A stretch of DNA of 64,000 nucleotides from Henckelia pumila (lineage: Eukaryota > Streptophyta > Magnoliopsida > Lamiales > Gesneriaceae), in assembly GCF_033568475.1 (NCBI RefSeq), contig NC_133123.1, positions 104,471,228-104,535,227 on the forward strand, read 5' to 3'. The notes below the pieces were generated by a model that did no database searches, was not told the origin of the DNA, and saw nothing but the letters and a program-made list of their open reading frames with translations. Both the position numbers and the translations under genes were made by a program. Each line of letters opens with the position of its first letter. Within the stretch, counting starts at the first letter, position 1. Positions 1 to 64,000 of this stretch are shown piece after piece.

Positions 1-2064
1 AGCTTCACTGAGCTCCATCCTTCCTTTTGGGGCTATGCACTTGAAACGGCGGTGTTGTTGTTGAACAATGTTCACACCAAAGCAGTGAATAAAACTCCAT
101 ACGAGTTATGGAATGGAAAAGCTCCTAAGTATTCGTACTTGAGGATTTGGGGATGTCCTGCTTACGTGAAGCAGACAGTGGGAGATAAGTTGGATAGTTG
201 ATCCACCTTATGTTATTTTGTAGGATATCCGAAGAATTCAATCGGATATTATTACTATCATCCTACTGAAACAAAAGTGTTTGTTTCGAGGAATGCCACC
301 TTCATGGAGAAGGAGTTTTTATTAGATAAGAAAGGAAAGATGATGGAACTCGAAGAAATTTGAGAAGAACCTGAGATACAAAATAACGATCCCACACCTC
401 AAGAACCTTCAGTGGACACGCCTACATCTAGGAGATCCGAGAGGACTTCTAGACCTCCTATTCAATATGGTCTTCCTCTTGAAGGGGATCAAAGTGAACC
501 CGACATTGGATGTGATCCAAGAAACTTCAAGGAAGCAATTTCTGATGCGGATTCAAATTTATGGCTTGATGCTATGCAGTCGGAAATAGACTTGATGCAT
601 ACAAACCAAGTTTGGTCTTTAGTAGATCCTCCCGATGGAATTGTTCCAATAGGGTGTAAATGGATCTACAAGAGAAAACTTGGGTCTGATGGAAAGGTAC
701 TAACCTACAAGGCACGATTGGTAGCAAAAGGTTATACTCAAAGACAAGGAGTCAACTATGATGAAACCTTTTCACCAGTCGCAATGTTCAAGTCCATAAG
801 AATCCTTATTGCCATAGCAGCATGGTATGACTATGAGATATGGCAAATGGATGTGAAGATTGCATTTCTTAATGGAAACATTAAAGAAGAAATCTATATG
901 ATGCAGCCCAAGGGATTCACATCCATGGGAAGCGAGCATAAGGTATGCAAGCTTCAGAGATCAATTTATGGTCTCAAACAAGCATCAAGAAGTTGGAACC
1001 AGAAATTTGATGAAACAATAAAGGACTTTGGTTTCATCATAAACCCGGAGGAACCATGCGTGTACAAAAAAGTAGTTAAGGATGCGGTGACGTTCTTAGT
1101 GCTTTATGTTGATGACATCCTACTCATTGGGAATGACGTAGGGATGTTACAGTCAACAAAGATATGGTTATCAGGTAGATTCTCGATGAAGGATTTGGGT
1201 GAGGCCTCCTATATTCTAGGGATACAGATCTATAGAGATAGATCTAAGAGAATGATAGGACTCACTCAAGCAACCTATATCGACACCATATTGAAAAGTT
1301 TTTCTATGGATGAGTCCAAGAGAGGACATCTACCTATGTGTCATGGAGTTTCTCTATCCAAGACTATGTGTCCCAAGACTGACAAAGAGATAGAGAAAAT
1401 GACACACATACCATATGCGTCAGCCATAGGTAGTATTATGTATGGGATGATATCTACCAGACCGGATGTAGCCTTTGCTCTGAGTGTCACGAGCAGATAT
1501 CAGGCCAACCCCGGTCAAATGCATTGGAAAGCCGTGAAGGATATTCTTAAGTACTTAAGAAGGACTAAGAATATATTCATGGTTTATGGAGGAAGAGAAT
1601 TGAAATTGGAAGGCTATACCGACTCTAGCTTCCAAAGTGACGTGGATGACTCAAAGTCAACCTCTGGATTTGTATTCATGCTCAATGGCGGTGCTGTCTC
1701 TTGGAAGAGTTCCAAGAAGGACACCACAGCGGATTCCACCACTGAGGCAGAATACATTGCAGCATCAGCTGCTGCTAAAGAGGCCGTTTGGATGAGGAAT
1801 TTCGTCCAAGAGTTGGGCGTAATTCCTGAAGCTATTGGTCCAGTTTCGGTGTACTGCGACAACACTGGTGCCATTGCTCAGGCAAAGGAACCAAGGTCTC
1901 ATCAAAGATCCAAACACGTACTGAGGAAATACCACATCATCCATGAGATTGTGGAAAGAGGAGACATCACTGTCGAGAGAGTGGCCTCTACAGAAAATAT
2001 CGCTGATCCACTTACTAAGCCCTTGCCAGGACCATTGTTTGACAAACATCGCGAAGCAATGTGA
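1..2064 (+). pseudogene. Ty1/copia pol, 3' part (copia A), broken
   Basis: This is the end of a copia polyprotein, entering the window within the integrase domain and running through reverse transcriptase and RNase H. The RT region shows KARLVAKGYTQ, the QMDVKIAFLNG box and an intact YVDD (about 1106-1117). RNase H follows with YTDSSF, TEAEY and CDNTGA. The frame from base 1 stays open apart from TGA at 199-201 and TGA at 361-363. In copia B both codons are CGA, so each is one C-to-T change at a CpG, as expected of methylated, silenced DNA. The terminal stop is also a few codons early compared with B. The element is dead. Its 5' half and 5' LTR lie outside the window. Confidence 0.93.
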
Positions 2065-2104
2065 TTACGTAGTATGACTAATTGGCTTTAAGGCAAGTGG
2101 GAGA

Positions 2105-4007
2105 TTGAAAGAGTGGGTGCTCGGTTAGCCAACTTGTAGCTAAGGGCTTTTATGACTCTATGTATAAAAAATCTTTGTTTAATATAATTTACATTCATTA
2201 ATGGCATTTTCTTTGTCTTTCTTCATATTGTTATATTGTGATTTACTATTGTTGTTTTGATAAAGACCTTGAATATACTATAGTGTAAGTAAGATGAGAT
2301 AATGAATAAAAAGAGATCACTATTATGAAACACATCTTATAGTCACTGTATATTCTAAACAGTTCCTAGTCAATTGAGCCGTCCGCTAATAAGGATAAGG
2401 ATCGCTCGAGATTGAGACTAGCATTTGTGATGCCAAGTACCACGTTTCATTGGTAATGGACATGAAGATGTTCAAAGCATGCAAATGGATATTCATATGA
2501 TGAATGATCGAACTACCCTATATGGACTTTCCAAGTGGTTATCACTTATCGAGTGGATAAAGTCCGCGGTTTTGGTTGTACACCATTAGTCCTTACTACT
2601 TGAAACATCATTGAGACTCTATATGCTAGTACTGTACTTTGACTCATTTATCGACTCTATTGGGGTCATCAGGTGTCGGGATTGGGTAAAGTTACGACAC
2701 ATATAGGAGTCGATGCTTTGTTGTCAAGGATTCACCACATACTTGCGAGTGTGGATATCCTATGCGATCTGAGGAGATATTAGTGTGACGAATCTCTGGC
2801 CAGAGTACATGATGTGTTTTAGGTTACTCGGTTTTCCTAGTAACACATGAGATGTCACTATTTGATCTCCAAGATGTAATGCATAGTTATCGAATCTTGA
2901 ACGACTCTCGATGCACCAATGGTTGTTGATTCGATCGGGATATATGGATGAAGGGACCGTACTGTACGCTAACCAAAATCTACTGGTTCTTGCAGGCACT
3001 ATCAGTGATACCTAGGGAATCATGGGGCGATGTTGCTAGGCGCTCTTACCATGATTCGATGGGTAAGTCGAAAATTGTTGTTCCAAGTCACAAGGAGTTG
3101 TGAGCCCACGGCTAGCTATATCCCTGAACCATTGAGGGTCACACAAGTAATGGATTACTAAACCCCGTTGAGATAGTTAAATTTAAAGAGTTAAATTTAA
3201 TGAAAGATAAATTGGACTTCTTAACTAAAAGGGAGTGGAATTTCCTAAAATGACATAGGGATGGGCATTTTTGGAAATCACTGAATTCGGATTCAGAAAA
3301 ATTATCTTGACTTCAAAATATGCAGAAATGGTTTTTGTGCACATTGGTAAAATCAGTTTATCAATCGGAGTCATGATGAATTTTATATTAATTTCTATAA
3401 TAACAGGCTTGGCTTGTTGGGCTTAAGTTATGGATTGTGGGCCCTAAGGAGTTAGAGTCCTAATACAATTATAATTTAATCTAGTCTAGAAATTATCTAT
3501 AAATACATGTGTAGTGTTCGAAAATTAGACACAATTCCTCTTGCAATTTTCGAATTACACACATATATTTTCAAGGGGATTTTTCGAAAATCCTCTACTC
3601 CTTTTTGAGATAATTCAGTCTGTGATTTTTCTGAAAAATTACATTCTGAATTGACAGATCAAATCTGTTTAATCTCTTCGGTAAACATCTGATTGATTTC
3701 TAGTGCAATCAATCAGAGGGTTTCTGTTTTCTATTCGTGGACCTAATTTCGGAGATTGATCGAGCAAGTCATCGGTTCCCGGGATTTACAAGAAGAGCAG
3801 ATTAAATTCTGTTGGAGTCCAAAATCAAGCCTTAGCTTGAAGAGGTAAAAATATTTAATTGTGAATTTATATTTTTACTTGCAAGATTTTAATCGTTAGG
3901 ATTTGATACCCACGATATGGAATCGTTCCATATCAAAAATAAAATTTTTAAAACTTTCGCTGCTCCGGGTATCACATCCGTGTGATCAGAGAACGCGTGT
4001 TCCAACA
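2105..4007 (+). repeat. 3' LTR of copia A
   Basis: It starts TTGAAAGAGTGGGTG just after a purine tract (GGCAAGTGGGAGA) and ends in TTCCAACA, the same ends as the copia B LTRs, with which it is colinear but clearly diverged. Length is about 1.9 kb. Gypsy gag sequence (host H) starts at once at 4008, so copia A inserted into H just upstream of its gag start. Confidence 0.88.
3498..3505 (+). promoter_or_regulatory. TATA box of copia A LTR
   Basis: TATAAATA lies about 1.39 kb into the LTR. GTGGGCCC (a TGGGCC-type motif) lies about 50 bp upstream. The same arrangement occurs in copia B, so this is the likely U3 promoter, with U3 of about 1.4 kb and R-U5 of about 0.5 kb. The transcription start is not determined. 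Confidence 0.55.
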
Positions 4008-5152
4008 AGAATAACTTGGCCCTTGATTCCGAATCTGAAGATGAGTTTGAAGATATGGCTGAAGACGAGAATAACTGCACTTTGATGGACATTCATCGAT
4101 CATTGGTTGGAGGATATTGATCCAGCATTGTTCGCTCTACAGTTCAGGCGAACATTTTTGAGCTTAAATCATCCATCATCCAGATGATTCAAATGCAAGT
4201 TAGATTTGGAAGGGTGCCTTCTGAGGATCCGAATGCTCATCTGGATCAATTCTTGTCAATATGTGACACCTTCAAATTTAATGGAGTGACTACTGATGCT
4301 ATTCGGCTGAGGCTATTTCCATTTTCTCTACAAGGAGAAGCGATAGAGTTGGCTTCGAGATTTACCAGAAGGATCGATTACTAGCTGGGATGGTCTGGTT
4401 GAAGTCTTTATGCATAGGTATTTTCCACCAACTAAATTTACACAACTGCGGAATGAAATCATGTCTTTTAGCAGAAGGATGGGGAATCATTGAATGCAGC
4501 ATGGACAAGATTCAAAAAGATGTTGAGGGTGTGTCCTGTACATGGGCTATCAGTAGGCCAACAAGTAGAGACTTTCTACTATGGAGTTGATTCATCTGTG
4601 CGCTCTATGCTTGATGCAGCTGCCAATGGAAGTCTTTATAGGAACACTCCAACCGCAGCACTTGAAATCATATCGAATTTGGCTGAAAGTAATGTGGGTT
4701 GGCTACAACAATAGAGAAAAGAAAGTCGTACTGCAGGCAAATAAGTCGACACCATTAAAATAGGTGAATCATGTCCAAGGAAACACTGAAGCGATAGGAG
4801 AACCAACAAGTAATGTTCCATTCATGCCAGATGTATTTTTTTGAAGGGATGCCATTTTTCGATGAATTATGTGGAGAACCAAGGGCGAAAATAGTATAAT
4901 CCATTCAGTTTCTCATATAATTCGATTTGGAAAAATCACCCAAATTTTAGGTGGAACCAAGCTGAAAATTCGGTTGAGCCACAATATTTAAATCCTCCTC
5001 AACAGCCTACACAGCAAAGGCCCCCTCAGCAAGTAGTTAAACCTCCACAAAGTGTTGGACCTTCTATGCCACCGGGTTTCAAACCATTTGAGAATAAGTC
5101 AAGTTTGGAAGATATGCTTGCTACATAGCTGGGAACGAGATGAGATGGCAGA
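4008..5152 (+). pseudogene. Athila/Tat-like gypsy gag, piece 1 of host H
   Basis: These are degraded gag remains. Recognisable stretches are FGRVPSEDPNAHLDQFLSIC (4205-4264) and, in other frames, a segment with CPVHGLSVGQQVETFYYG and an NGSLYRNTP motif (4530-4650), typical of the retrotransposon gag domain of Athila/Tat elements. Several frameshifts and stops break it. It is cut at 5152 by the copia B insertion. The reading continues at 14727, where a methionine-rich coiled segment (MIQRMETQLGKLENQ) follows SLEDMLAT at 5104-5127, as in the homologous stretch of the 14.9-kb gypsy element. It was once part of a much longer element whose RT and LTRs are not seen here. Confidence 0.85.
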
Positions 5153-7020
5153 TTGAAAGAGTGGGTGCCCAGTGAGCCAACTTGTGGCTATGGGCTTTGA
5201 TGACTCTTTGTACAAACGATCTTTTGTTTAATGTAATTTACACTTTTATTAATGGCAATGACTTTATCTTTCTTCATATTGTTATATTATGATATACTAT
5301 TGTTGTTTTGATAAAGACCTTGAATATACTATAGTGTATGTAAGATGTGGTAGAACATGGGGATGTCTATCATGAAATACATCTTATAGTCACTGTATAT
5401 TCTAAACTGTTTCTAGTCGATTGAGCCGTCCGATAATAAGGATAAGGATCGCTCGAGTTTGAGACTAGCATTTGCGATGCGGAGTACCACGTTTCATTGG
5501 TAGGGAACATGGAGATGTTCGAAGCATGCAAATGGATATTCATAGGATGAATAATCGAACTACCCTATCCGGACTTTCCAAGTGGTTATCACTTATCGAG
5601 TGGATAAAGTCCGCGGTTTTGGTTGTACACCATTAGTCCTTACTACTTGAAACATCATGGAGACTCTATATGCTAGTACTGTGCTTTGACTCGTTTACCG
5701 ACTCTATGGGGGTCATCAGGTGTCGGGATTGGGTACAGTTACAACACATATAGGAGTCGATGCATTGTTGTCAAGGATTCACCACATACTTGCGAGTGTG
5801 GATATCCTATGCGATCTGAGGAGATATTAGTGTGACGAATCTCTGGCCAGAGTACTTGATGTGATTTAAGAAATGGTTTCTTAGTAGCACATGCGATGTC
5901 ACTAATTTGATCTTCAAGATGTATTGCATAGTTATCGAATCTTGAGCGACTCTCGATATACCAATGGTTGTTGATTCGATCGGGATATATGGATGAAGGG
6001 ACCGTACTGTACGCTAACCAAAATTTACTGGTTCTTGTAGGCACTATCAGTGATACCTAGGGAATCATGGGGCGATGTTGCTAGGCGCTTTACCATGATT
6101 CGTTGGGCAAGTCGGAAATCGTTGTTTCGAGTCACAAGGAGTTGTGAGCCCACGGCTAGCTGTATCCCTGAACCATTGAGGGTCACACAGTGTAATGGAG
6201 TTTTAATCCCCGTTGAGATAGTTAAATTTAAAGAGTTAAATTTAATGAATAAAGAAGTTGGACTTCTTAAATAAGAGTAAGGGAGTAGGATTTCCTAAAA
6301 TGACATAGGGATGGACATTTTTTGGAAATCACTGAATTCGGATTCAGGAAAATTTATCTTGACTTTAAAATGTGCAGAAATGGTTTCTGTGCACATTGGT
6401 GAAATCGGTTCATCAATCGGAGTCACGATGAATTTTATATTAATTTCTGAACATGCGGGCTTTGCTTGTCGGGCCTCAACTTATGACTAATCGGCCCTAA
6501 GGTGTTAGTGGCCTGCATTATAAATAAGTTATTGCAGTACAGAAATTACAAACAACTGGTCATAATTTGAGAGACAGAAAATCGAAAACCCTAGCTCTCT
6601 CTCAAAAGAAATTCGGCCGCCCCCTCCCTTCTCTGCGTGAGAAATTTCGGTCTGTGATTTTGAATTGCAGTCTGGAATAGCGAATCAAATTCGTTTATTC
6701 TCTTCGTAGAAAACTTCTGATAGATTTTCTAGTGCAATCTATCAGAGGGATTAAACCTCCATTCGTGGACCTGATTGAAGGAAAGCTTGTTCATCAGTTC
6801 CAGGGAGATACAAGAAGCGCAGAGAAATCTGTGTGGTGTCCAATAATCTCGCTTCGAGATTGAAGGTAAAATTTAATAATAGTTATTTAATTTTACACAC
6901 ACAAATAATTTAATCGTATGGTTGATACCCACACTATGGAATTGTTCCATACTAAAAATTTTAAACTTCCGCTGCACCGGGTATCAATCGTGATTGATCT
7001 GAGAGCCGCGTTTTCCAACA
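5153..7020 (+). repeat. 5' LTR of copia B
   Basis: It ends in the canonical ...CCAACA, and the primer site follows one base later. The 5-bp target duplication fits only if the left end is TTGAAAG rather than TGAAAG, giving an unusual TT...CA pair of ends. It contains a TATA box and, around 6580, GAAAACCCTAGC, a telo-box-like motif downstream of it. Open frames within the LTR (for example 5739-6044 on the minus strand) recur identically in the 3' LTR and are not genes. Confidence 0.93.
6519..6526 (+). promoter_or_regulatory. TATA box of copia B 5' LTR
   Basis: TATAAATA follows a GC-containing stretch with TCGGGCC and CGGCCC. The same box occurs at 14224-14231 in the 3' LTR and at the equivalent place in copia A. 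It is the likely start signal for the genomic RNA, whose 5' end would fall about 30 bp downstream. Confidence 0.6.
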
Positions 7021-7021
7021 G

Positions 7022-7034
7022 TGGTATCAAAGCC
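7022..7034 (+). other. Primer binding site, initiator-Met tRNA type (copia B)
   Basis: TGGTATCAAAGCC begins one base after the LTR end. It matches the usual copia site TGGTATCAGAGC, complementary to the 3' end of initiator methionine tRNA, with one mismatch (A for G at the ninth base). Confidence 0.88.
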
Positions 7035-7150
7035 AGGTTGCTCAGATCAAACGATTAAATTAATCGATTGTACAAAAATTTTTGAGTCTTGGTTTTTTAA
7101 AACAAAATAAATATTTTAAATAAAAAAAAAAATTTTTTTCGGGCAAAACC

Positions 7151-7403
7151 CGGGCAGCGATTGGATCGCTGCCCGGTGGGGCAGCGACGGTCGCTGCCCC
7201 GGGCGGCGCACGGCGCCGCCCAAAGGGGGCGCACAGCACCGCCCACGGCGGCGCACGTCGCTGCCCTGCGCAGCGCTCGGCGCTGCCCAGGGGCGGCGCC
7301 AGGCGCCGCCAGGGCAGCGATTGTCGCTGCACTAAAGGGGCAGCCGGGCTGCCCCGGCCCGCGCCCACGGGTGCGGGCCGGCCCGGGAGTGTCCCGGGCG
7401 GCC
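7151..7403 (+). repeat. Array of about 11 GC-rich hairpins in copia B leader
   Basis: Short inverted repeats are set end to end. Examples are 7151-7175 (arms CGGGCAGCGA/TCGCTGCCCG), 7178-7200 (GGGGCAGCGA/TCGCTGCCCC, 3-base loop), 7201-7221 (GGGCGGCGC/GCGCCGCCC), 7333-7355 (GGGGCAGCC/GGCTGCCCC) and 7355-7380 (12-bp arms with one G-T pair). The arms differ between modules but change together, so pairing is kept. GC content is extreme compared with the AT-rich DNA on both sides. It lies about 130 bases into the RNA downstream of the primer site. Function is unknown. Confidence 0.85.
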
Positions 7404-7656
7404 CGCGGGAAAAATTATTTTTTTTATTTAAATTAATTTTAATGTGTTAAAATTTTATTTTTGGTTCGGTCAAAAATTGTTTTTGATTGGTTCACGAGGC
7501 ATCGGATCGAATTGTTCGAGTCCGAAAATTTTAAAATTGATTTTTGGATAAATTTGAATTTTTGGAAAATTTTAATATTTTATCCTTAAATTGAATTTTG
7601 AAATCAATTATTTTTGGTACAATTGATGATAAGATTTGATCTTATGTATATATTAA

Positions 7657-7778
7657 GTAAAATATGATTTTATCTATAAAATTAGATTCTTTAGATAAAA
7701 TATGATTTTATTTAATAAAAGGTAAAATATGATTTTATATGTAAAATATGATTTTATATATAAAATATGATTTTATCC
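7657..7778 (+). repeat. Five copies of an AT-rich 16-mer in copia B leader
   Basis: TAAAATATGATTTTAT, itself a near-palindrome, occurs five times with spacers of a few to about 20 bases. It is a local tandem expansion in non-coding leader, and no function can be read from it. Confidence 0.8.
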
Positions 7779-7927
7779 TGTTTAAATTTAAATTGCCATA
7801 TGCATGATATCCAATAAATTAATTTTGAATTAAATGTTATTGGATAAGGATGATCGATTGCCATGACCAATTTTGTAGGTGTATGTTAGGAATTTACATT
7901 TGTTTTATTGTTGTTGGTTTTATTAAT

Positions 7928-7990
7928 GGGCCTGGTTTATGGCCCAATATGAATGTCATATGTAATAAAAGAGGGCTTGGTTTATGGCCC
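7928..7990 (+). promoter_or_regulatory. Two GGGCC...GGCCC dyads with TGGGCC motifs
   Basis: GGGCCTGGTTTATGGCCC (7928-7945) and GGGCTTGGTTTATGGCCC (7973-7990) are two near-identical copies of an interrupted dyad. They hold TGGGCC/TGGCCC motifs of the site II class bound by TCP factors. A role is inference; they may simply be part of the leader repeats. Confidence 0.45.
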
Positions 7991-8465
7991 GTTCCCACCC
8001 CTAAAATGTATCCCCTACTTGTCATTGCTATTTATTGTAAATACATTAGATTTAGTGGGAGATCAAGATTTGAAGATGGAGGTGGGCCCAGCAGACAATA
8101 AAGACGAAGAAATGTAAATTGGAAGCTAATGTAATAGGATTGCATTGCATACTGCATATTACCTAGGATTGGACTAAGACTCGTGATTGGCAACCACGAG
8201 TCAATTAGAAATGGAATCGATCATCCTATATATAATATATGATATTATGATTGTATGCATGTTTTAGACATAATTGCGTGAATCCGGCAAGCATGCAATA
8301 ATTTGAAATTGATGAGACAAATTTTTTATAATTAAAAATCCCTCATTTTAAATATGATTTAAAATTGATATCAAGATAAATAAAGGAAATTTAAATTTGT
8401 TTAAATATTCCTACCTTCCATCAACGGTCAATGTATGAGATGCTACCCGCGGATACGGTCCGGCT

Positions 8466-8741
8466 CATATTATTGGGGGGGCCCGTCCGTCGGAAAGCTG
8501 TACATTGGATCGACACATGTTGTAAGTTGGGTGGAACTCCCATGGGATCGGCTCATATTATTGGGGGATCCACATGGCGACCGTCCATCACAACTTAATA
8601 TTGATGGGTCATCTTGACATGTCACTATAAACGGCGTCATATTATTGGGCCCTTATTGGACATGAGGTAAAAACATGGGGGTTGCTTTGGAAGCAATTGG
8701 GCTCTACCTTTTGAGAATTATGGTTGGCTGATATTATTCGG
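8466..8741 (+). repeat. Dispersed ATATTATTGGG repeats in copia B leader
   Basis: The word CATATTATTGGGG or a close variant occurs at about 8466, 8553, 8638 and 8728, twice preceded by CGGCT, with spacings of about 85-95 bases. These are decayed tandem units of about 90 bp in the non-coding leader. Confidence 0.65.
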
Positions 8742-8907
8742 GACCATAAGTTTGTCAATTGGACTCCATGTTCTCACTAAGGAAAAAGTTTCCCGTTTTC
8801 ACTAGAGGGTAGTGAAATCGTTAAAATAGTGGGAGTGAGATTCATAAAATTAAATTCGCCTATTTTATGTCTTAGTAAATTGCTTAAACAATCATTGATA
8901 TGTCTGT

Positions 8908-8919
8908 TTTTCTTTTCAG
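8908..8919 (+). promoter_or_regulatory. Candidate 3' splice site just before copia gag
   Basis: TTTTCTTTTCAG, a long pyrimidine tract ending in CAG, lies 11 bases before the gag ATG at 8931. It looks like a plant intron acceptor. If used, most of the 1.9-kb leader with its hairpins and upstream ATGs would be spliced out of the gag-pol mRNA while kept in genomic RNA. No donor could be chosen with confidence. Confidence 0.45.
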
Positions 8920-8930
8920 TATTTCATACA

Positions 8931-11900
8931 ATGAATTCGCGTAATCCATTATTCTCGATCCTCGAACAAAACAAGTTGACTGGCGCAAACTATACGGAAT
9001 GGTTCCGGAAGTTGAAGATTGTCTTGACTTCGGAGAAGATGCTCTACATGTTAGAGAAATCACCTCCGAAGGAAGCACCAGCTGACGTAAGTCCGGAGGA
9101 ATTGGCCAAACTTGATGCATGGTGGGACCATGACATCAAGACCAAATGCTATATGCAAGCCTCGATGTCTGATGAACTCCAGAGGCGATTTGAGGACACC
9201 GTGAATGCTGCTGACATTCACGCTCAACTCAAGGAACTTTTTGGGGCTCAATCGAGGGCTGAAAGGTTCGCTACTGTTAAGGAGCTAATGACGTGTCGCA
9301 TGCGTGAAGGGACTTCGGTCCGTGATCATGGGGTACGAGTGATTTGGCTCATACAGAAGTTAGCAACTCTTGATTTGGTGTTGGAGCATGAACTCAACGT
9401 GGATTTACTGCTTCTGTCTCTTCCTTCTTCGTTTGACGGATTTGTGGTAAATTTTAATATGAACAAGATAGAGGCCACCCTTGAAGAGATGGTCAATATG
9501 CTTGTGACATATGAATCCACACTAAAGAAGGATAAACCAGCTTTCTTGGTGGGCTCCTCATCTTCTGCTAAGAAGGGGCCAAGTACGAAGGGTAAGAAAC
9601 GTTCTGCCCCACCCAAGAAAGTCAAACCCGAGAAGAAGCACAAGACAAAGGCTTCAAACAATGGAAAATCCAAGGATGTTTGCCATTACTGCAAGAAGCC
9701 CGGTCATTGGAAGCGCAACTGCAAGGAATATCTAGAGCAGTTGGGAACTGCAAAGGGTATGTTCTATATTGAAATAAACATTTCACTTAATACTACTTCT
9801 TGGGTATTGGATACCGGATGTGGATCTCACATTTGCAATGATTTGCAGGTGATGACAAGAAGTCGCAGACTTAGAATGGGTGAGACCCAGCTGAGGCTCG
9901 GGAATGGTTCCAGAGTTGAAGCTACAGCCATTGGAGATGTTTGTTTAATTTTGCAGAACGGTTTTAAGTTATTTTTAAGAGATGTTTTATTTGTTCCGGA
10001 TTTAATTAAAAACATTATTTCTGTTTCTATGCTAGATAGAGATGGTTATTCTTGCAATTTTATGAATGGGATTTGCAATATTTACAAGAATGAATGTTTG
10101 ATTGGAAATGGACAACTTGAAAACGATCTATACAACTTAAAACTAAAAGACGTTCCAATAAATTATGTTGATAAACCGGCGACAACAAACAAAAGGAAAA
10201 TCGATAGTCAAAACCCGGCAAACCTTTGGCACGCTAGACTAGGTCATATTTCCTCAAGGAGGATGAACAAGCTAGTGGGAGAGGGCATGTTTGATATGTC
10301 TGATATTAACTCTCTACCTACTTGTGAATCCTGCCTAAAAGGGAAAATGACTAAATCTCCTTTTAAGGGGAAACCTGAGCGTAGTCAAAATCTGTTGGAT
10401 TTGATCCATACAGATGTTTGTGGTCCATTTAGAGTTGGGACTCAACATGGCCACACCTACTTCATTACCTTTACTGATGATTATTCAAGGTATGGGTATT
10501 TATATTTAATGAAATATAAGTCTAAAGCATTTGAAAAGTTCAAAGAATTCAAGGCTGAAGTAGAAAACAAGCTATGTAAAAGTATTAAAGCACTTCGATC
10601 GGATCGAGGTGGAGAATACTTGAGTACCGAGTTTTTGGACTATCTAAAAGAGAATGAGATTCTCTCTCAGTGGACTCCTCCTATGACACCACAGCTGAAT
10701 GGTGTATTGGAGCGTCGTAATCGAACTTTGTTGGACATGGTTCGATCCATGATGAGCTTCACTGAGCTTCCACCTTCGTTTTGGGGCTATGCGCTTGAAA
10801 CGGCGGTATTGTTGTTGAACAACGTCCACACTAAAGCAGTGGACAAAACACCATACGAGTTATGGAATGGCAAAGCTCCTAAGTATTCGTACTTGAGGAT
10901 TTGGGGATGTCCTGCTTACGTAAAGCGGACAGTGGGAGATAAGTTGGATAGTCGATCCAGCTTATGTTATTTTGTAGGGTATCCGAAGAATTCAATCGGA
11001 TATTATTTCTATTATCCTGCTGAAACAAAGGTGTTTGTTTATAGGAATGCCACCTTCTTGGAGAAGGAGTTCTTATTGGATAAGAAAGGCGAGATGATGG
11101 AACTCGAAGAAGTTCGAGAAGAACCCGAAATACAAAATAACGATCCTACGCCTCAGGAACCATTACTGGACACGCCTGAACCTAGAAGATCCGAGAGGAC
11201 TTCTAGACCTCCTGTTCGATATGGTCTTCTTCTTGAAGGGGATCAAGATGAACCCGACATTGGATGTGATCCAAGAAACTTCAAGGAAGCAATTTCTGAT
11301 GCGGATTCAAATTTATGGCTTGAAGCTATGCAGTCTGAATTGGATTCAATGCATACAAACCAAGTTTGGTCTTTAGTAGATCCTCCTGATGGAATTGTTC
11401 CAATAGGGTGTAAATGGATCTACAAGAGAAAGCTTGGGCCTGATGGTAAGGTATTGACCTACAAGGCGCGATTGGTGGCGAAAGGTTACACTCAAAGACA
11501 AGGAGTTGACTATGATGAAACCTTTTCACCAGTTGCAATGTTCAAGTCCATAAGAATCCTTATTGCCATAGCTGCATGGTATGACTATGAGATATGGCAA
11601 ATGGATGTGAAGACTGCTTTTCTTAATGGAGACATTAAGGAAGAAATCTATATGAAGCAGCCGGAGGGGTTCACATCCATGGAAAGAGAGCATAAGGTAT
11701 GCAAGCTTCAGAGATCAATTTATGGTCTAAAACAAGCATCAAGAAGTTGGAACCATAAATTTGATGAAACAATAAAAGATTTTGGTTTCATCAAGAACCC
11801 GGAGGAACCGTGCGTGTACAAGAAAGTAGTTAAGGATGCTGTGACATTCTTAGTACTTTATGTTGATGGCATCCTACTCATTGGGAATGATGTAGGGATG

Positions 11901-12845
11901 TTGCAGTCAACAAAGATATGGTTATCAAGTAGATTCTCGATGAAGGATTTGGGTGAGGCATCCTACATTCTTGGGATACAGATCTATAGAGATAGATCTA
12001 AGAGAATGATAGGACTCACTCAATCAACCTACATCGACACCATATTGAAACGGTTTTCAATGGATGGGTCCAAGAGAGGACATCTACCCATGTGTCATGG
12101 AGTTTCTTTATCCAAGTCTATGTGTCCCAAGACTGATGCAGAGATAGAGAATATGACACATGTACCATATGCGTCAGCTATAGGTAGTATCATGTATGGG
12201 ATGATATCTACCAGACCGGATGTAGCATTTGCTCTGAGTGTCACGAGCAGATATCAGTCTAATCCTGGTCAAATGCATTGGAAAGCCGTGAAGGACATTC
12301 TTAAGTACTTACGAAGGACTAAGAATATGTTCATGGTATATGGAGGACGAGATCTGAAATTGGAAGGCTATACCGACTCTAGCTTCCAAAGTGACGTGGA
12401 TGACTCGAAGTCAACCTCTGGATTTGTGTTCATGCTCAATGGCGGTGCTGTCTCTTGGAAGAGTTCCAAGCAGGACACCACAGCGGATTCCACCACTGAG
12501 GCTGAATACATTGCAGCATCAGCTGCTGCTAAAGAGGCCGTTTGGATGAGGAAGTTCGTCCAAGAGTTGGGCGTCATTCCTGAATTTGTTGGTCCAGTCC
12601 CGGTGTACTGTGACAACACGGGTGCCGTTGCTCAAGAAAAGGAACCAAGGTCTCATCAAAGATCCAAACACGTACTGAGGAAATACCACATCATCCGGGA
12701 GATTGTGGAAAGAGGAGACATCACTGTCGAACGAGTGGCCTCTGCAGACAATATCGCTGATCCGCTTACTAAGCCCTTGCCAGGACCATTGTTTGACAAA
12801 CATCGCGAAGCAATGGGTCTACGTAGTATGACTAGTTGGCTATAG
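8931..12845 (+). CDS. Copia gag-pol polyprotein, 1304 codons, RT motif YVDG
   Basis: This is a single unbroken frame. The open frame extends upstream to 8829 but without an ATG, so the ATG at 8931 is the start. In order: gag domain (about residues 1-240), lysine-rich linker, CCHC zinc knuckle CHYCKKPGHWKRNC (251-264), aspartic protease with DTGCGSH (from 294), integrase zinc motif starting LWHARLGH (His 434) and CESC, integrase core with HTDVCGPF, RSDRGGEY and LERRNR, reverse transcriptase, and RNase H with YTDSSF, TEAEY and CDNTGA. The polyprotein would form virus-like particles in the cytoplasm and copy RNA into DNA. One key residue is off: the catalytic YVDD box reads YVDG (11859-11870; GGC at residue 980). 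Copia A has GAC there. The frame is intact, yet RT is probably crippled unless helped in trans. Confidence 0.95.
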   Translation: MNSRNPLFSILEQNKLTGANYTEWFRKLKIVLTSEKMLYMLEKSPPKEAPADVSPEELAKLDAWWDHDIKTKCYMQASMSDELQRRFEDTVNAADIHAQLKELFGAQSRAERFATVKELMTCRMREGTSVRDHGVRVIWLIQKLATLDLVLEHELNVDLLLLSLPSSFDGFVVNFNMNKIEATLEEMVNMLVTYESTLKKDKPAFLVGSSSSAKKGPSTKGKKRSAPPKKVKPEKKHKTKASNNGKSKDVCHYCKKPGHWKRNCKEYLEQLGTAKGMFYIEINISLNTTSWVLDTGCGSHICNDLQVMTRSRRLRMGETQLRLGNGSRVEATAIGDVCLILQNGFKLFLRDVLFVPDLIKNIISVSMLDRDGYSCNFMNGICNIYKNECLIGNGQLENDLYNLKLKDVPINYVDKPATTNKRKIDSQNPANLWHARLGHISSRRMNKLVGEGMFDMSDINSLPTCESCLKGKMTKSPFKGKPERSQNLLDLIHTDVCGPFRVGTQHGHTYFITFTDDYSRYGYLYLMKYKSKAFEKFKEFKAEVENKLCKSIKALRSDRGGEYLSTEFLDYLKENEILSQWTPPMTPQLNGVLERRNRTLLDMVRSMMSFTELPPSFWGYALETAVLLLNNVHTKAVDKTPYELWNGKAPKYSYLRIWGCPAYVKRTVGDKLDSRSSLCYFVGYPKNSIGYYFYYPAETKVFVYRNATFLEKEFLLDKKGEMMELEEVREEPEIQNNDPTPQEPLLDTPEPRRSERTSRPPVRYGLLLEGDQDEPDIGCDPRNFKEAISDADSNLWLEAMQSELDSMHTNQVWSLVDPPDGIVPIGCKWIYKRKLGPDGKVLTYKARLVAKGYTQRQGVDYDETFSPVAMFKSIRILIAIAAWYDYEIWQMDVKTAFLNGDIKEEIYMKQPEGFTSMEREHKVCKLQRSIYGLKQASRSWNHKFDETIKDFGFIKNPEEPCVYKKVVKDAVTFLVLYVDGILLIGNDVGMLQSTKIWLSSRFSMKDLGEASYILGIQIYRDRSKRMIGLTQSTYIDTILKRFSMDGSKRGHLPMCHGVSLSKSMCPKTDAEIENMTHVPYASAIGSIMYGMISTRPDVAFALSVTSRYQSNPGQMHWKAVKDILKYLRRTKNMFMVYGGRDLKLEGYTDSSFQSDVDDSKSTSGFVFMLNGGAVSWKSSKQDTTADSTTEAEYIAASAAAKEAVWMRKFVQELGVIPEFVGPVPVYCDNTGAVAQEKEPRSHQRSKHVLRKYHIIREIVERGDITVERVASADNIADPLTKPLPGPLFDKHREAMGLRSMTSWL

Positions 12846-12858
12846 GGCAAGTGGGAGA
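12845..12858 (+). other. Polypurine tract of copia B
   Basis: GGGCAAGTGGGAGA directly precedes the 3' LTR and overlaps the gag-pol stop codon's last base. It is the plus-strand primer site. Copia A has the same tract before 2105. Confidence 0.8.
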
Positions 12859-14726
12859 TTGAAAGAGTGGGTGCCCAGTGAGCCAACTTGTGGCTATGGG
12901 CTTTGATGACTCTTTGTACAAACGATCTTTTGTTTAATGTAATTTACACTTTTATTAATGGCAATGACTTTATCTTTCTTCATATTGTTATATTATGATA
13001 TACTATTGTTGTTTTGATAAAGACCTTGAATATACTATAGTGTATGTAAGATGTGGTAGAACATGGGGATGTCTATCATGAAATACATTTTATAGTCACT
13101 GTATATTCTAAACTGTTCCTAGTCGATTGAGCCGTCCGATAATAAGGATAAGGATCGCTCGAGTTTGAGACTAGCATTTGCGATGCGGAGTACCACGTTT
13201 CATTGGTAGGGAACATGGAGATGTTCGAAGCATGCAAATGGATATTCATAGGATGAATAATCGAACTACCCTATCCGGACTTTCCAAGTGGTTATCACTT
13301 ATCGAGTGGATAAAGTCCGCGGTTTTGGTTGTACACCATTAGTCCTTACTACTTGAAACATCATGGAGACTCTATATGCTAGTACTGTGCTTTGACTCGT
13401 TTACCGACTCTATGGGGGTCATCAGGTGTCGGGATTGGGTACAGTTACAACACATATAGGAGTCGATGCATTGTTGTCAAGGATTCACCACATACTTGCG
13501 AGTGTGGATATCCTATGCGATCTGAGGAGATATTAGTGTGACGAATCTCTGGCCAGAGTACTTGATGTGATTTAAGAAATGGTTTCTTAGTAGCACATGC
13601 GATGTCACTAATTTGATCTTCAAGATGTATTGCATAGTTATCGAATCTTGAGCGACTCTCGATATACCAATGGTTGTTGATTCGATCGGGATATATGGAT
13701 GAAGGGACCGTACTGTACGCTAACCAAAATTTACTGGTTCTTGTAGGCACTATCAGTGATACCTAGGGAATCATGGGGCGATGTTGCTAGGCGCTTTACC
13801 ATGATTCGTTGGGCAAGTCGGAAATCGTTGTTCCGAGTCACAAGGAGTTGTGAGCCCACGGCTAGCTGTATCCCTGAACCATTGAGGGTCACACAGTGTA
13901 ATGGAGTTTTAATCCCCGTTGAGATAGTTAAATTTAAAGAGTTAAATTTAATGAATAAAGAAGTTGGACTTCTTAAATAAGAGTAAGGGAGTAGGATTTC
14001 CTAAAATGACATAGGGATGGACATTTTTGGAAATCACTGAATTCGGATTCAGGAAAATTTATCTTGACTTTAAAATGTGCAGAAATGGTTTCTGTGCACA
14101 TTGGTGAAATCGGTTCATCAATCGGAGTCACGATGAATTTTATATTAATTTCTGAACATGCGGGCTTTGCTTGTCGGGCCTCAACTTATGACTAATGGGC
14201 CCTAAGGTGTTAGTGGCCTACATTATAAATAAGTTATTGCAGTACAGAAATTACAAACAACTGGTCATAATTTGAGAGACAGAAAATCAAAAACCCTAGC
14301 TCTCTCTCAAAAGAAATTCGGCCGCCCCCCTCCCTTCTCTGCGTGAGAAATTCCGGTCTGTGATTTTGAATTGCAGTCTGGAATAGCGAATCAAATTCGT
14401 TTATTCTCTTCGTAGAAAACTTCTGATAGATTTTCTAGTGCAATCTATCAGAGGGATTAAACCTCCATTCGTGGACCTGATTGAAGGAAAGCTTGTTCAT
14501 CAGTTCCAGGGAGATACAAGAAGCGCAGAGAAATCTGTGTGGTGTCCAATAATCTCGCTTCGAGATTGAAGGTAAAATTTAATAATAGTTATTTAATTTT
14601 ACACACACAAATAATTTAATCGTATGGTTGATACCCACACTATGGAATTGTTCCATACTAAAAATTTTAAACTTCCGCTGCACCGGGTATCAATCGTGAT
14701 TGATCTGAGAGCCGCGTTTTCCAACA
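12859..14726 (+). repeat. 3' LTR of copia B
   Basis: It is colinear with 5153-7020. Differences seen include C/T at 13086, T/C in the GTTCCTAG stretch, C/G in CTAATGGG, G/A in GGCCTACA, and one-base changes in a T run near 14025 and a C run near 14325. It ends CCAACA, and the GCAGA target copy follows. Confidence 0.93.
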
Positions 14727-14862
14727 GCAGAATCATGATGCCATGATTCAAAGAATGGAGACCCAATTGGGAAAGTTGGAGAACCAGTTCGCTACAGGGC
14801 GCTAGGATCACTTCCTAGTGACACAGAAAAGAATCCAAAGGGCGTCAATGCAGTCATAGTAG
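14727..14862 (+). pseudogene. Athila/Tat-like gag, piece 2 of host H
   Basis: After the GCAGA duplication, the gag of H resumes with the coiled MIQRMETQLGKLENQ segment and then, frame-broken, the NPKGVNAVIV-type motif (to about 14862) seen also in the 16.2-kb gag. It stops exactly where the next element's primer site starts, and continues at 20049. Confidence 0.82.
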
Positions 14863-14863
14863 C

Positions 14864-14881
14864 TGGCGCCGTTGCTGGGGA
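14864..14881 (+). other. Primer binding site, Asp-tRNA type
   Basis: TGGCGCCGTTGCTGGGGA is the classic Athila/Tat primer site, complementary to the 3' end of tRNA-Asp. It directly follows host H sequence instead of an LTR. Confidence 0.88.
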
Positions 14882-15115
14882 CTGTTTTGATATCAGAATT
14901 TTTATTTCACTTGAGATTAGACTTTATTTATTTTCTTAAATTCTGAATTTTATTTCTTGGTGATTTTCAGGTACTATCTGTTGTGCATGCATATCATTCG
15001 ATCTAGGAAGCTACTACCACTTGATTTGGAGATCGAACGTACGCTCAGCAGGATCCGAAAGGCCAGGAGACTTATTAATCTTGAACTTGAGACATAATCT
15101 GAATCAGATGAAGAT

Positions 15116-17259
15116 ATGGCGGACAACAGAACTGTTCTAGACTTGATTTATCCACCTACTGAAGGCTATGGATCTAGCATCATTTGCCCTACTGTGGAGG
15201 CGAATAACTTTGAATTGAATCCTTCGATTATTCAGATGATTCAGATGCAAGCAAGATTTAGGGGCACATATGTGAAAGAACTCTACGCTCATCTGGAGCA
15301 TTTTTTGTCGATTTGAGACACTTTCAGGTTAATGGGGTAACATCTGATGTAGTGTGACTGCGGTTATTCCCATTCTCTTTGCAAGGCAAAGCAATGGAAT
15401 GGCTGGATGATTTGCCTGCGGGTTCTATCACTACATGAACCCAACTTGTTCAATATTTTAGAACAAGTATTTCCCTCCCACGAAGATGTAAAAATTATTT
15501 TCTGACATCATCTCATTCAAGAAGAAGGAGGCTGAATCTCTTCATGCGGCATGGACCCGATTTAAAAAGATGTTGAGGATGTGTCCTCAACATAATCTTA
15601 CTCAGAGCCAGCAGACTCAGACTTTCTACAATGGAGCTGATCAATCTGTTCGATCCATGTTGGATGTTGCTGCTAATGGAAGCCTATTCAGGAAAACACC
15701 AGCAGAGGCGTGGGAAATCATTGGAAACATGGCTGAAATCAAAATTGGATGGCCAGATGTGAAGAAGGAGAAAAAGGCTGGAGTACTAGAAGTTGATGCA
15801 CTGACAGCACTGAATGCCAAAATTGATGCTCTTACACATCATATGGCGATTATGCAGACAGCTCCAACCAATCAGGTACAAGCCCAATAGCCCGAGGAAC
15901 AACAAGTATTTGAGATTGATGCGGCGAACTTCATGAGAAATCAAGGGAGACAGCAGTACAATCCTTACAGCAATACTTATAATCCTGGCTGGAACAATCA
16001 TCTGAATCTCTCATGGAAATATGCAGATCTCACCGTCAACAAATCCAAGCTAGTTGAGCAGAAACCATCCTTTGAAGAAATTATGATGAAGTATGTAGCG
16101 GGTACTGAGACTCGCTTGCAAAATCAAGAAGCAATGCTGCAGAGGTTGGAAACACAAATGGCTCAGATAGCGACAAAATTGTCAGCCAGGCCAGAAGGGT
16201 CGTTGCCTAGCAATACAATCCAGAATCCAAGGGATGTAAATGCAATTATAGTGGTGACAAGGGCACAACATGAGGAGTCAAAGAATAGTGACAATGGGAA
16301 GAACATGGAGAGGACAAAATCTTCAGCAGTCAAGGAGGACACGCATGGTGCAGAACATTCTGACATGACATGTAAGAAAAAGAAAGGTAAGACTTCAAAA
16401 TTTGAAGTTAATGATGATGTAGATGTGTCTAGCCTTCCCTTTCCTCAGCGAGCTAAGCAAGTACTATTTGATCATCAATTTAAAAAGTTTATTGAAATTT
16501 TCAAAAAACTATATATTAACCTTCCTTTTGCAGATGTTTTAGCTCAGATGCCGAATTATGCCAAATTTCTGAAGGACTTGCTGAAAAATAAAAAGAATTT
16601 GTATGATATAACGCAAGTCACAATGAACGAGGAGTGTTTGGTTGTGCTGCAAAACAAGCGCCCACGCAAATTTCAGGACACAGGAAGTTTTTCTATACCT
16701 TGTCAAATAGGGAGTTTGTCATTTGAGGATGTATTGTGTGACCTAGGAGCAAGTATAAACCTGATTCCACTCACTTGTTAAGAGGTTGGGTATAAGCAAC
16801 ATTGAACCGGCAAATATTTCTCTTAAATTTGCTGATGGATCCATAAAATACCCAAGAGGAGTTGTGGAAAATGTTTTAGTCAAGATAGACAAATTCATTT
16901 ATCCTATAGATTTTGTTATTCTTGACATGGATGAAAATTGTGAAGTTCCTCTGATTTTAGGGAGTCCTTTCTTAGCTATGAGTAGAGCATTAATTGACGT
17001 GGAAAAGGGCGAATTAGTTCTAAGGATGAATGCTGAGCACGTCGTATTTCATATGCTTAAATCGGCTAGCGATAATCCTCACTCCAATTCTTACTCTGCT
17101 ATGAATTTTGTAGATGTGTTTGAAGAATTTTTTGATAAAAATTTGCAGGTTCAGCCTTATGAAAGCATAAATCTCGTACACCAAATTTGTGGAAGTGAAG
17201 CACGCAGCAGTTGCAGGATTGTTCAGACATTATTCAAGGGGGTGGATAAGCCACCATGA
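15116..17259 (+). pseudogene. Athila/Tat-like gag-protease, broken
   Basis: The gag start MADNRTV fits the family. Stops or shifts lie near 15314, 15330-15540, at 15888-15890 (TAG) and at 16779 (a frameshift within a short T run). Gag features are a central domain with FYNGADQSVRSMLDVAANGS (15622-15681) and a coiled segment with QNQEAMLQRLETQMAQIATK (16120-16179). The aspartic protease follows: CDLGAS catalytic loop near 16738-16755, then, in the shifted frame, VPLILGSPFL and ALIDVEKGEL (16945-17020), the protease flap and C-terminal part. After 17259 no RT follows. Gag and protease are thus the whole coding content, as in non-autonomous derivatives that rely on a relative for pol. Confidence 0.85.
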
Positions 17260-18060
17260 TTTTGTCACTAAATAGGGGAATATAGTCGGGCTATAAAAAA
17301 TAAATTTAGTGCTGACTGGGAGGCAACCCAGTGTTCTTACCTTGTTTTTTAGTTTTTTTTTGTTTAGTTTTATTTCTATCTTTATTTTATTTTTGCTTCT
17401 TTCTCATTCCAATTTGTCGTGACTGACTGCTATACCCAGTCTGCTACTGTCACCCCAAAAGATGCTGCCGAGGAGGAATATGAAGAGGATTCTTTTGACC
17501 AGAGGAGTGTTATTTTTGTTTTCATTGTGTTTTGTTTGTTTTACGTTATGTTCATTGTTTCTGAAGCATTGAGGGCAATTTTTTGGCTAAGTATGGAGGG
17601 TGTTATTTAGTTATGTGTTATTTAGTTATGTTTTGTTTCGTTAATCATTGTGTTTTGCATTCATTCGGTTTAGTTCATTGCATATAGTTTGTATTCATGC
17701 ATCTCATTATGTTTTGTGTTTGTGTTGTGTGAATAAGTAGAATGATGAATGTTGGCCGATGATGATAGAGTTGTGAAAAAAAATCTGTTTTTTTTTATGC
17801 TTTTTGTGAAATTGTTTATTTTGATTGAACATGAGAAGCTGTTGGTTGAATCGTGAATCTTTTTAAGAACACATGTTAGACTGGTGTAGTGTAGTGACGT
17901 AATTGATGAAGTTCGTGTTTGTTTGACCATTGCACGACAATAGGTGTTTGTTGATCATGATAGTGTATTTGGATTCCCGATGATTGTTAGGCATTGCATG
18001 TATGATTTTGGGCGTACCTATAAATTTTTAAAAAAAATTTGGTTGAAACTTAAGTTAACT

Positions 18061-18308
18061 CCATCCGGGTTACGAGTAAGGGATTGAAATCATAATCCCT
18101 TGTTTGTAACTAAGTATGCGGATTCTATGGGGTTAAAATTTTGAAAATTTTAAAATAACAATTCCATCCGGGCATGGAAATGATTGAAATCCTAATCAAT
18201 TTTCCATAGCTAAGTTTGCGGGTTAAATAGGATTGTTGCTTCATCCGGGCTATAGATGAGGGGATTGGAATTCTAATCTTATCTTAGTTATAGCTAAGTT
18301 TGCGGGTA
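18061..18308 (+). repeat. Three decayed CATCCGGG...AAGTTTGCGGG repeats
   Basis: Units start at about 18061, 18173 and 18242. Each runs CATCCGGG, a GATTGAAATC-type middle, and TA(G/A)CTAAGT(T/A)TGCGG. They are roughly 60-70 bases long with different spacers. Function is unknown. Confidence 0.7.
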
Positions 18309-18663
18309 ATTATTGGGGCTTAAGAAAACTGGGCGTAAAATCCGGAGGTACGTAATTAATCTCAAGAAAGTGCATGTTTTTGTTGGGGATTGTTGGGATG
18401 AAGGAGTGCTGGATTGTGACACTTGCATTGAATTGTCATATGTTGCTAAGCAGTCTTAGGATGAATTATTTTGAAGTTGCATGAAAATTGAATAACATGG
18501 CACACACACACGTTTACGTTAAACCGACAGTGTATTGTGGACAATCAGAAGTTGTGGTTTTTAGTTGTTGAAGTGGACTTATCTGAGGCTATGCTGTACA
18601 TGAATCATTCTCACTTATGTCGTTATTGCATTTTATTTTTGTATGTCTTGCTCGAGGGCGAGC

Positions 18664-18684
18664 AAGGCTTAAGTATGGGTGAGT
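18664..18684 (+). other. Polypurine-type tract before the gypsy LTR
   Basis: CTCGAGGGCGAGCAAGGCTTAAGTATGGGTGAGT (18651-18684, this entry covers its end) is the usual Athila/Tat pre-LTR block. The LTR begins TGATAACTG at 18685. Confidence 0.65.
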
Positions 18685-20048
18685 TGATAACTGTGTTTCA
18701 TATGCATATTTTTGTGATTGTTTTTCATGCATTCATATGTTTTTGTTGTTTTTTTATTTGGTTTTAGCATATTTCATATTTGTCTGCATAATATTCTTCC
18801 TGGTTCATTTTTTAGGAAAATTCAGCAAAAACAAGATTTTGGACAGCTTTACACTCGCTCGAGCGGATGGTTATGCTCGCTCGAGCAAGGCCGAGAAGAC
18901 AGGAATAATTCAGAATATTGCTCGCTCGAGCGCATCTTGTGCTCGCTCGAGCGAGAGATGGGAGATCATCGAGAAAGAGTAGTTCTCGCTCGAGCGCACT
19001 TTGTGCTCGCTCGAGCGAGAAAGACGGGCCAGGAAATCTTTGGAGCAGGAAGATGCTCGCTCGAGCGCACTTTGTGCTCGCTCGAGCGAGTCGTACGTAC
19101 AGAGTTTTTTAATTTGGAAATTCTTTCTCGGGAAGGATATTATCTTTTGGGGATCTTGGACACTTATAAACCGGCTCATTCATCAGAATTAAGGGTTTAC
19201 ACAACATTCTTGAAGGCAAGAAGGCGGCCAACATCATATTCTATTTTACCTTTCTTCTATTATTTTATTTTTGATTTTCAGTTGATGTTTTGGATTAAAA
19301 ACTTTTGTTTTTGAATTATGTTGAACGTTGAGCAGTTTTTCTCTTTTGATCAAGGCTACGTGATTGGGTCAGACAAATTAACGTAGAAAACTTGGATGTT
19401 TATTTGGGATTTTTCAGACTTGATTTTATTTTATTGATTATCAAATTTATATTTGTCTTGTGAATGATCTGGCCAATTATTTGCTTGCATGTTAATCGAT
19501 TTCAAGTAGACAGATGAGGTATTGATTTTGATCACTTTGATAATCAACACATGGTAAAACTGACTAGAAATAGAATTTGTTTTCAGTGTGCGGTTTAGGT
19601 GTTTACTGAATTTTAACAGTTCGTCATGCATTCAAATTTGATTAGAATTACGAAAGATTAATCCGCCAATATTTGAATAGGTTTGATTGTTCTAGAAATA
19701 AACCTTTGAAAAAGATAGGAGATTTTTCGTAATCTAAGATTAAATCTGAGTCTTGAATCTACTACTTGTTACATAATTTGTCTGGTACCTACGTGTGTCC
19801 TTGATCGAGATTTTTTCAAATTGAATTTAATCCAAAATCTCTACTGCGTTTTCCATTGAACTCTTTTTGTAATTTAATTTTTTAGTTTAAAATCTGAAAT
19901 CACTCTTATTAATTTGTCTAGATTAAGTATGAATAATCATATTCTGGTACTCATACTTATACAGTCTCTGTGGGTTTGACATCTGGACCTTTGTCCACTT
20001 TACTATTACTTGATCTGGTGCGCTTGCCAGTAGATTTTTAAGCGATCA
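18685..20048 (+). repeat. Single LTR of the gypsy element
   Basis: It begins TGATAACTG and ends AAGCGATCA (TGAT...ATCA ends), 1364 bp. Near its end is CTTGATCTGGTGCGCTTGCC, a wording common in Athila/Tat LTR ends. It carries the CGCTCGAGCG array. After it, host H gag resumes, so this is a 3' LTR with no 5' partner. Confidence 0.78.
18856..19088 (+). repeat. Eight CGCTCGAGCG palindromes in four pairs
   Basis: The 10-bp palindrome CGCTCGAGCG (two copies with a changed flank) occurs eight times. Pairs are about 23-25 bases apart, usually joined by a CA(C/T)(C/T)TTGTGCT spacer, and pairs recur every 55-70 bases. Open frames rich in RSS/ARSS here are artefacts of the repeat. It lies about 170 bases into the LTR. 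Confidence 0.88.
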
Positions 20049-20674
20049 GTAGATGAACAAGTGAAGAAGGAGGATGCTGAGGTTGAAAATCTGTCAAGGA
20101 GAAAGAATCAAATAGGCAAAGAGGCGAGGACTCAGGGCAGAAAGGTAAGTCTGTAAAATCTAATGTTGATATTGATATAAATTCTTTCCATTTTCCACAA
20201 AGAGCAAAGAAACTGCAACTGCAACTCGATAATCAATTTTAAAAAAATTTTGAAATTTTTAAGAAGCTGCATATAAATATCGCTTTTGCAGAAACTTTAG
20301 CTCAAATGCCCTCATATGCAAAATTTTTGAAAGAAATTTTATCAAACAAAAGGAAATTGGTAGACTTTGAAAATGTTAAGCTTTCGGAGAAATGTTCTGC
20401 AATTTTACAAAATAAATTACCTCCGAAGCTTAAGGATCCTGGTAGCTTCTCTATTCCTTGTACCATAGGAAATTCATTTTTTAGCAAAGCTTTATGTGAT
20501 CTTGGTGCAAGAATTAATCCGATGTCATATTCATGTTTTGAGAAGTTAGGAATTGGTGAGGTGAAACCAACTACAATTTTCCTACAGTTAGTAGATAGAC
20601 GCCGCTTTTTAGATCACTTAAATATTAATATTTTGAAATATATTAATTTTAGATCTATATTGTATGCTTGCAAC
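20049..20674 (+). pseudogene. Athila/Tat-like gag-protease, piece 3 of host H
   Basis: The gag C-terminus (acidic, DEQVKKEDAEVENLSRRKNQ) leads into FPQRAKK, AETLAQMPSYAKFLKEIL and the protease start FSIPCTIGNSFFSKALCDLG. The catalytic loop reads CDLGAR rather than DLGAS. A stop at 20237-20240 and frame decay show it is dead. This gag part is what follows NPKGVNAV in the homologous gag at 16.2 kb, which proves that 14863-20048 is an insertion. The protease is cut off at 20674 by a hAT-like element. Confidence 0.83.
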
Positions 20675-21192
20675 CACTGTTTTAAAAAGCGATAAGCGAA
20701 AGGCGGGCGGTCACCCACCGCCTAATGCCTAGATTCTTAGGCGGCCTAGGCGGGTTTTTTTTTTCTTTTTAGCCTAAATATCTAATTATTCTAATCCGAT
20801 CCATCTTAATATTTCTCAAATAATTCTTTTTTATCGAATCACTTGCATAAGTGGTGTTTTTTAGTCTAAATATCTAATTATTCTTCTTCATCTCAATATT
20901 TCTCCATTAATTTCTTTTTATCGAATTCAAACTTGAATTACATGACATATTTCTCGTATTCATTCGATTCAAATTGAAGGAAAAATATATCAAATAATCT
21001 TTTTTTAAAAAATTAAAATTAAAAAATATTATATGTTAATCTAGGCAGTTTTGAGGCGTCTAGGCGGCGATTAGGTGGTCTAAATGGCCAATTATTGTAA
21101 TAACTCTTAGAAGCTTCAACTATCTAAAAATCGGAGCGGTGAACAATCTCCTAGAGCCTAGGCGGTCCTAGACGGCGCTTTTTAGAACACTC
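20675..21192 (+). mobile_element. Non-autonomous hAT-like element, 518 bp
   Basis: The ends are inverted: CACTGTTTTAAAAAGCG and CGCTTTTTAGAACACTC. The 8-bp flanks CTTGCAAC (20667-20674) and CTTGCAAT (21193-21200) differ at one base, fitting a hAT-sized target duplication. Both ends carry GGCGG/CCTAGGCGG subterminal repeats (20702-20760 and 21045-21180). No transposase frame. Orientation is arbitrary. Confidence 0.72.
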
Positions 21193-22487
21193 CTTGCAAT
21201 ACATATAATCGTGATTGTAAAAGTTCAAGAAAAACGTAGATGAAATAAAGAAAAATTCTTTATAAACTATCATTAATGAACTACACAAGTTTCTATTCAA
21301 TTTTATTTTTTAAAAAAGAAATTAGTTGCAGAAAAAAAATGATATATTTTCAATGGTGGCGAAACTGTGGGAATGACCAAATGACTCTTAAAATATGAAG
21401 AAAATAAAAAATAGAAAGATATGACGCATAAGAAGAAATCGTGAGAAAAAATCTCAAATAAAGTGAATAATGATGAAAAGGAAACCACGATATATGATGA
21501 AAGCATTGTTGAATTTGATCAAAGAAAGAAGGAAAAAAACCGATGAAAAGAAATGAGTCCGTTGAAAAATCAAGCATGAAAACATCATAGATTATGGAAT
21601 AATATTGCTATAATGAGAAATAAAATAAATTATATGTATATATTCATTTGCAAAATAACAATAATTATTTCTTCCAAAAAAAAAATTATGATAATTCTTA
21701 TTCTACCATGTTCGTTATCCACGTGCAACGCACGTGCTTGCTACTAATATGACATATATATGTGTAATCAAAAGGTAATTGGTGCCTTACTACACTCTCA
21801 AGCTCGTGTTTTACCTTTGTTATGATGATGAAACTTGCGACCGTTATCTTTGTACTGAGAGCAAAACTTGTAAACTGCACTAATTCGATAAACAATGCTG
21901 GACAAACTTCATATGACTGCATACTCATCGGATAAACTATAAAGTGTTGATACGAAAAATGAAACTCATAGCTATTGGTTAATCCGACACTTGCTCCACC
22001 TAACTCCATCTTATGGAACATCTCAAGCTGGTTTTTCATTTCTTATACATTCTAAAAGTCAAATCGTGGAAGAAATGTCGGGCACGTATAGAGCATGTTT
22101 TGGTGAATTTGTTAACAAACATGTTAAAAGGGAAATTAAGTGGTTTGCTCCGTTTTACGCGGTATTTCCAAGTTCCAACTACACAAATATACCTTTGCAA
22201 AATAATTTTAATATTGTACGAAAAAAATCAATTATATATCACATGTTATATTTGTGAAACAAAAAATGGTAGTTTGAAAAGTAGTGGTTTTCCAGTATTA
22301 AATTATTTTAGAAAAAAAAAAAAGCAACTTTTTGATGAAAAATCAGAAGTAAAAAAAAGTGGTTTTGATTGTAGGGTATTATATTTTATTTAAATTTTTA
22401 ATTATAATTCTTTGGGTAAGGCTAAGCCATGAAAACGATCGTGTTCACCCCACTTCTAGTGTGTTCTTTCCAGTCGCTTCTTCTGCG
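21193..22487. other. AT-rich intergenic DNA before the F-box gene
   Basis: No gene is recognised. It contains the small palindrome-like GTGCAACGCACGTGC (21724-21738) and poly-A/T tracts. A 113-codon minus-strand frame (21698-22039) has no domain I recognise and is not called. The last few hundred bases must hold the F-box promoter, but no clear TATA box was chosen. Confidence 0.5.
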
Positions 22488-23615
22488 ATGTCCGATTACT
22501 TTCCAGCTGAGCTTCTCGTTGAAATCCTTTCGAGACTCCCCGTCAAATCGGTAATCCGCTTCGCCACAGTCTGCAAATCTTGGCAGTCCCTCATCTCAAA
22601 TCCCAAATTCATCTCCTCGCACCTATCAAATCGCAAGAATCAGAAAACCACCCTCCTTCTCAGGCGTTACGATGCACGCGACAACGCAGAACACTATTCA
22701 CTGCTTGAGCGCGCCGGCGGCGTACCCTTTTCCGTCGACTCTGCGGCCGAACTCGAGTTCCCGTTCAAATCCCAAATTGGGTACTTCAGGATCGTGGGTT
22801 CTTGTGATGGGTTGATTTGCTTGTGCGATGATTACTTTGCTAATCGTTCTCGACCCATATTTTTGTGGAACCCGTCTGTTAAGAATCATCTGGATTTGCC
22901 CAAGCCCACCATCAATCCAAACGGAGCCCACGTTTTTGTTCTTGGCTTTGGAGCTGACGGTCACGATTACAAGGTTGTGAGGGTGGTGTATTGCAAAAAA
23001 GACGATGATTTTTGTTACAGCGTTCCGCCCGAGGTTGAGATATTTTCGCTCAAGACCGGAAGATGGCGAAAGATGATGGGCGTGGACGTTAGGGTTCAGA
23101 TAGTTGAACTCATGTGGTATCAAGTGTTTTTGAATGGGGTTGTCCATTGGATTGCGTATCGATTCCTACCGGACAATAGTAGCAGGAATTCGATTCTGAC
23201 TTTCGATTTCGGGCAAGAGACTTTCGGTGAAATAATGCTACCTGATGAGTTGTCGCGGGTGCCCACCATGAGCATGTTTATCACAAAAATCATGGAATCG
23301 GTCGGAGTGATCCGATACGAGAGAGCTGTGGGTAGTGAGTACTGTGATGTTTGGGTGATGAAGGAGTGTGGTGTCCAAGAATCTTGGACTAAGTTGTACA
23401 GGTTAGATATGGTCGAAAGGTTGGAGAAAGTAGTTTCGTTTTTCGAAAACGGTGAAGCTCTAGTGGCCTCACAGGGACATGGTTTGGTTACATATAATCC
23501 TCAAACAAGGCATATCAAGGGTCTTGGTATCTCCGGCACCGCTCACTCGTTTTACATCAGTAATTATGTGGAAAGCCTTCTTTTGCTGAGAGGACAAAGT
23601 GGCGTTGCGATGTAG
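22488..23615 (+). CDS. F-box protein with F-box-associated (FBA) domain
   Basis: A single-exon gene of 375 codons. The start is the ATG at 22488, placing the F-box at the N-terminus as usual for the family; the open frame upstream has no homology. Residues 1-45 are the F-box: FPAELLVEILSRLPVKSVIR, then FATVCKSWQSLISNPKFI. A variable segment is followed by GSCDGLICLCDD and LWNPSVKNHLDLPKP, then GFGADGHDYKVVRVVY and VEIFSLKTGRWR, the typical FBA type 1 blocks (about residues 95-330). Such proteins are substrate adaptors: the F-box binds SKP1 in an SCF ubiquitin ligase and the FBA part binds the target. The nearest named relatives I know are CPR1/CPR30-like F-box proteins, but the target cannot be inferred. 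The frame is intact, and GC content is higher than in the surroundings, as expected for a working gene. Confidence 0.93.
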   Translation: MSDYFPAELLVEILSRLPVKSVIRFATVCKSWQSLISNPKFISSHLSNRKNQKTTLLLRRYDARDNAEHYSLLERAGGVPFSVDSAAELEFPFKSQIGYFRIVGSCDGLICLCDDYFANRSRPIFLWNPSVKNHLDLPKPTINPNGAHVFVLGFGADGHDYKVVRVVYCKKDDDFCYSVPPEVEIFSLKTGRWRKMMGVDVRVQIVELMWYQVFLNGVVHWIAYRFLPDNSSRNSILTFDFGQETFGEIMLPDELSRVPTMSMFITKIMESVGVIRYERAVGSEYCDVWVMKECGVQESWTKLYRLDMVERLEKVVSFFENGEALVASQGHGLVTYNPQTRHIKGLGISGTAHSFYISNYVESLLLLRGQSGVAM

Positions 23616-25700
23616 GAGTTCTCGGAGGGGCAGAAGAACTGTTGATGGAGGAGGTGGTTGGTGCATCGAGTAAGATAGCATTTGGATTCTGGCATTGCGT
23701 GGATGGTGGTTGGCCGAAGAAGACGGGGGGGAGTTTTTAGACACGGGCAAGCTTGTGATTTAAGGTATACGGTTTGGTGTGTTCTTGAAGCAAACTGTGG
23801 TTTGGTTTAAAGTGAATGTTTGTGCTTGGAAAAATAATGTTGTTGTGTGTTTTTTGCTGCCTTTGTTAGATACTAACAAGGTATGACATTTTTTTATGGA
23901 AAACTTCCGGTATTGTGATAAACTTTGTAATTTGTTGTCTGACCATGTGTATGTATTGCTTCAGGATGAACTAATAAGCTTGCTAAATTATATTTATATG
24001 AAAACAAGTGTTTTATTTGTTATGTGATCTCTTACAACCTTTTTCGCCTTGGAGCTATTTAGCTTAGGATTGGAAATTTGATCTTGGTTCATCATGTAGA
24101 TTCTTAGACTCTGGTTGGTCACTGTCATAAATGGGACTCTACCAACGTGTTGGACTTCACTTGTTTTTTGTTGTGCATACAAAATGCAGATTATCACAAG
24201 TACATTTAATTTGGTGTAAGGGTGAGTTTGAATATAAAAGTTCTTGCTTAAAAACATTTAAATAAGTCTATTTTTTTTTTTAAAGTGGTTTTATTTTATT
24301 TGTTTTTTTTAAAAAAAAAATAAAAGCGGTTTCGGCGCTTGGATAAATGTTGAAAATTATTTTTTTTAAAAAAATAATTTAAATAGAAATAAAAGCAGGA
24401 GTCAAAAATCCAATATTTCTAACTTCTGAAATGCTTTTGTAATCGAATCGGTTTGTTTTTCTTAAAAAACTTTTTTTTTTTTAAAAAAATAAGTTTTTTG
24501 AGTTGCTTCTCAAACCAAACGCAGTGTTGTTGGGAACAGAAGCTTTTGGAACGTGGGAAAACCTTTTTTTGTTTTTTTTTTTCATTTTTTTCAAAATCAC
24601 CAAAATGGTTGTTGTATATGCTTTCTTTGAGATGCATAAAGGAAGCCAAAAGTCGTAAAATTTAGGTAGAGTTTGGGAGAGTTTTTGGAAGCACTTCTCA
24701 GTTTTTTTTAACAAAATTTGACAAAATTTCAAAATTTTGTGAAAGTAAAGCTGAGAAATGCATCTTAAAAGCGCTCTCAGACACTACCTTAGTTTTGATA
24801 TTCTTCTTTAGCTTCTCTTTTAAAATCAGTAAAAACAGAACATTTTGTCACCGAAATACAGAATTACATAGTTCGAGAAATATTAAATTTCTTGCTTCGT
24901 GACACGGGGACACAAGACAATGCATTTCTATGTTACTGATTACCATATGCTCCCCCAGAGATGAGAGATCCGTTATTTGTCCGACGTACATTTTAGCATA
25001 TAGAGTCGTGGGCAGATGTTAAGAATAACGTATGTATTTTAAGATTAAATATTATATGATACACGGTATATACTTCAGCCGTAGCGCTTAGTAGCTTAAA
25101 ACACAACACTTTCTTTACCATGTCTCGGAGGATGATTGAGTGGTTTGTTTCTTGTTCTTTGCTTGGGGATCATTGCAAGTCTCTCGCAAATTCACGAGAT
25201 TTTGTTCTGCATTTGAACTTCAAAAAGTTACAGGAAATGGTGCCGCAAATCACGCTCAAATAGGAAGGCAAAGCAAGACTAATCCGTCACCGCAAAAAAC
25301 AAAATAACCATCTGGTATATAGATTAATCATGGAAGGATATGTTCATACAGAATATCGAAATTACTAGTAGTCACGAAAAAGTGCACTGATATTAGAACA
25401 AAATCATGAGGTTTAAAATCTTATTTCCTTAACATATGTATGAATTTCCTATACAACAATTCCAATCCAGACGAATACTTCTTCAAATGTCATCCACTCG
25501 GACCGACAATCGATATGCCCTTCCGTGCAGTCTCATCCATCAGCAATGTCAAAACAGACCCAGATATCATAATCCATTGAAGGCGGTTATAATAAGAAAC
25601 CAACGAAAAGCTTGCTCCCGAGATCTGGAAACTTTTACCCGGTGATAATAGCATCCACTTGCAGTCATTTCTCTTTTTTTTTTTTATTAAATCTTTTGGG
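23616..25700. other. Intergenic region between F-box and LAZ1-like genes
   Basis: The two genes converge here, so both 3' UTRs lie inside. The DNA is AT-rich with long A and T runs (24270-24600). Apart from the Tourist-like element at 24665 no feature is supported. TTTATT at 25684-25689 would read AATAAA on the LAZ1 strand but is very close to the stop. Confidence 0.5.
24665..24788. mobile_element. Tourist-like MITE (PIF/Harbinger type), 124 bp
   Basis: Inverted ends of nearly 40 bases: GGTAGAGTTTGGGAGAG... and ...CGCTCTCAGACACTACC. It is flanked by TTA at 24662-24664 and 24789-24791, the target duplication of PIF/Harbinger elements. No coding capacity. Confidence 0.75.
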
Positions 25701-28700
25701 CTAATCTTTGATAAGCCATCTACGGCCACGAATCTGATAGCCACTAAAGGTTTGATCACTGCTGCTTTCACCACCACTTTCTGCACTGGTATACCCTGAT
25801 TTCCGGCGATGCTTCCTTCTCCTTGAATTACCACTGTCACTCATGCTTCCATTTAAGAGAGGATCGTCTATTCCTCGGATCACTTTGCGTGCTGGTGATG
25901 ATGTGGCTATGAAACTGTCGTCCATGGTTTTCCTACCTTTGTCGTGTCTCTTAATGTTCTGAGAGATCTTATGCAACTTCTGATTGAACTTAGTGAAACC
26001 CTTCTCCATAGGTTCCACGGCTTGATTGACTGTAAACTTGACATCATTCACAATCTGCAAAGTCACGACAACAAAATGCTTTGATCCACCGATTCTAGCC
26101 ATTCGTCTCAAAAAGGGGAAATAACTGCATCTCTAGGTCAACTATGAGAACAGAAAAGCTAAAAAGACAGGTTCTAACAAGTAACATACTAGCTCCATAT
26201 TTTGCTCAGTGTGGCAATAAGAAAGTTAAGAAACCTGTTATTTCCCTTGTATTTACAATGCAGCAGACAACTATGTATATTAAACTTTATTCCAAAGAAA
26301 CAACTACAATCAAATGAAACAGCATGCACTTTGAGAGGCAGAGTTGAATTCAAGACAATGGTTTAAATCAACTTGGTGCCTGTAAGTTCCAATCTACAAT
26401 ACTATCAACGAAAATCAGATAAAAGGGACAGAAGATTTAATAAAATTAGATTTGGTGCTTGACTTGATTAAATGATTTAGTTATGAATCAAATATGGGCA
26501 CACCATGGCCGGGCACTGAGCTACACAGATGCTGTCTTAAGCCCAGATATTTCATGTTTACCACGGATGAAATCCCTTTTGCGGGTGCCATTTCATGCCT
26601 GTTTTGTAAATTCACTTTCTGGTTCAAGTGTAATGTTTTATGGACAGGAATATAGTTCCTGTTGTGTAGGAGAGTGTGAAAGATTCTTACAAAAAGATAA
26701 GCATGACAAACTTTAATCCTTATCCTTTCTCTCAATTTAGAGATGTTACTAATTAAAGTCAAGCAGTTGAGTAAGGACTACATAGATATTTCCCTGCTTA
26801 AATCTGATTAAGTTAGTTGAATAGCAAAACTGGTAAATCATATCATCCAAGGTTGCATTTGGATTCATCAATCCGATCTCCATGGATTCACAATGAGTTG
26901 TCCAAAACTCAAAATCCATCACGGTGTTGGGTGAAAAGTACAAAGCTCCGCATTTCACATTCTTCATTCTTTTCAAACTCGAAATTTTTAGGTAATATTT
27001 GAAGCATTTGAAATTCCTTAAAAAGAGGTTCTTTGGCTTCTTTCAAATTCACTAATTCTCTTTACTTTGCGTCCACCACATTAAAATTAAGCAATCCAAA
27101 ATATGCAGCCATAAGTTATTTCTTTTCCAATCGCGTATCACTGGAATTGTATTTGTAAAAGCAGCCATAGTAAATCAAGTTTTTCATAATCAAAACAGTA
27201 ACCTGAGCAAGAAAATTTGGTTGGAGTAAAAAGGAACAAGAAGAAATGCAGAATAAATAACCACCAAAAGGTAAAAGCAGCTTGAAGAATCAGCAAGAAT
27301 GAACACCTACATCCCTGATTCCTCCATACTATCATTTAACTCAAAATTTTCTCCTATTACTCAGAAAATGCTTATCGTCGTATAAAAACAGAAACCGTTG
27401 GATTTCGGCATTTTGCCAATAATTTTTGTGTGAGCCATAGCATTGGCGAGAAGGATTGATATGCTGATGAAGGACAAATAAGCCTTACAATGATTATAAA
27501 TATCATTGAGCAACAATATCACGAAGTAGACCATGTTTAATGAGAGAAAGACTTACATATTCACCGCCGCCAATAAAGACATCCCTCACACTTTCTCTTA
27601 TGGTCATTCCACTCCTAACATCAAAGTCAGGTTGTGGAAGGCGCAATTTTGTGGGCCGTTCACTATCCCTAACCTCATCAGGATCTAGAGGGCAATCAAC
27701 AGATGCATAATCTCCAAGGACTGCAATGGTTCCAGAAAAACGATCTCCCATTAACTCATAAGGCTTTGCAGGGAACACATAAAGGTGAGCCACGGAAGCA
27801 ATGCCCATCTGTGCTGGATGAACGCATATACCTGTTAAACTTTAGTCCTTACCTTAATAACTTGGAATAAAATAAATATAAGTCTCTAAATAAAATATCG
27901 GTATTTTGTCTGCTAAATTACTTGTTCATAACTTTTTAAATCTCAGCCTCCCTAGGATTTAAGCCTTCCTATTCCCATTTTCTCAGTTGCTATTTAAATC
28001 TCATAAATGTGTTCAATGACAAAAAAAAACACTTCACATCTTAGATGCTCCAGATTCATTTGATTGTTCTTCCACATTCATCCTATATAATTCTAGGTGT
28101 TTCCAAAAGAGCTGAACAAGCATTGAACGTTTAACACAGAAGAACACTTACACTCTTCTATTTTCTATGCTCAGAAACAAAACATCGTCGTAACTGGTAA
28201 ATAAGAATATTTGAAGAGCTGCACTAAAGAAATAAACTCAGCTTAAAACAATTACCTCAATACAAATAATAAAGTCCTGGATACTCGACTTAAACTGCAA
28301 TGCTTGAGCTATTGGACTTTGGAATAAACCAATTGAATAGAGAAGAGCTATAGCAACACCTTGCCACCAAGTTAAGAACACAATTGACTTGAATGTCAAA
28401 AACTTGTAGAGCGGTTTGATGTGTGCTAATTCATCCTTCGTACTAGTATAAAATTGAACTAAGCAATATAAAGCCCATGACTGACTGAAATTTAAAATCA
28501 CAGCCATGTATGCATACCTGAAAGAAACAAAATATACCATGAGAGTTATTTCGTCTCCGTTCACATGTAACATCTTAAGCTCAAGTAAATTCTTATGCTG
28601 AAATTCAAATAGCAATTTCAGATGGATTATCACAGGAAATTATGCAAAGAAAGGATAAAAACACAATAGCAAAATTAAATGGCTGATGTTGAATCAATCT

Positions 28701-31700
28701 ACCGTCAATCTGTTGTGTATAAGCAGTCGTGATTTAATATCAATAAATGATGAAGTTTAAGGTACATTTTTCTCTCTAAAATGAGCGCAATTCAAAAATT
28801 AATTCAACAAAAGATATTTCTGAATATCCTGCAAGACAAGCAAAAAAGCTGTAACACAATAAAGTATTAAACACCACACACTCATTAGGGCTAAGTCCCG
28901 TATGTATAGCATTTCATTTCAGTTTCCACCTGTTCAAGAATTTATTATGATGAAACTGATTAAATTGAACAAATGTTCCAATTGTGTACAAAATTCATAG
29001 TCCTTAGATGCAGAACCATCTTACCCACAGTTCAATTTGAAGTCTCCTTCACAGTAAACATCAAAAGCCTCAAGAATTACAGCTGAAATAGCAGTAAATG
29101 CTTTTATAATCATCTGTTACCAAAATTTAGGCGGTTAATTAAACATGGGGAGATAAAATATGGAGAAGAACAAATAATGGAATATATTGAGATATTCCTT
29201 TTACAGATGAGGACGTACATACTGAACTATTCCAAACTTGATGACCTGATATACCCACTGACCAAGTTTCCACGGCTTTAAAAAACAATTCATGGGAAAG
29301 GGATGCTTTACAAGTCCTCTTTCAGGGCCATGATCTAGGAGGGGTGTTTTCATGCTTGTGCGCCCTTCCCTCTTCATAAATTCAATCGTCCTCTCTTCTC
29401 CACCTATTTCACCATAAGAAAATATAATGAGCTGATCTCTAAACACACAAGTCAATTAGGGTAGCAAGACTCGCATACTAATAACAATTCGGGTAAGCAT
29501 CTCGATCATGAGCATAAAACAGGAAAATAAATTGAAAAGCTAAGTACGAAATCATAGTTTTTATATGAACAATTTTTTAAATTTAAAAATGGATAGGACT
29601 AACAATACCTAGACAAGCAACAAGGTATCTTCCAAAGCAATACATGGCGAAGGATTCATAACAATCTCGAAGGATCTCAATATCAACGCTAATTGCTGGG
29701 TCTACCAGCGATACAAACTGCACAAAAAACAATGTATCCAAGAAGAAAAGAAATCAATAAAAATGCTCTACAGAAGAAATCTTCACAGCTAAAAGTACAG
29801 GAACCATGAAATTCAAGCAGATTTCCAGGTGGAAAATAGAATTGTCAAAGTTGCTGAACCCTTTCAGAAGACCTCAAGATATCCATATGAACAAGTTAAG
29901 AAATAACATAGAAAAACTAATCTTAACAAAATTAAAAATGACAAAAACCATGGAACTCAAGAAAGATTTTCAAGTGGAAGAGATAAATTTTCTGCGCAGA
30001 AAGAGCTGATAAGAGAACCTTCAACTGACAACTAGGAACCACATTCAAACAAAGTAAAAGGAAAAAAAATTTCCCAGAAATTGAATGTTTCACCGACAAA
30101 ATATATATCCAGATTTGTGATTCTGAGCTCAATGGATCACAAGAAAGTCTTTATCTCCAAAAAAATATGTGAATAAGATCAGAATAAGACATAAAAAATA
30201 GCAGAAGAAGAAATAAAAGAAAAATAACGGAATAATAAAACGGAGAAATGCACGTAAATCACAAAAAATGAACTGAAATTCTAGCATAAAAGAGTAGACA
30301 GTTCAAGGCGTCAGCAGAAAAACTGTGATCATGGCAGGACAAATATGATAAAATCTTAATGTAATGATTTTATTTTCAAGGATAAAATGATTCAAACATT
30401 CTAGGATGACTATACATCAACTTTGATTTGTTATTTAGCAAATCATGAAGTAGTTAAATGATTTTTCACTCTGATTCGATAAATTATTAGCTATAATATG
30501 AGTAAACAACCGTTAATTTTCCAAAGCTTCAAACACACTGTGGATTAGCTATTATGATGTAAAACATTAAACATGCCATATTCTTCAAGTTCTTCGTACA
30601 TTTTCTCAGATTCAAAACATGATAACACCAATGGAACAACTCAATTGTCATCCATTAAACAGAGTCAAAAAAATATAAGAATTTAAAATCAAGGACAGAG
30701 ACAAATTCAAAATCAAAAGAAGAAAAGGCTTTGATTTCTATATTATTAAACATAAAACAATAACCAAAAGACATGATTCTTTGTTACAACAGCTCCTTCC
30801 ATTCTATGCCCCTGTCATAAAATTTGCAACCGAAAAACTTAATATATTATACTTTTTACAGCAGCTCCTATGATTCTCTGCCACTGCCATGACGCATTTG
30901 ACCAAAAGCTTTCAAAGGCGAATTATTATCTCTCCTACGGAGAAAATCTTTTTTTGATAGGAAACAAGATTATATTATATATATATAATAATGTAATAAT
31001 TATGAAAATCGGATAAGATATCTGCACAAAGAACCCCTAAAACTCAAGACATATTAGCAATATATTAAATTCTAATCTCTGAATAGATCTAAAACCGAAA
31101 ACATAGCAAACTCTTTATGATTCCTAATCCAATTAGAAACCCGCAACTTGATCTTTTCCCAACACTTCATTTGAGTCTGCTATATCATCAAAAATTCTCC
31201 TAATCCTCTCCAGCTAAACAGACCAGGAAATACAATAAACCACCACCGTCCAAAACAATCTTCCTCTCCTACCAAGGTAGCACCTAGATCAGCAGCAAAT
31301 AAATCCTTCGCTAACCTCAGAGCTACCCAAACCAGACCCAACTCCTCCAAAGCTCTAAACCAAAGGAGACTCATGAAAGTGCAATGGATAAAAATATGGT
31401 CCTGGGCTCCACCTCTAGTCGACATAGCACACACCAACTTGGGCAAAGAGAACATGCTACTACGAAAATCATGTGCATACAACTATTCAATCTGCGATAT
31501 ATCCTTCCATTGTTCTTAAGACAATTCAAATTAAACTATTAATAAATTAGATATGGCGGGGGGGACCAAAATTCTCGAGCTGGAAAATCCCAGAATTTGT
31601 GATGGATAATATCAAGAGTCAAGCGCAGAAAACATAAGCACATTTTTTGCTTACTAAAATGGCTTCCAGCCCATTTCTTCTCCTAAAATGGGGCCCTAGA

Positions 31701-32270
31701 TCATGCATAGAGGATACGATCAATGTACTAAATCACGCATTCAATTTTTTTGTTTATGTGGTGAGTTTAATCAGTTAATTCCCTCAATTCTCTTCATATA
31801 TCTATGCATATGATCTCCCTAATGTGAGTGCAGCTCGGTCTTGCGTTGTTTTCACTATACCCTACTGTGCAAAAACCAATCAAATAAAATTAAATTAAAT
31901 ACAAAATCACGGTAGTTTAACACCCATAGAAAGGAAAACTTACTGATTCCACAGCATAACAGGGTACCATCAATATCACTCCAATCAAAAACTTTTGTTC
32001 CTGGAAAGCGAAAAGTAGCTCAATACCCAAGACAAAACATCCATCTTCACACATATGGACATAAACATGATAGGGGAATACCTCGGGATTCTTGTATGCA
32101 GATAAATGTTCGAAGATGAGATAAACGGAAAGGGTCAGAGTCAGGACGACAGAAACTCCGGCGATCAGAGAGGCCCATGTGGGTGTGGAATACCCGCCGC
32201 CGCCGCCGGCGACGATTAAGGTGACCCTATTCAAATAGTAATAAACTTGATTTACTATGTCCTGCAGCAT
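25701..32270 (-). CDS. LAZ1: LAZ1/TMEM184-like membrane protein (8 exons)
   Basis: Exons on the minus strand: 32270-32082, 32000-31944, 29717-29609, 29403-29219, 29113-29025, 28517-28256, 27808-27557, 26054-25701. All introns are GT-AG and phases agree. The joined frame is 498 residues, close to the roughly 485 of Arabidopsis LAZ1. The N-terminal ATG at 32270 is the first in frame. Family blocks: LIFEHLSAYKNPE, EQKFLIGVILMVPCYAVES, RDCYESFAMYCFGRYLVACL, TPLLDH, KHPFPMN, VILNFSQSWALYCLVQFY, FLTFKSIVFLTWWQG, PAKPYELMGDRF, and the C-terminal RRKHRRKSGYTSAESGGE. It belongs to the DUF300/organic solute transporter alpha family (PF03619), with about seven membrane spans and a cytosolic charged tail. 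LAZ1 relatives act at the tonoplast and endomembranes, affecting brassinosteroid receptor traffic and cell death. Intron 2 (2.2 kb) and intron 7 (1.5 kb) are long. No break is seen. Confidence 0.93.
31180..31482 (-). pseudogene. LINE reverse-transcriptase C-terminal scrap in LAZ1 intron 2
   Basis: A frame of about 100 codons with HIFIHCTFMSLLWFRALEEL, like the zinc-binding zf-RVT end of plant non-LTR retrotransposon proteins (C...H.F..C......W). It lies in the same orientation as the gene. Too short to function. It accounts for part of the unusual length of intron 2. Confidence 0.6.
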
Positions 32271-32487
32271 CAATTCAATTAGCCTCAAAACACAAATCTA
32301 GAGTTTGATTTTTCCTTTCTCGATCGAAGATCATACAATTTCTTTCAAAATAATCGATTTTTCTGATTTGGATTAATGAAGAGCGAGGGTTTGAATTTGG
32401 TCAGAGACTGTATGATTGGTAGGCCGATTAGAGCAGCTGAGACAATGATTCACAGGCTCATTAATTTATATATATATATATATATAT
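32271..32487 (-). promoter_or_regulatory. 5' UTR and proximal promoter of LAZ1-like gene
   Basis: About 200 bases of ordinary AT-rich sequence precede the ATG, then a TA microsatellite (about 32467-32487). Beyond it everything to 33.7 kb is transposon, so the native proximal promoter is short or has been pushed away. No TATA box is chosen because the TA run confuses it. Confidence 0.4.
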
Positions 32488-32631
32488 CAGCTCCTCAACC
32501 ATGTTTCCTACTTGGTCCGCGACCACGATAGTGGATTTTAGTAGTTTTTGTTTTTTTTTTCACATCACTAAAACCCATTACCAAATTTTAGTGGTCGCGG
32601 ACCAAGTGGGAAAACATTGGTTGTACAGCTG
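32488..32631. mobile_element. (TA)n-flanked palindromic element 1, 144 bp
   Basis: The ends pair over about 40 bases: CAGCTCCTCAACCATG... and ...CCAATG..GTACAGCTG inverted, with the shared core CTTGGTCCGCGACCAC. It is flanked directly by TA runs on both sides (32467-32487 and 32634-32657). This resembles microsatellite-associated MITEs (Micron-like); family unknown. Confidence 0.72.
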
Positions 32632-32657
32632 AAAATATATATATATATATATATATA

Positions 32658-33664
32658 AATTTTGAGATGCCCAACAAGTGCCCAACAAATAATGCCCATT
32701 TCATGCCCGACTAGAGATATTCATTGGTCGGTTTGATTTTAATTTGTCTAATTTCGATTTGATTTTTCGGTTTTCGGTTTATAAAAAATGTAATCCGAAG
32801 TCAAATCGTTCTACTTCGGTTCGGTTCGATTTTTGTACTATAATGGATTGGTTTATACGATTTGGTTTGGTCGGTTTGATCATTAATAATACATAACACA
32901 ATAAAAAAAACATAAATTTCATCCAACATATAATTTATATACTCCATCTCACAACTTAAAGTTTTAGTCATATAGTTAAGAAACAAAAAATAACAAACAA
33001 TACAAGGACAAACATCCAACCACATTCTTATAATATTTTCAAAAAGACAAAATAAATTTTGATACGATTATTTCGATTTTGACAATTATTAGAATTAATA
33101 ATAAAAAAATATTGTAAAATATAATATATTTTTTAACATGATTTCGTAGTAAAAACTTTAAAAATAAAGTCTAAATGACTTACATAAACAATAATCAACT
33201 AAAAATTACATAAAAATCAATCAACTAATCAACAATAAATTACATAAACAACAACAATGAATTAAATAAACAACAATCAACAAAAAATTATTCAAAATAA
33301 TTATTCATTCACTAAATATTATCTCATAACATATAACATAAATAAAAATTATTAATTTAATTCAATTTCGGTTTTTTCTGTCGGTTCGGTTTTGACATAT
33401 ATAATCCAAAACCGAACCAAATAAACTTTGGTTTTAATATTTATATCCGAATTATAAAATACGGTTTTCGGTTCGGTTCGGTCTTTCATTTTTTCGGTTT
33501 GGATTTCTGGTTTTTTTGCTTTTATCCGAAATATGAACACCCCTATGCCCGACCACTAAAACTCGGTGCCGTGTTTTAGTGTTGCGAAAAATAAAAAACC
33601 AAAACTACTAAAACCCGGCATGGTCGGGCACGAAGTGGGCAGAAATTTATTGGACAGTTTAAAA

Positions 33665-33666
<2 letters not shown>
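32658..33666. mobile_element. (TA)n-flanked palindromic element 2, split by a hAT
   Basis: Outer parts 32658-32711 and 33554-33666 form an imperfect palindrome (GCCCA..TTC.TGCCCGAC against GTCGGGCACGAAGTGGGC). It lies between TA runs ending at 32657 and starting at 33667. Its right arm matches element 1 (GTCG.GGAC.AAGTGGG), so both belong to one family. An 834-bp hAT-like element interrupts it. Confidence 0.72.
32712..33545. mobile_element. Non-autonomous hAT-like element, 834 bp
   Basis: Ends TAGAGATATTCAT and, inverted, TAGGGGTGTTCAT. A perfect 8-bp target duplication TGCCCGAC lies at 32704-32711 and 33546-33553. Subterminal GGTTCGGTT/CGGTTTTCGG repeats stand at both ends, and the centre is AT-rich. 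No transposase. It sits inside palindromic element 2, so it is the younger of the two. Confidence 0.82.

Positions 33667-33711
<45 letters not shown>
33667..33711. repeat. (TA)n microsatellite
   Basis: About 22 TA units bounding palindromic element 2 on the right. Matching TA runs are at 32467-32487 and 32634-32657. Confidence 0.9.
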
Positions 33712-33716
<5 letters not shown>

Positions 33717-34640
33717 TATGTAAACGTAGAATGTAGTGTACGTCGGAGTTATTAAAACCTGAAATAAAATTACCACAAAAATTTATGTATAATAAATTTT
33801 CTATTTAGGTCATTCATGTATGATTATTAATTTTTATATCAAAAATATTATTTTTATATATAAATATGAGCAGAACTCACTCGTTTTATGGATAAAGATC
33901 ATTGAAACTGTCTCACAAGAGACCTACTTTAAAATTAATTAACTCAACGAAATATAATGATAATAATATCATAAATTTTGACAATTAATGTTAATAACTC
34001 ATATATAATTAATTTAGAAAAACATGTTTTTTTTCTTGTTTTTTTTTATTTTTTAAAAAGATTTGTACTAGTAAATTTTTTCTCATATTTGTTTGTATCA
34101 TATCATTTTTTTTCATATTCTATCAATAAATGCATATGTTTTCATATTTTCTTCAATTATTACATTTTTTTTGGGAAATCAATGATCTGAAATTTTTTTT
34201 ATTTACAATGGTGTCGTCTACTCTCTTTTCTGCTGATTAATAATTATTATTACTGGATTTTTGTATTTTCATAGTCATCTTTAATTTATTAGACATCTAT
34301 ACATGATGAAATATAAATTTCATATTATTATAACAATCTATCAGCATATAAAAGTATTGTTGTACTGATAAAAAAAAGTATTGACTAAATGTTTACATTT
34401 ATTTTAACTTTATAAATAATAATATTTTTGGCAATAAAACATCTTTTTGCTAACTCTTATGGCACATATTTAATGTCTCATATTAAGCATAAGCATAATG
34501 AGCACAATTAAATTACTAATGTCATATTGGTTATCTCAAGATAATAATATCTTTGATTTTCTTGATTGTTATATATCTTCATGGAATAATTTGTGCATCT
34601 TTATTTTGAGAAAAATCTACCGCATTTATAAAGTTTGATA
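33712..34640. other. AT-rich DNA, nothing recognised
   Basis: Very AT-rich with long T runs. No open frame with a recognisable domain, no clear repeat boundary. Confidence 0.5.
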
Positions 34641-34937
34641 TGTTAGGATCGAAAATGTATGTAGAAAGAGGGTGGATACACATTTTAAATATATTTTAAA
34701 AACATTTGTGACAATTAAGTTGAGTCACCAGTTTGATTATTTAGTTTCGCTTAACAACCCACTTGATGCGAGAACTGAACTGCAGTGAGGAACATTTTCA
34801 CAGTCAAAGTTTGAGTTGGTTACTTAGGTAGATGAATATGCAATAAAGAAAATAACACAAAGATTTTTTATGGAAGTTCGAAGTCTAAGCTTCTACATCT
34901 CCCCTTCTCTTGTTTCCAGAAAAATTTCCATTAAAAA

Positions 34938-37262
34938 TGTGACATTTCGTATTTCTCACTCATGCTTTTGAAAATATGAAATGCGGAAAAATGCGGAATA
35001 CTTTTTTATTTTGTAAGACATGTATCGTGCTCGTAAGTATAATAAACCGTACATAAAATTAAATTCATCAAACGACTCAAAATCTCATGGCTCAACACTT
35101 GTATAAATATCTCTTCGAACATAATGATACTAACACATACAGGAACACCAGAACTACCTCTCACATGCAACCTGAACTATAAAATATACGATCTCAAAAT
35201 AACGCATTTAAAACATGTCTCGATCTTACAATAACATGCTAAAACATGAGTTCAAATAAAAAATTCATAGCATTAATCAAATACATAAAATTTCGTGGAC
35301 ATGCTTGACATAAGGTTCTCGGACATCCAAGTCATGCAAATCCATCTCGTCTCCTCGACTACTCAGCCCCATGATCATCTTTTAAATCATTAACTTCTTC
35401 ATTTTCATCGGCACGGTCCAAACATAGTGAGTCTAATACTCAACAAGCATACATAAGTAATAACATATACATGGTAAAATCTTGTAACATGCATAGGACG
35501 TGACTAAAGCATAAAAACATGACATTCTTTTCCTTTGGATGATGAGATTCATGCAATTGTAGTAAGCATTAGAGCATATTCATTAGGTCCATGATCATGT
35601 AAATAATTGCGCAACATCAAATAAAATTTGGTACAACTCATACTAGCTGAAGCCAATGTACCGTCAAATACCGGTCGTCATCAATATGCACATAAATTTT
35701 CATTCTTTGGAAAGACCCTCTCTAGAGCTCATCCCGAGACACCAATCCTGTCACCACAAGAACATTTCAAACATCAAAATTTAACTTTTCATTCATCATC
35801 ATATCATCATACTCATCATTCATCATACTCCGTAAAACATAATAAACTTCATCCTTTCATAAAACATAATCACATTCATAAATTTTTTCATCATAAAACT
35901 TATTTTTGTGACATGCTCTTTAAGTTCTTCATGCTTAAAATCATGCATGCTAAATCAAAATAAAAGCAAGCACGTCCCTAACATTTCATAAAATTTAATG
36001 CCTTTCATAAGAACATATATTTCATGATGAAATAATAACATCTAGATACATACATAGCTAAACCGATCCACATGAGTCATTATTTCCGTTCTTGGCTTCA
36101 AAACTTGAAAATCATTCCATGAAACATCTTATAAAGATTTCAACACCTTAAAAGGCCTTAAAAATGAATCTAGCACTTCAAAATATCAATAAAAAAGAAC
36201 CCAGGGCAGCCCCTAGAGCTGGGGCGCCCGTGGAGGGCACCTGGGTGTGCTAGGGCTGTAGCCTAGGCAGCACCTAGGCGCCAGCACTTCGACCCTAGCG
36301 GCATTGGGGCGCCTCTGGGTGGCACCTCGGCGCCTTAATGCTGCGAAAAGAGGAAAAATTCGTGATTTCTTTATCTTTTTCGATCCTTTTCGATCCCTAT
36401 TCAGAGCTACTCATTCACACATTGAAAATTCAATCACCTTTATGAAAAGTTTCAAAACTTGAAAAGGATTGGTCCGAATACTGCCCACTTCAAAAGTTTT
36501 GAATCAAAACCTTAGCTTACAGCATACACACACCAAAATATGAGATTTAAATGTCTCTTGCATCAATTCTAAAAAATCTTTACACAAAACATCAATAACG
36601 ATTTATGTATCACAGTTCTACAACATTCTCTTCAAAATCTTTCAAAAATCATGCAATATACAATACATACATATCAACATACACTTTTTTTATATCAAAA
36701 TACCTATATTCTTGAATGGTAGTTTCAAAAGTTTGAAGAAACTTGTCTATTTTTTCCTTGGTATGGAAATTCGAACTCCATAAATATGATTCTAGCATTC
36801 TTACGATCAAATGATGATTCAAAAATTTTCTTTAACATAAAGTGGAATTTTCGAAAGTGAGGGGAAGGGGAGAATGGCGGTTGTTTCGCGTGAAAGGGGG
36901 AGGGGGAAGAAAAGATTTACTGAGTTAAATTTGAAATGTAACCTTTAGAAGAAAGCCTATGGGCCGAAGGCTGACCCATTAAACTTAAAAAATAAAACTT
37001 TCAAAATATTTCTCCATAAACTTAAAAATTGAATATCATGCCAATTTTAAAATAAAAACTTTCATAAAACCTATTTGACATGAAATTTCTTAAACCTTGA
37101 TCATAGGCTAGTCTCGATTCCTTTCGTTATCGAAATTAAACTCATACATGAAAAAAAATCAAAAACTAAATTTTACATAGGAATTCATAATTAAACATAT
37201 AAATTTCACAATAATTTACTAAAATATCCCACGAGTGAATTTGTGAATTTTCGGACATTACA
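34938..37262 (-). repeat. Probable solo gypsy LTR, 2.3 kb
   Basis: On the minus strand it runs TGTAATGTCCGAAAATTC ... GAAATGTCACA, i.e. TG...CA ends of chromovirus style. The 5-bp flanks are AAAAA (34933-34937) and AGAAA (37263-37267), one mismatch. No primer site, purine tract or coding sequence adjoins it. It contains a GC-rich palindromic block and a TGGGCC motif (near 36960). Confidence 0.6.
36190..36345. repeat. GC-rich palindromic block in the solo LTR
   Basis: An abrupt GC-rich stretch in AT-rich DNA, with GGCGCC/GGCGCCC cores and broken inverted repeats such as GGCAGCCCCTAGAGCTGGGGC and GCCTAGGCAGCACCTAGGCGCC. These are imperfect modules, less regular than those at 7151. Confidence 0.6.
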
Positions 37263-37499
37263 AGAAAACTTTGATTTATTCAACCATTTGTACAAACCTA
37301 ATCCAAACGACTCTTCGATTAAAACTCCTAGCAACTTGTCTTAACAATACTCTATTTCAAATCAGAACTAATTCGGATAGAATTACAACAACAAGTAACA
37401 AGTAATTTTGATTGTAGACTTGCTCCGTAATCACTTACTAGTTAAACTTAAGCATTCAATTAAATCTTAAATAACATTAATCAGATAAATCAGCAAAAA

Positions 37500-38055
37500 G
37501 TGGAATTCACGAATCTGGATAAAGCGGCTATCTTCCCTGTCAACCGCTGAACCTCTCTTACCAAACTGGGTGAGGTCATATCCCGGATGGTCCTTACCTT
37601 TTATAGATTCACTTCAATTCCCCTTTCGGTCACCATGAAACCAAGAAATTCACCACTTATAACCCCGAAAGTACATTTAGCTGGATTGAGCTTGACACCA
37701 TACTGCTTTAAATTAGAAAAGGTCTCTTCCATGTTTGATATGAAGCAATATGGGGTCTGAGATTTGATCAGCATATCATCCACGTACTTCCACATTCTTC
37801 CCAACTTGGCCCTCAAAGATCTTATCCATCAACCTCTGGTACTTAGCCCCGGAATTTTTTAACCCAAAAGGCATGACCACATAGAAATAGGTCCCTCCCT
37901 AGGTAATGAAACTAACCTTTCTTGAACTTCCCGGGCCAAGGGGATATTATGGTACCCCTGGTAAGCATACATGAAGCAAAGAAGTTCATACCCCGAGGTA
38001 GAATCCACCAATTGATCAATCCGGGGCAAGAGATAACAATCCTTCGGACAGGATT
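37500..38055 (-). pseudogene. Tat/Ogre-like gypsy reverse transcriptase scrap
   Basis: Read from high to low coordinates: CYLLPRIDQLVDSTSGYELL, then WKYVDDMLIKSQ (catalytic YVDD), LKQYGVKLNPAKCTFGV, GEFLGFMVTERGIEVN, and, in another frame, MTSPSLVREVQRLTGKIAAL. This order is that of Tat/Ogre RT through the start of the RT-RNase H linker. Frameshifts and a stop break it. It is cut at 38055 by the next LTR. Confidence 0.85.
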
Positions 38056-39724
38056 TGTAGTGACCTGAATCCAAAATTGGTGATTAAATGGTAATTAATC
38101 AAGTAACCGTTTATAATTGACAAAACATGATTAAGGAGTCTCCAAATGGGAATAAGGAATTTAAAATCGTATTTAGGACGTCGAAAATGGCCCGGAAGGT
38201 TCCAAGTGATCGGGTGGATCGGATGATCCAAACTCCTGGATCGGAGGATCGAAGGGTAGTGTTCGGAGGCCCTGATCAAGTTCGGAAGGAAAAAGATCGG
38301 ACGATCTGATCGTGATTTTGGACAATCCGAACTATTGAGTGTTCGGAGGCATTGTTTGAAGATCGAAGGGTCCGAGGAGATCGGACGATCCGAAGTCCAG
38401 GATTGGACGATCCGATCTCCATTGGATATGATAAGATAAGGGAGGAGATTTGATTGGCCAACTATGGGACTTTGGATTATACGAAATAGGATATCGGACG
38501 ATCCGAAGTAAGCCAGCCAGGTGTCCAAGATGATGTCATCATAAGAGATGTCACGTATGAAGTATTATTGAGATCGGACGATCCAAAGTCCAGTTCGGAC
38601 CATCCGAAGTGCTGGTAGAGACAGATGTCACGCATGTAAGTTTGGACGATCTGAAGGGGGGGTTCAGACCATCCGAACTCCAGTTATAAATAGAGTGTCC
38701 GAGAGCATCATTTTTGCACCTTCAAAACTTCTTCCTCTCTCCTATCGAGTATTTTAGGTGTTCTAATCACCTAAGTAGGTCTGGGAGTTGGTGGAATCGT
38801 CTCTGGAGTAGTATCAGAATTGTGCCCAAGTTGTGGGGCAATCGCCATCAACGGACTGATGACGGACGCAGGTATGGTGCGAGATCCCTAAAAATATTAG
38901 GGAGTATTTTTTAGCTTAATTAAGGCTTTTTGAGCATTATTAGTGATGCATGGTTATCTTGCATTGTAGTGTTGGACTATAGATGCGGGACATCTAGGAG
39001 TATATTATTGAGGTACGTAAGTACTGACTGAGATTACCAGCTGGTATGCATGCTAATGTGTTGCATTTATGTGCCATGATTTCATGTTATTACATTGATA
39101 TATTATGCGGCATTTTCATATCATATTGTGTCTGTACATCTTTTGAGACGAGCCAGTTGAGTAGGGATGCTCAGCCCTGTTGGACGGTTGGGGCACTGAG
39201 AGTCACTCTAATCGACAGGTCATGCAGGCTCTAGTGCTTCCGGGGACATCCTAGATCCACGTCCAGTTAAGAGTGAGTGGTTGGGTCTAACGGTTTGATT
39301 TCCAGAGGCTACAGCTCATGTCCTAGGCACCTGTTTGAGCAGGTTGATACAGTATATCCTAGATACGGATACCCGGACATTCTCATGTTGCATCATCATA
39401 TATGTATGTTTACTCGTACTAGCGTATTGAGAATTAGCGCCCACTTCTAGTGTTTTCTGTGTTTTTTGGACACCCCATTCAACGGGGCATATACAGGTGT
39501 TCCTCCAGGACTTGGGATTAAGTTGGTATCCAAGAAAGAGCTGCAGGAGTAGTAGCTAGGTTATTATATTTTTTCAATTGAGTTGTATTTTGGTTTTTAT
39601 CCGATTGTATTATGTCGGTCTAGCATTATTTAAGTTTCCGTAATTTATCTCTGATTATTTTCTATTGCATGCTTAATTAAGCACTAATCTCTGATAAGTA
39701 GTGGATCCGGGTTGGGTCACTATA
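38056..39724 (+). repeat. 5' LTR of a gypsy element
   Basis: It begins TGTAGTGACC and ends GGGTCACTATA, nearly mirror images, the last CA apparently mutated to TA. A Met-type primer site follows. About 1.67 kb. It interrupts the Tat-like RT scrap. It contains the TCGGACGATCCGA array in its first 600 bases. Confidence 0.75.
38216..38685 (+). repeat. About ten TCGGACGATCCGA palindromes in a gypsy LTR
   Basis: Units of the type GATCGGACGATCCGAA or GTTCGGACCATCCGAA occur about ten times between 38216 and 38685, spaced 30-100 bases. Several are damaged by single changes, often C-to-T or G-to-A. GATCGAAGG and GTTCGGAGG half-units lie between them. Confidence 0.85.
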
Positions 39725-40296
39725 TTTATTGGTATCAGATCATGCAATAGGATTTTTGGGACATAGTGTTAAGATTATTTGGTGATCCTTGTAGGGATGA
39801 TGAGACATTAGAGGTGATGATGATGAGGCGATTGGGTTGCCCGAAGACTATCATCATCGGAATAATTTTCAAAAGCTCTTATGGGATTTCAGCAAGATCG
39901 GACATGAGAGAAGGATCGTGTTCGAGATATCATGATTTTGACTCATGTGGATCCTAGCTTTGGATCGAGTACCAGATGTCAGAGGCACTGGAAGAGGATT
40001 GGTTATGACATGTGTGATGCTTGCATCTATCTCGTTCGACCAGGATAACACTTCTCTGAAGATTCTCTACAAACAGTTGGAGAGATTATCATAAAGGTCT
40101 TATCTCGTCTACCGGAGAATATACTATATAACAGTAAAGTACCCGGTAGATTAGTATGGATATTTTGGAGATCGTGGGGAAATAGGTCTGTCAAGCATGC
40201 TTGTATTCATGCTTTCGAGGTGACAGACAGAAAACTTCACGTTCAATACCAGTTGACGGAATGAAAGACTTTCGCATGAACTTGGGTCTTAAATAC
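39725..40296 (+). other. Non-coding interior of the gypsy element, left part
   Basis: It starts after the 38056 LTR. No gag domain is recognised in any frame. It ends with AATAC (40292-40296), the target copy of the tandem array. The interior resumes at 58125. Confidence 0.6.
39730..39739 (+). other. Primer binding site, initiator-Met tRNA type
   Basis: TGGTATCAGA, five bases after the LTR end, matches the first ten bases of the usual TGGTATCAGAGC site. Confidence 0.75.
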
Positions 40297-43006
40297 TAAA
40301 ACGTCCTAAACTTCTAAATTTCTAAAATGCGGAAAATTTAAAATTTTTTTTTTCTTTTAAAATAAATACTAAGTAAAATATATATACATATATGCCCATA
40401 CATATATGTACAACAATAAAAGAGATTTAAAATTTTATAAATAATTATGCAACATAAAAATAATTACTAAAACGTCTGAATCATGCAATACTTAAAATAA
40501 TTCAAAACAATTTAATCAACAGTGCATACACTAAAAAGTTGCATAAAAATAATACTTAAATCTCAACACTGGAATAAAATCTTCAAATAAAATAGTGTTT
40601 AAAATATTCATGCATAGAACACTAGCACGATGCAGACTACGGTCACGGGGCCACTGCAGCTTCGCTCATACGTCTTCACCACCGGTAGGGGTAACCTGCT
40701 CCTCTACGTACTCACCTGCACCATATCAGTGTAGTGAGCCTAGAGGCCCAACATGCATACTAACAAGGGTTTAAAATAATTTAATACACTTTCATACATA
40801 ATACTTATCCTATAAATGCATGGGCATGCTTCAAAAATAATAACATAAATGTTGCTTAAAGAAATCACTGAATTATACATAACATACATAATATCATACA
40901 TACTTGAGTTGTTGAGCACTTATTTTCTTAACATCGAATGGTCCTATCCGTAAATGTGACCCATACTTATAGTGCGACTGATCAGTCTAAGAAACCATCG
41001 TACGAGGCTGGTGGCGAACCACCCATACATAAATGGCAGAAACTGCCCATACATAAATGGCCACACTAATTCAATTTCCACCTAAAATATTTTATTTGCT
41101 CAACCATAGAACTTCAATCATAGCATAAAAATTGATTTCATGAATGCATGTACTTAAATAAATTGTGTGTCCTTCATTTATATTTAATTTATTTTCTAAT
41201 ATCATATAAATATTCAAATAACTTTTCATGCATAAAATAATTAAATATAAACTCAGGACACATGCAATTTCTCATGGTTTGATTCAACTGCTGGCCCTAG
41301 ACATACAAGCCCATTAACTTAAGACTTGGCCCATTAGTGTACTTAAGCCCATTAACAACTTTTCTAGGCCCAATAAATCAACCAAAGCCCATTAAGACTA
41401 ACTTAGGCCCAATAACACTGTCCCTGGCCCAATGGGCCCAAAAGCCCAATAACAGGCCCAATAACTTTCATGGGCTCCCAAGCCCATAAAAATTTCTGGC
41501 CAACTTAAAAATTTAAATAAAAATTAATAAAAGCCCAAAAATAATTAAATTAACCCAAAATAATTTAATGGAGCCCAAATAAATTAAATGGTACTAATTA
41601 AATTTTTGGGAATTTAATTAGCCCATTTAACTCCTAATTAACTTAAAAACTTAAAAATAAAAATACCCGAGCCCAATTAAAATAACCCGGACCCGGACCC
41701 AACTAACTTAACCCATATTATTTTAGACCCGACCCGGACCACATGACCCGACCCGGATCCACCAACAACCCAAAAACCCGAAACCCTATTCTTCCCTCTT
41801 CCCCCTTGTCGCGGCCGCACGAGCAGCAGGCCTTCATGGCCTGCTGCAGCCCAGCTCCGACCACCGTGGCCGGAGCCCCGCCGGCAGGACCTCCCCAGGG
41901 TCCTGCCGGTTCGAACCATGCCCTGGCCCGAACCCCATGCTGCCTCCTTCCCCAACACCGAACCCTCTTCCAAGACAACCCTAACCTGCGCGCCCATGGC
42001 TTCCCTTCTGAAACTCGATCGGCCGTGACTCCTAGCCCCAACCCAGCCAAAGCCGACCCATCTAGACACTCTAGGGACCCCGTAGGACCTAGCCAGCAGC
42101 CCCCTTCAAGCCATGGATAGTAAAAACGTGAGCATGAACATCACAAAGCCAAAACCGAGTGCATAAGAGAAAGAATTTGAAAACTTGCTGTCAAAAATGA
42201 TAGATCTCGATGCTACACACCCACACACATACATACACTGATATAGGATTGAAAAGAGAAGAAAATCATGCCTTTCACCGTAGACGAAGAGAAAAACCGA
42301 AAGCGAGACGATTCCGGGACGACGGGGCGACGACGATGAACTTTGGACCTTCAAGACCGAGGCTATGGAGTTTTCTTGGGGATGACTGGCCGAAGAAGAT
42401 GAATATTGAATGGGGTTGGCGGCTGAGCTTAGGGAAATCGTGGGTTTGGGTAGCTTAGGGTTAGTCTAGGTTTTTTAGTTTTAATTAAAAAAATAGGTTT
42501 TAGGATAATGAAATAATAATTAAAAGTTTTAAATATAAAACATAAAATTTTAAAACTTTAAATATAAGTTACAATCTGATAATTTAAATTAAAAATACAA
42601 AAATCCTGAAATTACAAATTTAGGGAATTTTAAAAATACTAAAAAGTCAATATTTTGGCTTATTTTGAATAAAAATGGACTCCTAAAATTATATAAAATT
42701 AAATACTTAAATTTTTGAGATAATAAAACTCAAAATAATATTTTAGGGCTCTAAAAAGGCTCATAAAATAATTTGGGTGGAAAGTTGTCATCTCGTCCGT
42801 CCACGGTCCCGTCTACGCGATCAAAACAATTAATTAAAATACTAAAAATCCTAAAAATCACTAATTATGGGTTAAATGCTTAAAAATAAATTAAATCATG
42901 CACAAATAATTCACATAATTATTTAACCCATAAATCTAAAATTTAAATAATTAAATATCCTAATTATGCATACGGATTTACGTATTTAAAAATACCGTGT
43001 GTTACA
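40297..43006 (-). repeat. LTR 1 of the tandem array (downstream LTR in sense)
   Basis: 2710 bp. In sense it runs TGTAACACAC ... GGACGTTTTA; here the first CCGG of the family is CCGTG, a private change. Sense-strand order: AT-rich part, a telo-box-like TTAGGGTTAG near 42456-42465, a GC-richer part with repeated CCCGACCCGG, a site II cluster, and an AT-rich tail. Frames seen in it repeat in all three LTRs and show no domain. Confidence 0.92.
41308..41675 (-). promoter_or_regulatory. Cluster of about 16 TGGGCY (site II) motifs in LTR 1
   Basis: On the sense (minus) strand the words TGGGCC and TGGGCT recur about sixteen times in 368 bp, often as TTATTGGGCC or TTAATGGGCT. One forms the palindrome TGGGCCCA near 41433. 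Such site II motifs bind TCP factors in promoters of cell-cycle and ribosomal-protein genes. A telo-box word AAACCCTA lies near 41782. Regulation of the LTR by TCP proteins is inference. Confidence 0.7.
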
Positions 43007-43020
43007 ATTCTCCCCCCCTT
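43007..43020 (-). other. Polypurine tract, body 1
   Basis: Sense AAGGGGGGGAGAAT directly before the LTR start TGTAACAC. The same tract stands at 50567-50580 in body 2. Confidence 0.85.
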
Positions 43021-43051
43021 AAATTGAATTTCGTCCTCGAAATTAAAGTAC

Positions 43052-46000
43052 TTACCCGAACAACTCCGGGTAGCGAGTCCTCATGTCTGCCTCGGTCTCC
43101 CAAGTAGCTTCCTCCTCCGAGTGATTCAGCCACTGGACTCTGACCATCGGTATGACCCGCGTCCTAAGCCTCCGCTCCTCCCTTGCCAAGATCCGTACTG
43201 GTCTCTCCTCATACACTAGATCTGGTGGCAACTGTAAGGGCTCGAAATCCAACACATGCGACGGGTTGGAGACATATCTCCGAAGCATGGATACATGGAA
43301 AACGTTGTGCACTGCCGCTAGCCTTGGAGGTAGAGCTAAACGGTAGGCCAACGTGCCAACTCTCTCCAAGATCTTGAATGGCCCTATATACCTCGGATTA
43401 AGCTTGCCTCTCCGGCCAAAACGCACTACTCCCTTCATAGGTGACATCTTCAGGAATACGTGATCACCTACAGCGAACTCCAAATCTCGTCGTCTGGCAT
43501 CTGCATAACTCTTCTGCCGACTCTGAGCAGTCCTCATCCGATCCCGAATCTGATTCACAATGTCAGCTGTCTGCTGCACAATCTCAGGACCCAGCAAAAT
43601 CCGCTCACCAACCTCATCCCAATGCACAGGAGATCTGCATCTCCTCCCATACAATGCTGCATAAGGAGCCATACCTATAGACGACTGAAAGTTGTTGTTA
43701 TAGGTAAACTCCACTAATGGTAGTCTAGTCTCCCAAGAGCCCCGAAAATCAATGACACATGCTCTCAGAAGATCCTCGAGAACCTGGATCACTCTCTCAG
43801 ACTGACCATCTGTCTGGGGATGAAATGCTGTACTGAACAAAAGCCTCGTCCCCAATGCTGTGTGCAGACTCTTCCAAAACGCAGATGTGAATCTCGGATC
43901 TCTGTCTGACACAATAGACACTGGTATTCCATGCAGTCTAACAATCTCTCGGATGTAAAGCTCTGCATACTGTGTCAAAGTATAAGTAGTCTTCACCGGC
44001 AAGAAATGAGCTGACTTGGTGAGTCTATCCACAATCACCCAAATCGCTGTGCAACCTCTGGCACTCCTCAGTAAGCCAACCACAAAGTCCATCGTAATAT
44101 TCTCCCATTTCCATTCCGGAATAGGAAGAGGTCTAAGAAGTCCTGCTGGACGCTGATGCTCTGCCTTGACTTGCTGACAAGTCAAGCATTCTGACACCAC
44201 TCTCCCGATGTCACTCTTCATCCCGGGCCACCAATACAATAGCTGTAAATCTTTGTACATCTTCGTACTTCCGGGGTGAATGGAGTACGGAGATGTGTGA
44301 GCCTCTGCCAAAATCTCAGCTCTCAACTGATCGACGTTCGGTACCCACATCCTACCACGGTACTGAACGATACCATCCTCCACTGTATACAAGAGATTAC
44401 CTCTAGCCTCATCTCTCTGTCTCCATCGCTGCAACTCCTCATCAGTAGACTGTCCCTCTCTAATCCGATCTCGCAGAACTGGCTGCACCGTCAACACTGA
44501 CAAGCTCGGTGCACGACCACTCGGATAACACTCCAAGCCAAACCTCTGAATCTCGCTCTGTAGTGGTAACTGTACGGTCAAACATGATACCACTGACGAC
44601 TTCCGACTCAAAGCATCGGCCACTACATTAGCTTTACCCGGATGGTAGCTAATGTCACAATCATAGTCCTTCACCAACTCCAACCATCTGCGCTGTCTCA
44701 TGTTCAACTCCTTCTGTGTGAAGAAGTACTTGAGACTCTTGTGGTCTGTGAAAATCTTGCACTTTTCGCCATACAGATAGTGCCTCCAGATTTTCAAAGC
44801 AAAGACCACTGCTGCTAACTCCAAGTCATGCGTCGGATAATTCTGCTCATGAATCTTCAGCTGTCTCGACGCATACGCAATAACCTTACCACACTGCATA
44901 AGCACTGCGCCTAAACCCAGTTTAGACGCGTCGGTGTACACCACTAACTCCTCATGTGGCACTGTCATAGCTAACACAGGTGCTGAAGTAAGTGCATCCT
45001 TCAGTTGATCAAAGCTCCTCTGACAATCTGGACTCCAAATATACTTCGCGTTCTTCTTGGTTAAGGAAGTCAAGGGTACTGCAATAGAGGAAAAACCCTT
45101 GATGAACTTCCTATAGTATCCTGCTAAACCCAAGAAGCTGCGAATCTCCGAAGCATTCTTTGGAATCCTCCAATCCCTCACTGCCTGCACCTTGGACTGA
45201 TCCACTGCAATCCCATCCCTAGAAATAATGTGGCCTAGAAACGCCACCTGCTCCAACCAAAACTCACACTTACTGAACTTTTCAAACAGTCGATGCTCCC
45301 TCAAAGTCTGCAAGGCTGTATGCAAATGTTGTATATGCTCCTCAATGCTCCTCGAGTAGATCAATATGTCATCAATGAATACAATGACAAACTGATCTAG
45401 ATACGACTGGAAGACACGATGCATGAGATCCATAAAAACTGTTGGAGCATTGGTCAACCCAAAGGGCATCACCAAGAACTCATAGTGTCCATATCGTGTC
45501 CTAAAGGCAGTCTTAGACACTTCTGAATCTCTGACTCTTAGCTGATGGTAACCAGATCGCAGATCGATCTTGGAGAATACCGAAGCTCCCTGCAACTGAT
45601 CGAATAAATCCTCTATCCTCGGTAGTGGATACTTATTCTTCACTGTGACTCTGTTGAGCTCTCGGTAGTCGATGCACAATCTCATGCTACCGTCCTTCTT
45701 CTTTACAAACAACACTGGAGCTCCCCATGGAGAAAAGCTAGGACGAACAAAGCCCTTCTCCAACAGCTCCTGAATCTGCTCCTTCAACTCTCTCATCTCT
45801 GTAGGAGCAAGTCGATACGGTGCCTTAGAGATAGGCATAGTATCTGGCAACAACTCAATACTAAACTCCACCTCTCTCACTGGTGGAACTCCTGCAACAT
45901 CTTCAGGAAAAACATCTGGATAGTCACGTACCACCTCTATATCTGATAAAGATCTGCTAGAAACGTCTGAGGTAGTGACCACACTAGCAAGAAAGCCCTG

Positions 46001-46425
46001 ACATCCATGGCGCAATAATTTCCTCGCACGAACAAGTGATATCATCTGAGGAATACTGCTAGACTGAGATGCAAAGAAAGTAAACATCTCACCTCCTGCT
46101 GGCTTCACTGACACTGTCCTACGTCGGAAATCAATCGAAGCTCCATTAACTGATAGCCAGTCCATACCCAAAATCAAGTCAAACCCAGTCAATGGAAGAA
46201 CCACTAGATCTGCTCGAATGGAGTGTCCCTGCAACTCCAATTCCAGATCCCTGATGACACTAGTGGTAGTGATAGTCTGTCCGGATGACATGGTAACATC
46301 GTAACCACAGTCGACAACCTCCGGTGTAATGCCTATCCGTCTGATAAAATCTCGGGAGATAAACGAATGCGTGGCTCCTGAATCTAGCAACGCAAACGTG
46401 GAGTTGCCTCCAACTAGAATTCTCC
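43052..46425 (-). CDS. Gypsy pol, body 1 (protease-RT-RNase H-integrase-chromodomain)
   Basis: An open frame from the predicted splice acceptor at 46425 to the stop at 43052, about 1124 codons. There is no ATG at its start, which fits a spliced gag-pol fusion. Domains: protease [12 protein letters not shown] near the N-terminus; RT with FVDD-type box [11 protein letters not shown]; RNase [16 protein letters not shown]; integrase zinc-finger H-H-C-C ending [12 protein letters not shown]; integrase core [15 protein letters not shown] and [12 protein letters not shown]-terminal [16 protein letters not shown], the tail of a chromodomain. This is a Del/Tekay-like chromovirus. The frame is unbroken. 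Several residues differ from body 2 at places where body 2 looks more family-like (for example VGLLRS against VGLPRS). Confidence 0.92.
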
Positions 46426-46620
46426 CTGCACGCAGAAGATTCTCAACAATTCATACCACTACGCTCCCAAGGTTAAAACACTACAATCCTTAATTCTAAT
46501 CACAAAGAAACAAAATTCTTATTCTAGCATGCTGATAGTTAAACTCAAGTAACAGGCATTCAGATATAATCGCAATAAGCAAAAGCAAAGAATTGAAAAA
46601 GTTCTAGGGGTTAGGTATAC
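46426..46620 (-). other. Predicted intron between gag and pol, body 1
   Basis: Sense donor ACCG/GTATAC and acceptor GCGTGCAG/GGAGA bound 195 AT-rich bases. Joining keeps the frame (T-G-R-I-L-V-G-G) and links the gag zinc-knuckle exon to protease. Unspliced RNA meets a TAG six codons into the intron. Splicing could thus set the ratio of Gag to Gag-Pol. An identical arrangement is at 53986-54180. Confidence 0.75.
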
Positions 46621-47668
46621 CGGTGATCAAGGAGGTATCTGGGTCAGCCTCCTCTGCCTGCATCACATATACTCGCCCACTGACGTTCTGCCTCTGCGGG
46701 CAGTTGGCAATCTGATGCCCCGACTCTTTGCAACGATAGCAGACTCCTGCTCCCATAAGACACTGCCCGGAATGCATCTTCTGACACTTCGGACATACTG
46801 GATATCTCCCTGGAGTAGGGGCCCCGCCCCTAGTCTGCTGCTGTGGCTTCCCCTGAGGCCTCTGCTGATTCGGGCCCTTAGATGGCCCTGTAAACTACTT
46901 CTTCGCAGGAGGCTGCGAAGATGGTCGCTGATACCCCGTCTGCTGAAGCTGCCTCTTACCCTGCTGCTCTCTCTGGATCTCTCTCCGACCCTCCTCGGAA
47001 CGCAAGGCCCTACTGACTGCAGACTCATAAGTAAGTACGTCTGCCATGCGAACATCATGCTTGATATCCGCCTTCAAACCTTCCACAAACTGCCTCAACT
47101 TCTCTGGTGGACTATCAGAAATCATAGGCACAAAGCGACAGCCCTTCTCGAACTGTCTCACATACTCGACCACTGTCTTGTCCCCCTGACGGAGACTCAT
47201 AAACTCCCGGATCATGCAACTGCGCACATCCTCAGTGAAGTACTTGGCGTAGAAGATACGCCTGAACTCGGTCCACGTCAGTGTAGGTAGATGGACTCCT
47301 CTAACTGCACCCTCCCACCAAAGGGCTGCATCTCCTCTCATCATGTACGTCGCACAGCTCACCCTGTCGGTGTCTGTGATCCCCATATAATCAAAGATGG
47401 ACTCAAGAGAGCGAATCCATCCCTCAGCCACCAAAGGATCGGTGGTACCAACAAACTCCTTGGGCCCCTTCTTCTGGAACCTCTCAGCAACGTCCTCCTC
47501 ATGGGACAGTCTGGGACGTGCAGCCTGCTGCTCCAATAGAGCAGTAATACCCGCCATCATATTAGCATTGGCCTGCTCCAATGCTGATAAAGGATTCTGC
47601 GGAGGTGGCGGTGGAGGCGGAGGTGGAGGTGGAGGTCCCCCACGTCGGTTCACTGGTCTGGGAGACAT
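46621..47668 (-). pseudogene. Gypsy gag, body 1, with premature TAG
   Basis: The start is MSPRPVNRRGG at 47668 (an in-frame ATG at 47683 adds five residues). Proline run, then the gag domain with FQKKGPKEFVGTTDPLVAEG, YMMRGDAALWWEGAV and MSLRQGDKTVVEYVRQFEKG. After SSQPPAKK a TAG (46895-46897) interrupts the frame. Downstream, still in frame, are a Q/P-rich linker, CPKCQKMHSGQC and the CCHC knuckle CYRCKESGHQIANC (46700-46741), up to the donor at 46621. The TAG is shared by both bodies, so it predates the duplication. Without readthrough, gag lacks its nucleic-acid-binding end and pol is not made. Confidence 0.85.
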
Positions 47669-47840
47669 TCTGCACCACCACATATTACTTTACATAAATC
47701 GCCATGCATAACTAAGTGGTTTAAAAGTAATGCTAACTTAAATTCAAAGAATTAAATCATGCTATAAACACTTAAAACTTACAGACCGGTAGCGTGGATT
47801 TCTGAGCTAGCATAGCAGTAATGACCCCTCCAAGAACCGT

Positions 47841-47852
47841 GCTCTGATACCA
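47841..47852 (-). other. Primer binding site, initiator-Met tRNA type, body 1
   Basis: Sense TGGTATCAGAGC, two bases after the end of LTR 2 (GGACGTTTTA). Perfect match to the common site. Repeated at 55401-55412. Confidence 0.93.
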
Positions 47853-47854
47853 AC

Positions 47855-50566
47855 TAAAACGTCCTAAACTTCTAAATTTCTAAAATGCGGAAAATTTAAA
47901 ATTTTTTTTTTCTTTTAAAATAAATACTAAGTAAAATATATATATACATATATGCCCATACATATATGTACAACAATAAAAGAGATTTAAAATTTTATAA
48001 ATAATTATGCAACATAAAAATAATTACTAAAACGTCTGAATCATGCAATACTTAAAATAATTCAAAACAATTTAATCAACAGTGCATACACTAAAAAGTT
48101 GCATAAAAATAATACTTAAATCTCAACACTGGAATAAAATCTTCAAATAAAATAGTGTTTAAAATATTCATGCATAGAACACTAGCACGATGCAGACTAC
48201 GGTCACGGGGCCACTGCAACTTCGCTCATACGTCTTCACCACCGGTAGGGGTAACCTGCTCCTCTACGTACTCACCTGCACCATATCAGTGTAGTGAGCC
48301 TAGAGGCCCAACATGCATACTAACAAGGGTTTAAAATAATTTAATACACTTTCATACATAATACTTATCCTATAAATGCATGAGCATGCTTCAAAAATAA
48401 TAACATAAATGTTGCTTAAAGAAATCACTGAATTATACATAACATACATAATATCATACATACTTGAGTTGTTGAGCACTTATTTTCTTAACATCGAATG
48501 GTCCTATCCGTAAGTGTGACCCATACTTATAGTGCGACTGATCAGTCTAAGAAACCATCGTACGAGGCTGGTGGCGAACCACCCATACATAAATGGCAGA
48601 AACTGCCCATACATAAATGGCCACACTACTTCAATTTCCACCTAAAATATTTTATTTGCTCAACCATAGAACTTCAATCATACCATAAAAATTGATTTCA
48701 TGAATGCATGTACTTAAATAAATTGTGTGTCCTTCATTTATATTTAATTTATTTTCTAATATCATATAAATATTCAAATAACTTTTCATGCATAAAATAA
48801 TTAAATATAAACTCAGGACACATGCAATTTCTCATGGTTTGATTCAACTGCTGGCCCTAGACATACAAGCCCATTAACTTAAGACTTGACCCATTAGTGT
48901 ACTTAAGCCCATTAACAACTTTTCTAGGCCCAATAAATCAACCAAAGCCCATTAAGACTAACTTAGGCCCAATAACACTGTCCCTGGCCCAATGGGCCCA
49001 AAAGCCCAATAACAGGCCCAATAACTTTCATGGGCTCCCAAGCCCATAAAAATTTCTGGCCAACTTAAAAATTTAAATAAAAATTAATAAAAGCCCAAAA
49101 ATAATTAAATTAACCCAAAATAATTTAATGGAGCCCAAATAAATTAAATGGTACTAATTAAATTTTTGGGAATTTAATTAGCCCATTTAACTCCTAATTA
49201 ACTTAAAAACTTAAAAATAAAAATACCCGAGCCCAATTAAAATAACCCGGACCCGGACCCAACTAACTTAACCCATATTATTTTAGACCCGACCCGGACC
49301 ACATGACCTGACCCGGATCCACCAACAACCCAAAAACCCGAAACCCTATTCTTCCCTCTTCCCCCTTGCCGCGGCCGCACGAGCAGCAGGCCTTCACGGC
49401 CTACTGCAGCCCAGCTCTGACCACCGTGGCCGGAGCCCCGCCGGCAGGACCTCCCCAGGGTCCTGCCGGTTCGAACCATGCCCTGGCCCGAACCCCATGC
49501 TGCCTCCTTCCCCAACACCGAACCCTCTTCCAAGACAACCCTAACCTGCGCGCCCATGGCTTCCCTTCTGAAACTCGATCGGCCGTGACTCCTAGCCCCA
49601 ACCCAGCCAAAGCCGACCCATCTAGACACTCTAGGGACCCCGTAGGACCTAGCCAGCAGCCCCCTTCAAGCCATGGATAGTAAAAACGTGAGCATGAACA
49701 TCACAAAGCCAAAACCGAGTGCATAAGAGAAAGAATTTGAAAACTTGCTGTCAAAAATGATAGATCTCGATGCTACACACCCACACACATACATACACTG
49801 ATATAGGATTGAAAAGAGAAGAAAATCATGCCTTTCACCGTAGACGAAGAGAAAAACCGAAAGCGAGACGATTCCGGGACGACGGGGCGACGACGATGAA
49901 CTTTGGACCTTCAAGACCGAGGCTATGGAGTTTTCTTGGGGATGACTGGCCGAAGAAGATGAATATTGAATGGGGTTGGCGGCTGAGCTTAGGGAAATCG
50001 TGGGTTTGGGTAGCTTAGGGTTAGTCTAGGTTTTTTAGTTTTAATTAAAAAAATAGGTTTTAGGATAATGAAATAATAATTAAAAGTTTTAAATATAAAA
50101 CATAAAATTTTAAAACTTTAAATATAAGTTACAATCCGATAATTTAAATTAAAAATACAAAAATCCCGAAATTACAAATTTAGGGAATTTTAAAAATACT
50201 AAAAAGTCAATATTTTGGCTTATTTTGAATAAAAATGGACTCCTAAAATTATATAAAATTAAATACTTAAATTTTTGAGATAATAAAACTCAAAATAATA
50301 TTTTAGGGCTCTAAAAAGGCTCATAAAATAATTTGGGTGGAAAGTTGTCATCTCGTCCGTCCACGGTCCCGTCTACGCGATCAAAACAATTAATTAAAAT
50401 ACGAAAAATCCTAAAAATCACTAATTATGGGTTAAATGCTTAAAAATAAATTAAATCATGCACAAATAATTCACATAATTATTTAACCCATAAATCTAAA
50501 ATTTAAATAATTAAATATCCTAATTATGCATGCGGATTTACGTATTTAAAAATACCGGGTGTTACA
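47855..50566 (-). repeat. LTR 2 of the tandem array (shared middle LTR)
   Basis: 2712 bp; the 2-bp excess is one more TA in a short TA run near 47938. It serves as 5' LTR of body 1 and 3' LTR of body 2. Private changes include ACGAAAAATC near 50401 and several C-to-T changes. The site II cluster is at about 48868-49235. Confidence 0.92.
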
Positions 50567-50611
50567 ATTCTCCCCCCCTTAAATTGAATTTCGTCCTCGA
50601 AATTAAAGTAC

Positions 50612-53600
50612 TTATCCGAACAACTCCGGGTAGCGAGTCCTCATGTCTGCCTCGGTCTCCCAAGTAGCTTCCTCCTCCGAGTGATTCAGCCACTGGACTC
50701 TGACCATCGGTATGACCCGCGTCCTAAGCCTCCGCTCCTCCCTTGCCAAGATCCGTACTGGTCTCTCCTCATACACTAGATCTGGTGGCAACTGTAAGGG
50801 CTCGAAATCCAACACATGCGACGGGTTGGAGACATATCTCCGAAGCATGGATACATGGAAAACGTTGTGCACTGCCGCTAGCCCTGGAGGTAGAGCTAAA
50901 CGGTAGGCCAACGTGCCAACTCTCTCCAAGATCTCGAATGGCCCTATATACCTCGGTTTAAGCTTGCCTCTCCGGCCAAAACGCACTACTCCCTTCATAG
51001 GTGACACCTTCAGGAATACGTGATCACCTACAGCGAACTCCAAATCTCGTCGTCTGGCATCTGCATAACTCTTCTGCCGACTCTGAGCAGTCCTCATCCG
51101 ATCCCGAATCTAAGTCACAATGTCAGCTGTCTGCTGCACAATCTCAGGACCCAGCAAAATCCGCTCACCAACCTCATCCCAATGCACAGGAGATCTGCAT
51201 CTCCTCCCATACAATGCTGCATAAGGAGCCATACCTATAGACGACTGAAAGCTGTTGTTATAGGTAAACTCCACTAATGGTAGTCTAGTCTCCCAAGAGC
51301 CCCGAAAATCAATGACACATGCTCTCAGAAGATCCTCGAGAACCTGGATCACTCTCTCAGACTGACCATCTGTCTGGGGATGAAATGCTGTACTGAACAA
51401 AAGCCTCGTCCCCAATGCTGTGTGCAGACTCTTCCAAAACGCAGATGTGAATCTCGGATCTCTGTCTGACACAATAGACACTGGTATGCCATGCAGTCTA
51501 ACAATCTCTCGGATGTAAAGCTCTGCATACTGTGTCAAAGTATAAGTAGTCTTCACCGGCAAGAAATGAGCTGACTTGGTGAGTCTATCCACAATCACCC
51601 AAATCGCTGTGCAACCTCTGGCACTCCTCGGTAAGCCAACCACAAAGTCCATCGTAATATTCTCCCATTTCCATTCCGGAATAGGAAGAGGTCTAAGAAG
51701 TCCTGCTGGACGCTGATGCTCTGCCTTGACTTGCTGACAAGTCAAGCACTCTGACACCACTCTCCCGATGTCACTCTTCATCCCGGGCCACCAATACAAT
51801 AGTTGTAAATCTTTGTACATCTTCGTACTTCCGGGGTGAATGGAGTACGGAGATGTGTGAGCCTCTGCCAAAATCTCAGCTCTCAACTGATCGACGTTCG
51901 GTACCCACATCCTACCACGGTACTGAACGATACCATCCTCCACTGTATACAAGAGATTACCTCTAGCCTCATCTCTCTGTCTCCATCGCTGCAACTCCTC
52001 ATCAGTAGACTGTCCCTCTCTAATCCGATCTCGTAGAACTGGCTGCACCGTCAACACTGATAAGCTCGGTGCACGACCACTCGGATAACACTCCAAGCCA
52101 AACCTCTGAATCTCGCTCTGTAGTGGTAACTGTACGGTCAAACATGATACCACTGACGACTTCCGACTCAAAGCATCGGCCACTACATTAGCTTTACCCG
52201 GATGGTAGCTAATGTCACAATCATAGTCCTTCACCAACTCCAACCATCTGCGCTGTCTCATGTTCAACTCCTTCTGTGTGAAGAAGTACTTGAGACTCTT
52301 GTGGTCTGTGAAAATCTTGCACTTTTCGCCATACAGATAGTGCCTCCAGATTTTCAAAGTGAAGACCACTGCTGCTAACTCCAAGTCATGCGTCGGATAA
52401 TTCTGCTCATGAATCTTCAGCTGTCTCGACGCATACGCAATAACCTTACCACACTGCATAAGCACTGCGCCTAAACCCAGTTTAGACGCGTCGGTGTACA
52501 CCACTAACTCCTCATGTGGCACTGTCATAGCTAACACAGGTGCTGAAGTAAGTGCATCCTTCAGTTGATCAAAGCTCCTCTGACAATCTGGACTCCAAAT
52601 ATACTTCGCGTTCTTCTTGGTTAAGGAATTCAAGGGTACTGCAATAGAGGAAAAACCCTTGATGAACTTCCTATAGTATCCTGCTAAACCCAAGAAGCTG
52701 CGAATCTCCGAAGCATTCTTTGGAATCCTCCAATCCCTCACTGCCTGCACCTTGGACTGATCCACTGCAATCCCATCCCTAGAAATAATGTGGCCTAGAA
52801 ACGCCACCTGCTCCAACCAAAACTCACACTTACTGAACTTTTCAAACAGTCGATGCTCCCTCAAAGTCTGCAAGGCTGTATGCAAATGTTGTATATGCTC
52901 CTCAATGCTCCTCGAGTAGATCAATATGTCATCAATGAATACAATGACAAACTGATCTAGATACGGCTGGAAGACACGATGCATGAGATCCATAAAAACT
53001 GCTGGAGCATTGGTCAACCCAAAGGGCATCACCAAGAACTCATAGTGTCCATATCGTGTCCTAAAGGCAGTCTTAGACACGTCTGAATCTCTGACTCTTA
53101 GCTGATGGTAACCAGATCGCAGATCGATCTTGGAGAATACCGAAGCTCCCTGCAACTGATCGAATAAATCCTCTATCCTTGGTAGTGGATACTTATTCTT
53201 CACTGTGACTCTATTGAGCTCTCGGTAGTCGATGCACAATCTCATGCTACCGTCCTTCTTCTTTACAAACAACACTGGAGCTCCCCATGGAGAAAAGCTA
53301 GGACGAACAAAGCCCTTCTCCAACAGCTCCTGAATCTGCTCCTTCAACTCTCTCATCTCTGTAGGAGCAAGTCGATACGGTGCCTTAGAGATAGACATAG
53401 TATCTGGCAACAACTCAATACTGAACTCCACCTCTCTCACTGGTGGAACTCCTGCAACATCGTCAGGAAAAACATCTGGATAGTCACGTACCACCTCTAT
53501 ATCTGATAAAGATCTGCTAGAAACGTCTGAGGTAGTGACCACACTAGCAAGAAAGCCCTGACATCCATGGCGCAATAATTTCCTCGCACGAACAAGTGAT

Positions 53601-53985
53601 ATCATCTGAGGAATACTGCTAGACTGAGATGCAAAGAAAGTAAACATCTCACCTCCTGCTGGCTTCACTGACACTGTCCTACGTCGGAAATCAATCGAAG
53701 CTCCATTAACTGATAGCCAGTCCATACCCAAAATCAAGTCAAACCCAGTCAATGGAAGAACCACTAGATCTGCTCGAATGGAGTGTCCCTGCAACTCCAA
53801 TTCCAGATCCCTGATGACACTAGTGGTAGTGATAGTCTGTCCGGATGGCATGGTAACATCGTAACCACAGTCGACAACCTCCGGTGTAATGCCTATCCAT
53901 CTGATAAAATCTCGGGAGATAAACGAATGCGTGGCTCCTGAATCTAGCAACGCAAACGTGGAGTTGCCTCCAACTAGAATTCTCC
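50612..53985 (-). pseudogene. Gypsy pol, body 2, with one premature stop
   Basis: Same architecture as 43052-46425. It is open from the acceptor at 53985 through protease, RT (FIDDILIYS), RNase H and integrase core, then interrupted by TAG at 51110-51112. It stays open from there to the chromodomain end at 50612. The stop lies after the integrase core, so it removes the integrase C-terminus and chromodomain. Two bases differ from body 1 in neighbouring codons at the stop. Confidence 0.9.
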
Positions 53986-54180
53986 CTGCACGCAGAAGAT
54001 TCTCAACAATTCATACCACTACGCTCCCAAGGTTAAAACACTACAATCCTTAATTCTAATCACAAAGAAACAAAATTCTTATTCTAGCATGCTGATAGTT
54101 AAACTCAAGTAACAGGCATTCAGATATAATCGCAATAAGCAAAAGCAAAGAATTGAAAAAGTTCTAGGGGTTAGGTATAC
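53986..54180 (-). other. Predicted intron between gag and pol, body 2
   Basis: Same donor and acceptor as in body 1, 195 bases, no change at either splice site. Confidence 0.73.
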
Positions 54181-55228
54181 CGGTGATCAAGGAGGTATCT
54201 GGGTCAGCCTCCTCTGCCTGCATCACATATACTCGCCCACTGACGTTTTGCCTCTGCGGGCAGTTGGCAATCTGATGCCCCAGCTCTTTGCAACGATAGC
54301 AGACTCCTGCTCCCATAAGACACTGCCCGGAATGCATCTTCTGACACTTCGGACATACTGGATATCTCCCTGGAGTAGGGGCCCCGCCCCTAGTCTGCTG
54401 CTGTGGCTTCCCCTGAGGCCTCTGCTGATTCGGGCCCTTAGATGGCCCTGTAAACTACTTCTTCGCAGGAGGCTGCGAAGATGGTCGCTGATACCCCGTC
54501 TGCTGAAACTGCCTCTTACCCTGCTGCTCTCTCTGGATCTCTCTCCGACCCTCCTCGGAACGCAAGGCCCTACTGACTGCAGACTCATAAGTAAGTACGT
54601 CTGCCATGCGAACATCATGCTTGATATCCGCCTTCAAACCTTCCACAAACTGCCTCAACTTCTCTGGTGGACTATCAGAAATCATAGGCACAAAGCGACA
54701 GCCCCTCTCGAACTGTCTCACATACTCGACCACTGTCTTGTCCCCCTGACGGAGACTCATAAACTCCCGGATCATGCGACTGCGCACATCCTCAGTGAAG
54801 TACTTGGCATAGAAGATACGCCTGAACTCGGTCCACGTAAGTGTAGGTAGATGGACTCCTCTAACTGCACCCTCCCACCAAAGGGCTGCATCTCCTCTCA
54901 TCATGTACGTCGCACAGCTCACCCTGTCGGTGTCTGTGATCCCCATATAATCAAAGATGGACTCAAGAGAGCGAATTCATCCCTCAGCCACCAAAGGATC
55001 GGTGGTACCAACAAACTCCTTGGGCCCCTTCTTCTGGAACCTCTCAGCAACGTCCTCCTCATGGGACAGTCTGGGACGTGCAGCCTGCTGCTCCAACAGA
55101 GCAGTAATACCCGCCATCATATTAGCATTGGCCTGCTCCAATGCTGATAAAGGATTCTGCGGAGGTGGCGGTGGAGGCGGAGGTGGAGGTGGAGGTCCCC
55201 CACGTCGGTTCACTGGTCTGGGAGACAT
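54181..55228 (-). pseudogene. Gypsy gag, body 2, two stops
   Basis: Start at 55228 (MSPRPVNRRGG). It carries the TAG shared with body 1 (54455-54457) and an extra TGA at 54977-54979, a TGG-to-TGA change in the gag domain. The knuckle has one residue changed (CKELGH for CKESGH). Clearly inactive. Confidence 0.88.
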
Positions 55229-55400
55229 TCTGCACCACCACATATTACTTTACATAAATCGCCATGCATAACTAAGTGGTTTAAAAGTAATGCTAACTTA
55301 AATTCAAAGAATTAAATCATGCTATAAACACTTAAAACTTACAGACCGGTAGCGTGGATTTCTGAGCTAGCATAGCAGTAATGACCCCTCCAAGAACCGT

Positions 55401-55412
55401 GCTCTGATACCA
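55401..55412 (-). other. Primer binding site, initiator-Met tRNA type, body 2
   Basis: Sense TGGTATCAGAGC next to the end of LTR 3, identical to body 1. Confidence 0.93.
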
Positions 55413-55414
55413 AC

Positions 55415-58124
55415 TAAAACGTCCTAAACTTCTAAATTTCTAAAATGCGGAAAATTTAAAATTTTTTTTTTCTTTTAAAATAAATACTAAGTAAAATATA
55501 TATACATATATGCCCATACATATATGTACAACAATAAAAGAGATTTAAAATTTTATAAATAATTATGCAACATAAAAATAATTACTAAAACGTCTGAATC
55601 ATGCAATACTTAAAATAATTCAAAACAATTTAATCAACAGTGCATACACTAAAAAGTTGCATAAAAATAATACTTAAATCTCAACACTGGAATAAAATCT
55701 TCAAATAAAATAGTGTTTAAAATATTCATGCATAGAACACTAGCACGATGCAGACTACGGTCACGGGGCCACTGCAACTTTGCTCATACGTCTTCACCAC
55801 CGGTAGGGGTAACCTGCTCCTCTACGTACTCACCTGCACCATATCAGTGTAGTGAGCCTAGAGGCCCAACATGCATACTAACAAGGGTTTAAAATAATTT
55901 AATACACTTTCATACATAATACTTATCCTATAAATGCATGAGCATGCTTCAAAAATAATAACATAAATGTTGCTTAAAGAAATCACTGAATTATACATAA
56001 CATACATAATATCATACATACTTGAGTTGTTGAGCACTTATTTTCTTAACATCGAATGGTCCTATCCGTAAGTGTGACCCATACTTATAGTGCGACTGAT
56101 CAGTCTAAGAAACCATCGTACGAGGCTGGTGGCGAACCACCCATACATAAATGGCAGAAACTGCCCATACATAAATGGCCACACTACTTCAATTTCCACC
56201 TAAAATATTTTATTTGCTCAACCATAGAACTTCAATCATATCATAAAAATTGATTTCATGAATGCATGTACTTAAATAAATTGTGTGTCCTTCATTTATA
56301 TTTAATTTATTTTCTAATATCATATAAATATTCAAATAACTTTTCATGCATAAAATAATTAAATATAAACTCAGGACACATGCAATTTCTCATGGTTTGA
56401 TTCAACTGCTGGCCCTAGACATACAAACCCATTAACTTAAGACTTGGCCCATTAGTGTACTTAAGCCCATTAACAACTTTTCTAGGCCCAATAAATCAAC
56501 CAAAGCCCATTAAGACTAACTTAGGCCCAATAACACTGTCCCTGGCCCAATGGGCCCAAAAGCCCAATAACAGGCCCAATAACTTTCATGGGCTCCCAAG
56601 CCCATAAAAATTTCTGGCCAACTTAAAAATTTAAATAAAAATTAATAAAAGCCCAAAAATAATTAAATTAACCCAAAATAATTTAATGGAGCCCAAATAA
56701 ATTAAATGGTACTAATTAAATTTTTGGGAATTTAATTAGCCCATTTAACTCCTAAATAACTTAAAAACTTAAAAATAAAAATACCCGAGCCCAATTAAAA
56801 TAACCCGGACCCGGACCCAACTAACTTAACCCATATTATTTTAGACCCGACCCGGACCACATGACCCGACCCGGATCCACCAACAACCCAAAAACCCGAA
56901 ACCCTATTCTTCCCTCTTCCCCCTTGCCGCAGCCGCACGAGCAGCAGGCCTTCACGGCCTGCTGCAGCCCAGCTCCGACCACCGTGGCCGGAGCCCCGCC
57001 GGCAGGACCTCCCCAGGGTCCTGTCGGTTCGAACCATGCCCTGGCCCGAACCCCATGCTGCCTCCTTCCCCAACACCGAACCCTCTTCCAAGACAACCCT
57101 AACCTGCGCGCCCATGGCTTCCCTTCTGAAACTCGATCGGCCGTGACTCCTAGCCCCAACCCAGCCAAAGCCGACCCATCTAGACACTCTAGGGACCCCG
57201 TAGGACCTAGCCAGCAGCCCCCTTCAAGCCATGGATAGTAAAAACGTGAGCATGAACATCACAAAGCCAAAACCGAGTGCATAAGAGAAAGAATTTGAAA
57301 AATTGCTGTCAAAAATGATAGATCTCGATGCTACACACCCACACACATACATACACTGATATAGGATTGAAAAGAGAAGAAAATCATGCCTTTCACCGTA
57401 GACGAAGAGAAAAACCGAAAGCGAGACGATTCCGGGACGACGGGGCGACGACGATGAACTTTGGACCTTCAAGATCGAGGCTATGGAGTTTTCTTGGGGA
57501 TGACTGGCCAAAGAAGATGAATATTGAATGGGGTTGGTGGCTGAGCTTAGGGAAATCGTGGGTTTGGGTAGCTTAGGGTTAGTCTAGGTTTTTTAGTTTT
57601 AATTAAAAAAATAGGTTTTAGGATAATGAAATAATAATTAAAAGTTTTAAATATAAAACATAAAATTTTAAAACTTTAAATATAAGTTACAATCTGATAA
57701 TTTAAATTAAAAATACAAAAATCCCGAAATTACAAATTTAGGGAATTTTAAAAATACTAAAAAGTCAATATTTTGGCTTATTTTGAATAAAAATGGACTC
57801 CTAAAATTATATAAAATTAAATACTTAAATTTTTGAGATAATAAAACTCAAAATAATATTTTAGGGCTCTAAAAAGGCTCATAAAATAATTTGGGTGGAA
57901 ATTTGTCATCTCGTCTGTCCACGGTCCCGTCTACGCGATCAAAACAATTAATTAAAATACTAAAAATCCTAAAAATCACTAATTATGGGTTAAATGCTTA
58001 AAAATAAATTAAATCATGCACAAATAATTCACATAATTATTTAACCCATAAATCTAAAATTTAAATAATTAAATATCCTAATTATGCATGCGGATTTACG
58101 TATTTAAAAATACCGGGTGTTACA
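55415..58124 (-). repeat. LTR 3 of the tandem array (outer 5' LTR in sense)
   Basis: 2710 bp, starting in sense TGTAACACCCGG. This is the LTR that would drive transcription of body 2. Its private changes are mostly C-to-T or G-to-A, and one destroys the first site II motif (AAACCCA near 56427). The remaining cluster spans about 56447-56793. The AATAC target copy follows at 58125-58129. Confidence 0.92.
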
Positions 58125-59374
58125 AATACTATATTGAGAATTATTGTAAAAAATATTTCAGTTGTAAGCGATTGAATCATTGTATTATTGATTCCAGGTT
58201 GTTGGAATTTCTTTGTAGATGTAACTAAAGATTTGTAATAAGAATTGTATTAAACCCGGTTCAGTGGTTAAATAATTTTCAGTACTGAGTTATACAAGTA
58301 ATTTCCAGTAATTTTCGACTATTGTTCAACTATTGTGGCTCATAGGTTTTTTGAGTAACCTGATTGTAAGTACTTGTGATGTGATTAGTTCTAGGCATTT
58401 TCCAAGAATGGTTGGGTAAGTATATGACTTTAGGATTAATGTCAGGAATGATGTGTTTCATTAGGAGAATGACTCATACTAAGTTATTGTATGATTTATC
58501 TAGGTAATTTCCTAGACCAATTGATAGGAGTTTACTTTGTTGGGTTGCTGCCAAGTGATGATGGATTTTCATCAGAGGCAGGAGGATAGTTTATACCATG
58601 GGATGGGGACCGTGTTGGTTGATGGAGACGGTGAGGAAGCGCGACCCTATGCCGATGTTTTCTGGAAGGTTTATTCCAGATAGGCTTTCAGGGAAGGCTA
58701 CCTCAGTCTTGATATTTTACGCAGTTTTAGCCAGGGGTATAACTATCAAGATGGTTTTCAGCAATAGCTAAATTCATTGAAATAAATTTTGGTGCTGGGT
58801 TAGTGCCAGGGAATTTTGATTATAACCAAGTTGTTTGGAATGGCTTTGGTATTAGGTTTGTACTAAAGTATAAGATTGCATCTCGACGGGATTTTCATAG
58901 GCAGAAGTTATTCTTTGATATTGAATTAGGACTGAACTAAGTCTTGGATAAGATTGGGATAATTCTGGTGAATAGATTCAGATTTACAAAAGGGTTGTGG
59001 CAATAGATACTTGTGGGTATCATCTGGCTTGGTCAGGAGAAAAAAATGTGAATCTTTGGTATTAGATCCTATGATATTTTGGGATCGGAATAGTCTTGGA
59101 AGGGATATTATTAGACAAGGGATCATGATGAGAAGATGGTTTGAGTGATTCGGTATATCACTAGATTGGTGAATCTAGTAGGTAGATTTGTTAGTACTAG
59201 TGCTCATCAAGATTATCGTTTGACTACGTCAGAAATCTAATTTGAGGTTTTCATTGTGACAATGATTGTCTAAGTTAACAGAAGATTACTAGGATTGAGA
59301 ATTTGTCTACGAGTGAATTCATAACTTAGTATTCATTTCCTACTTGACAAGGACAATTTTAGTAGTAGACCGGA
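58125..59374 (+). other. Non-coding interior of the gypsy element, right part
   Basis: Continuation of 39725-40296 after the array. No gag, protease or RT motif is seen in any frame over 1.2 kb. The element thus appears non-coding over the visible part (LARD-like) or too decayed to read. Its 3' LTR is not seen before the next LTR inserts at 59375. Confidence 0.5.
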
Positions 59375-61968
59375 TGTGGGGACCTCGGGTGCTAATTTCA
59401 TAATCACAATAATGATTCAATCCGAACAAACTAAGAATAATTAAGTAGAAATATTCAATCTGAATATTAATATGCTTAATTTAACAAAAATCATCCAGGA
59501 CATTTGGCGACGCGAAACCTTACATTCGGCGACGAACAATCAAGTCGCAAAAGGAATAATTTTTTTTTAAAAAAATATGGGCGCGGGTGCGCCCCTGACC
59601 AGCGCCCCCGCGCCCAATTGGGCAGAACTTTTGTTCTTCTAGGGCGCAGGCGCGGGTGCTACCGGGCCAGCGCGGGTGCTCCCGGACGGACAGAAACATT
59701 CCCAACTTGGCTCTTTTGCTGTCAAATAAAGTTTACTAAAGCATAACACTTATAATCAACTCAAAATACATCTAAATGAAGAGAACAACATCAAAACACA
59801 ATTTAAACATGCATTGATACACTATTCTTCCAAGAGTTGATACAAGTATTCAAGTTTGAATCTAAACTTTCAACAACTAAGTCCAAACATTTGTTTGACA
59901 TCATAAACACATTCTAACTTAGTTCAAAATATAAGTTTGACAACACTTATATTTGTAACCCTAAGTCTCCACGTCTATTCTTTCATTCTCGCTCTATCAA
60001 GGTCTTTTTTGAATCGCTTCTGCCTCAACCTGATGTAATGCACACATACAAACAAAGCACCAGCCGGATAATTCCGATGAAAAATATATATCTCAGTATG
60101 AACGACACGTATATAAAGCATAGAAAGTTCATACCATTCATGTCATAGATCATCTCTATATCAAAGACATATAAACATATAGGCACTTACCATTCTTGCA
60201 TTGACAATCATAACTTTCTTCTATAGCTTGAGGCATAGCAAAACAATAACCTCAAACATATCATATCTTAACATGTCAAAGAATTCTAACATCTTGGCAT
60301 CAACTCTGAAAACAAGTAATCTTATATCATATCAACACATTCAAATATTAAATGGAATACCAGAACATGCTAGCATTCACGAAAGCATAAGCAATTTAAA
60401 TGCATGCTTTAAAAATCAGGTGATAAACTCTATATTGGTCCTTGGGATCCCGTGGAAGAAGAATCACAACAGCTCTCCCACCTACTCTCTCAGTCGAGGT
60501 GGCGTTGAGTTCTTTTCCCGAACTTTGGCCCACTATATCGAGATTCTACAATAGGAGTAACTCTATCTCCTAAGCCATCGATATAAGTCCAAACATCCAT
60601 ATTCTTCAATTCAAAATCTCAAAGGAATAGTTGGCTCAATATGAATGCAACATAACCTTGAAGCACAAGAGCTAAGCCAACATAAGCTATAACAAATCTT
60701 TAACAATCAAATAGATGCATAACAATCTCTACGCATCATATCTGAACAATACAAATGCATAAGTAATCTATATGCATCAATCTATATCAAATACATGCTA
60801 CTCAAGCAATGTCAAAATCATATAAATCAAACAACAAAATCTTAACAAATAATTCATGCAAGTATGTGATTTGAGAAACTCGAAAACCACCATGATCTCA
60901 AGTTATTCTACCTATCGAGAATAATGTCCAATCATACCTTTCGATCTTGGTTTGAATCTCTGACTCTAATAATTCTTGATCAAACACAAGGTTCTAGTTG
61001 CTCAGGTCTTGTTTCAACTTCAAACACTTCAAACCATTCGAACTCGAACTTGTCAATTCGAATTCAATAAACTTTCACCTCACTTTTGAAATAAAGTTAT
61101 ACATATATCAGTAGAATCAGTCCTCATATTCAATTTATCAGCAAATACACGTGAATATCAACTCTAAACTTTTAGAATTTATAACAATTCAAAATCTCGA
61201 ACCGTCGGCATAATGGATCGAAACCAAAAATTCCGAAAGCTTAAACATCATTATAACAATGATCTAAACTCAATATCAATCTCAATTCATCATCTAAAAT
61301 TTGAAATCCAGCAGAAATAAATTTCATAATTCTGAAAATTCTTCTTAAAATAAAAAACATGTTCTAACGACGATCTTTTCTCGATTCATCTTAGATATGC
61401 TATCGTCGTATATACTAGAACACATTTATACAATCAAATCTTAATTCTAACAACATCTTAAAAATTCAAACATCGTAGAACTTCGTAATACTTACGTCAA
61501 AATGTAGCACTCGAAGCTGTGATCGCAAATATACGATCAATCTTGAATTCTACCGGGCAGATCAAAAGAACCGAGCTAAAAGGTAAATAAAAATGGCTTT
61601 GGAAGCCTTCTCTCTCGCCTCTCTCGTTTCTTCCGCCAGAATGGGAAAGAATACACGTGCAAAGTGCAATATATATCTCTTGTTGACAAGTCAAACTCCA
61701 TATTTGTGTTTTAGTCCCTGCACTTTTGCATATTTGAAATTCAGTCCTTATTCAATCTTTCACTTCTAATTAAATCCTTTCTCTTTCCAAACTCAAAATT
61801 TAAATCTTAAATTCCATAAATCTTAAATTAAATAATTCAATCTTTTAATTTAATAATCCTGGAATTTAAATCTCAAATTCCGTAAATTCTCAAATTAAAT
61901 ATTTTTCCCAAATCCAGAATTTAAATCTCAATTCTGTAATTAAGATCTTAATATTTTAGGGTCTTACA
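59375..61968 (-). repeat. LTR of a further gypsy element, 2.6 kb
   Basis: In sense it runs TGTAAGACCC ... GAGGTCCCCACA with TG...CA ends. On its right is a purine tract (sense GAGGGGAGGAAT), so this is the 3' LTR of a minus-strand element whose body continues rightwards. About 1.7-2.6 kb of AT-rich sequence with no gene. A GC-rich block lies near its 3' end. Confidence 0.75.
59578..59692. repeat. GCGCGGGTGC repeats in the LTR
   Basis: GCGCGGGTGC occurs at about 59580, 59650 and 59671, with inverted GCGCCC/GGGCGC words between and CCAGCGC beside two of them. An abrupt GC-rich island in AT-rich DNA, comparable to the other palindromic blocks. Confidence 0.7.
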
Positions 61969-63257
61969 ATTCCTCCCCTCTAAGGAATGATTTCGTCCTC
62001 GAAATCGCATTCACTCTTACTATTAAATTTGATAGACTGAATGAATGTTTGAAGTAATACTCACTTTATTCCTGTAGCTCTGAATCTTTTATCTCATCTC
62101 TTAATCTCCTTTCAGGTTACTCCTTCCATTCTGTGTCTATTCTATTGTACTTTAATTGGCTGAGGAGAATTCTCTCCGAGCTGTTTCTCTTCTCAATCAA
62201 GGATATGTTGAATACTTGACTTAGCTCATAATCTTATCAAAATCTGTCTCGTCTGATTGAAGTACATAGGAAAAATCTAACTGATACCTCCTTAGCTTAA
62301 ACACATGGAACATATCTGATCTATCTTATCGAGCTGGAATGAATAAATCTGTCAGTGAAACCACTAACTCTATCTGAAATCTTATACAGTGCAATTCAGC
62401 TTTGGTGATGACTTTCTTCTCTTTCTAAATCGTTCTATGCCCTGAAAAGGACATGTCTCAAGTCTACACTGTCATTCTGCTCACAACTTCGTAATCTGCA
62501 TCTAACATTAATATTCTTAATCTGCCTATATTTTTCTATTCTTATTCTATTCTGAATCGATCTTCACTTTTCTCTGTCATCTTTCTGATCAAATCTGACC
62601 CAATAACTGCTGCCTCTGACACAGTATCCCAAAATAAGCAAAAATTCTGTCACTCTTATTTTCTAATGATTCTAAAAAACTATCTCTATATCTATCTGAT
62701 AGCTGTTGATAATAACAGTAAATAAGTGACAATAAATCTTGTCAACTAGTGCCTAGATCTTACACTACAACTCTGATCATATTCTTAAAATCTAGATAAT
62801 CCGCTCTGATTATCCATCGGGTCTGAGCATATCCTCGAAATCTGGTTAGTCTACTCTGAATACCCATCAATCTAAGGATAATATGATGTACTCTAATACC
62901 TAATAGTACTCAGAGCTTCTGAAAATCTGTAATATAATTAAATAGTAAACCGAAAGTCCCAATCTGAAACAATAAATCTTGGCTTACTATGCAATCTCAC
63001 AATAGTTCTGACCTACATATCAGCTATCTGGTCATATCTATATGTCATCTTATATAGAAAATATAACCAATTTGGCGATAACTATCACAGTCTGCATCAC
63101 AATTTCTTACCTATCTTTGTATTTTAGTGACATAATTTTTCAAAATGCGATCTCATTTCGATTCTGGAGTTGCTAAACTATAACTTAACCTATCTGGTTG
63201 TTGCCTTTCAACTCTTTATACTTAACTCTCTATACATATAGGCTCTAAAACACATGA
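61969..63257 (-). pseudogene. Decayed 3' end of a gypsy body
   Basis: After the purine tract, GATTTCGTCCTCGAAATCGCA mirrors the array's post-pol wording TTTCGTCCTCGAAATTAA at 43028. Beyond it, AACACATGGAACATATCTGA (near 62300) aligns in place and spirit with the array's pol C-terminal coding region, but no frame is open. A heavily mutated chromovirus pol end. It stops where a new LTR begins. Confidence 0.5.
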
Positions 63258-64000
63258 TGTAACGCCCCGTTTTTATCTTAAATGAGTTTATTTGAGTTAA
63301 TCGGAGATTACAGAGTTCACGAGCCGACTTGATTTTGATCAGGGTCCTTTTTGCAAAAATTGGATTTTTCAGGGACTAAAACACAATTATTGGATTTTAT
63401 ATATTATCTACACTTGTATTGACTTGGTCATCCACTCTTCTTCCTCCCCCAAATAGAGAACACCATTGAAGACGCCTCCAAGCATTTCCAAGCTCCCAGA
63501 TTTCAGTCCGAGCTCAATCCGACCGTTGGAATTTATTTCTGAAGGCAGATTATCGATCACTGCAATGAGAGCTCTGTTATATTGTAAGTTATTCTACGAT
63601 CGGATACATTATAGTTTTTGGATGTTGTTAGAATCGTTCGAGATTCGAGTATGTTGTTCTAGACAGAGTTCTGATCGTTTATTATCTGTCGGTTTTGAAT
63701 TAGAGCGACGTTCGGATTTGTTATGATTTTTTGAAGCCATTTTCGAAAATGTGGATTTTGAGATTGATGGGTTTGCTTTGTTATTGTTGTTTTGGGCATT
63801 GATATGAGGTTATATCAGTATTGAACTGCTGTCTGCGTTTTCGGTTTGTTCAGTTTATAGCCGTTATGCCGTTGGTTTGAGTTTTGGGTTTTCGAATCGT
63901 TTTTGTATTGATTGAAGCCTTGGCTTGTGAGTGATCGTGGTTGTTGATCAACTCTTGTATTCGTACAGATTCGTTGGAGTTTGTCGAGCCCTGTGTTATT
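63258..64000 (+). repeat. Start of another gypsy LTR, cut by window end
   Basis: TGTAACGCCCCGTTTTTATC is a chromovirus-type LTR start on the plus strand. The rest is AT-rich without a recognised domain; an 86-codon frame at 63466 is not called. The far end lies outside the window. Confidence 0.6.

Follow-up and report, generated by a model that had tools for sequence, protein, structure and literature searches.

The retroelement and its leader

The window, i.e. the whole stretch of 64,000 nucleotides of Henckelia pumila DNA that was analysed, contains a Ty1/Copia retrotransposon (Table 1). The assignment is based on the presence of gag, on an integrase that precedes the reverse transcriptase within one polyprotein, and on LTRs with a short target site duplication (TSD). 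The LTRs are 99.47% identical over a match of 1,877 columns, and the 5-bp TSD, GCAGA, is found at 5148-5152 and 14727-14731, which bears out the original prediction of a young element. The single unbroken gag-pol frame encodes the Pfam domains Retrotran_gag_2 (residues 29-202), gag_pre-integrs (421-473), rve (491-587), and RVT_2 (810-1054). Gag and LTR length suggest that the element may belong to the Angela lineage of Copia, and the primer binding site is presumably of the initiator Met tRNA type. Directly upstream is an older element, which belongs to a sister family and has its 3' end at positions 1-3992 of the window and its 5' part in a locus referred to here as L106.

Some further structures were noted in the surroundings. 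Just before the primer binding site, the LTR contains a nested stem pairing 6922-6930 with 6979-6987 (TTGATACCC/GGGTATCAA) and enclosing another of 6935-6941 with 6945-6951 (TATGGAA/TTCCATA). The nested stem is also found in the sister LTR, where its outer part is one pair shorter. Elsewhere in the window, Gypsy-type elements form a row at 40295-58125, in which 40295-50567 and 47853-58125 overlap and are 99.3% identical; 40295-43007 is found again at 55413-58125, and the elements thus share repeats, as recombination could leave them.

Table 1. Features of the young Copia element and its leader (window coordinates)
Feature	Position	Strand	Evidence
5' LTR	5153-7020	+	Self-BLAST of the window; ends and TSD read from the sequence
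TATA box TATAAATA	6519-6526	+	Sequence; transcript start assumed about 25-30 nt downstream
Predicted exon 1, untranslated, ATG-free	6544-6865	+	ATG count against shuffles; no ATG in 26 of 30 copies
Predicted leader intron, 2,054 nt, with 49 ATGs, the primer site and all hairpins	6866-8919	+	Splice signals across copies
Primer binding site TGGTATCAAAGCC	7022-7034	+	Sequence
GC-rich hairpin array	7138-7411	+	Folding, GC profile, genomic copies
Hairpins of the array	7150-7176, 7178-7200, 7201-7221, 7224-7244, 7246-7266, 7268-7288, 7291-7311, 7312-7332, 7337-7355, 7354-7381, 7381-7399	+	Sequence and folding
Centre of the array with fast turnover, length 81-106 nt among 30 copies	7222-7311	+	Copy comparison
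Set of four hairpins, 5' GG bulge, loop CATATTATTGG (last one GATATTATTCG)	8450-8753	+	Folding, repeat search, copies
Single GG-bulge hairpins, the third degenerate	8450-8489, 8538-8577, 8622-8661, 8714-8753	+	Folding
gag-pol ORF, 1304 aa; its ATG is the first in the predicted spliced RNA	8931-12845	+	ORF and Pfam
3' LTR	12859-14726	+	Self-BLAST of the window

A hairpin array downstream of the primer binding site

The array is an island of 80% GC in a leader that otherwise has 22-31% GC. Within 7150-7399, eight hairpins arranged head to tail pair perfectly over arms of 7-12 bp around loops of 1-3 nt, and three imperfect ones complete the series: that at 7224-7244 is poorly paired, that at 7246-7266 has one G.T and two mismatches among nine pairs, and that at 7354-7381 has a 13-bp stem with one G.T. 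About eleven short inverted repeats had been predicted at this place, and both their number and the arm pairs quoted are found in the sequence. The predicted proximity to the primer site also holds, because the array starts 104 nt after it; the distance compared between the families is 116 nt in the window copy and 121 nt in L106.

The stretch 7150-7411 folds far more stably than its dinucleotide shuffles (n = 200), a comparison that had been suggested with the original prediction. The z-score is -9.6 without span limit and -9.8 if pairs are restricted to 30 nt, with energies of -216 and -194 kcal/mol compared to -180 and -147 for the best shuffles. The minimum-energy fold without span limit is a long stem across modules together with the outer hairpins, and not a series of eleven separate hairpins. 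A long, imperfect stem of this kind might feed Dicer, which would make the array a source of small RNAs, or it might serve as a structure by which ribosomes are shunted to gag. Weak matches to Rfam, one of them to a miRNA model, point in the same direction, but within 6500-9000 nothing came near a gathering score, and we regard both roles as very improbable. A shunt past the array would not reach gag because 47 of the 49 ATGs of the leader come after the array; the two preceding it share one stop at 7058.

Nine modules can be aligned on the pattern GGGC(A/G)GCG(A/C) ... (T/G)CGC(T/C)GCCC, the last one being shortened. It had been claimed that the two arms change together and that pairing is never lost. 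The first part applies to the two of nine pair columns that vary on both sides in the window copy, and an exact permutation of the right arms among the eight full modules gives P = 0.034 (0.048 with G.T counted as paired); the remaining columns do not behave in this way. The second part does not hold: 70 of the 79 pair cells of the nine modules are Watson-Crick pairs, one is G.T, and eight are mismatches. One of the mismatched modules combines a left arm of one type with a right arm of the other.

Turnover of the array among genomic copies

A search with 7100-7450 yielded 40 scored matches from 3,307 candidates, each covering the full query at 90-100% identity. From these, 30 loci including the window copy make up the copy set, and all 30 were used. 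The divergence between the copies is low, with a median of 0.77% over 5600-8899 (66 bins of 50 nt), and has two hotspots near 10%. One of these, 6550-6649, comprises the first 100 nt past the presumed transcript start (about 10% divergence between copies versus a median of 0.8% elsewhere). The other one, 7250-7299, is the centre of the array, whose substitution rate of 9.8% is about 13 times that of the median bin.

Seven hairpins are stable in length and comprise 71 pairs, or 2,130 cells in the 30 copies, with the bases 7354, 7355, and 7381 entering the count twice because adjoining stems overlap. Sixty-one cells have changed, 20 to G.T, 39 to a mismatch, one to Watson-Crick, and one to a gap. 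Not a single cell of the 2,130 has changed on both sides, a result of little power given the low divergence. Substitutions are not rarer in stems (1.4%) than in loops (0.8%), and amount to 1.7% in the 3' flank and 3.9% in the 5' flank.

While the outer hairpins are stable, the centre (7222-7311) is altered by whole units, which are gained, lost, and exchanged. A comparison of module numbers had been proposed together with the original prediction; the change of length and content in steps of entire units is what duplication and exchange are expected to produce, and it tells against the covariation claim. Coupling between the arms was assessed on distinct modules. The 19 central ones comprise four A-T, six A.C, four G.T, and five G-C (Fisher P = 1), and the 27 of the whole array nine A-T, seven A.C, five G.T, and six G-C (P = 0.70). 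For the nine of the 5' part the numbers are four A-T, no A.C, one G.T, and four G-C (P = 0.048). If every copy is counted the centre reaches P = 0.003 and the whole array a far lower value, but those copies are related. Covariation, originally taken to suggest that the fold has been kept, can thus not serve as proof of a selected fold. Nevertheless, the centre folds better than its shuffles in all 30 copies (z between -1.8 and -7.2).

These data have to be weighed against a serious rival to any function of the array, namely the neutral turnover of palindromes. GC palindromes would arise and be perfected by slippage and by template switching of the polymerase or the reverse transcriptase, and the intron would tolerate them. 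Paired changes then need no selection because one template switch rewrites both arms together; template switching has been proposed for RNA hairpins (PMC8794818; here as below, statements on published work refer to the parts of the papers available). We consider neutral turnover a real possibility. It is in agreement with the uncoupled arms of the distinct central modules, with the lack of two-sided changes in the stable hairpins, with the fast change of the centre, and with the further multi-copy hairpins of the same leader described below. The stability of the outer hairpins speaks against it.

The array in the sister family and in other relatives

A search with 4560-5030 of L106 gave 40 scored places from 5,595 candidates, and 21 sister arrays were examined, comprising L106 and about 0.2 kb around the array at 20 of the other 39 places. 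The array of L106 has its own set of hairpins with the core arms GGGCAGC/GCTGCCC. All 21 stretches fold strongly, with z-scores from -5.7 to -13.4, to which the included AT-rich flanks may contribute, and five to nine hairpins are predicted in each. Among 20 distinct modules the pair beside the core is G-C in seven, A-T in five, A.C in four, C-G in three, and G.A in one. Some modules of the sister family have, as judged from their sequences, changed on both sides, and the A/G by C/T part of the table gives a Fisher P of 0.034; mismatched modules (A.C) are common. The search for compensating changes thus has a divided outcome, with none in the stable hairpins and signs of them in the 5' part of the array and in the sister modules. 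Similarly, the proposal that the folded form has been kept is supported by the folding of all copies and all sister arrays, but hardly by covariation.

The leaders of the two families are 82-89% identical in BLAST pieces outside the array. The constant position of the array in both of them, and the folding retained in all 51 arrays examined, are not what neutral turnover would lead one to expect.

One or two CACGTG palindromes, which we take to be the plant G-box, are present in the sister arrays (L106, L140-L159). They would suit a role at the DNA level, in which regulatory palindromes or a CpG island downstream of the promoter bind proteins, as has been proposed for the repeated motifs of Sireviruses. 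The 43 CpG of the array would suit it as well, with an observed/expected ratio of 0.99 versus 0.64 in the coding region; however, the LTR and the remaining leader reach 0.89 as well, and a high value is expected of any GC palindrome. The Sirevirus motifs are many short palindromes in 8-32 copies that form CpG islands, and 12 of the 13 elements listed have the CGG-CCG type (PMC2829016). Like the array they belong to plant Copia elements, and the motif of a sorghum element resembles the GGGCGGC module (PMC2829016, Table 3). The CGG-CCG core occurs in the GGGCGGC/GCCGCCC modules but not in the GGGCAGC/GCTGCCC modules. According to the part of that paper available, Sirevirus motifs sit in the LTRs or before env, whereas the array is located in the leader between the primer site and gag, and its modules have arms of 7-12 bp, can fold as RNA, and lie inside a predicted intron (PMC2829016). 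Regulation at the DNA level therefore appears improbable to us. In the mostly open-access literature, as far as the available parts of the papers go, we found no hairpin array of such kind in a Copia leader, the Sirevirus motif being the closest match.

Two sister families are known to carry the array. More distant relatives were obtained by a search of the host genome with gag, in which 131 scored matches and 30 loci led to families A and B and one further type, and from L073, a plant-type Copia element with a 52% identical gag-pol in a record labelled Streptomyces clavifer. L073 lacks a GC island, with no 100 nt of its first 2,500 nt exceeding 45% GC, and it has no GC-rich perfect hairpin of at least 8 bp. 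No array is present in one copy of family A (L137 together with L114), followed from its primer site up to gag; a stretch with 54-57% GC folds weakly (z = -1.0 and -2.4), and just past the primer site the z-score is -1.4. L131 has no array between primer site and gag either, with at most 37% GC and z-scores of -0.1 and -0.9 in 485-1100. In family B the part seen, the 1,500 nt before gag, reaches at most 42% GC. Because the array is absent in L073, the family A copy, and L131, it is not essential to the lineage, and this absence again agrees with neutral turnover.

The Copia sequences in L073, L074, and L075 (records labelled Streptomyces, Labilibacter, and Bradyrhizobium) are probably plant contamination, and the same is probable for two plant-type Copia matches in plasmids (H1 and H2, Streptomyces camelliae and Kitasatospora cathayae). 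The plasmid collection contains Copia-type pieces, of which the two best start at query residue 352 and hold no part of the leader, and it gave no match to the DNA of the array. No relative of the Copia polyprotein was found in three scans of viral contigs, and no Copia-type match in the phage collection. The module pattern in 72 viral contigs, with at most one module per 300 nt in each, was taken as chance.

A predicted intron in the leader

The original prediction had noted that the hairpins would block scanning ribosomes unless spliced out. Splice signals indeed predict a leader intron that spans the whole array, and we consider it probable that this intron is real. The 322 nt from 6544 contain no ATG compared to 5.4 in shuffles (P = 0.001), and are followed at 6866 by the donor AAG/GTAAAATT (the slash marks the splice site). 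The intron ends in TCTGTTTTTCTTTTCAG, and the gag ATG follows 11 nt past the acceptor. Thirteen of the 14 bases before the acceptor CAG are pyrimidines, the highest value among the 623 CAG of the plus strand; two other CAG share this value, and the one at 8919 is the most T-rich of the three. The donor GT is intact in all 30 copies and exon 1 is free of ATGs in 26. The acceptor CAG is also present in all of them, in 23 copies in the form TTTTTCTTTTCAG together with the gag ATG, and in seven (L080, L081, L088, L098, L100, L102, and L105) in the sister-like form TTTCATCTCAG without a gag start. No match to the predicted exon junction was found in the genome when up to three mismatches were allowed, but such copies need not exist.

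The same layout is seen in the relatives. The sister LTR in the window retains the donor and the ATG-free exon (P = 0.0005) at only 74% identity there, and L106 has a 322-nt exon without ATG, a donor at 4521, an acceptor at 6392, and 38 ATGs in the intron. In L073, exon 1 is 161 nt long and free of ATGs (P = 0.0115) and is followed by the donor CAAG/GTATGG; the intron contains 53 ATGs, its acceptor lies 6 nt ahead of gag, and the primer site is found at 624. In L074, from another bacterial record, TTTATTTCAG immediately precedes the ATG. The acceptor is found 4 nt before gag in 21 of the 24 copies of family A (L107-L130), 5 nt before it in all four copies of family B (L133-L136), where it was read by eye, and 7 nt before it in L131; L132 is not among the loci judged. 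The ATGs used for L114, L133, and L131 are in frame with gag. Family A has the donor AAAG/GTAATC 138 nt before the primer site, and no ATG begins in 1008-1242 of L137. Taken together, a CAG with at least nine pyrimidines in the preceding 14 bases lies within 11 nt of the gag ATG in seven of seven families, while only 3.8% of the 2,663 ATGs of the window have such a CAG within 12 nt. At the level of sequence signals, copies and families alike keep a donor site in the LTR and an acceptor site immediately upstream of gag.

Splicing is predicted to remove the primer site, the array, and the 49 upstream ATGs, and to join an ATG-free leader to gag. If, and only if, the intron is real, the array would be restricted to the unspliced, genomic RNA. 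According to a review from 2025, plant LTR elements are generally without introns, Ogre and EVADE being notable exceptions, and splicing of BARE1 is mentioned (PMC12786077). Sunflower elements with spliced introns have been reported (PMC7730604). In the available parts of the mostly open-access literature we found no leader intron of a plant Copia element, the intron positions of the sunflower elements (PMC7730604) being outside this comparison.

Hairpins with a GG bulge and other leader repeats

Four hairpins near gag represent a second candidate structure. They are built from a lower stem, a 5' GG bulge, an upper stem, and a six-base loop, and copies of the loop motif are found at 8461, 8549, 8633, and 8725, a spacing of 84-92 nt. 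The third hairpin decays: among the 23 copies of the family that were read at this place, eight show a further change in the lower stem. Hairpins built in this way also occur in L073 at 1763, 1857, 1928, and 2162, and a descriptor scan added a fifth (region 1750-2189). The two sides of the lower stems change together, and in the eight GG-bulge hairpins of the window and L073 31 of 32 lower-stem cells are paired compared to 21.25 in permutations, where P = 0.0003 (0.0024 without the third copy of the window) is optimistic because the pairing of the arms was already apparent when the hairpins were picked and because the copies within a family are related. Taken one by one, only three of the eight fold better than shuffled sequence, by a margin above 2.3 or of about 2.2 standard deviations. 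A descriptor that demands five lower pairs detects three hairpins in the part of the window leader downstream of the array (shuffle mean 0.32, maximum of 500 shuffles three) and five in L073 (mean 0.31, maximum four); in the whole window it finds 15 on the plus and seven on the minus strand. Covariance models built from the hairpins of one family detected none in the other; one model (R2) had a single pair, of columns 21 and 25, set wrongly. Kinship between the hairpins of the two families is therefore based on fold, position, and copy number only.

Further repeats were observed in the leaders. Four repeated GG-bulge hairpins with a conserved loop are also present shortly before gag in L106 (5925-6225). 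The small repeated hairpins that precede gag in families A and B are of other types and do not follow the GG plan. A second, AT-rich array at 7655-7778 consists of five near-identical palindromes (TAAAATATGATTTTA), which are mostly missing from the sister copy. The small hairpin GGGCYTGGTTTATGGCCC is found twice, at 7928-7945 and 7973-7990, and both have counterparts in the sister leader, one of which is altered.

Possible functions of the leader structures

The array units are predicted to form stable hairpins in every copy examined, with number and sequence shifting by whole units. The hairpin-forming state is thus kept while sequence and unit number are not, which fits loose selection on structure and also the renewal of palindromes by template switching. 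The reading that we prefer, with somewhat less than even confidence, is that the array consists of fast-evolving palindromic units in the leader intron of a Copia element, which act as bulk structure in the unspliced RNA. The spliced RNA, with its ATG-free leader joined to gag, would be the mRNA. The unspliced RNA would be the genome for reverse transcription and the sole carrier of the primer site, the hairpins, and the upstream ATGs. In this RNA the hairpins would most likely act by their mass of structure and with loose demands on sequence, either by aiding dimerisation or packaging through their self-complementary stems, or by keeping splicing and translation of the unspliced RNA low. Slippage and template switching at the palindromes would create and renew the units. 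Confinement to unspliced RNA, as expected of a packaging signal, is predicted for the array from the splice signals.

Such a structural role is slightly favoured over neutral turnover because position and folding persist in two families. However, neutral turnover stays close because the array is absent in more distant relatives and the arms show no coupling. The seven of 30 copies that have no gag ATG after the acceptor also count against the preferred reading, as do the substitutions in stems, which are no rarer than those in loops and close in frequency to those of the 3' flank.

Comparable systems are known. In Ty1 the self-complementary sequences PAL1 and PAL2, which are involved in dimerisation, are likewise located near the primer site of a Copia-type genome, with the packaging region nearby (PMC8396678). 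Ty1 has two named palindromes and a pseudoknot in its first 580 nt, whereas here about eleven GC hairpins with turnover of modules are found (PMC8396678). BARE1 and BARE2 of barley are also Copia elements with an untranslated leader, and BARE has separate RNAs for translation and packaging (PMC3735527). BARE2 is without a gag start codon, as are the seven copies with the sister-like acceptor (PMC3735527). BARE differs in relying on two TATA boxes and on a 104-nt intron located where gag ends, while here an intron of 2 kb in the leader is predicted to remove the primer site and the leader structure (PMC3735527). The hairpin elements of sponge mitochondria are also families of short hairpins, two of which differ by a few complementary substitutions, and the paper, in the part available, leaves the choice between recent spread and constraint (PMC2800124). 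Those elements reside in intergenic DNA of an organelle, the array in the leader of a retrotransposon (PMC2800124).

A more far-reaching scheme, which we put forward as a speculation and regard as rather unlikely in full, would be that a lineage of plant Copia elements keeps a leader intron that starts in the 5' LTR and stops a few bases short of gag, that splicing makes the mRNA unfit for reverse transcription, and that the hairpins of the intron, the GC array as well as those with the GG bulge, label the genome RNA for the particle-forming Gag. The array itself provides a measured example of covariation that is apparent between the modules of one sequence but largely fails once the comparison is extended to copies. 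How transcripts are shared between translation and replication is a major question for retrotransposons (PMC3735527). Removal of the primer site with a conserved leader intron would, if true, be a simple answer to it.
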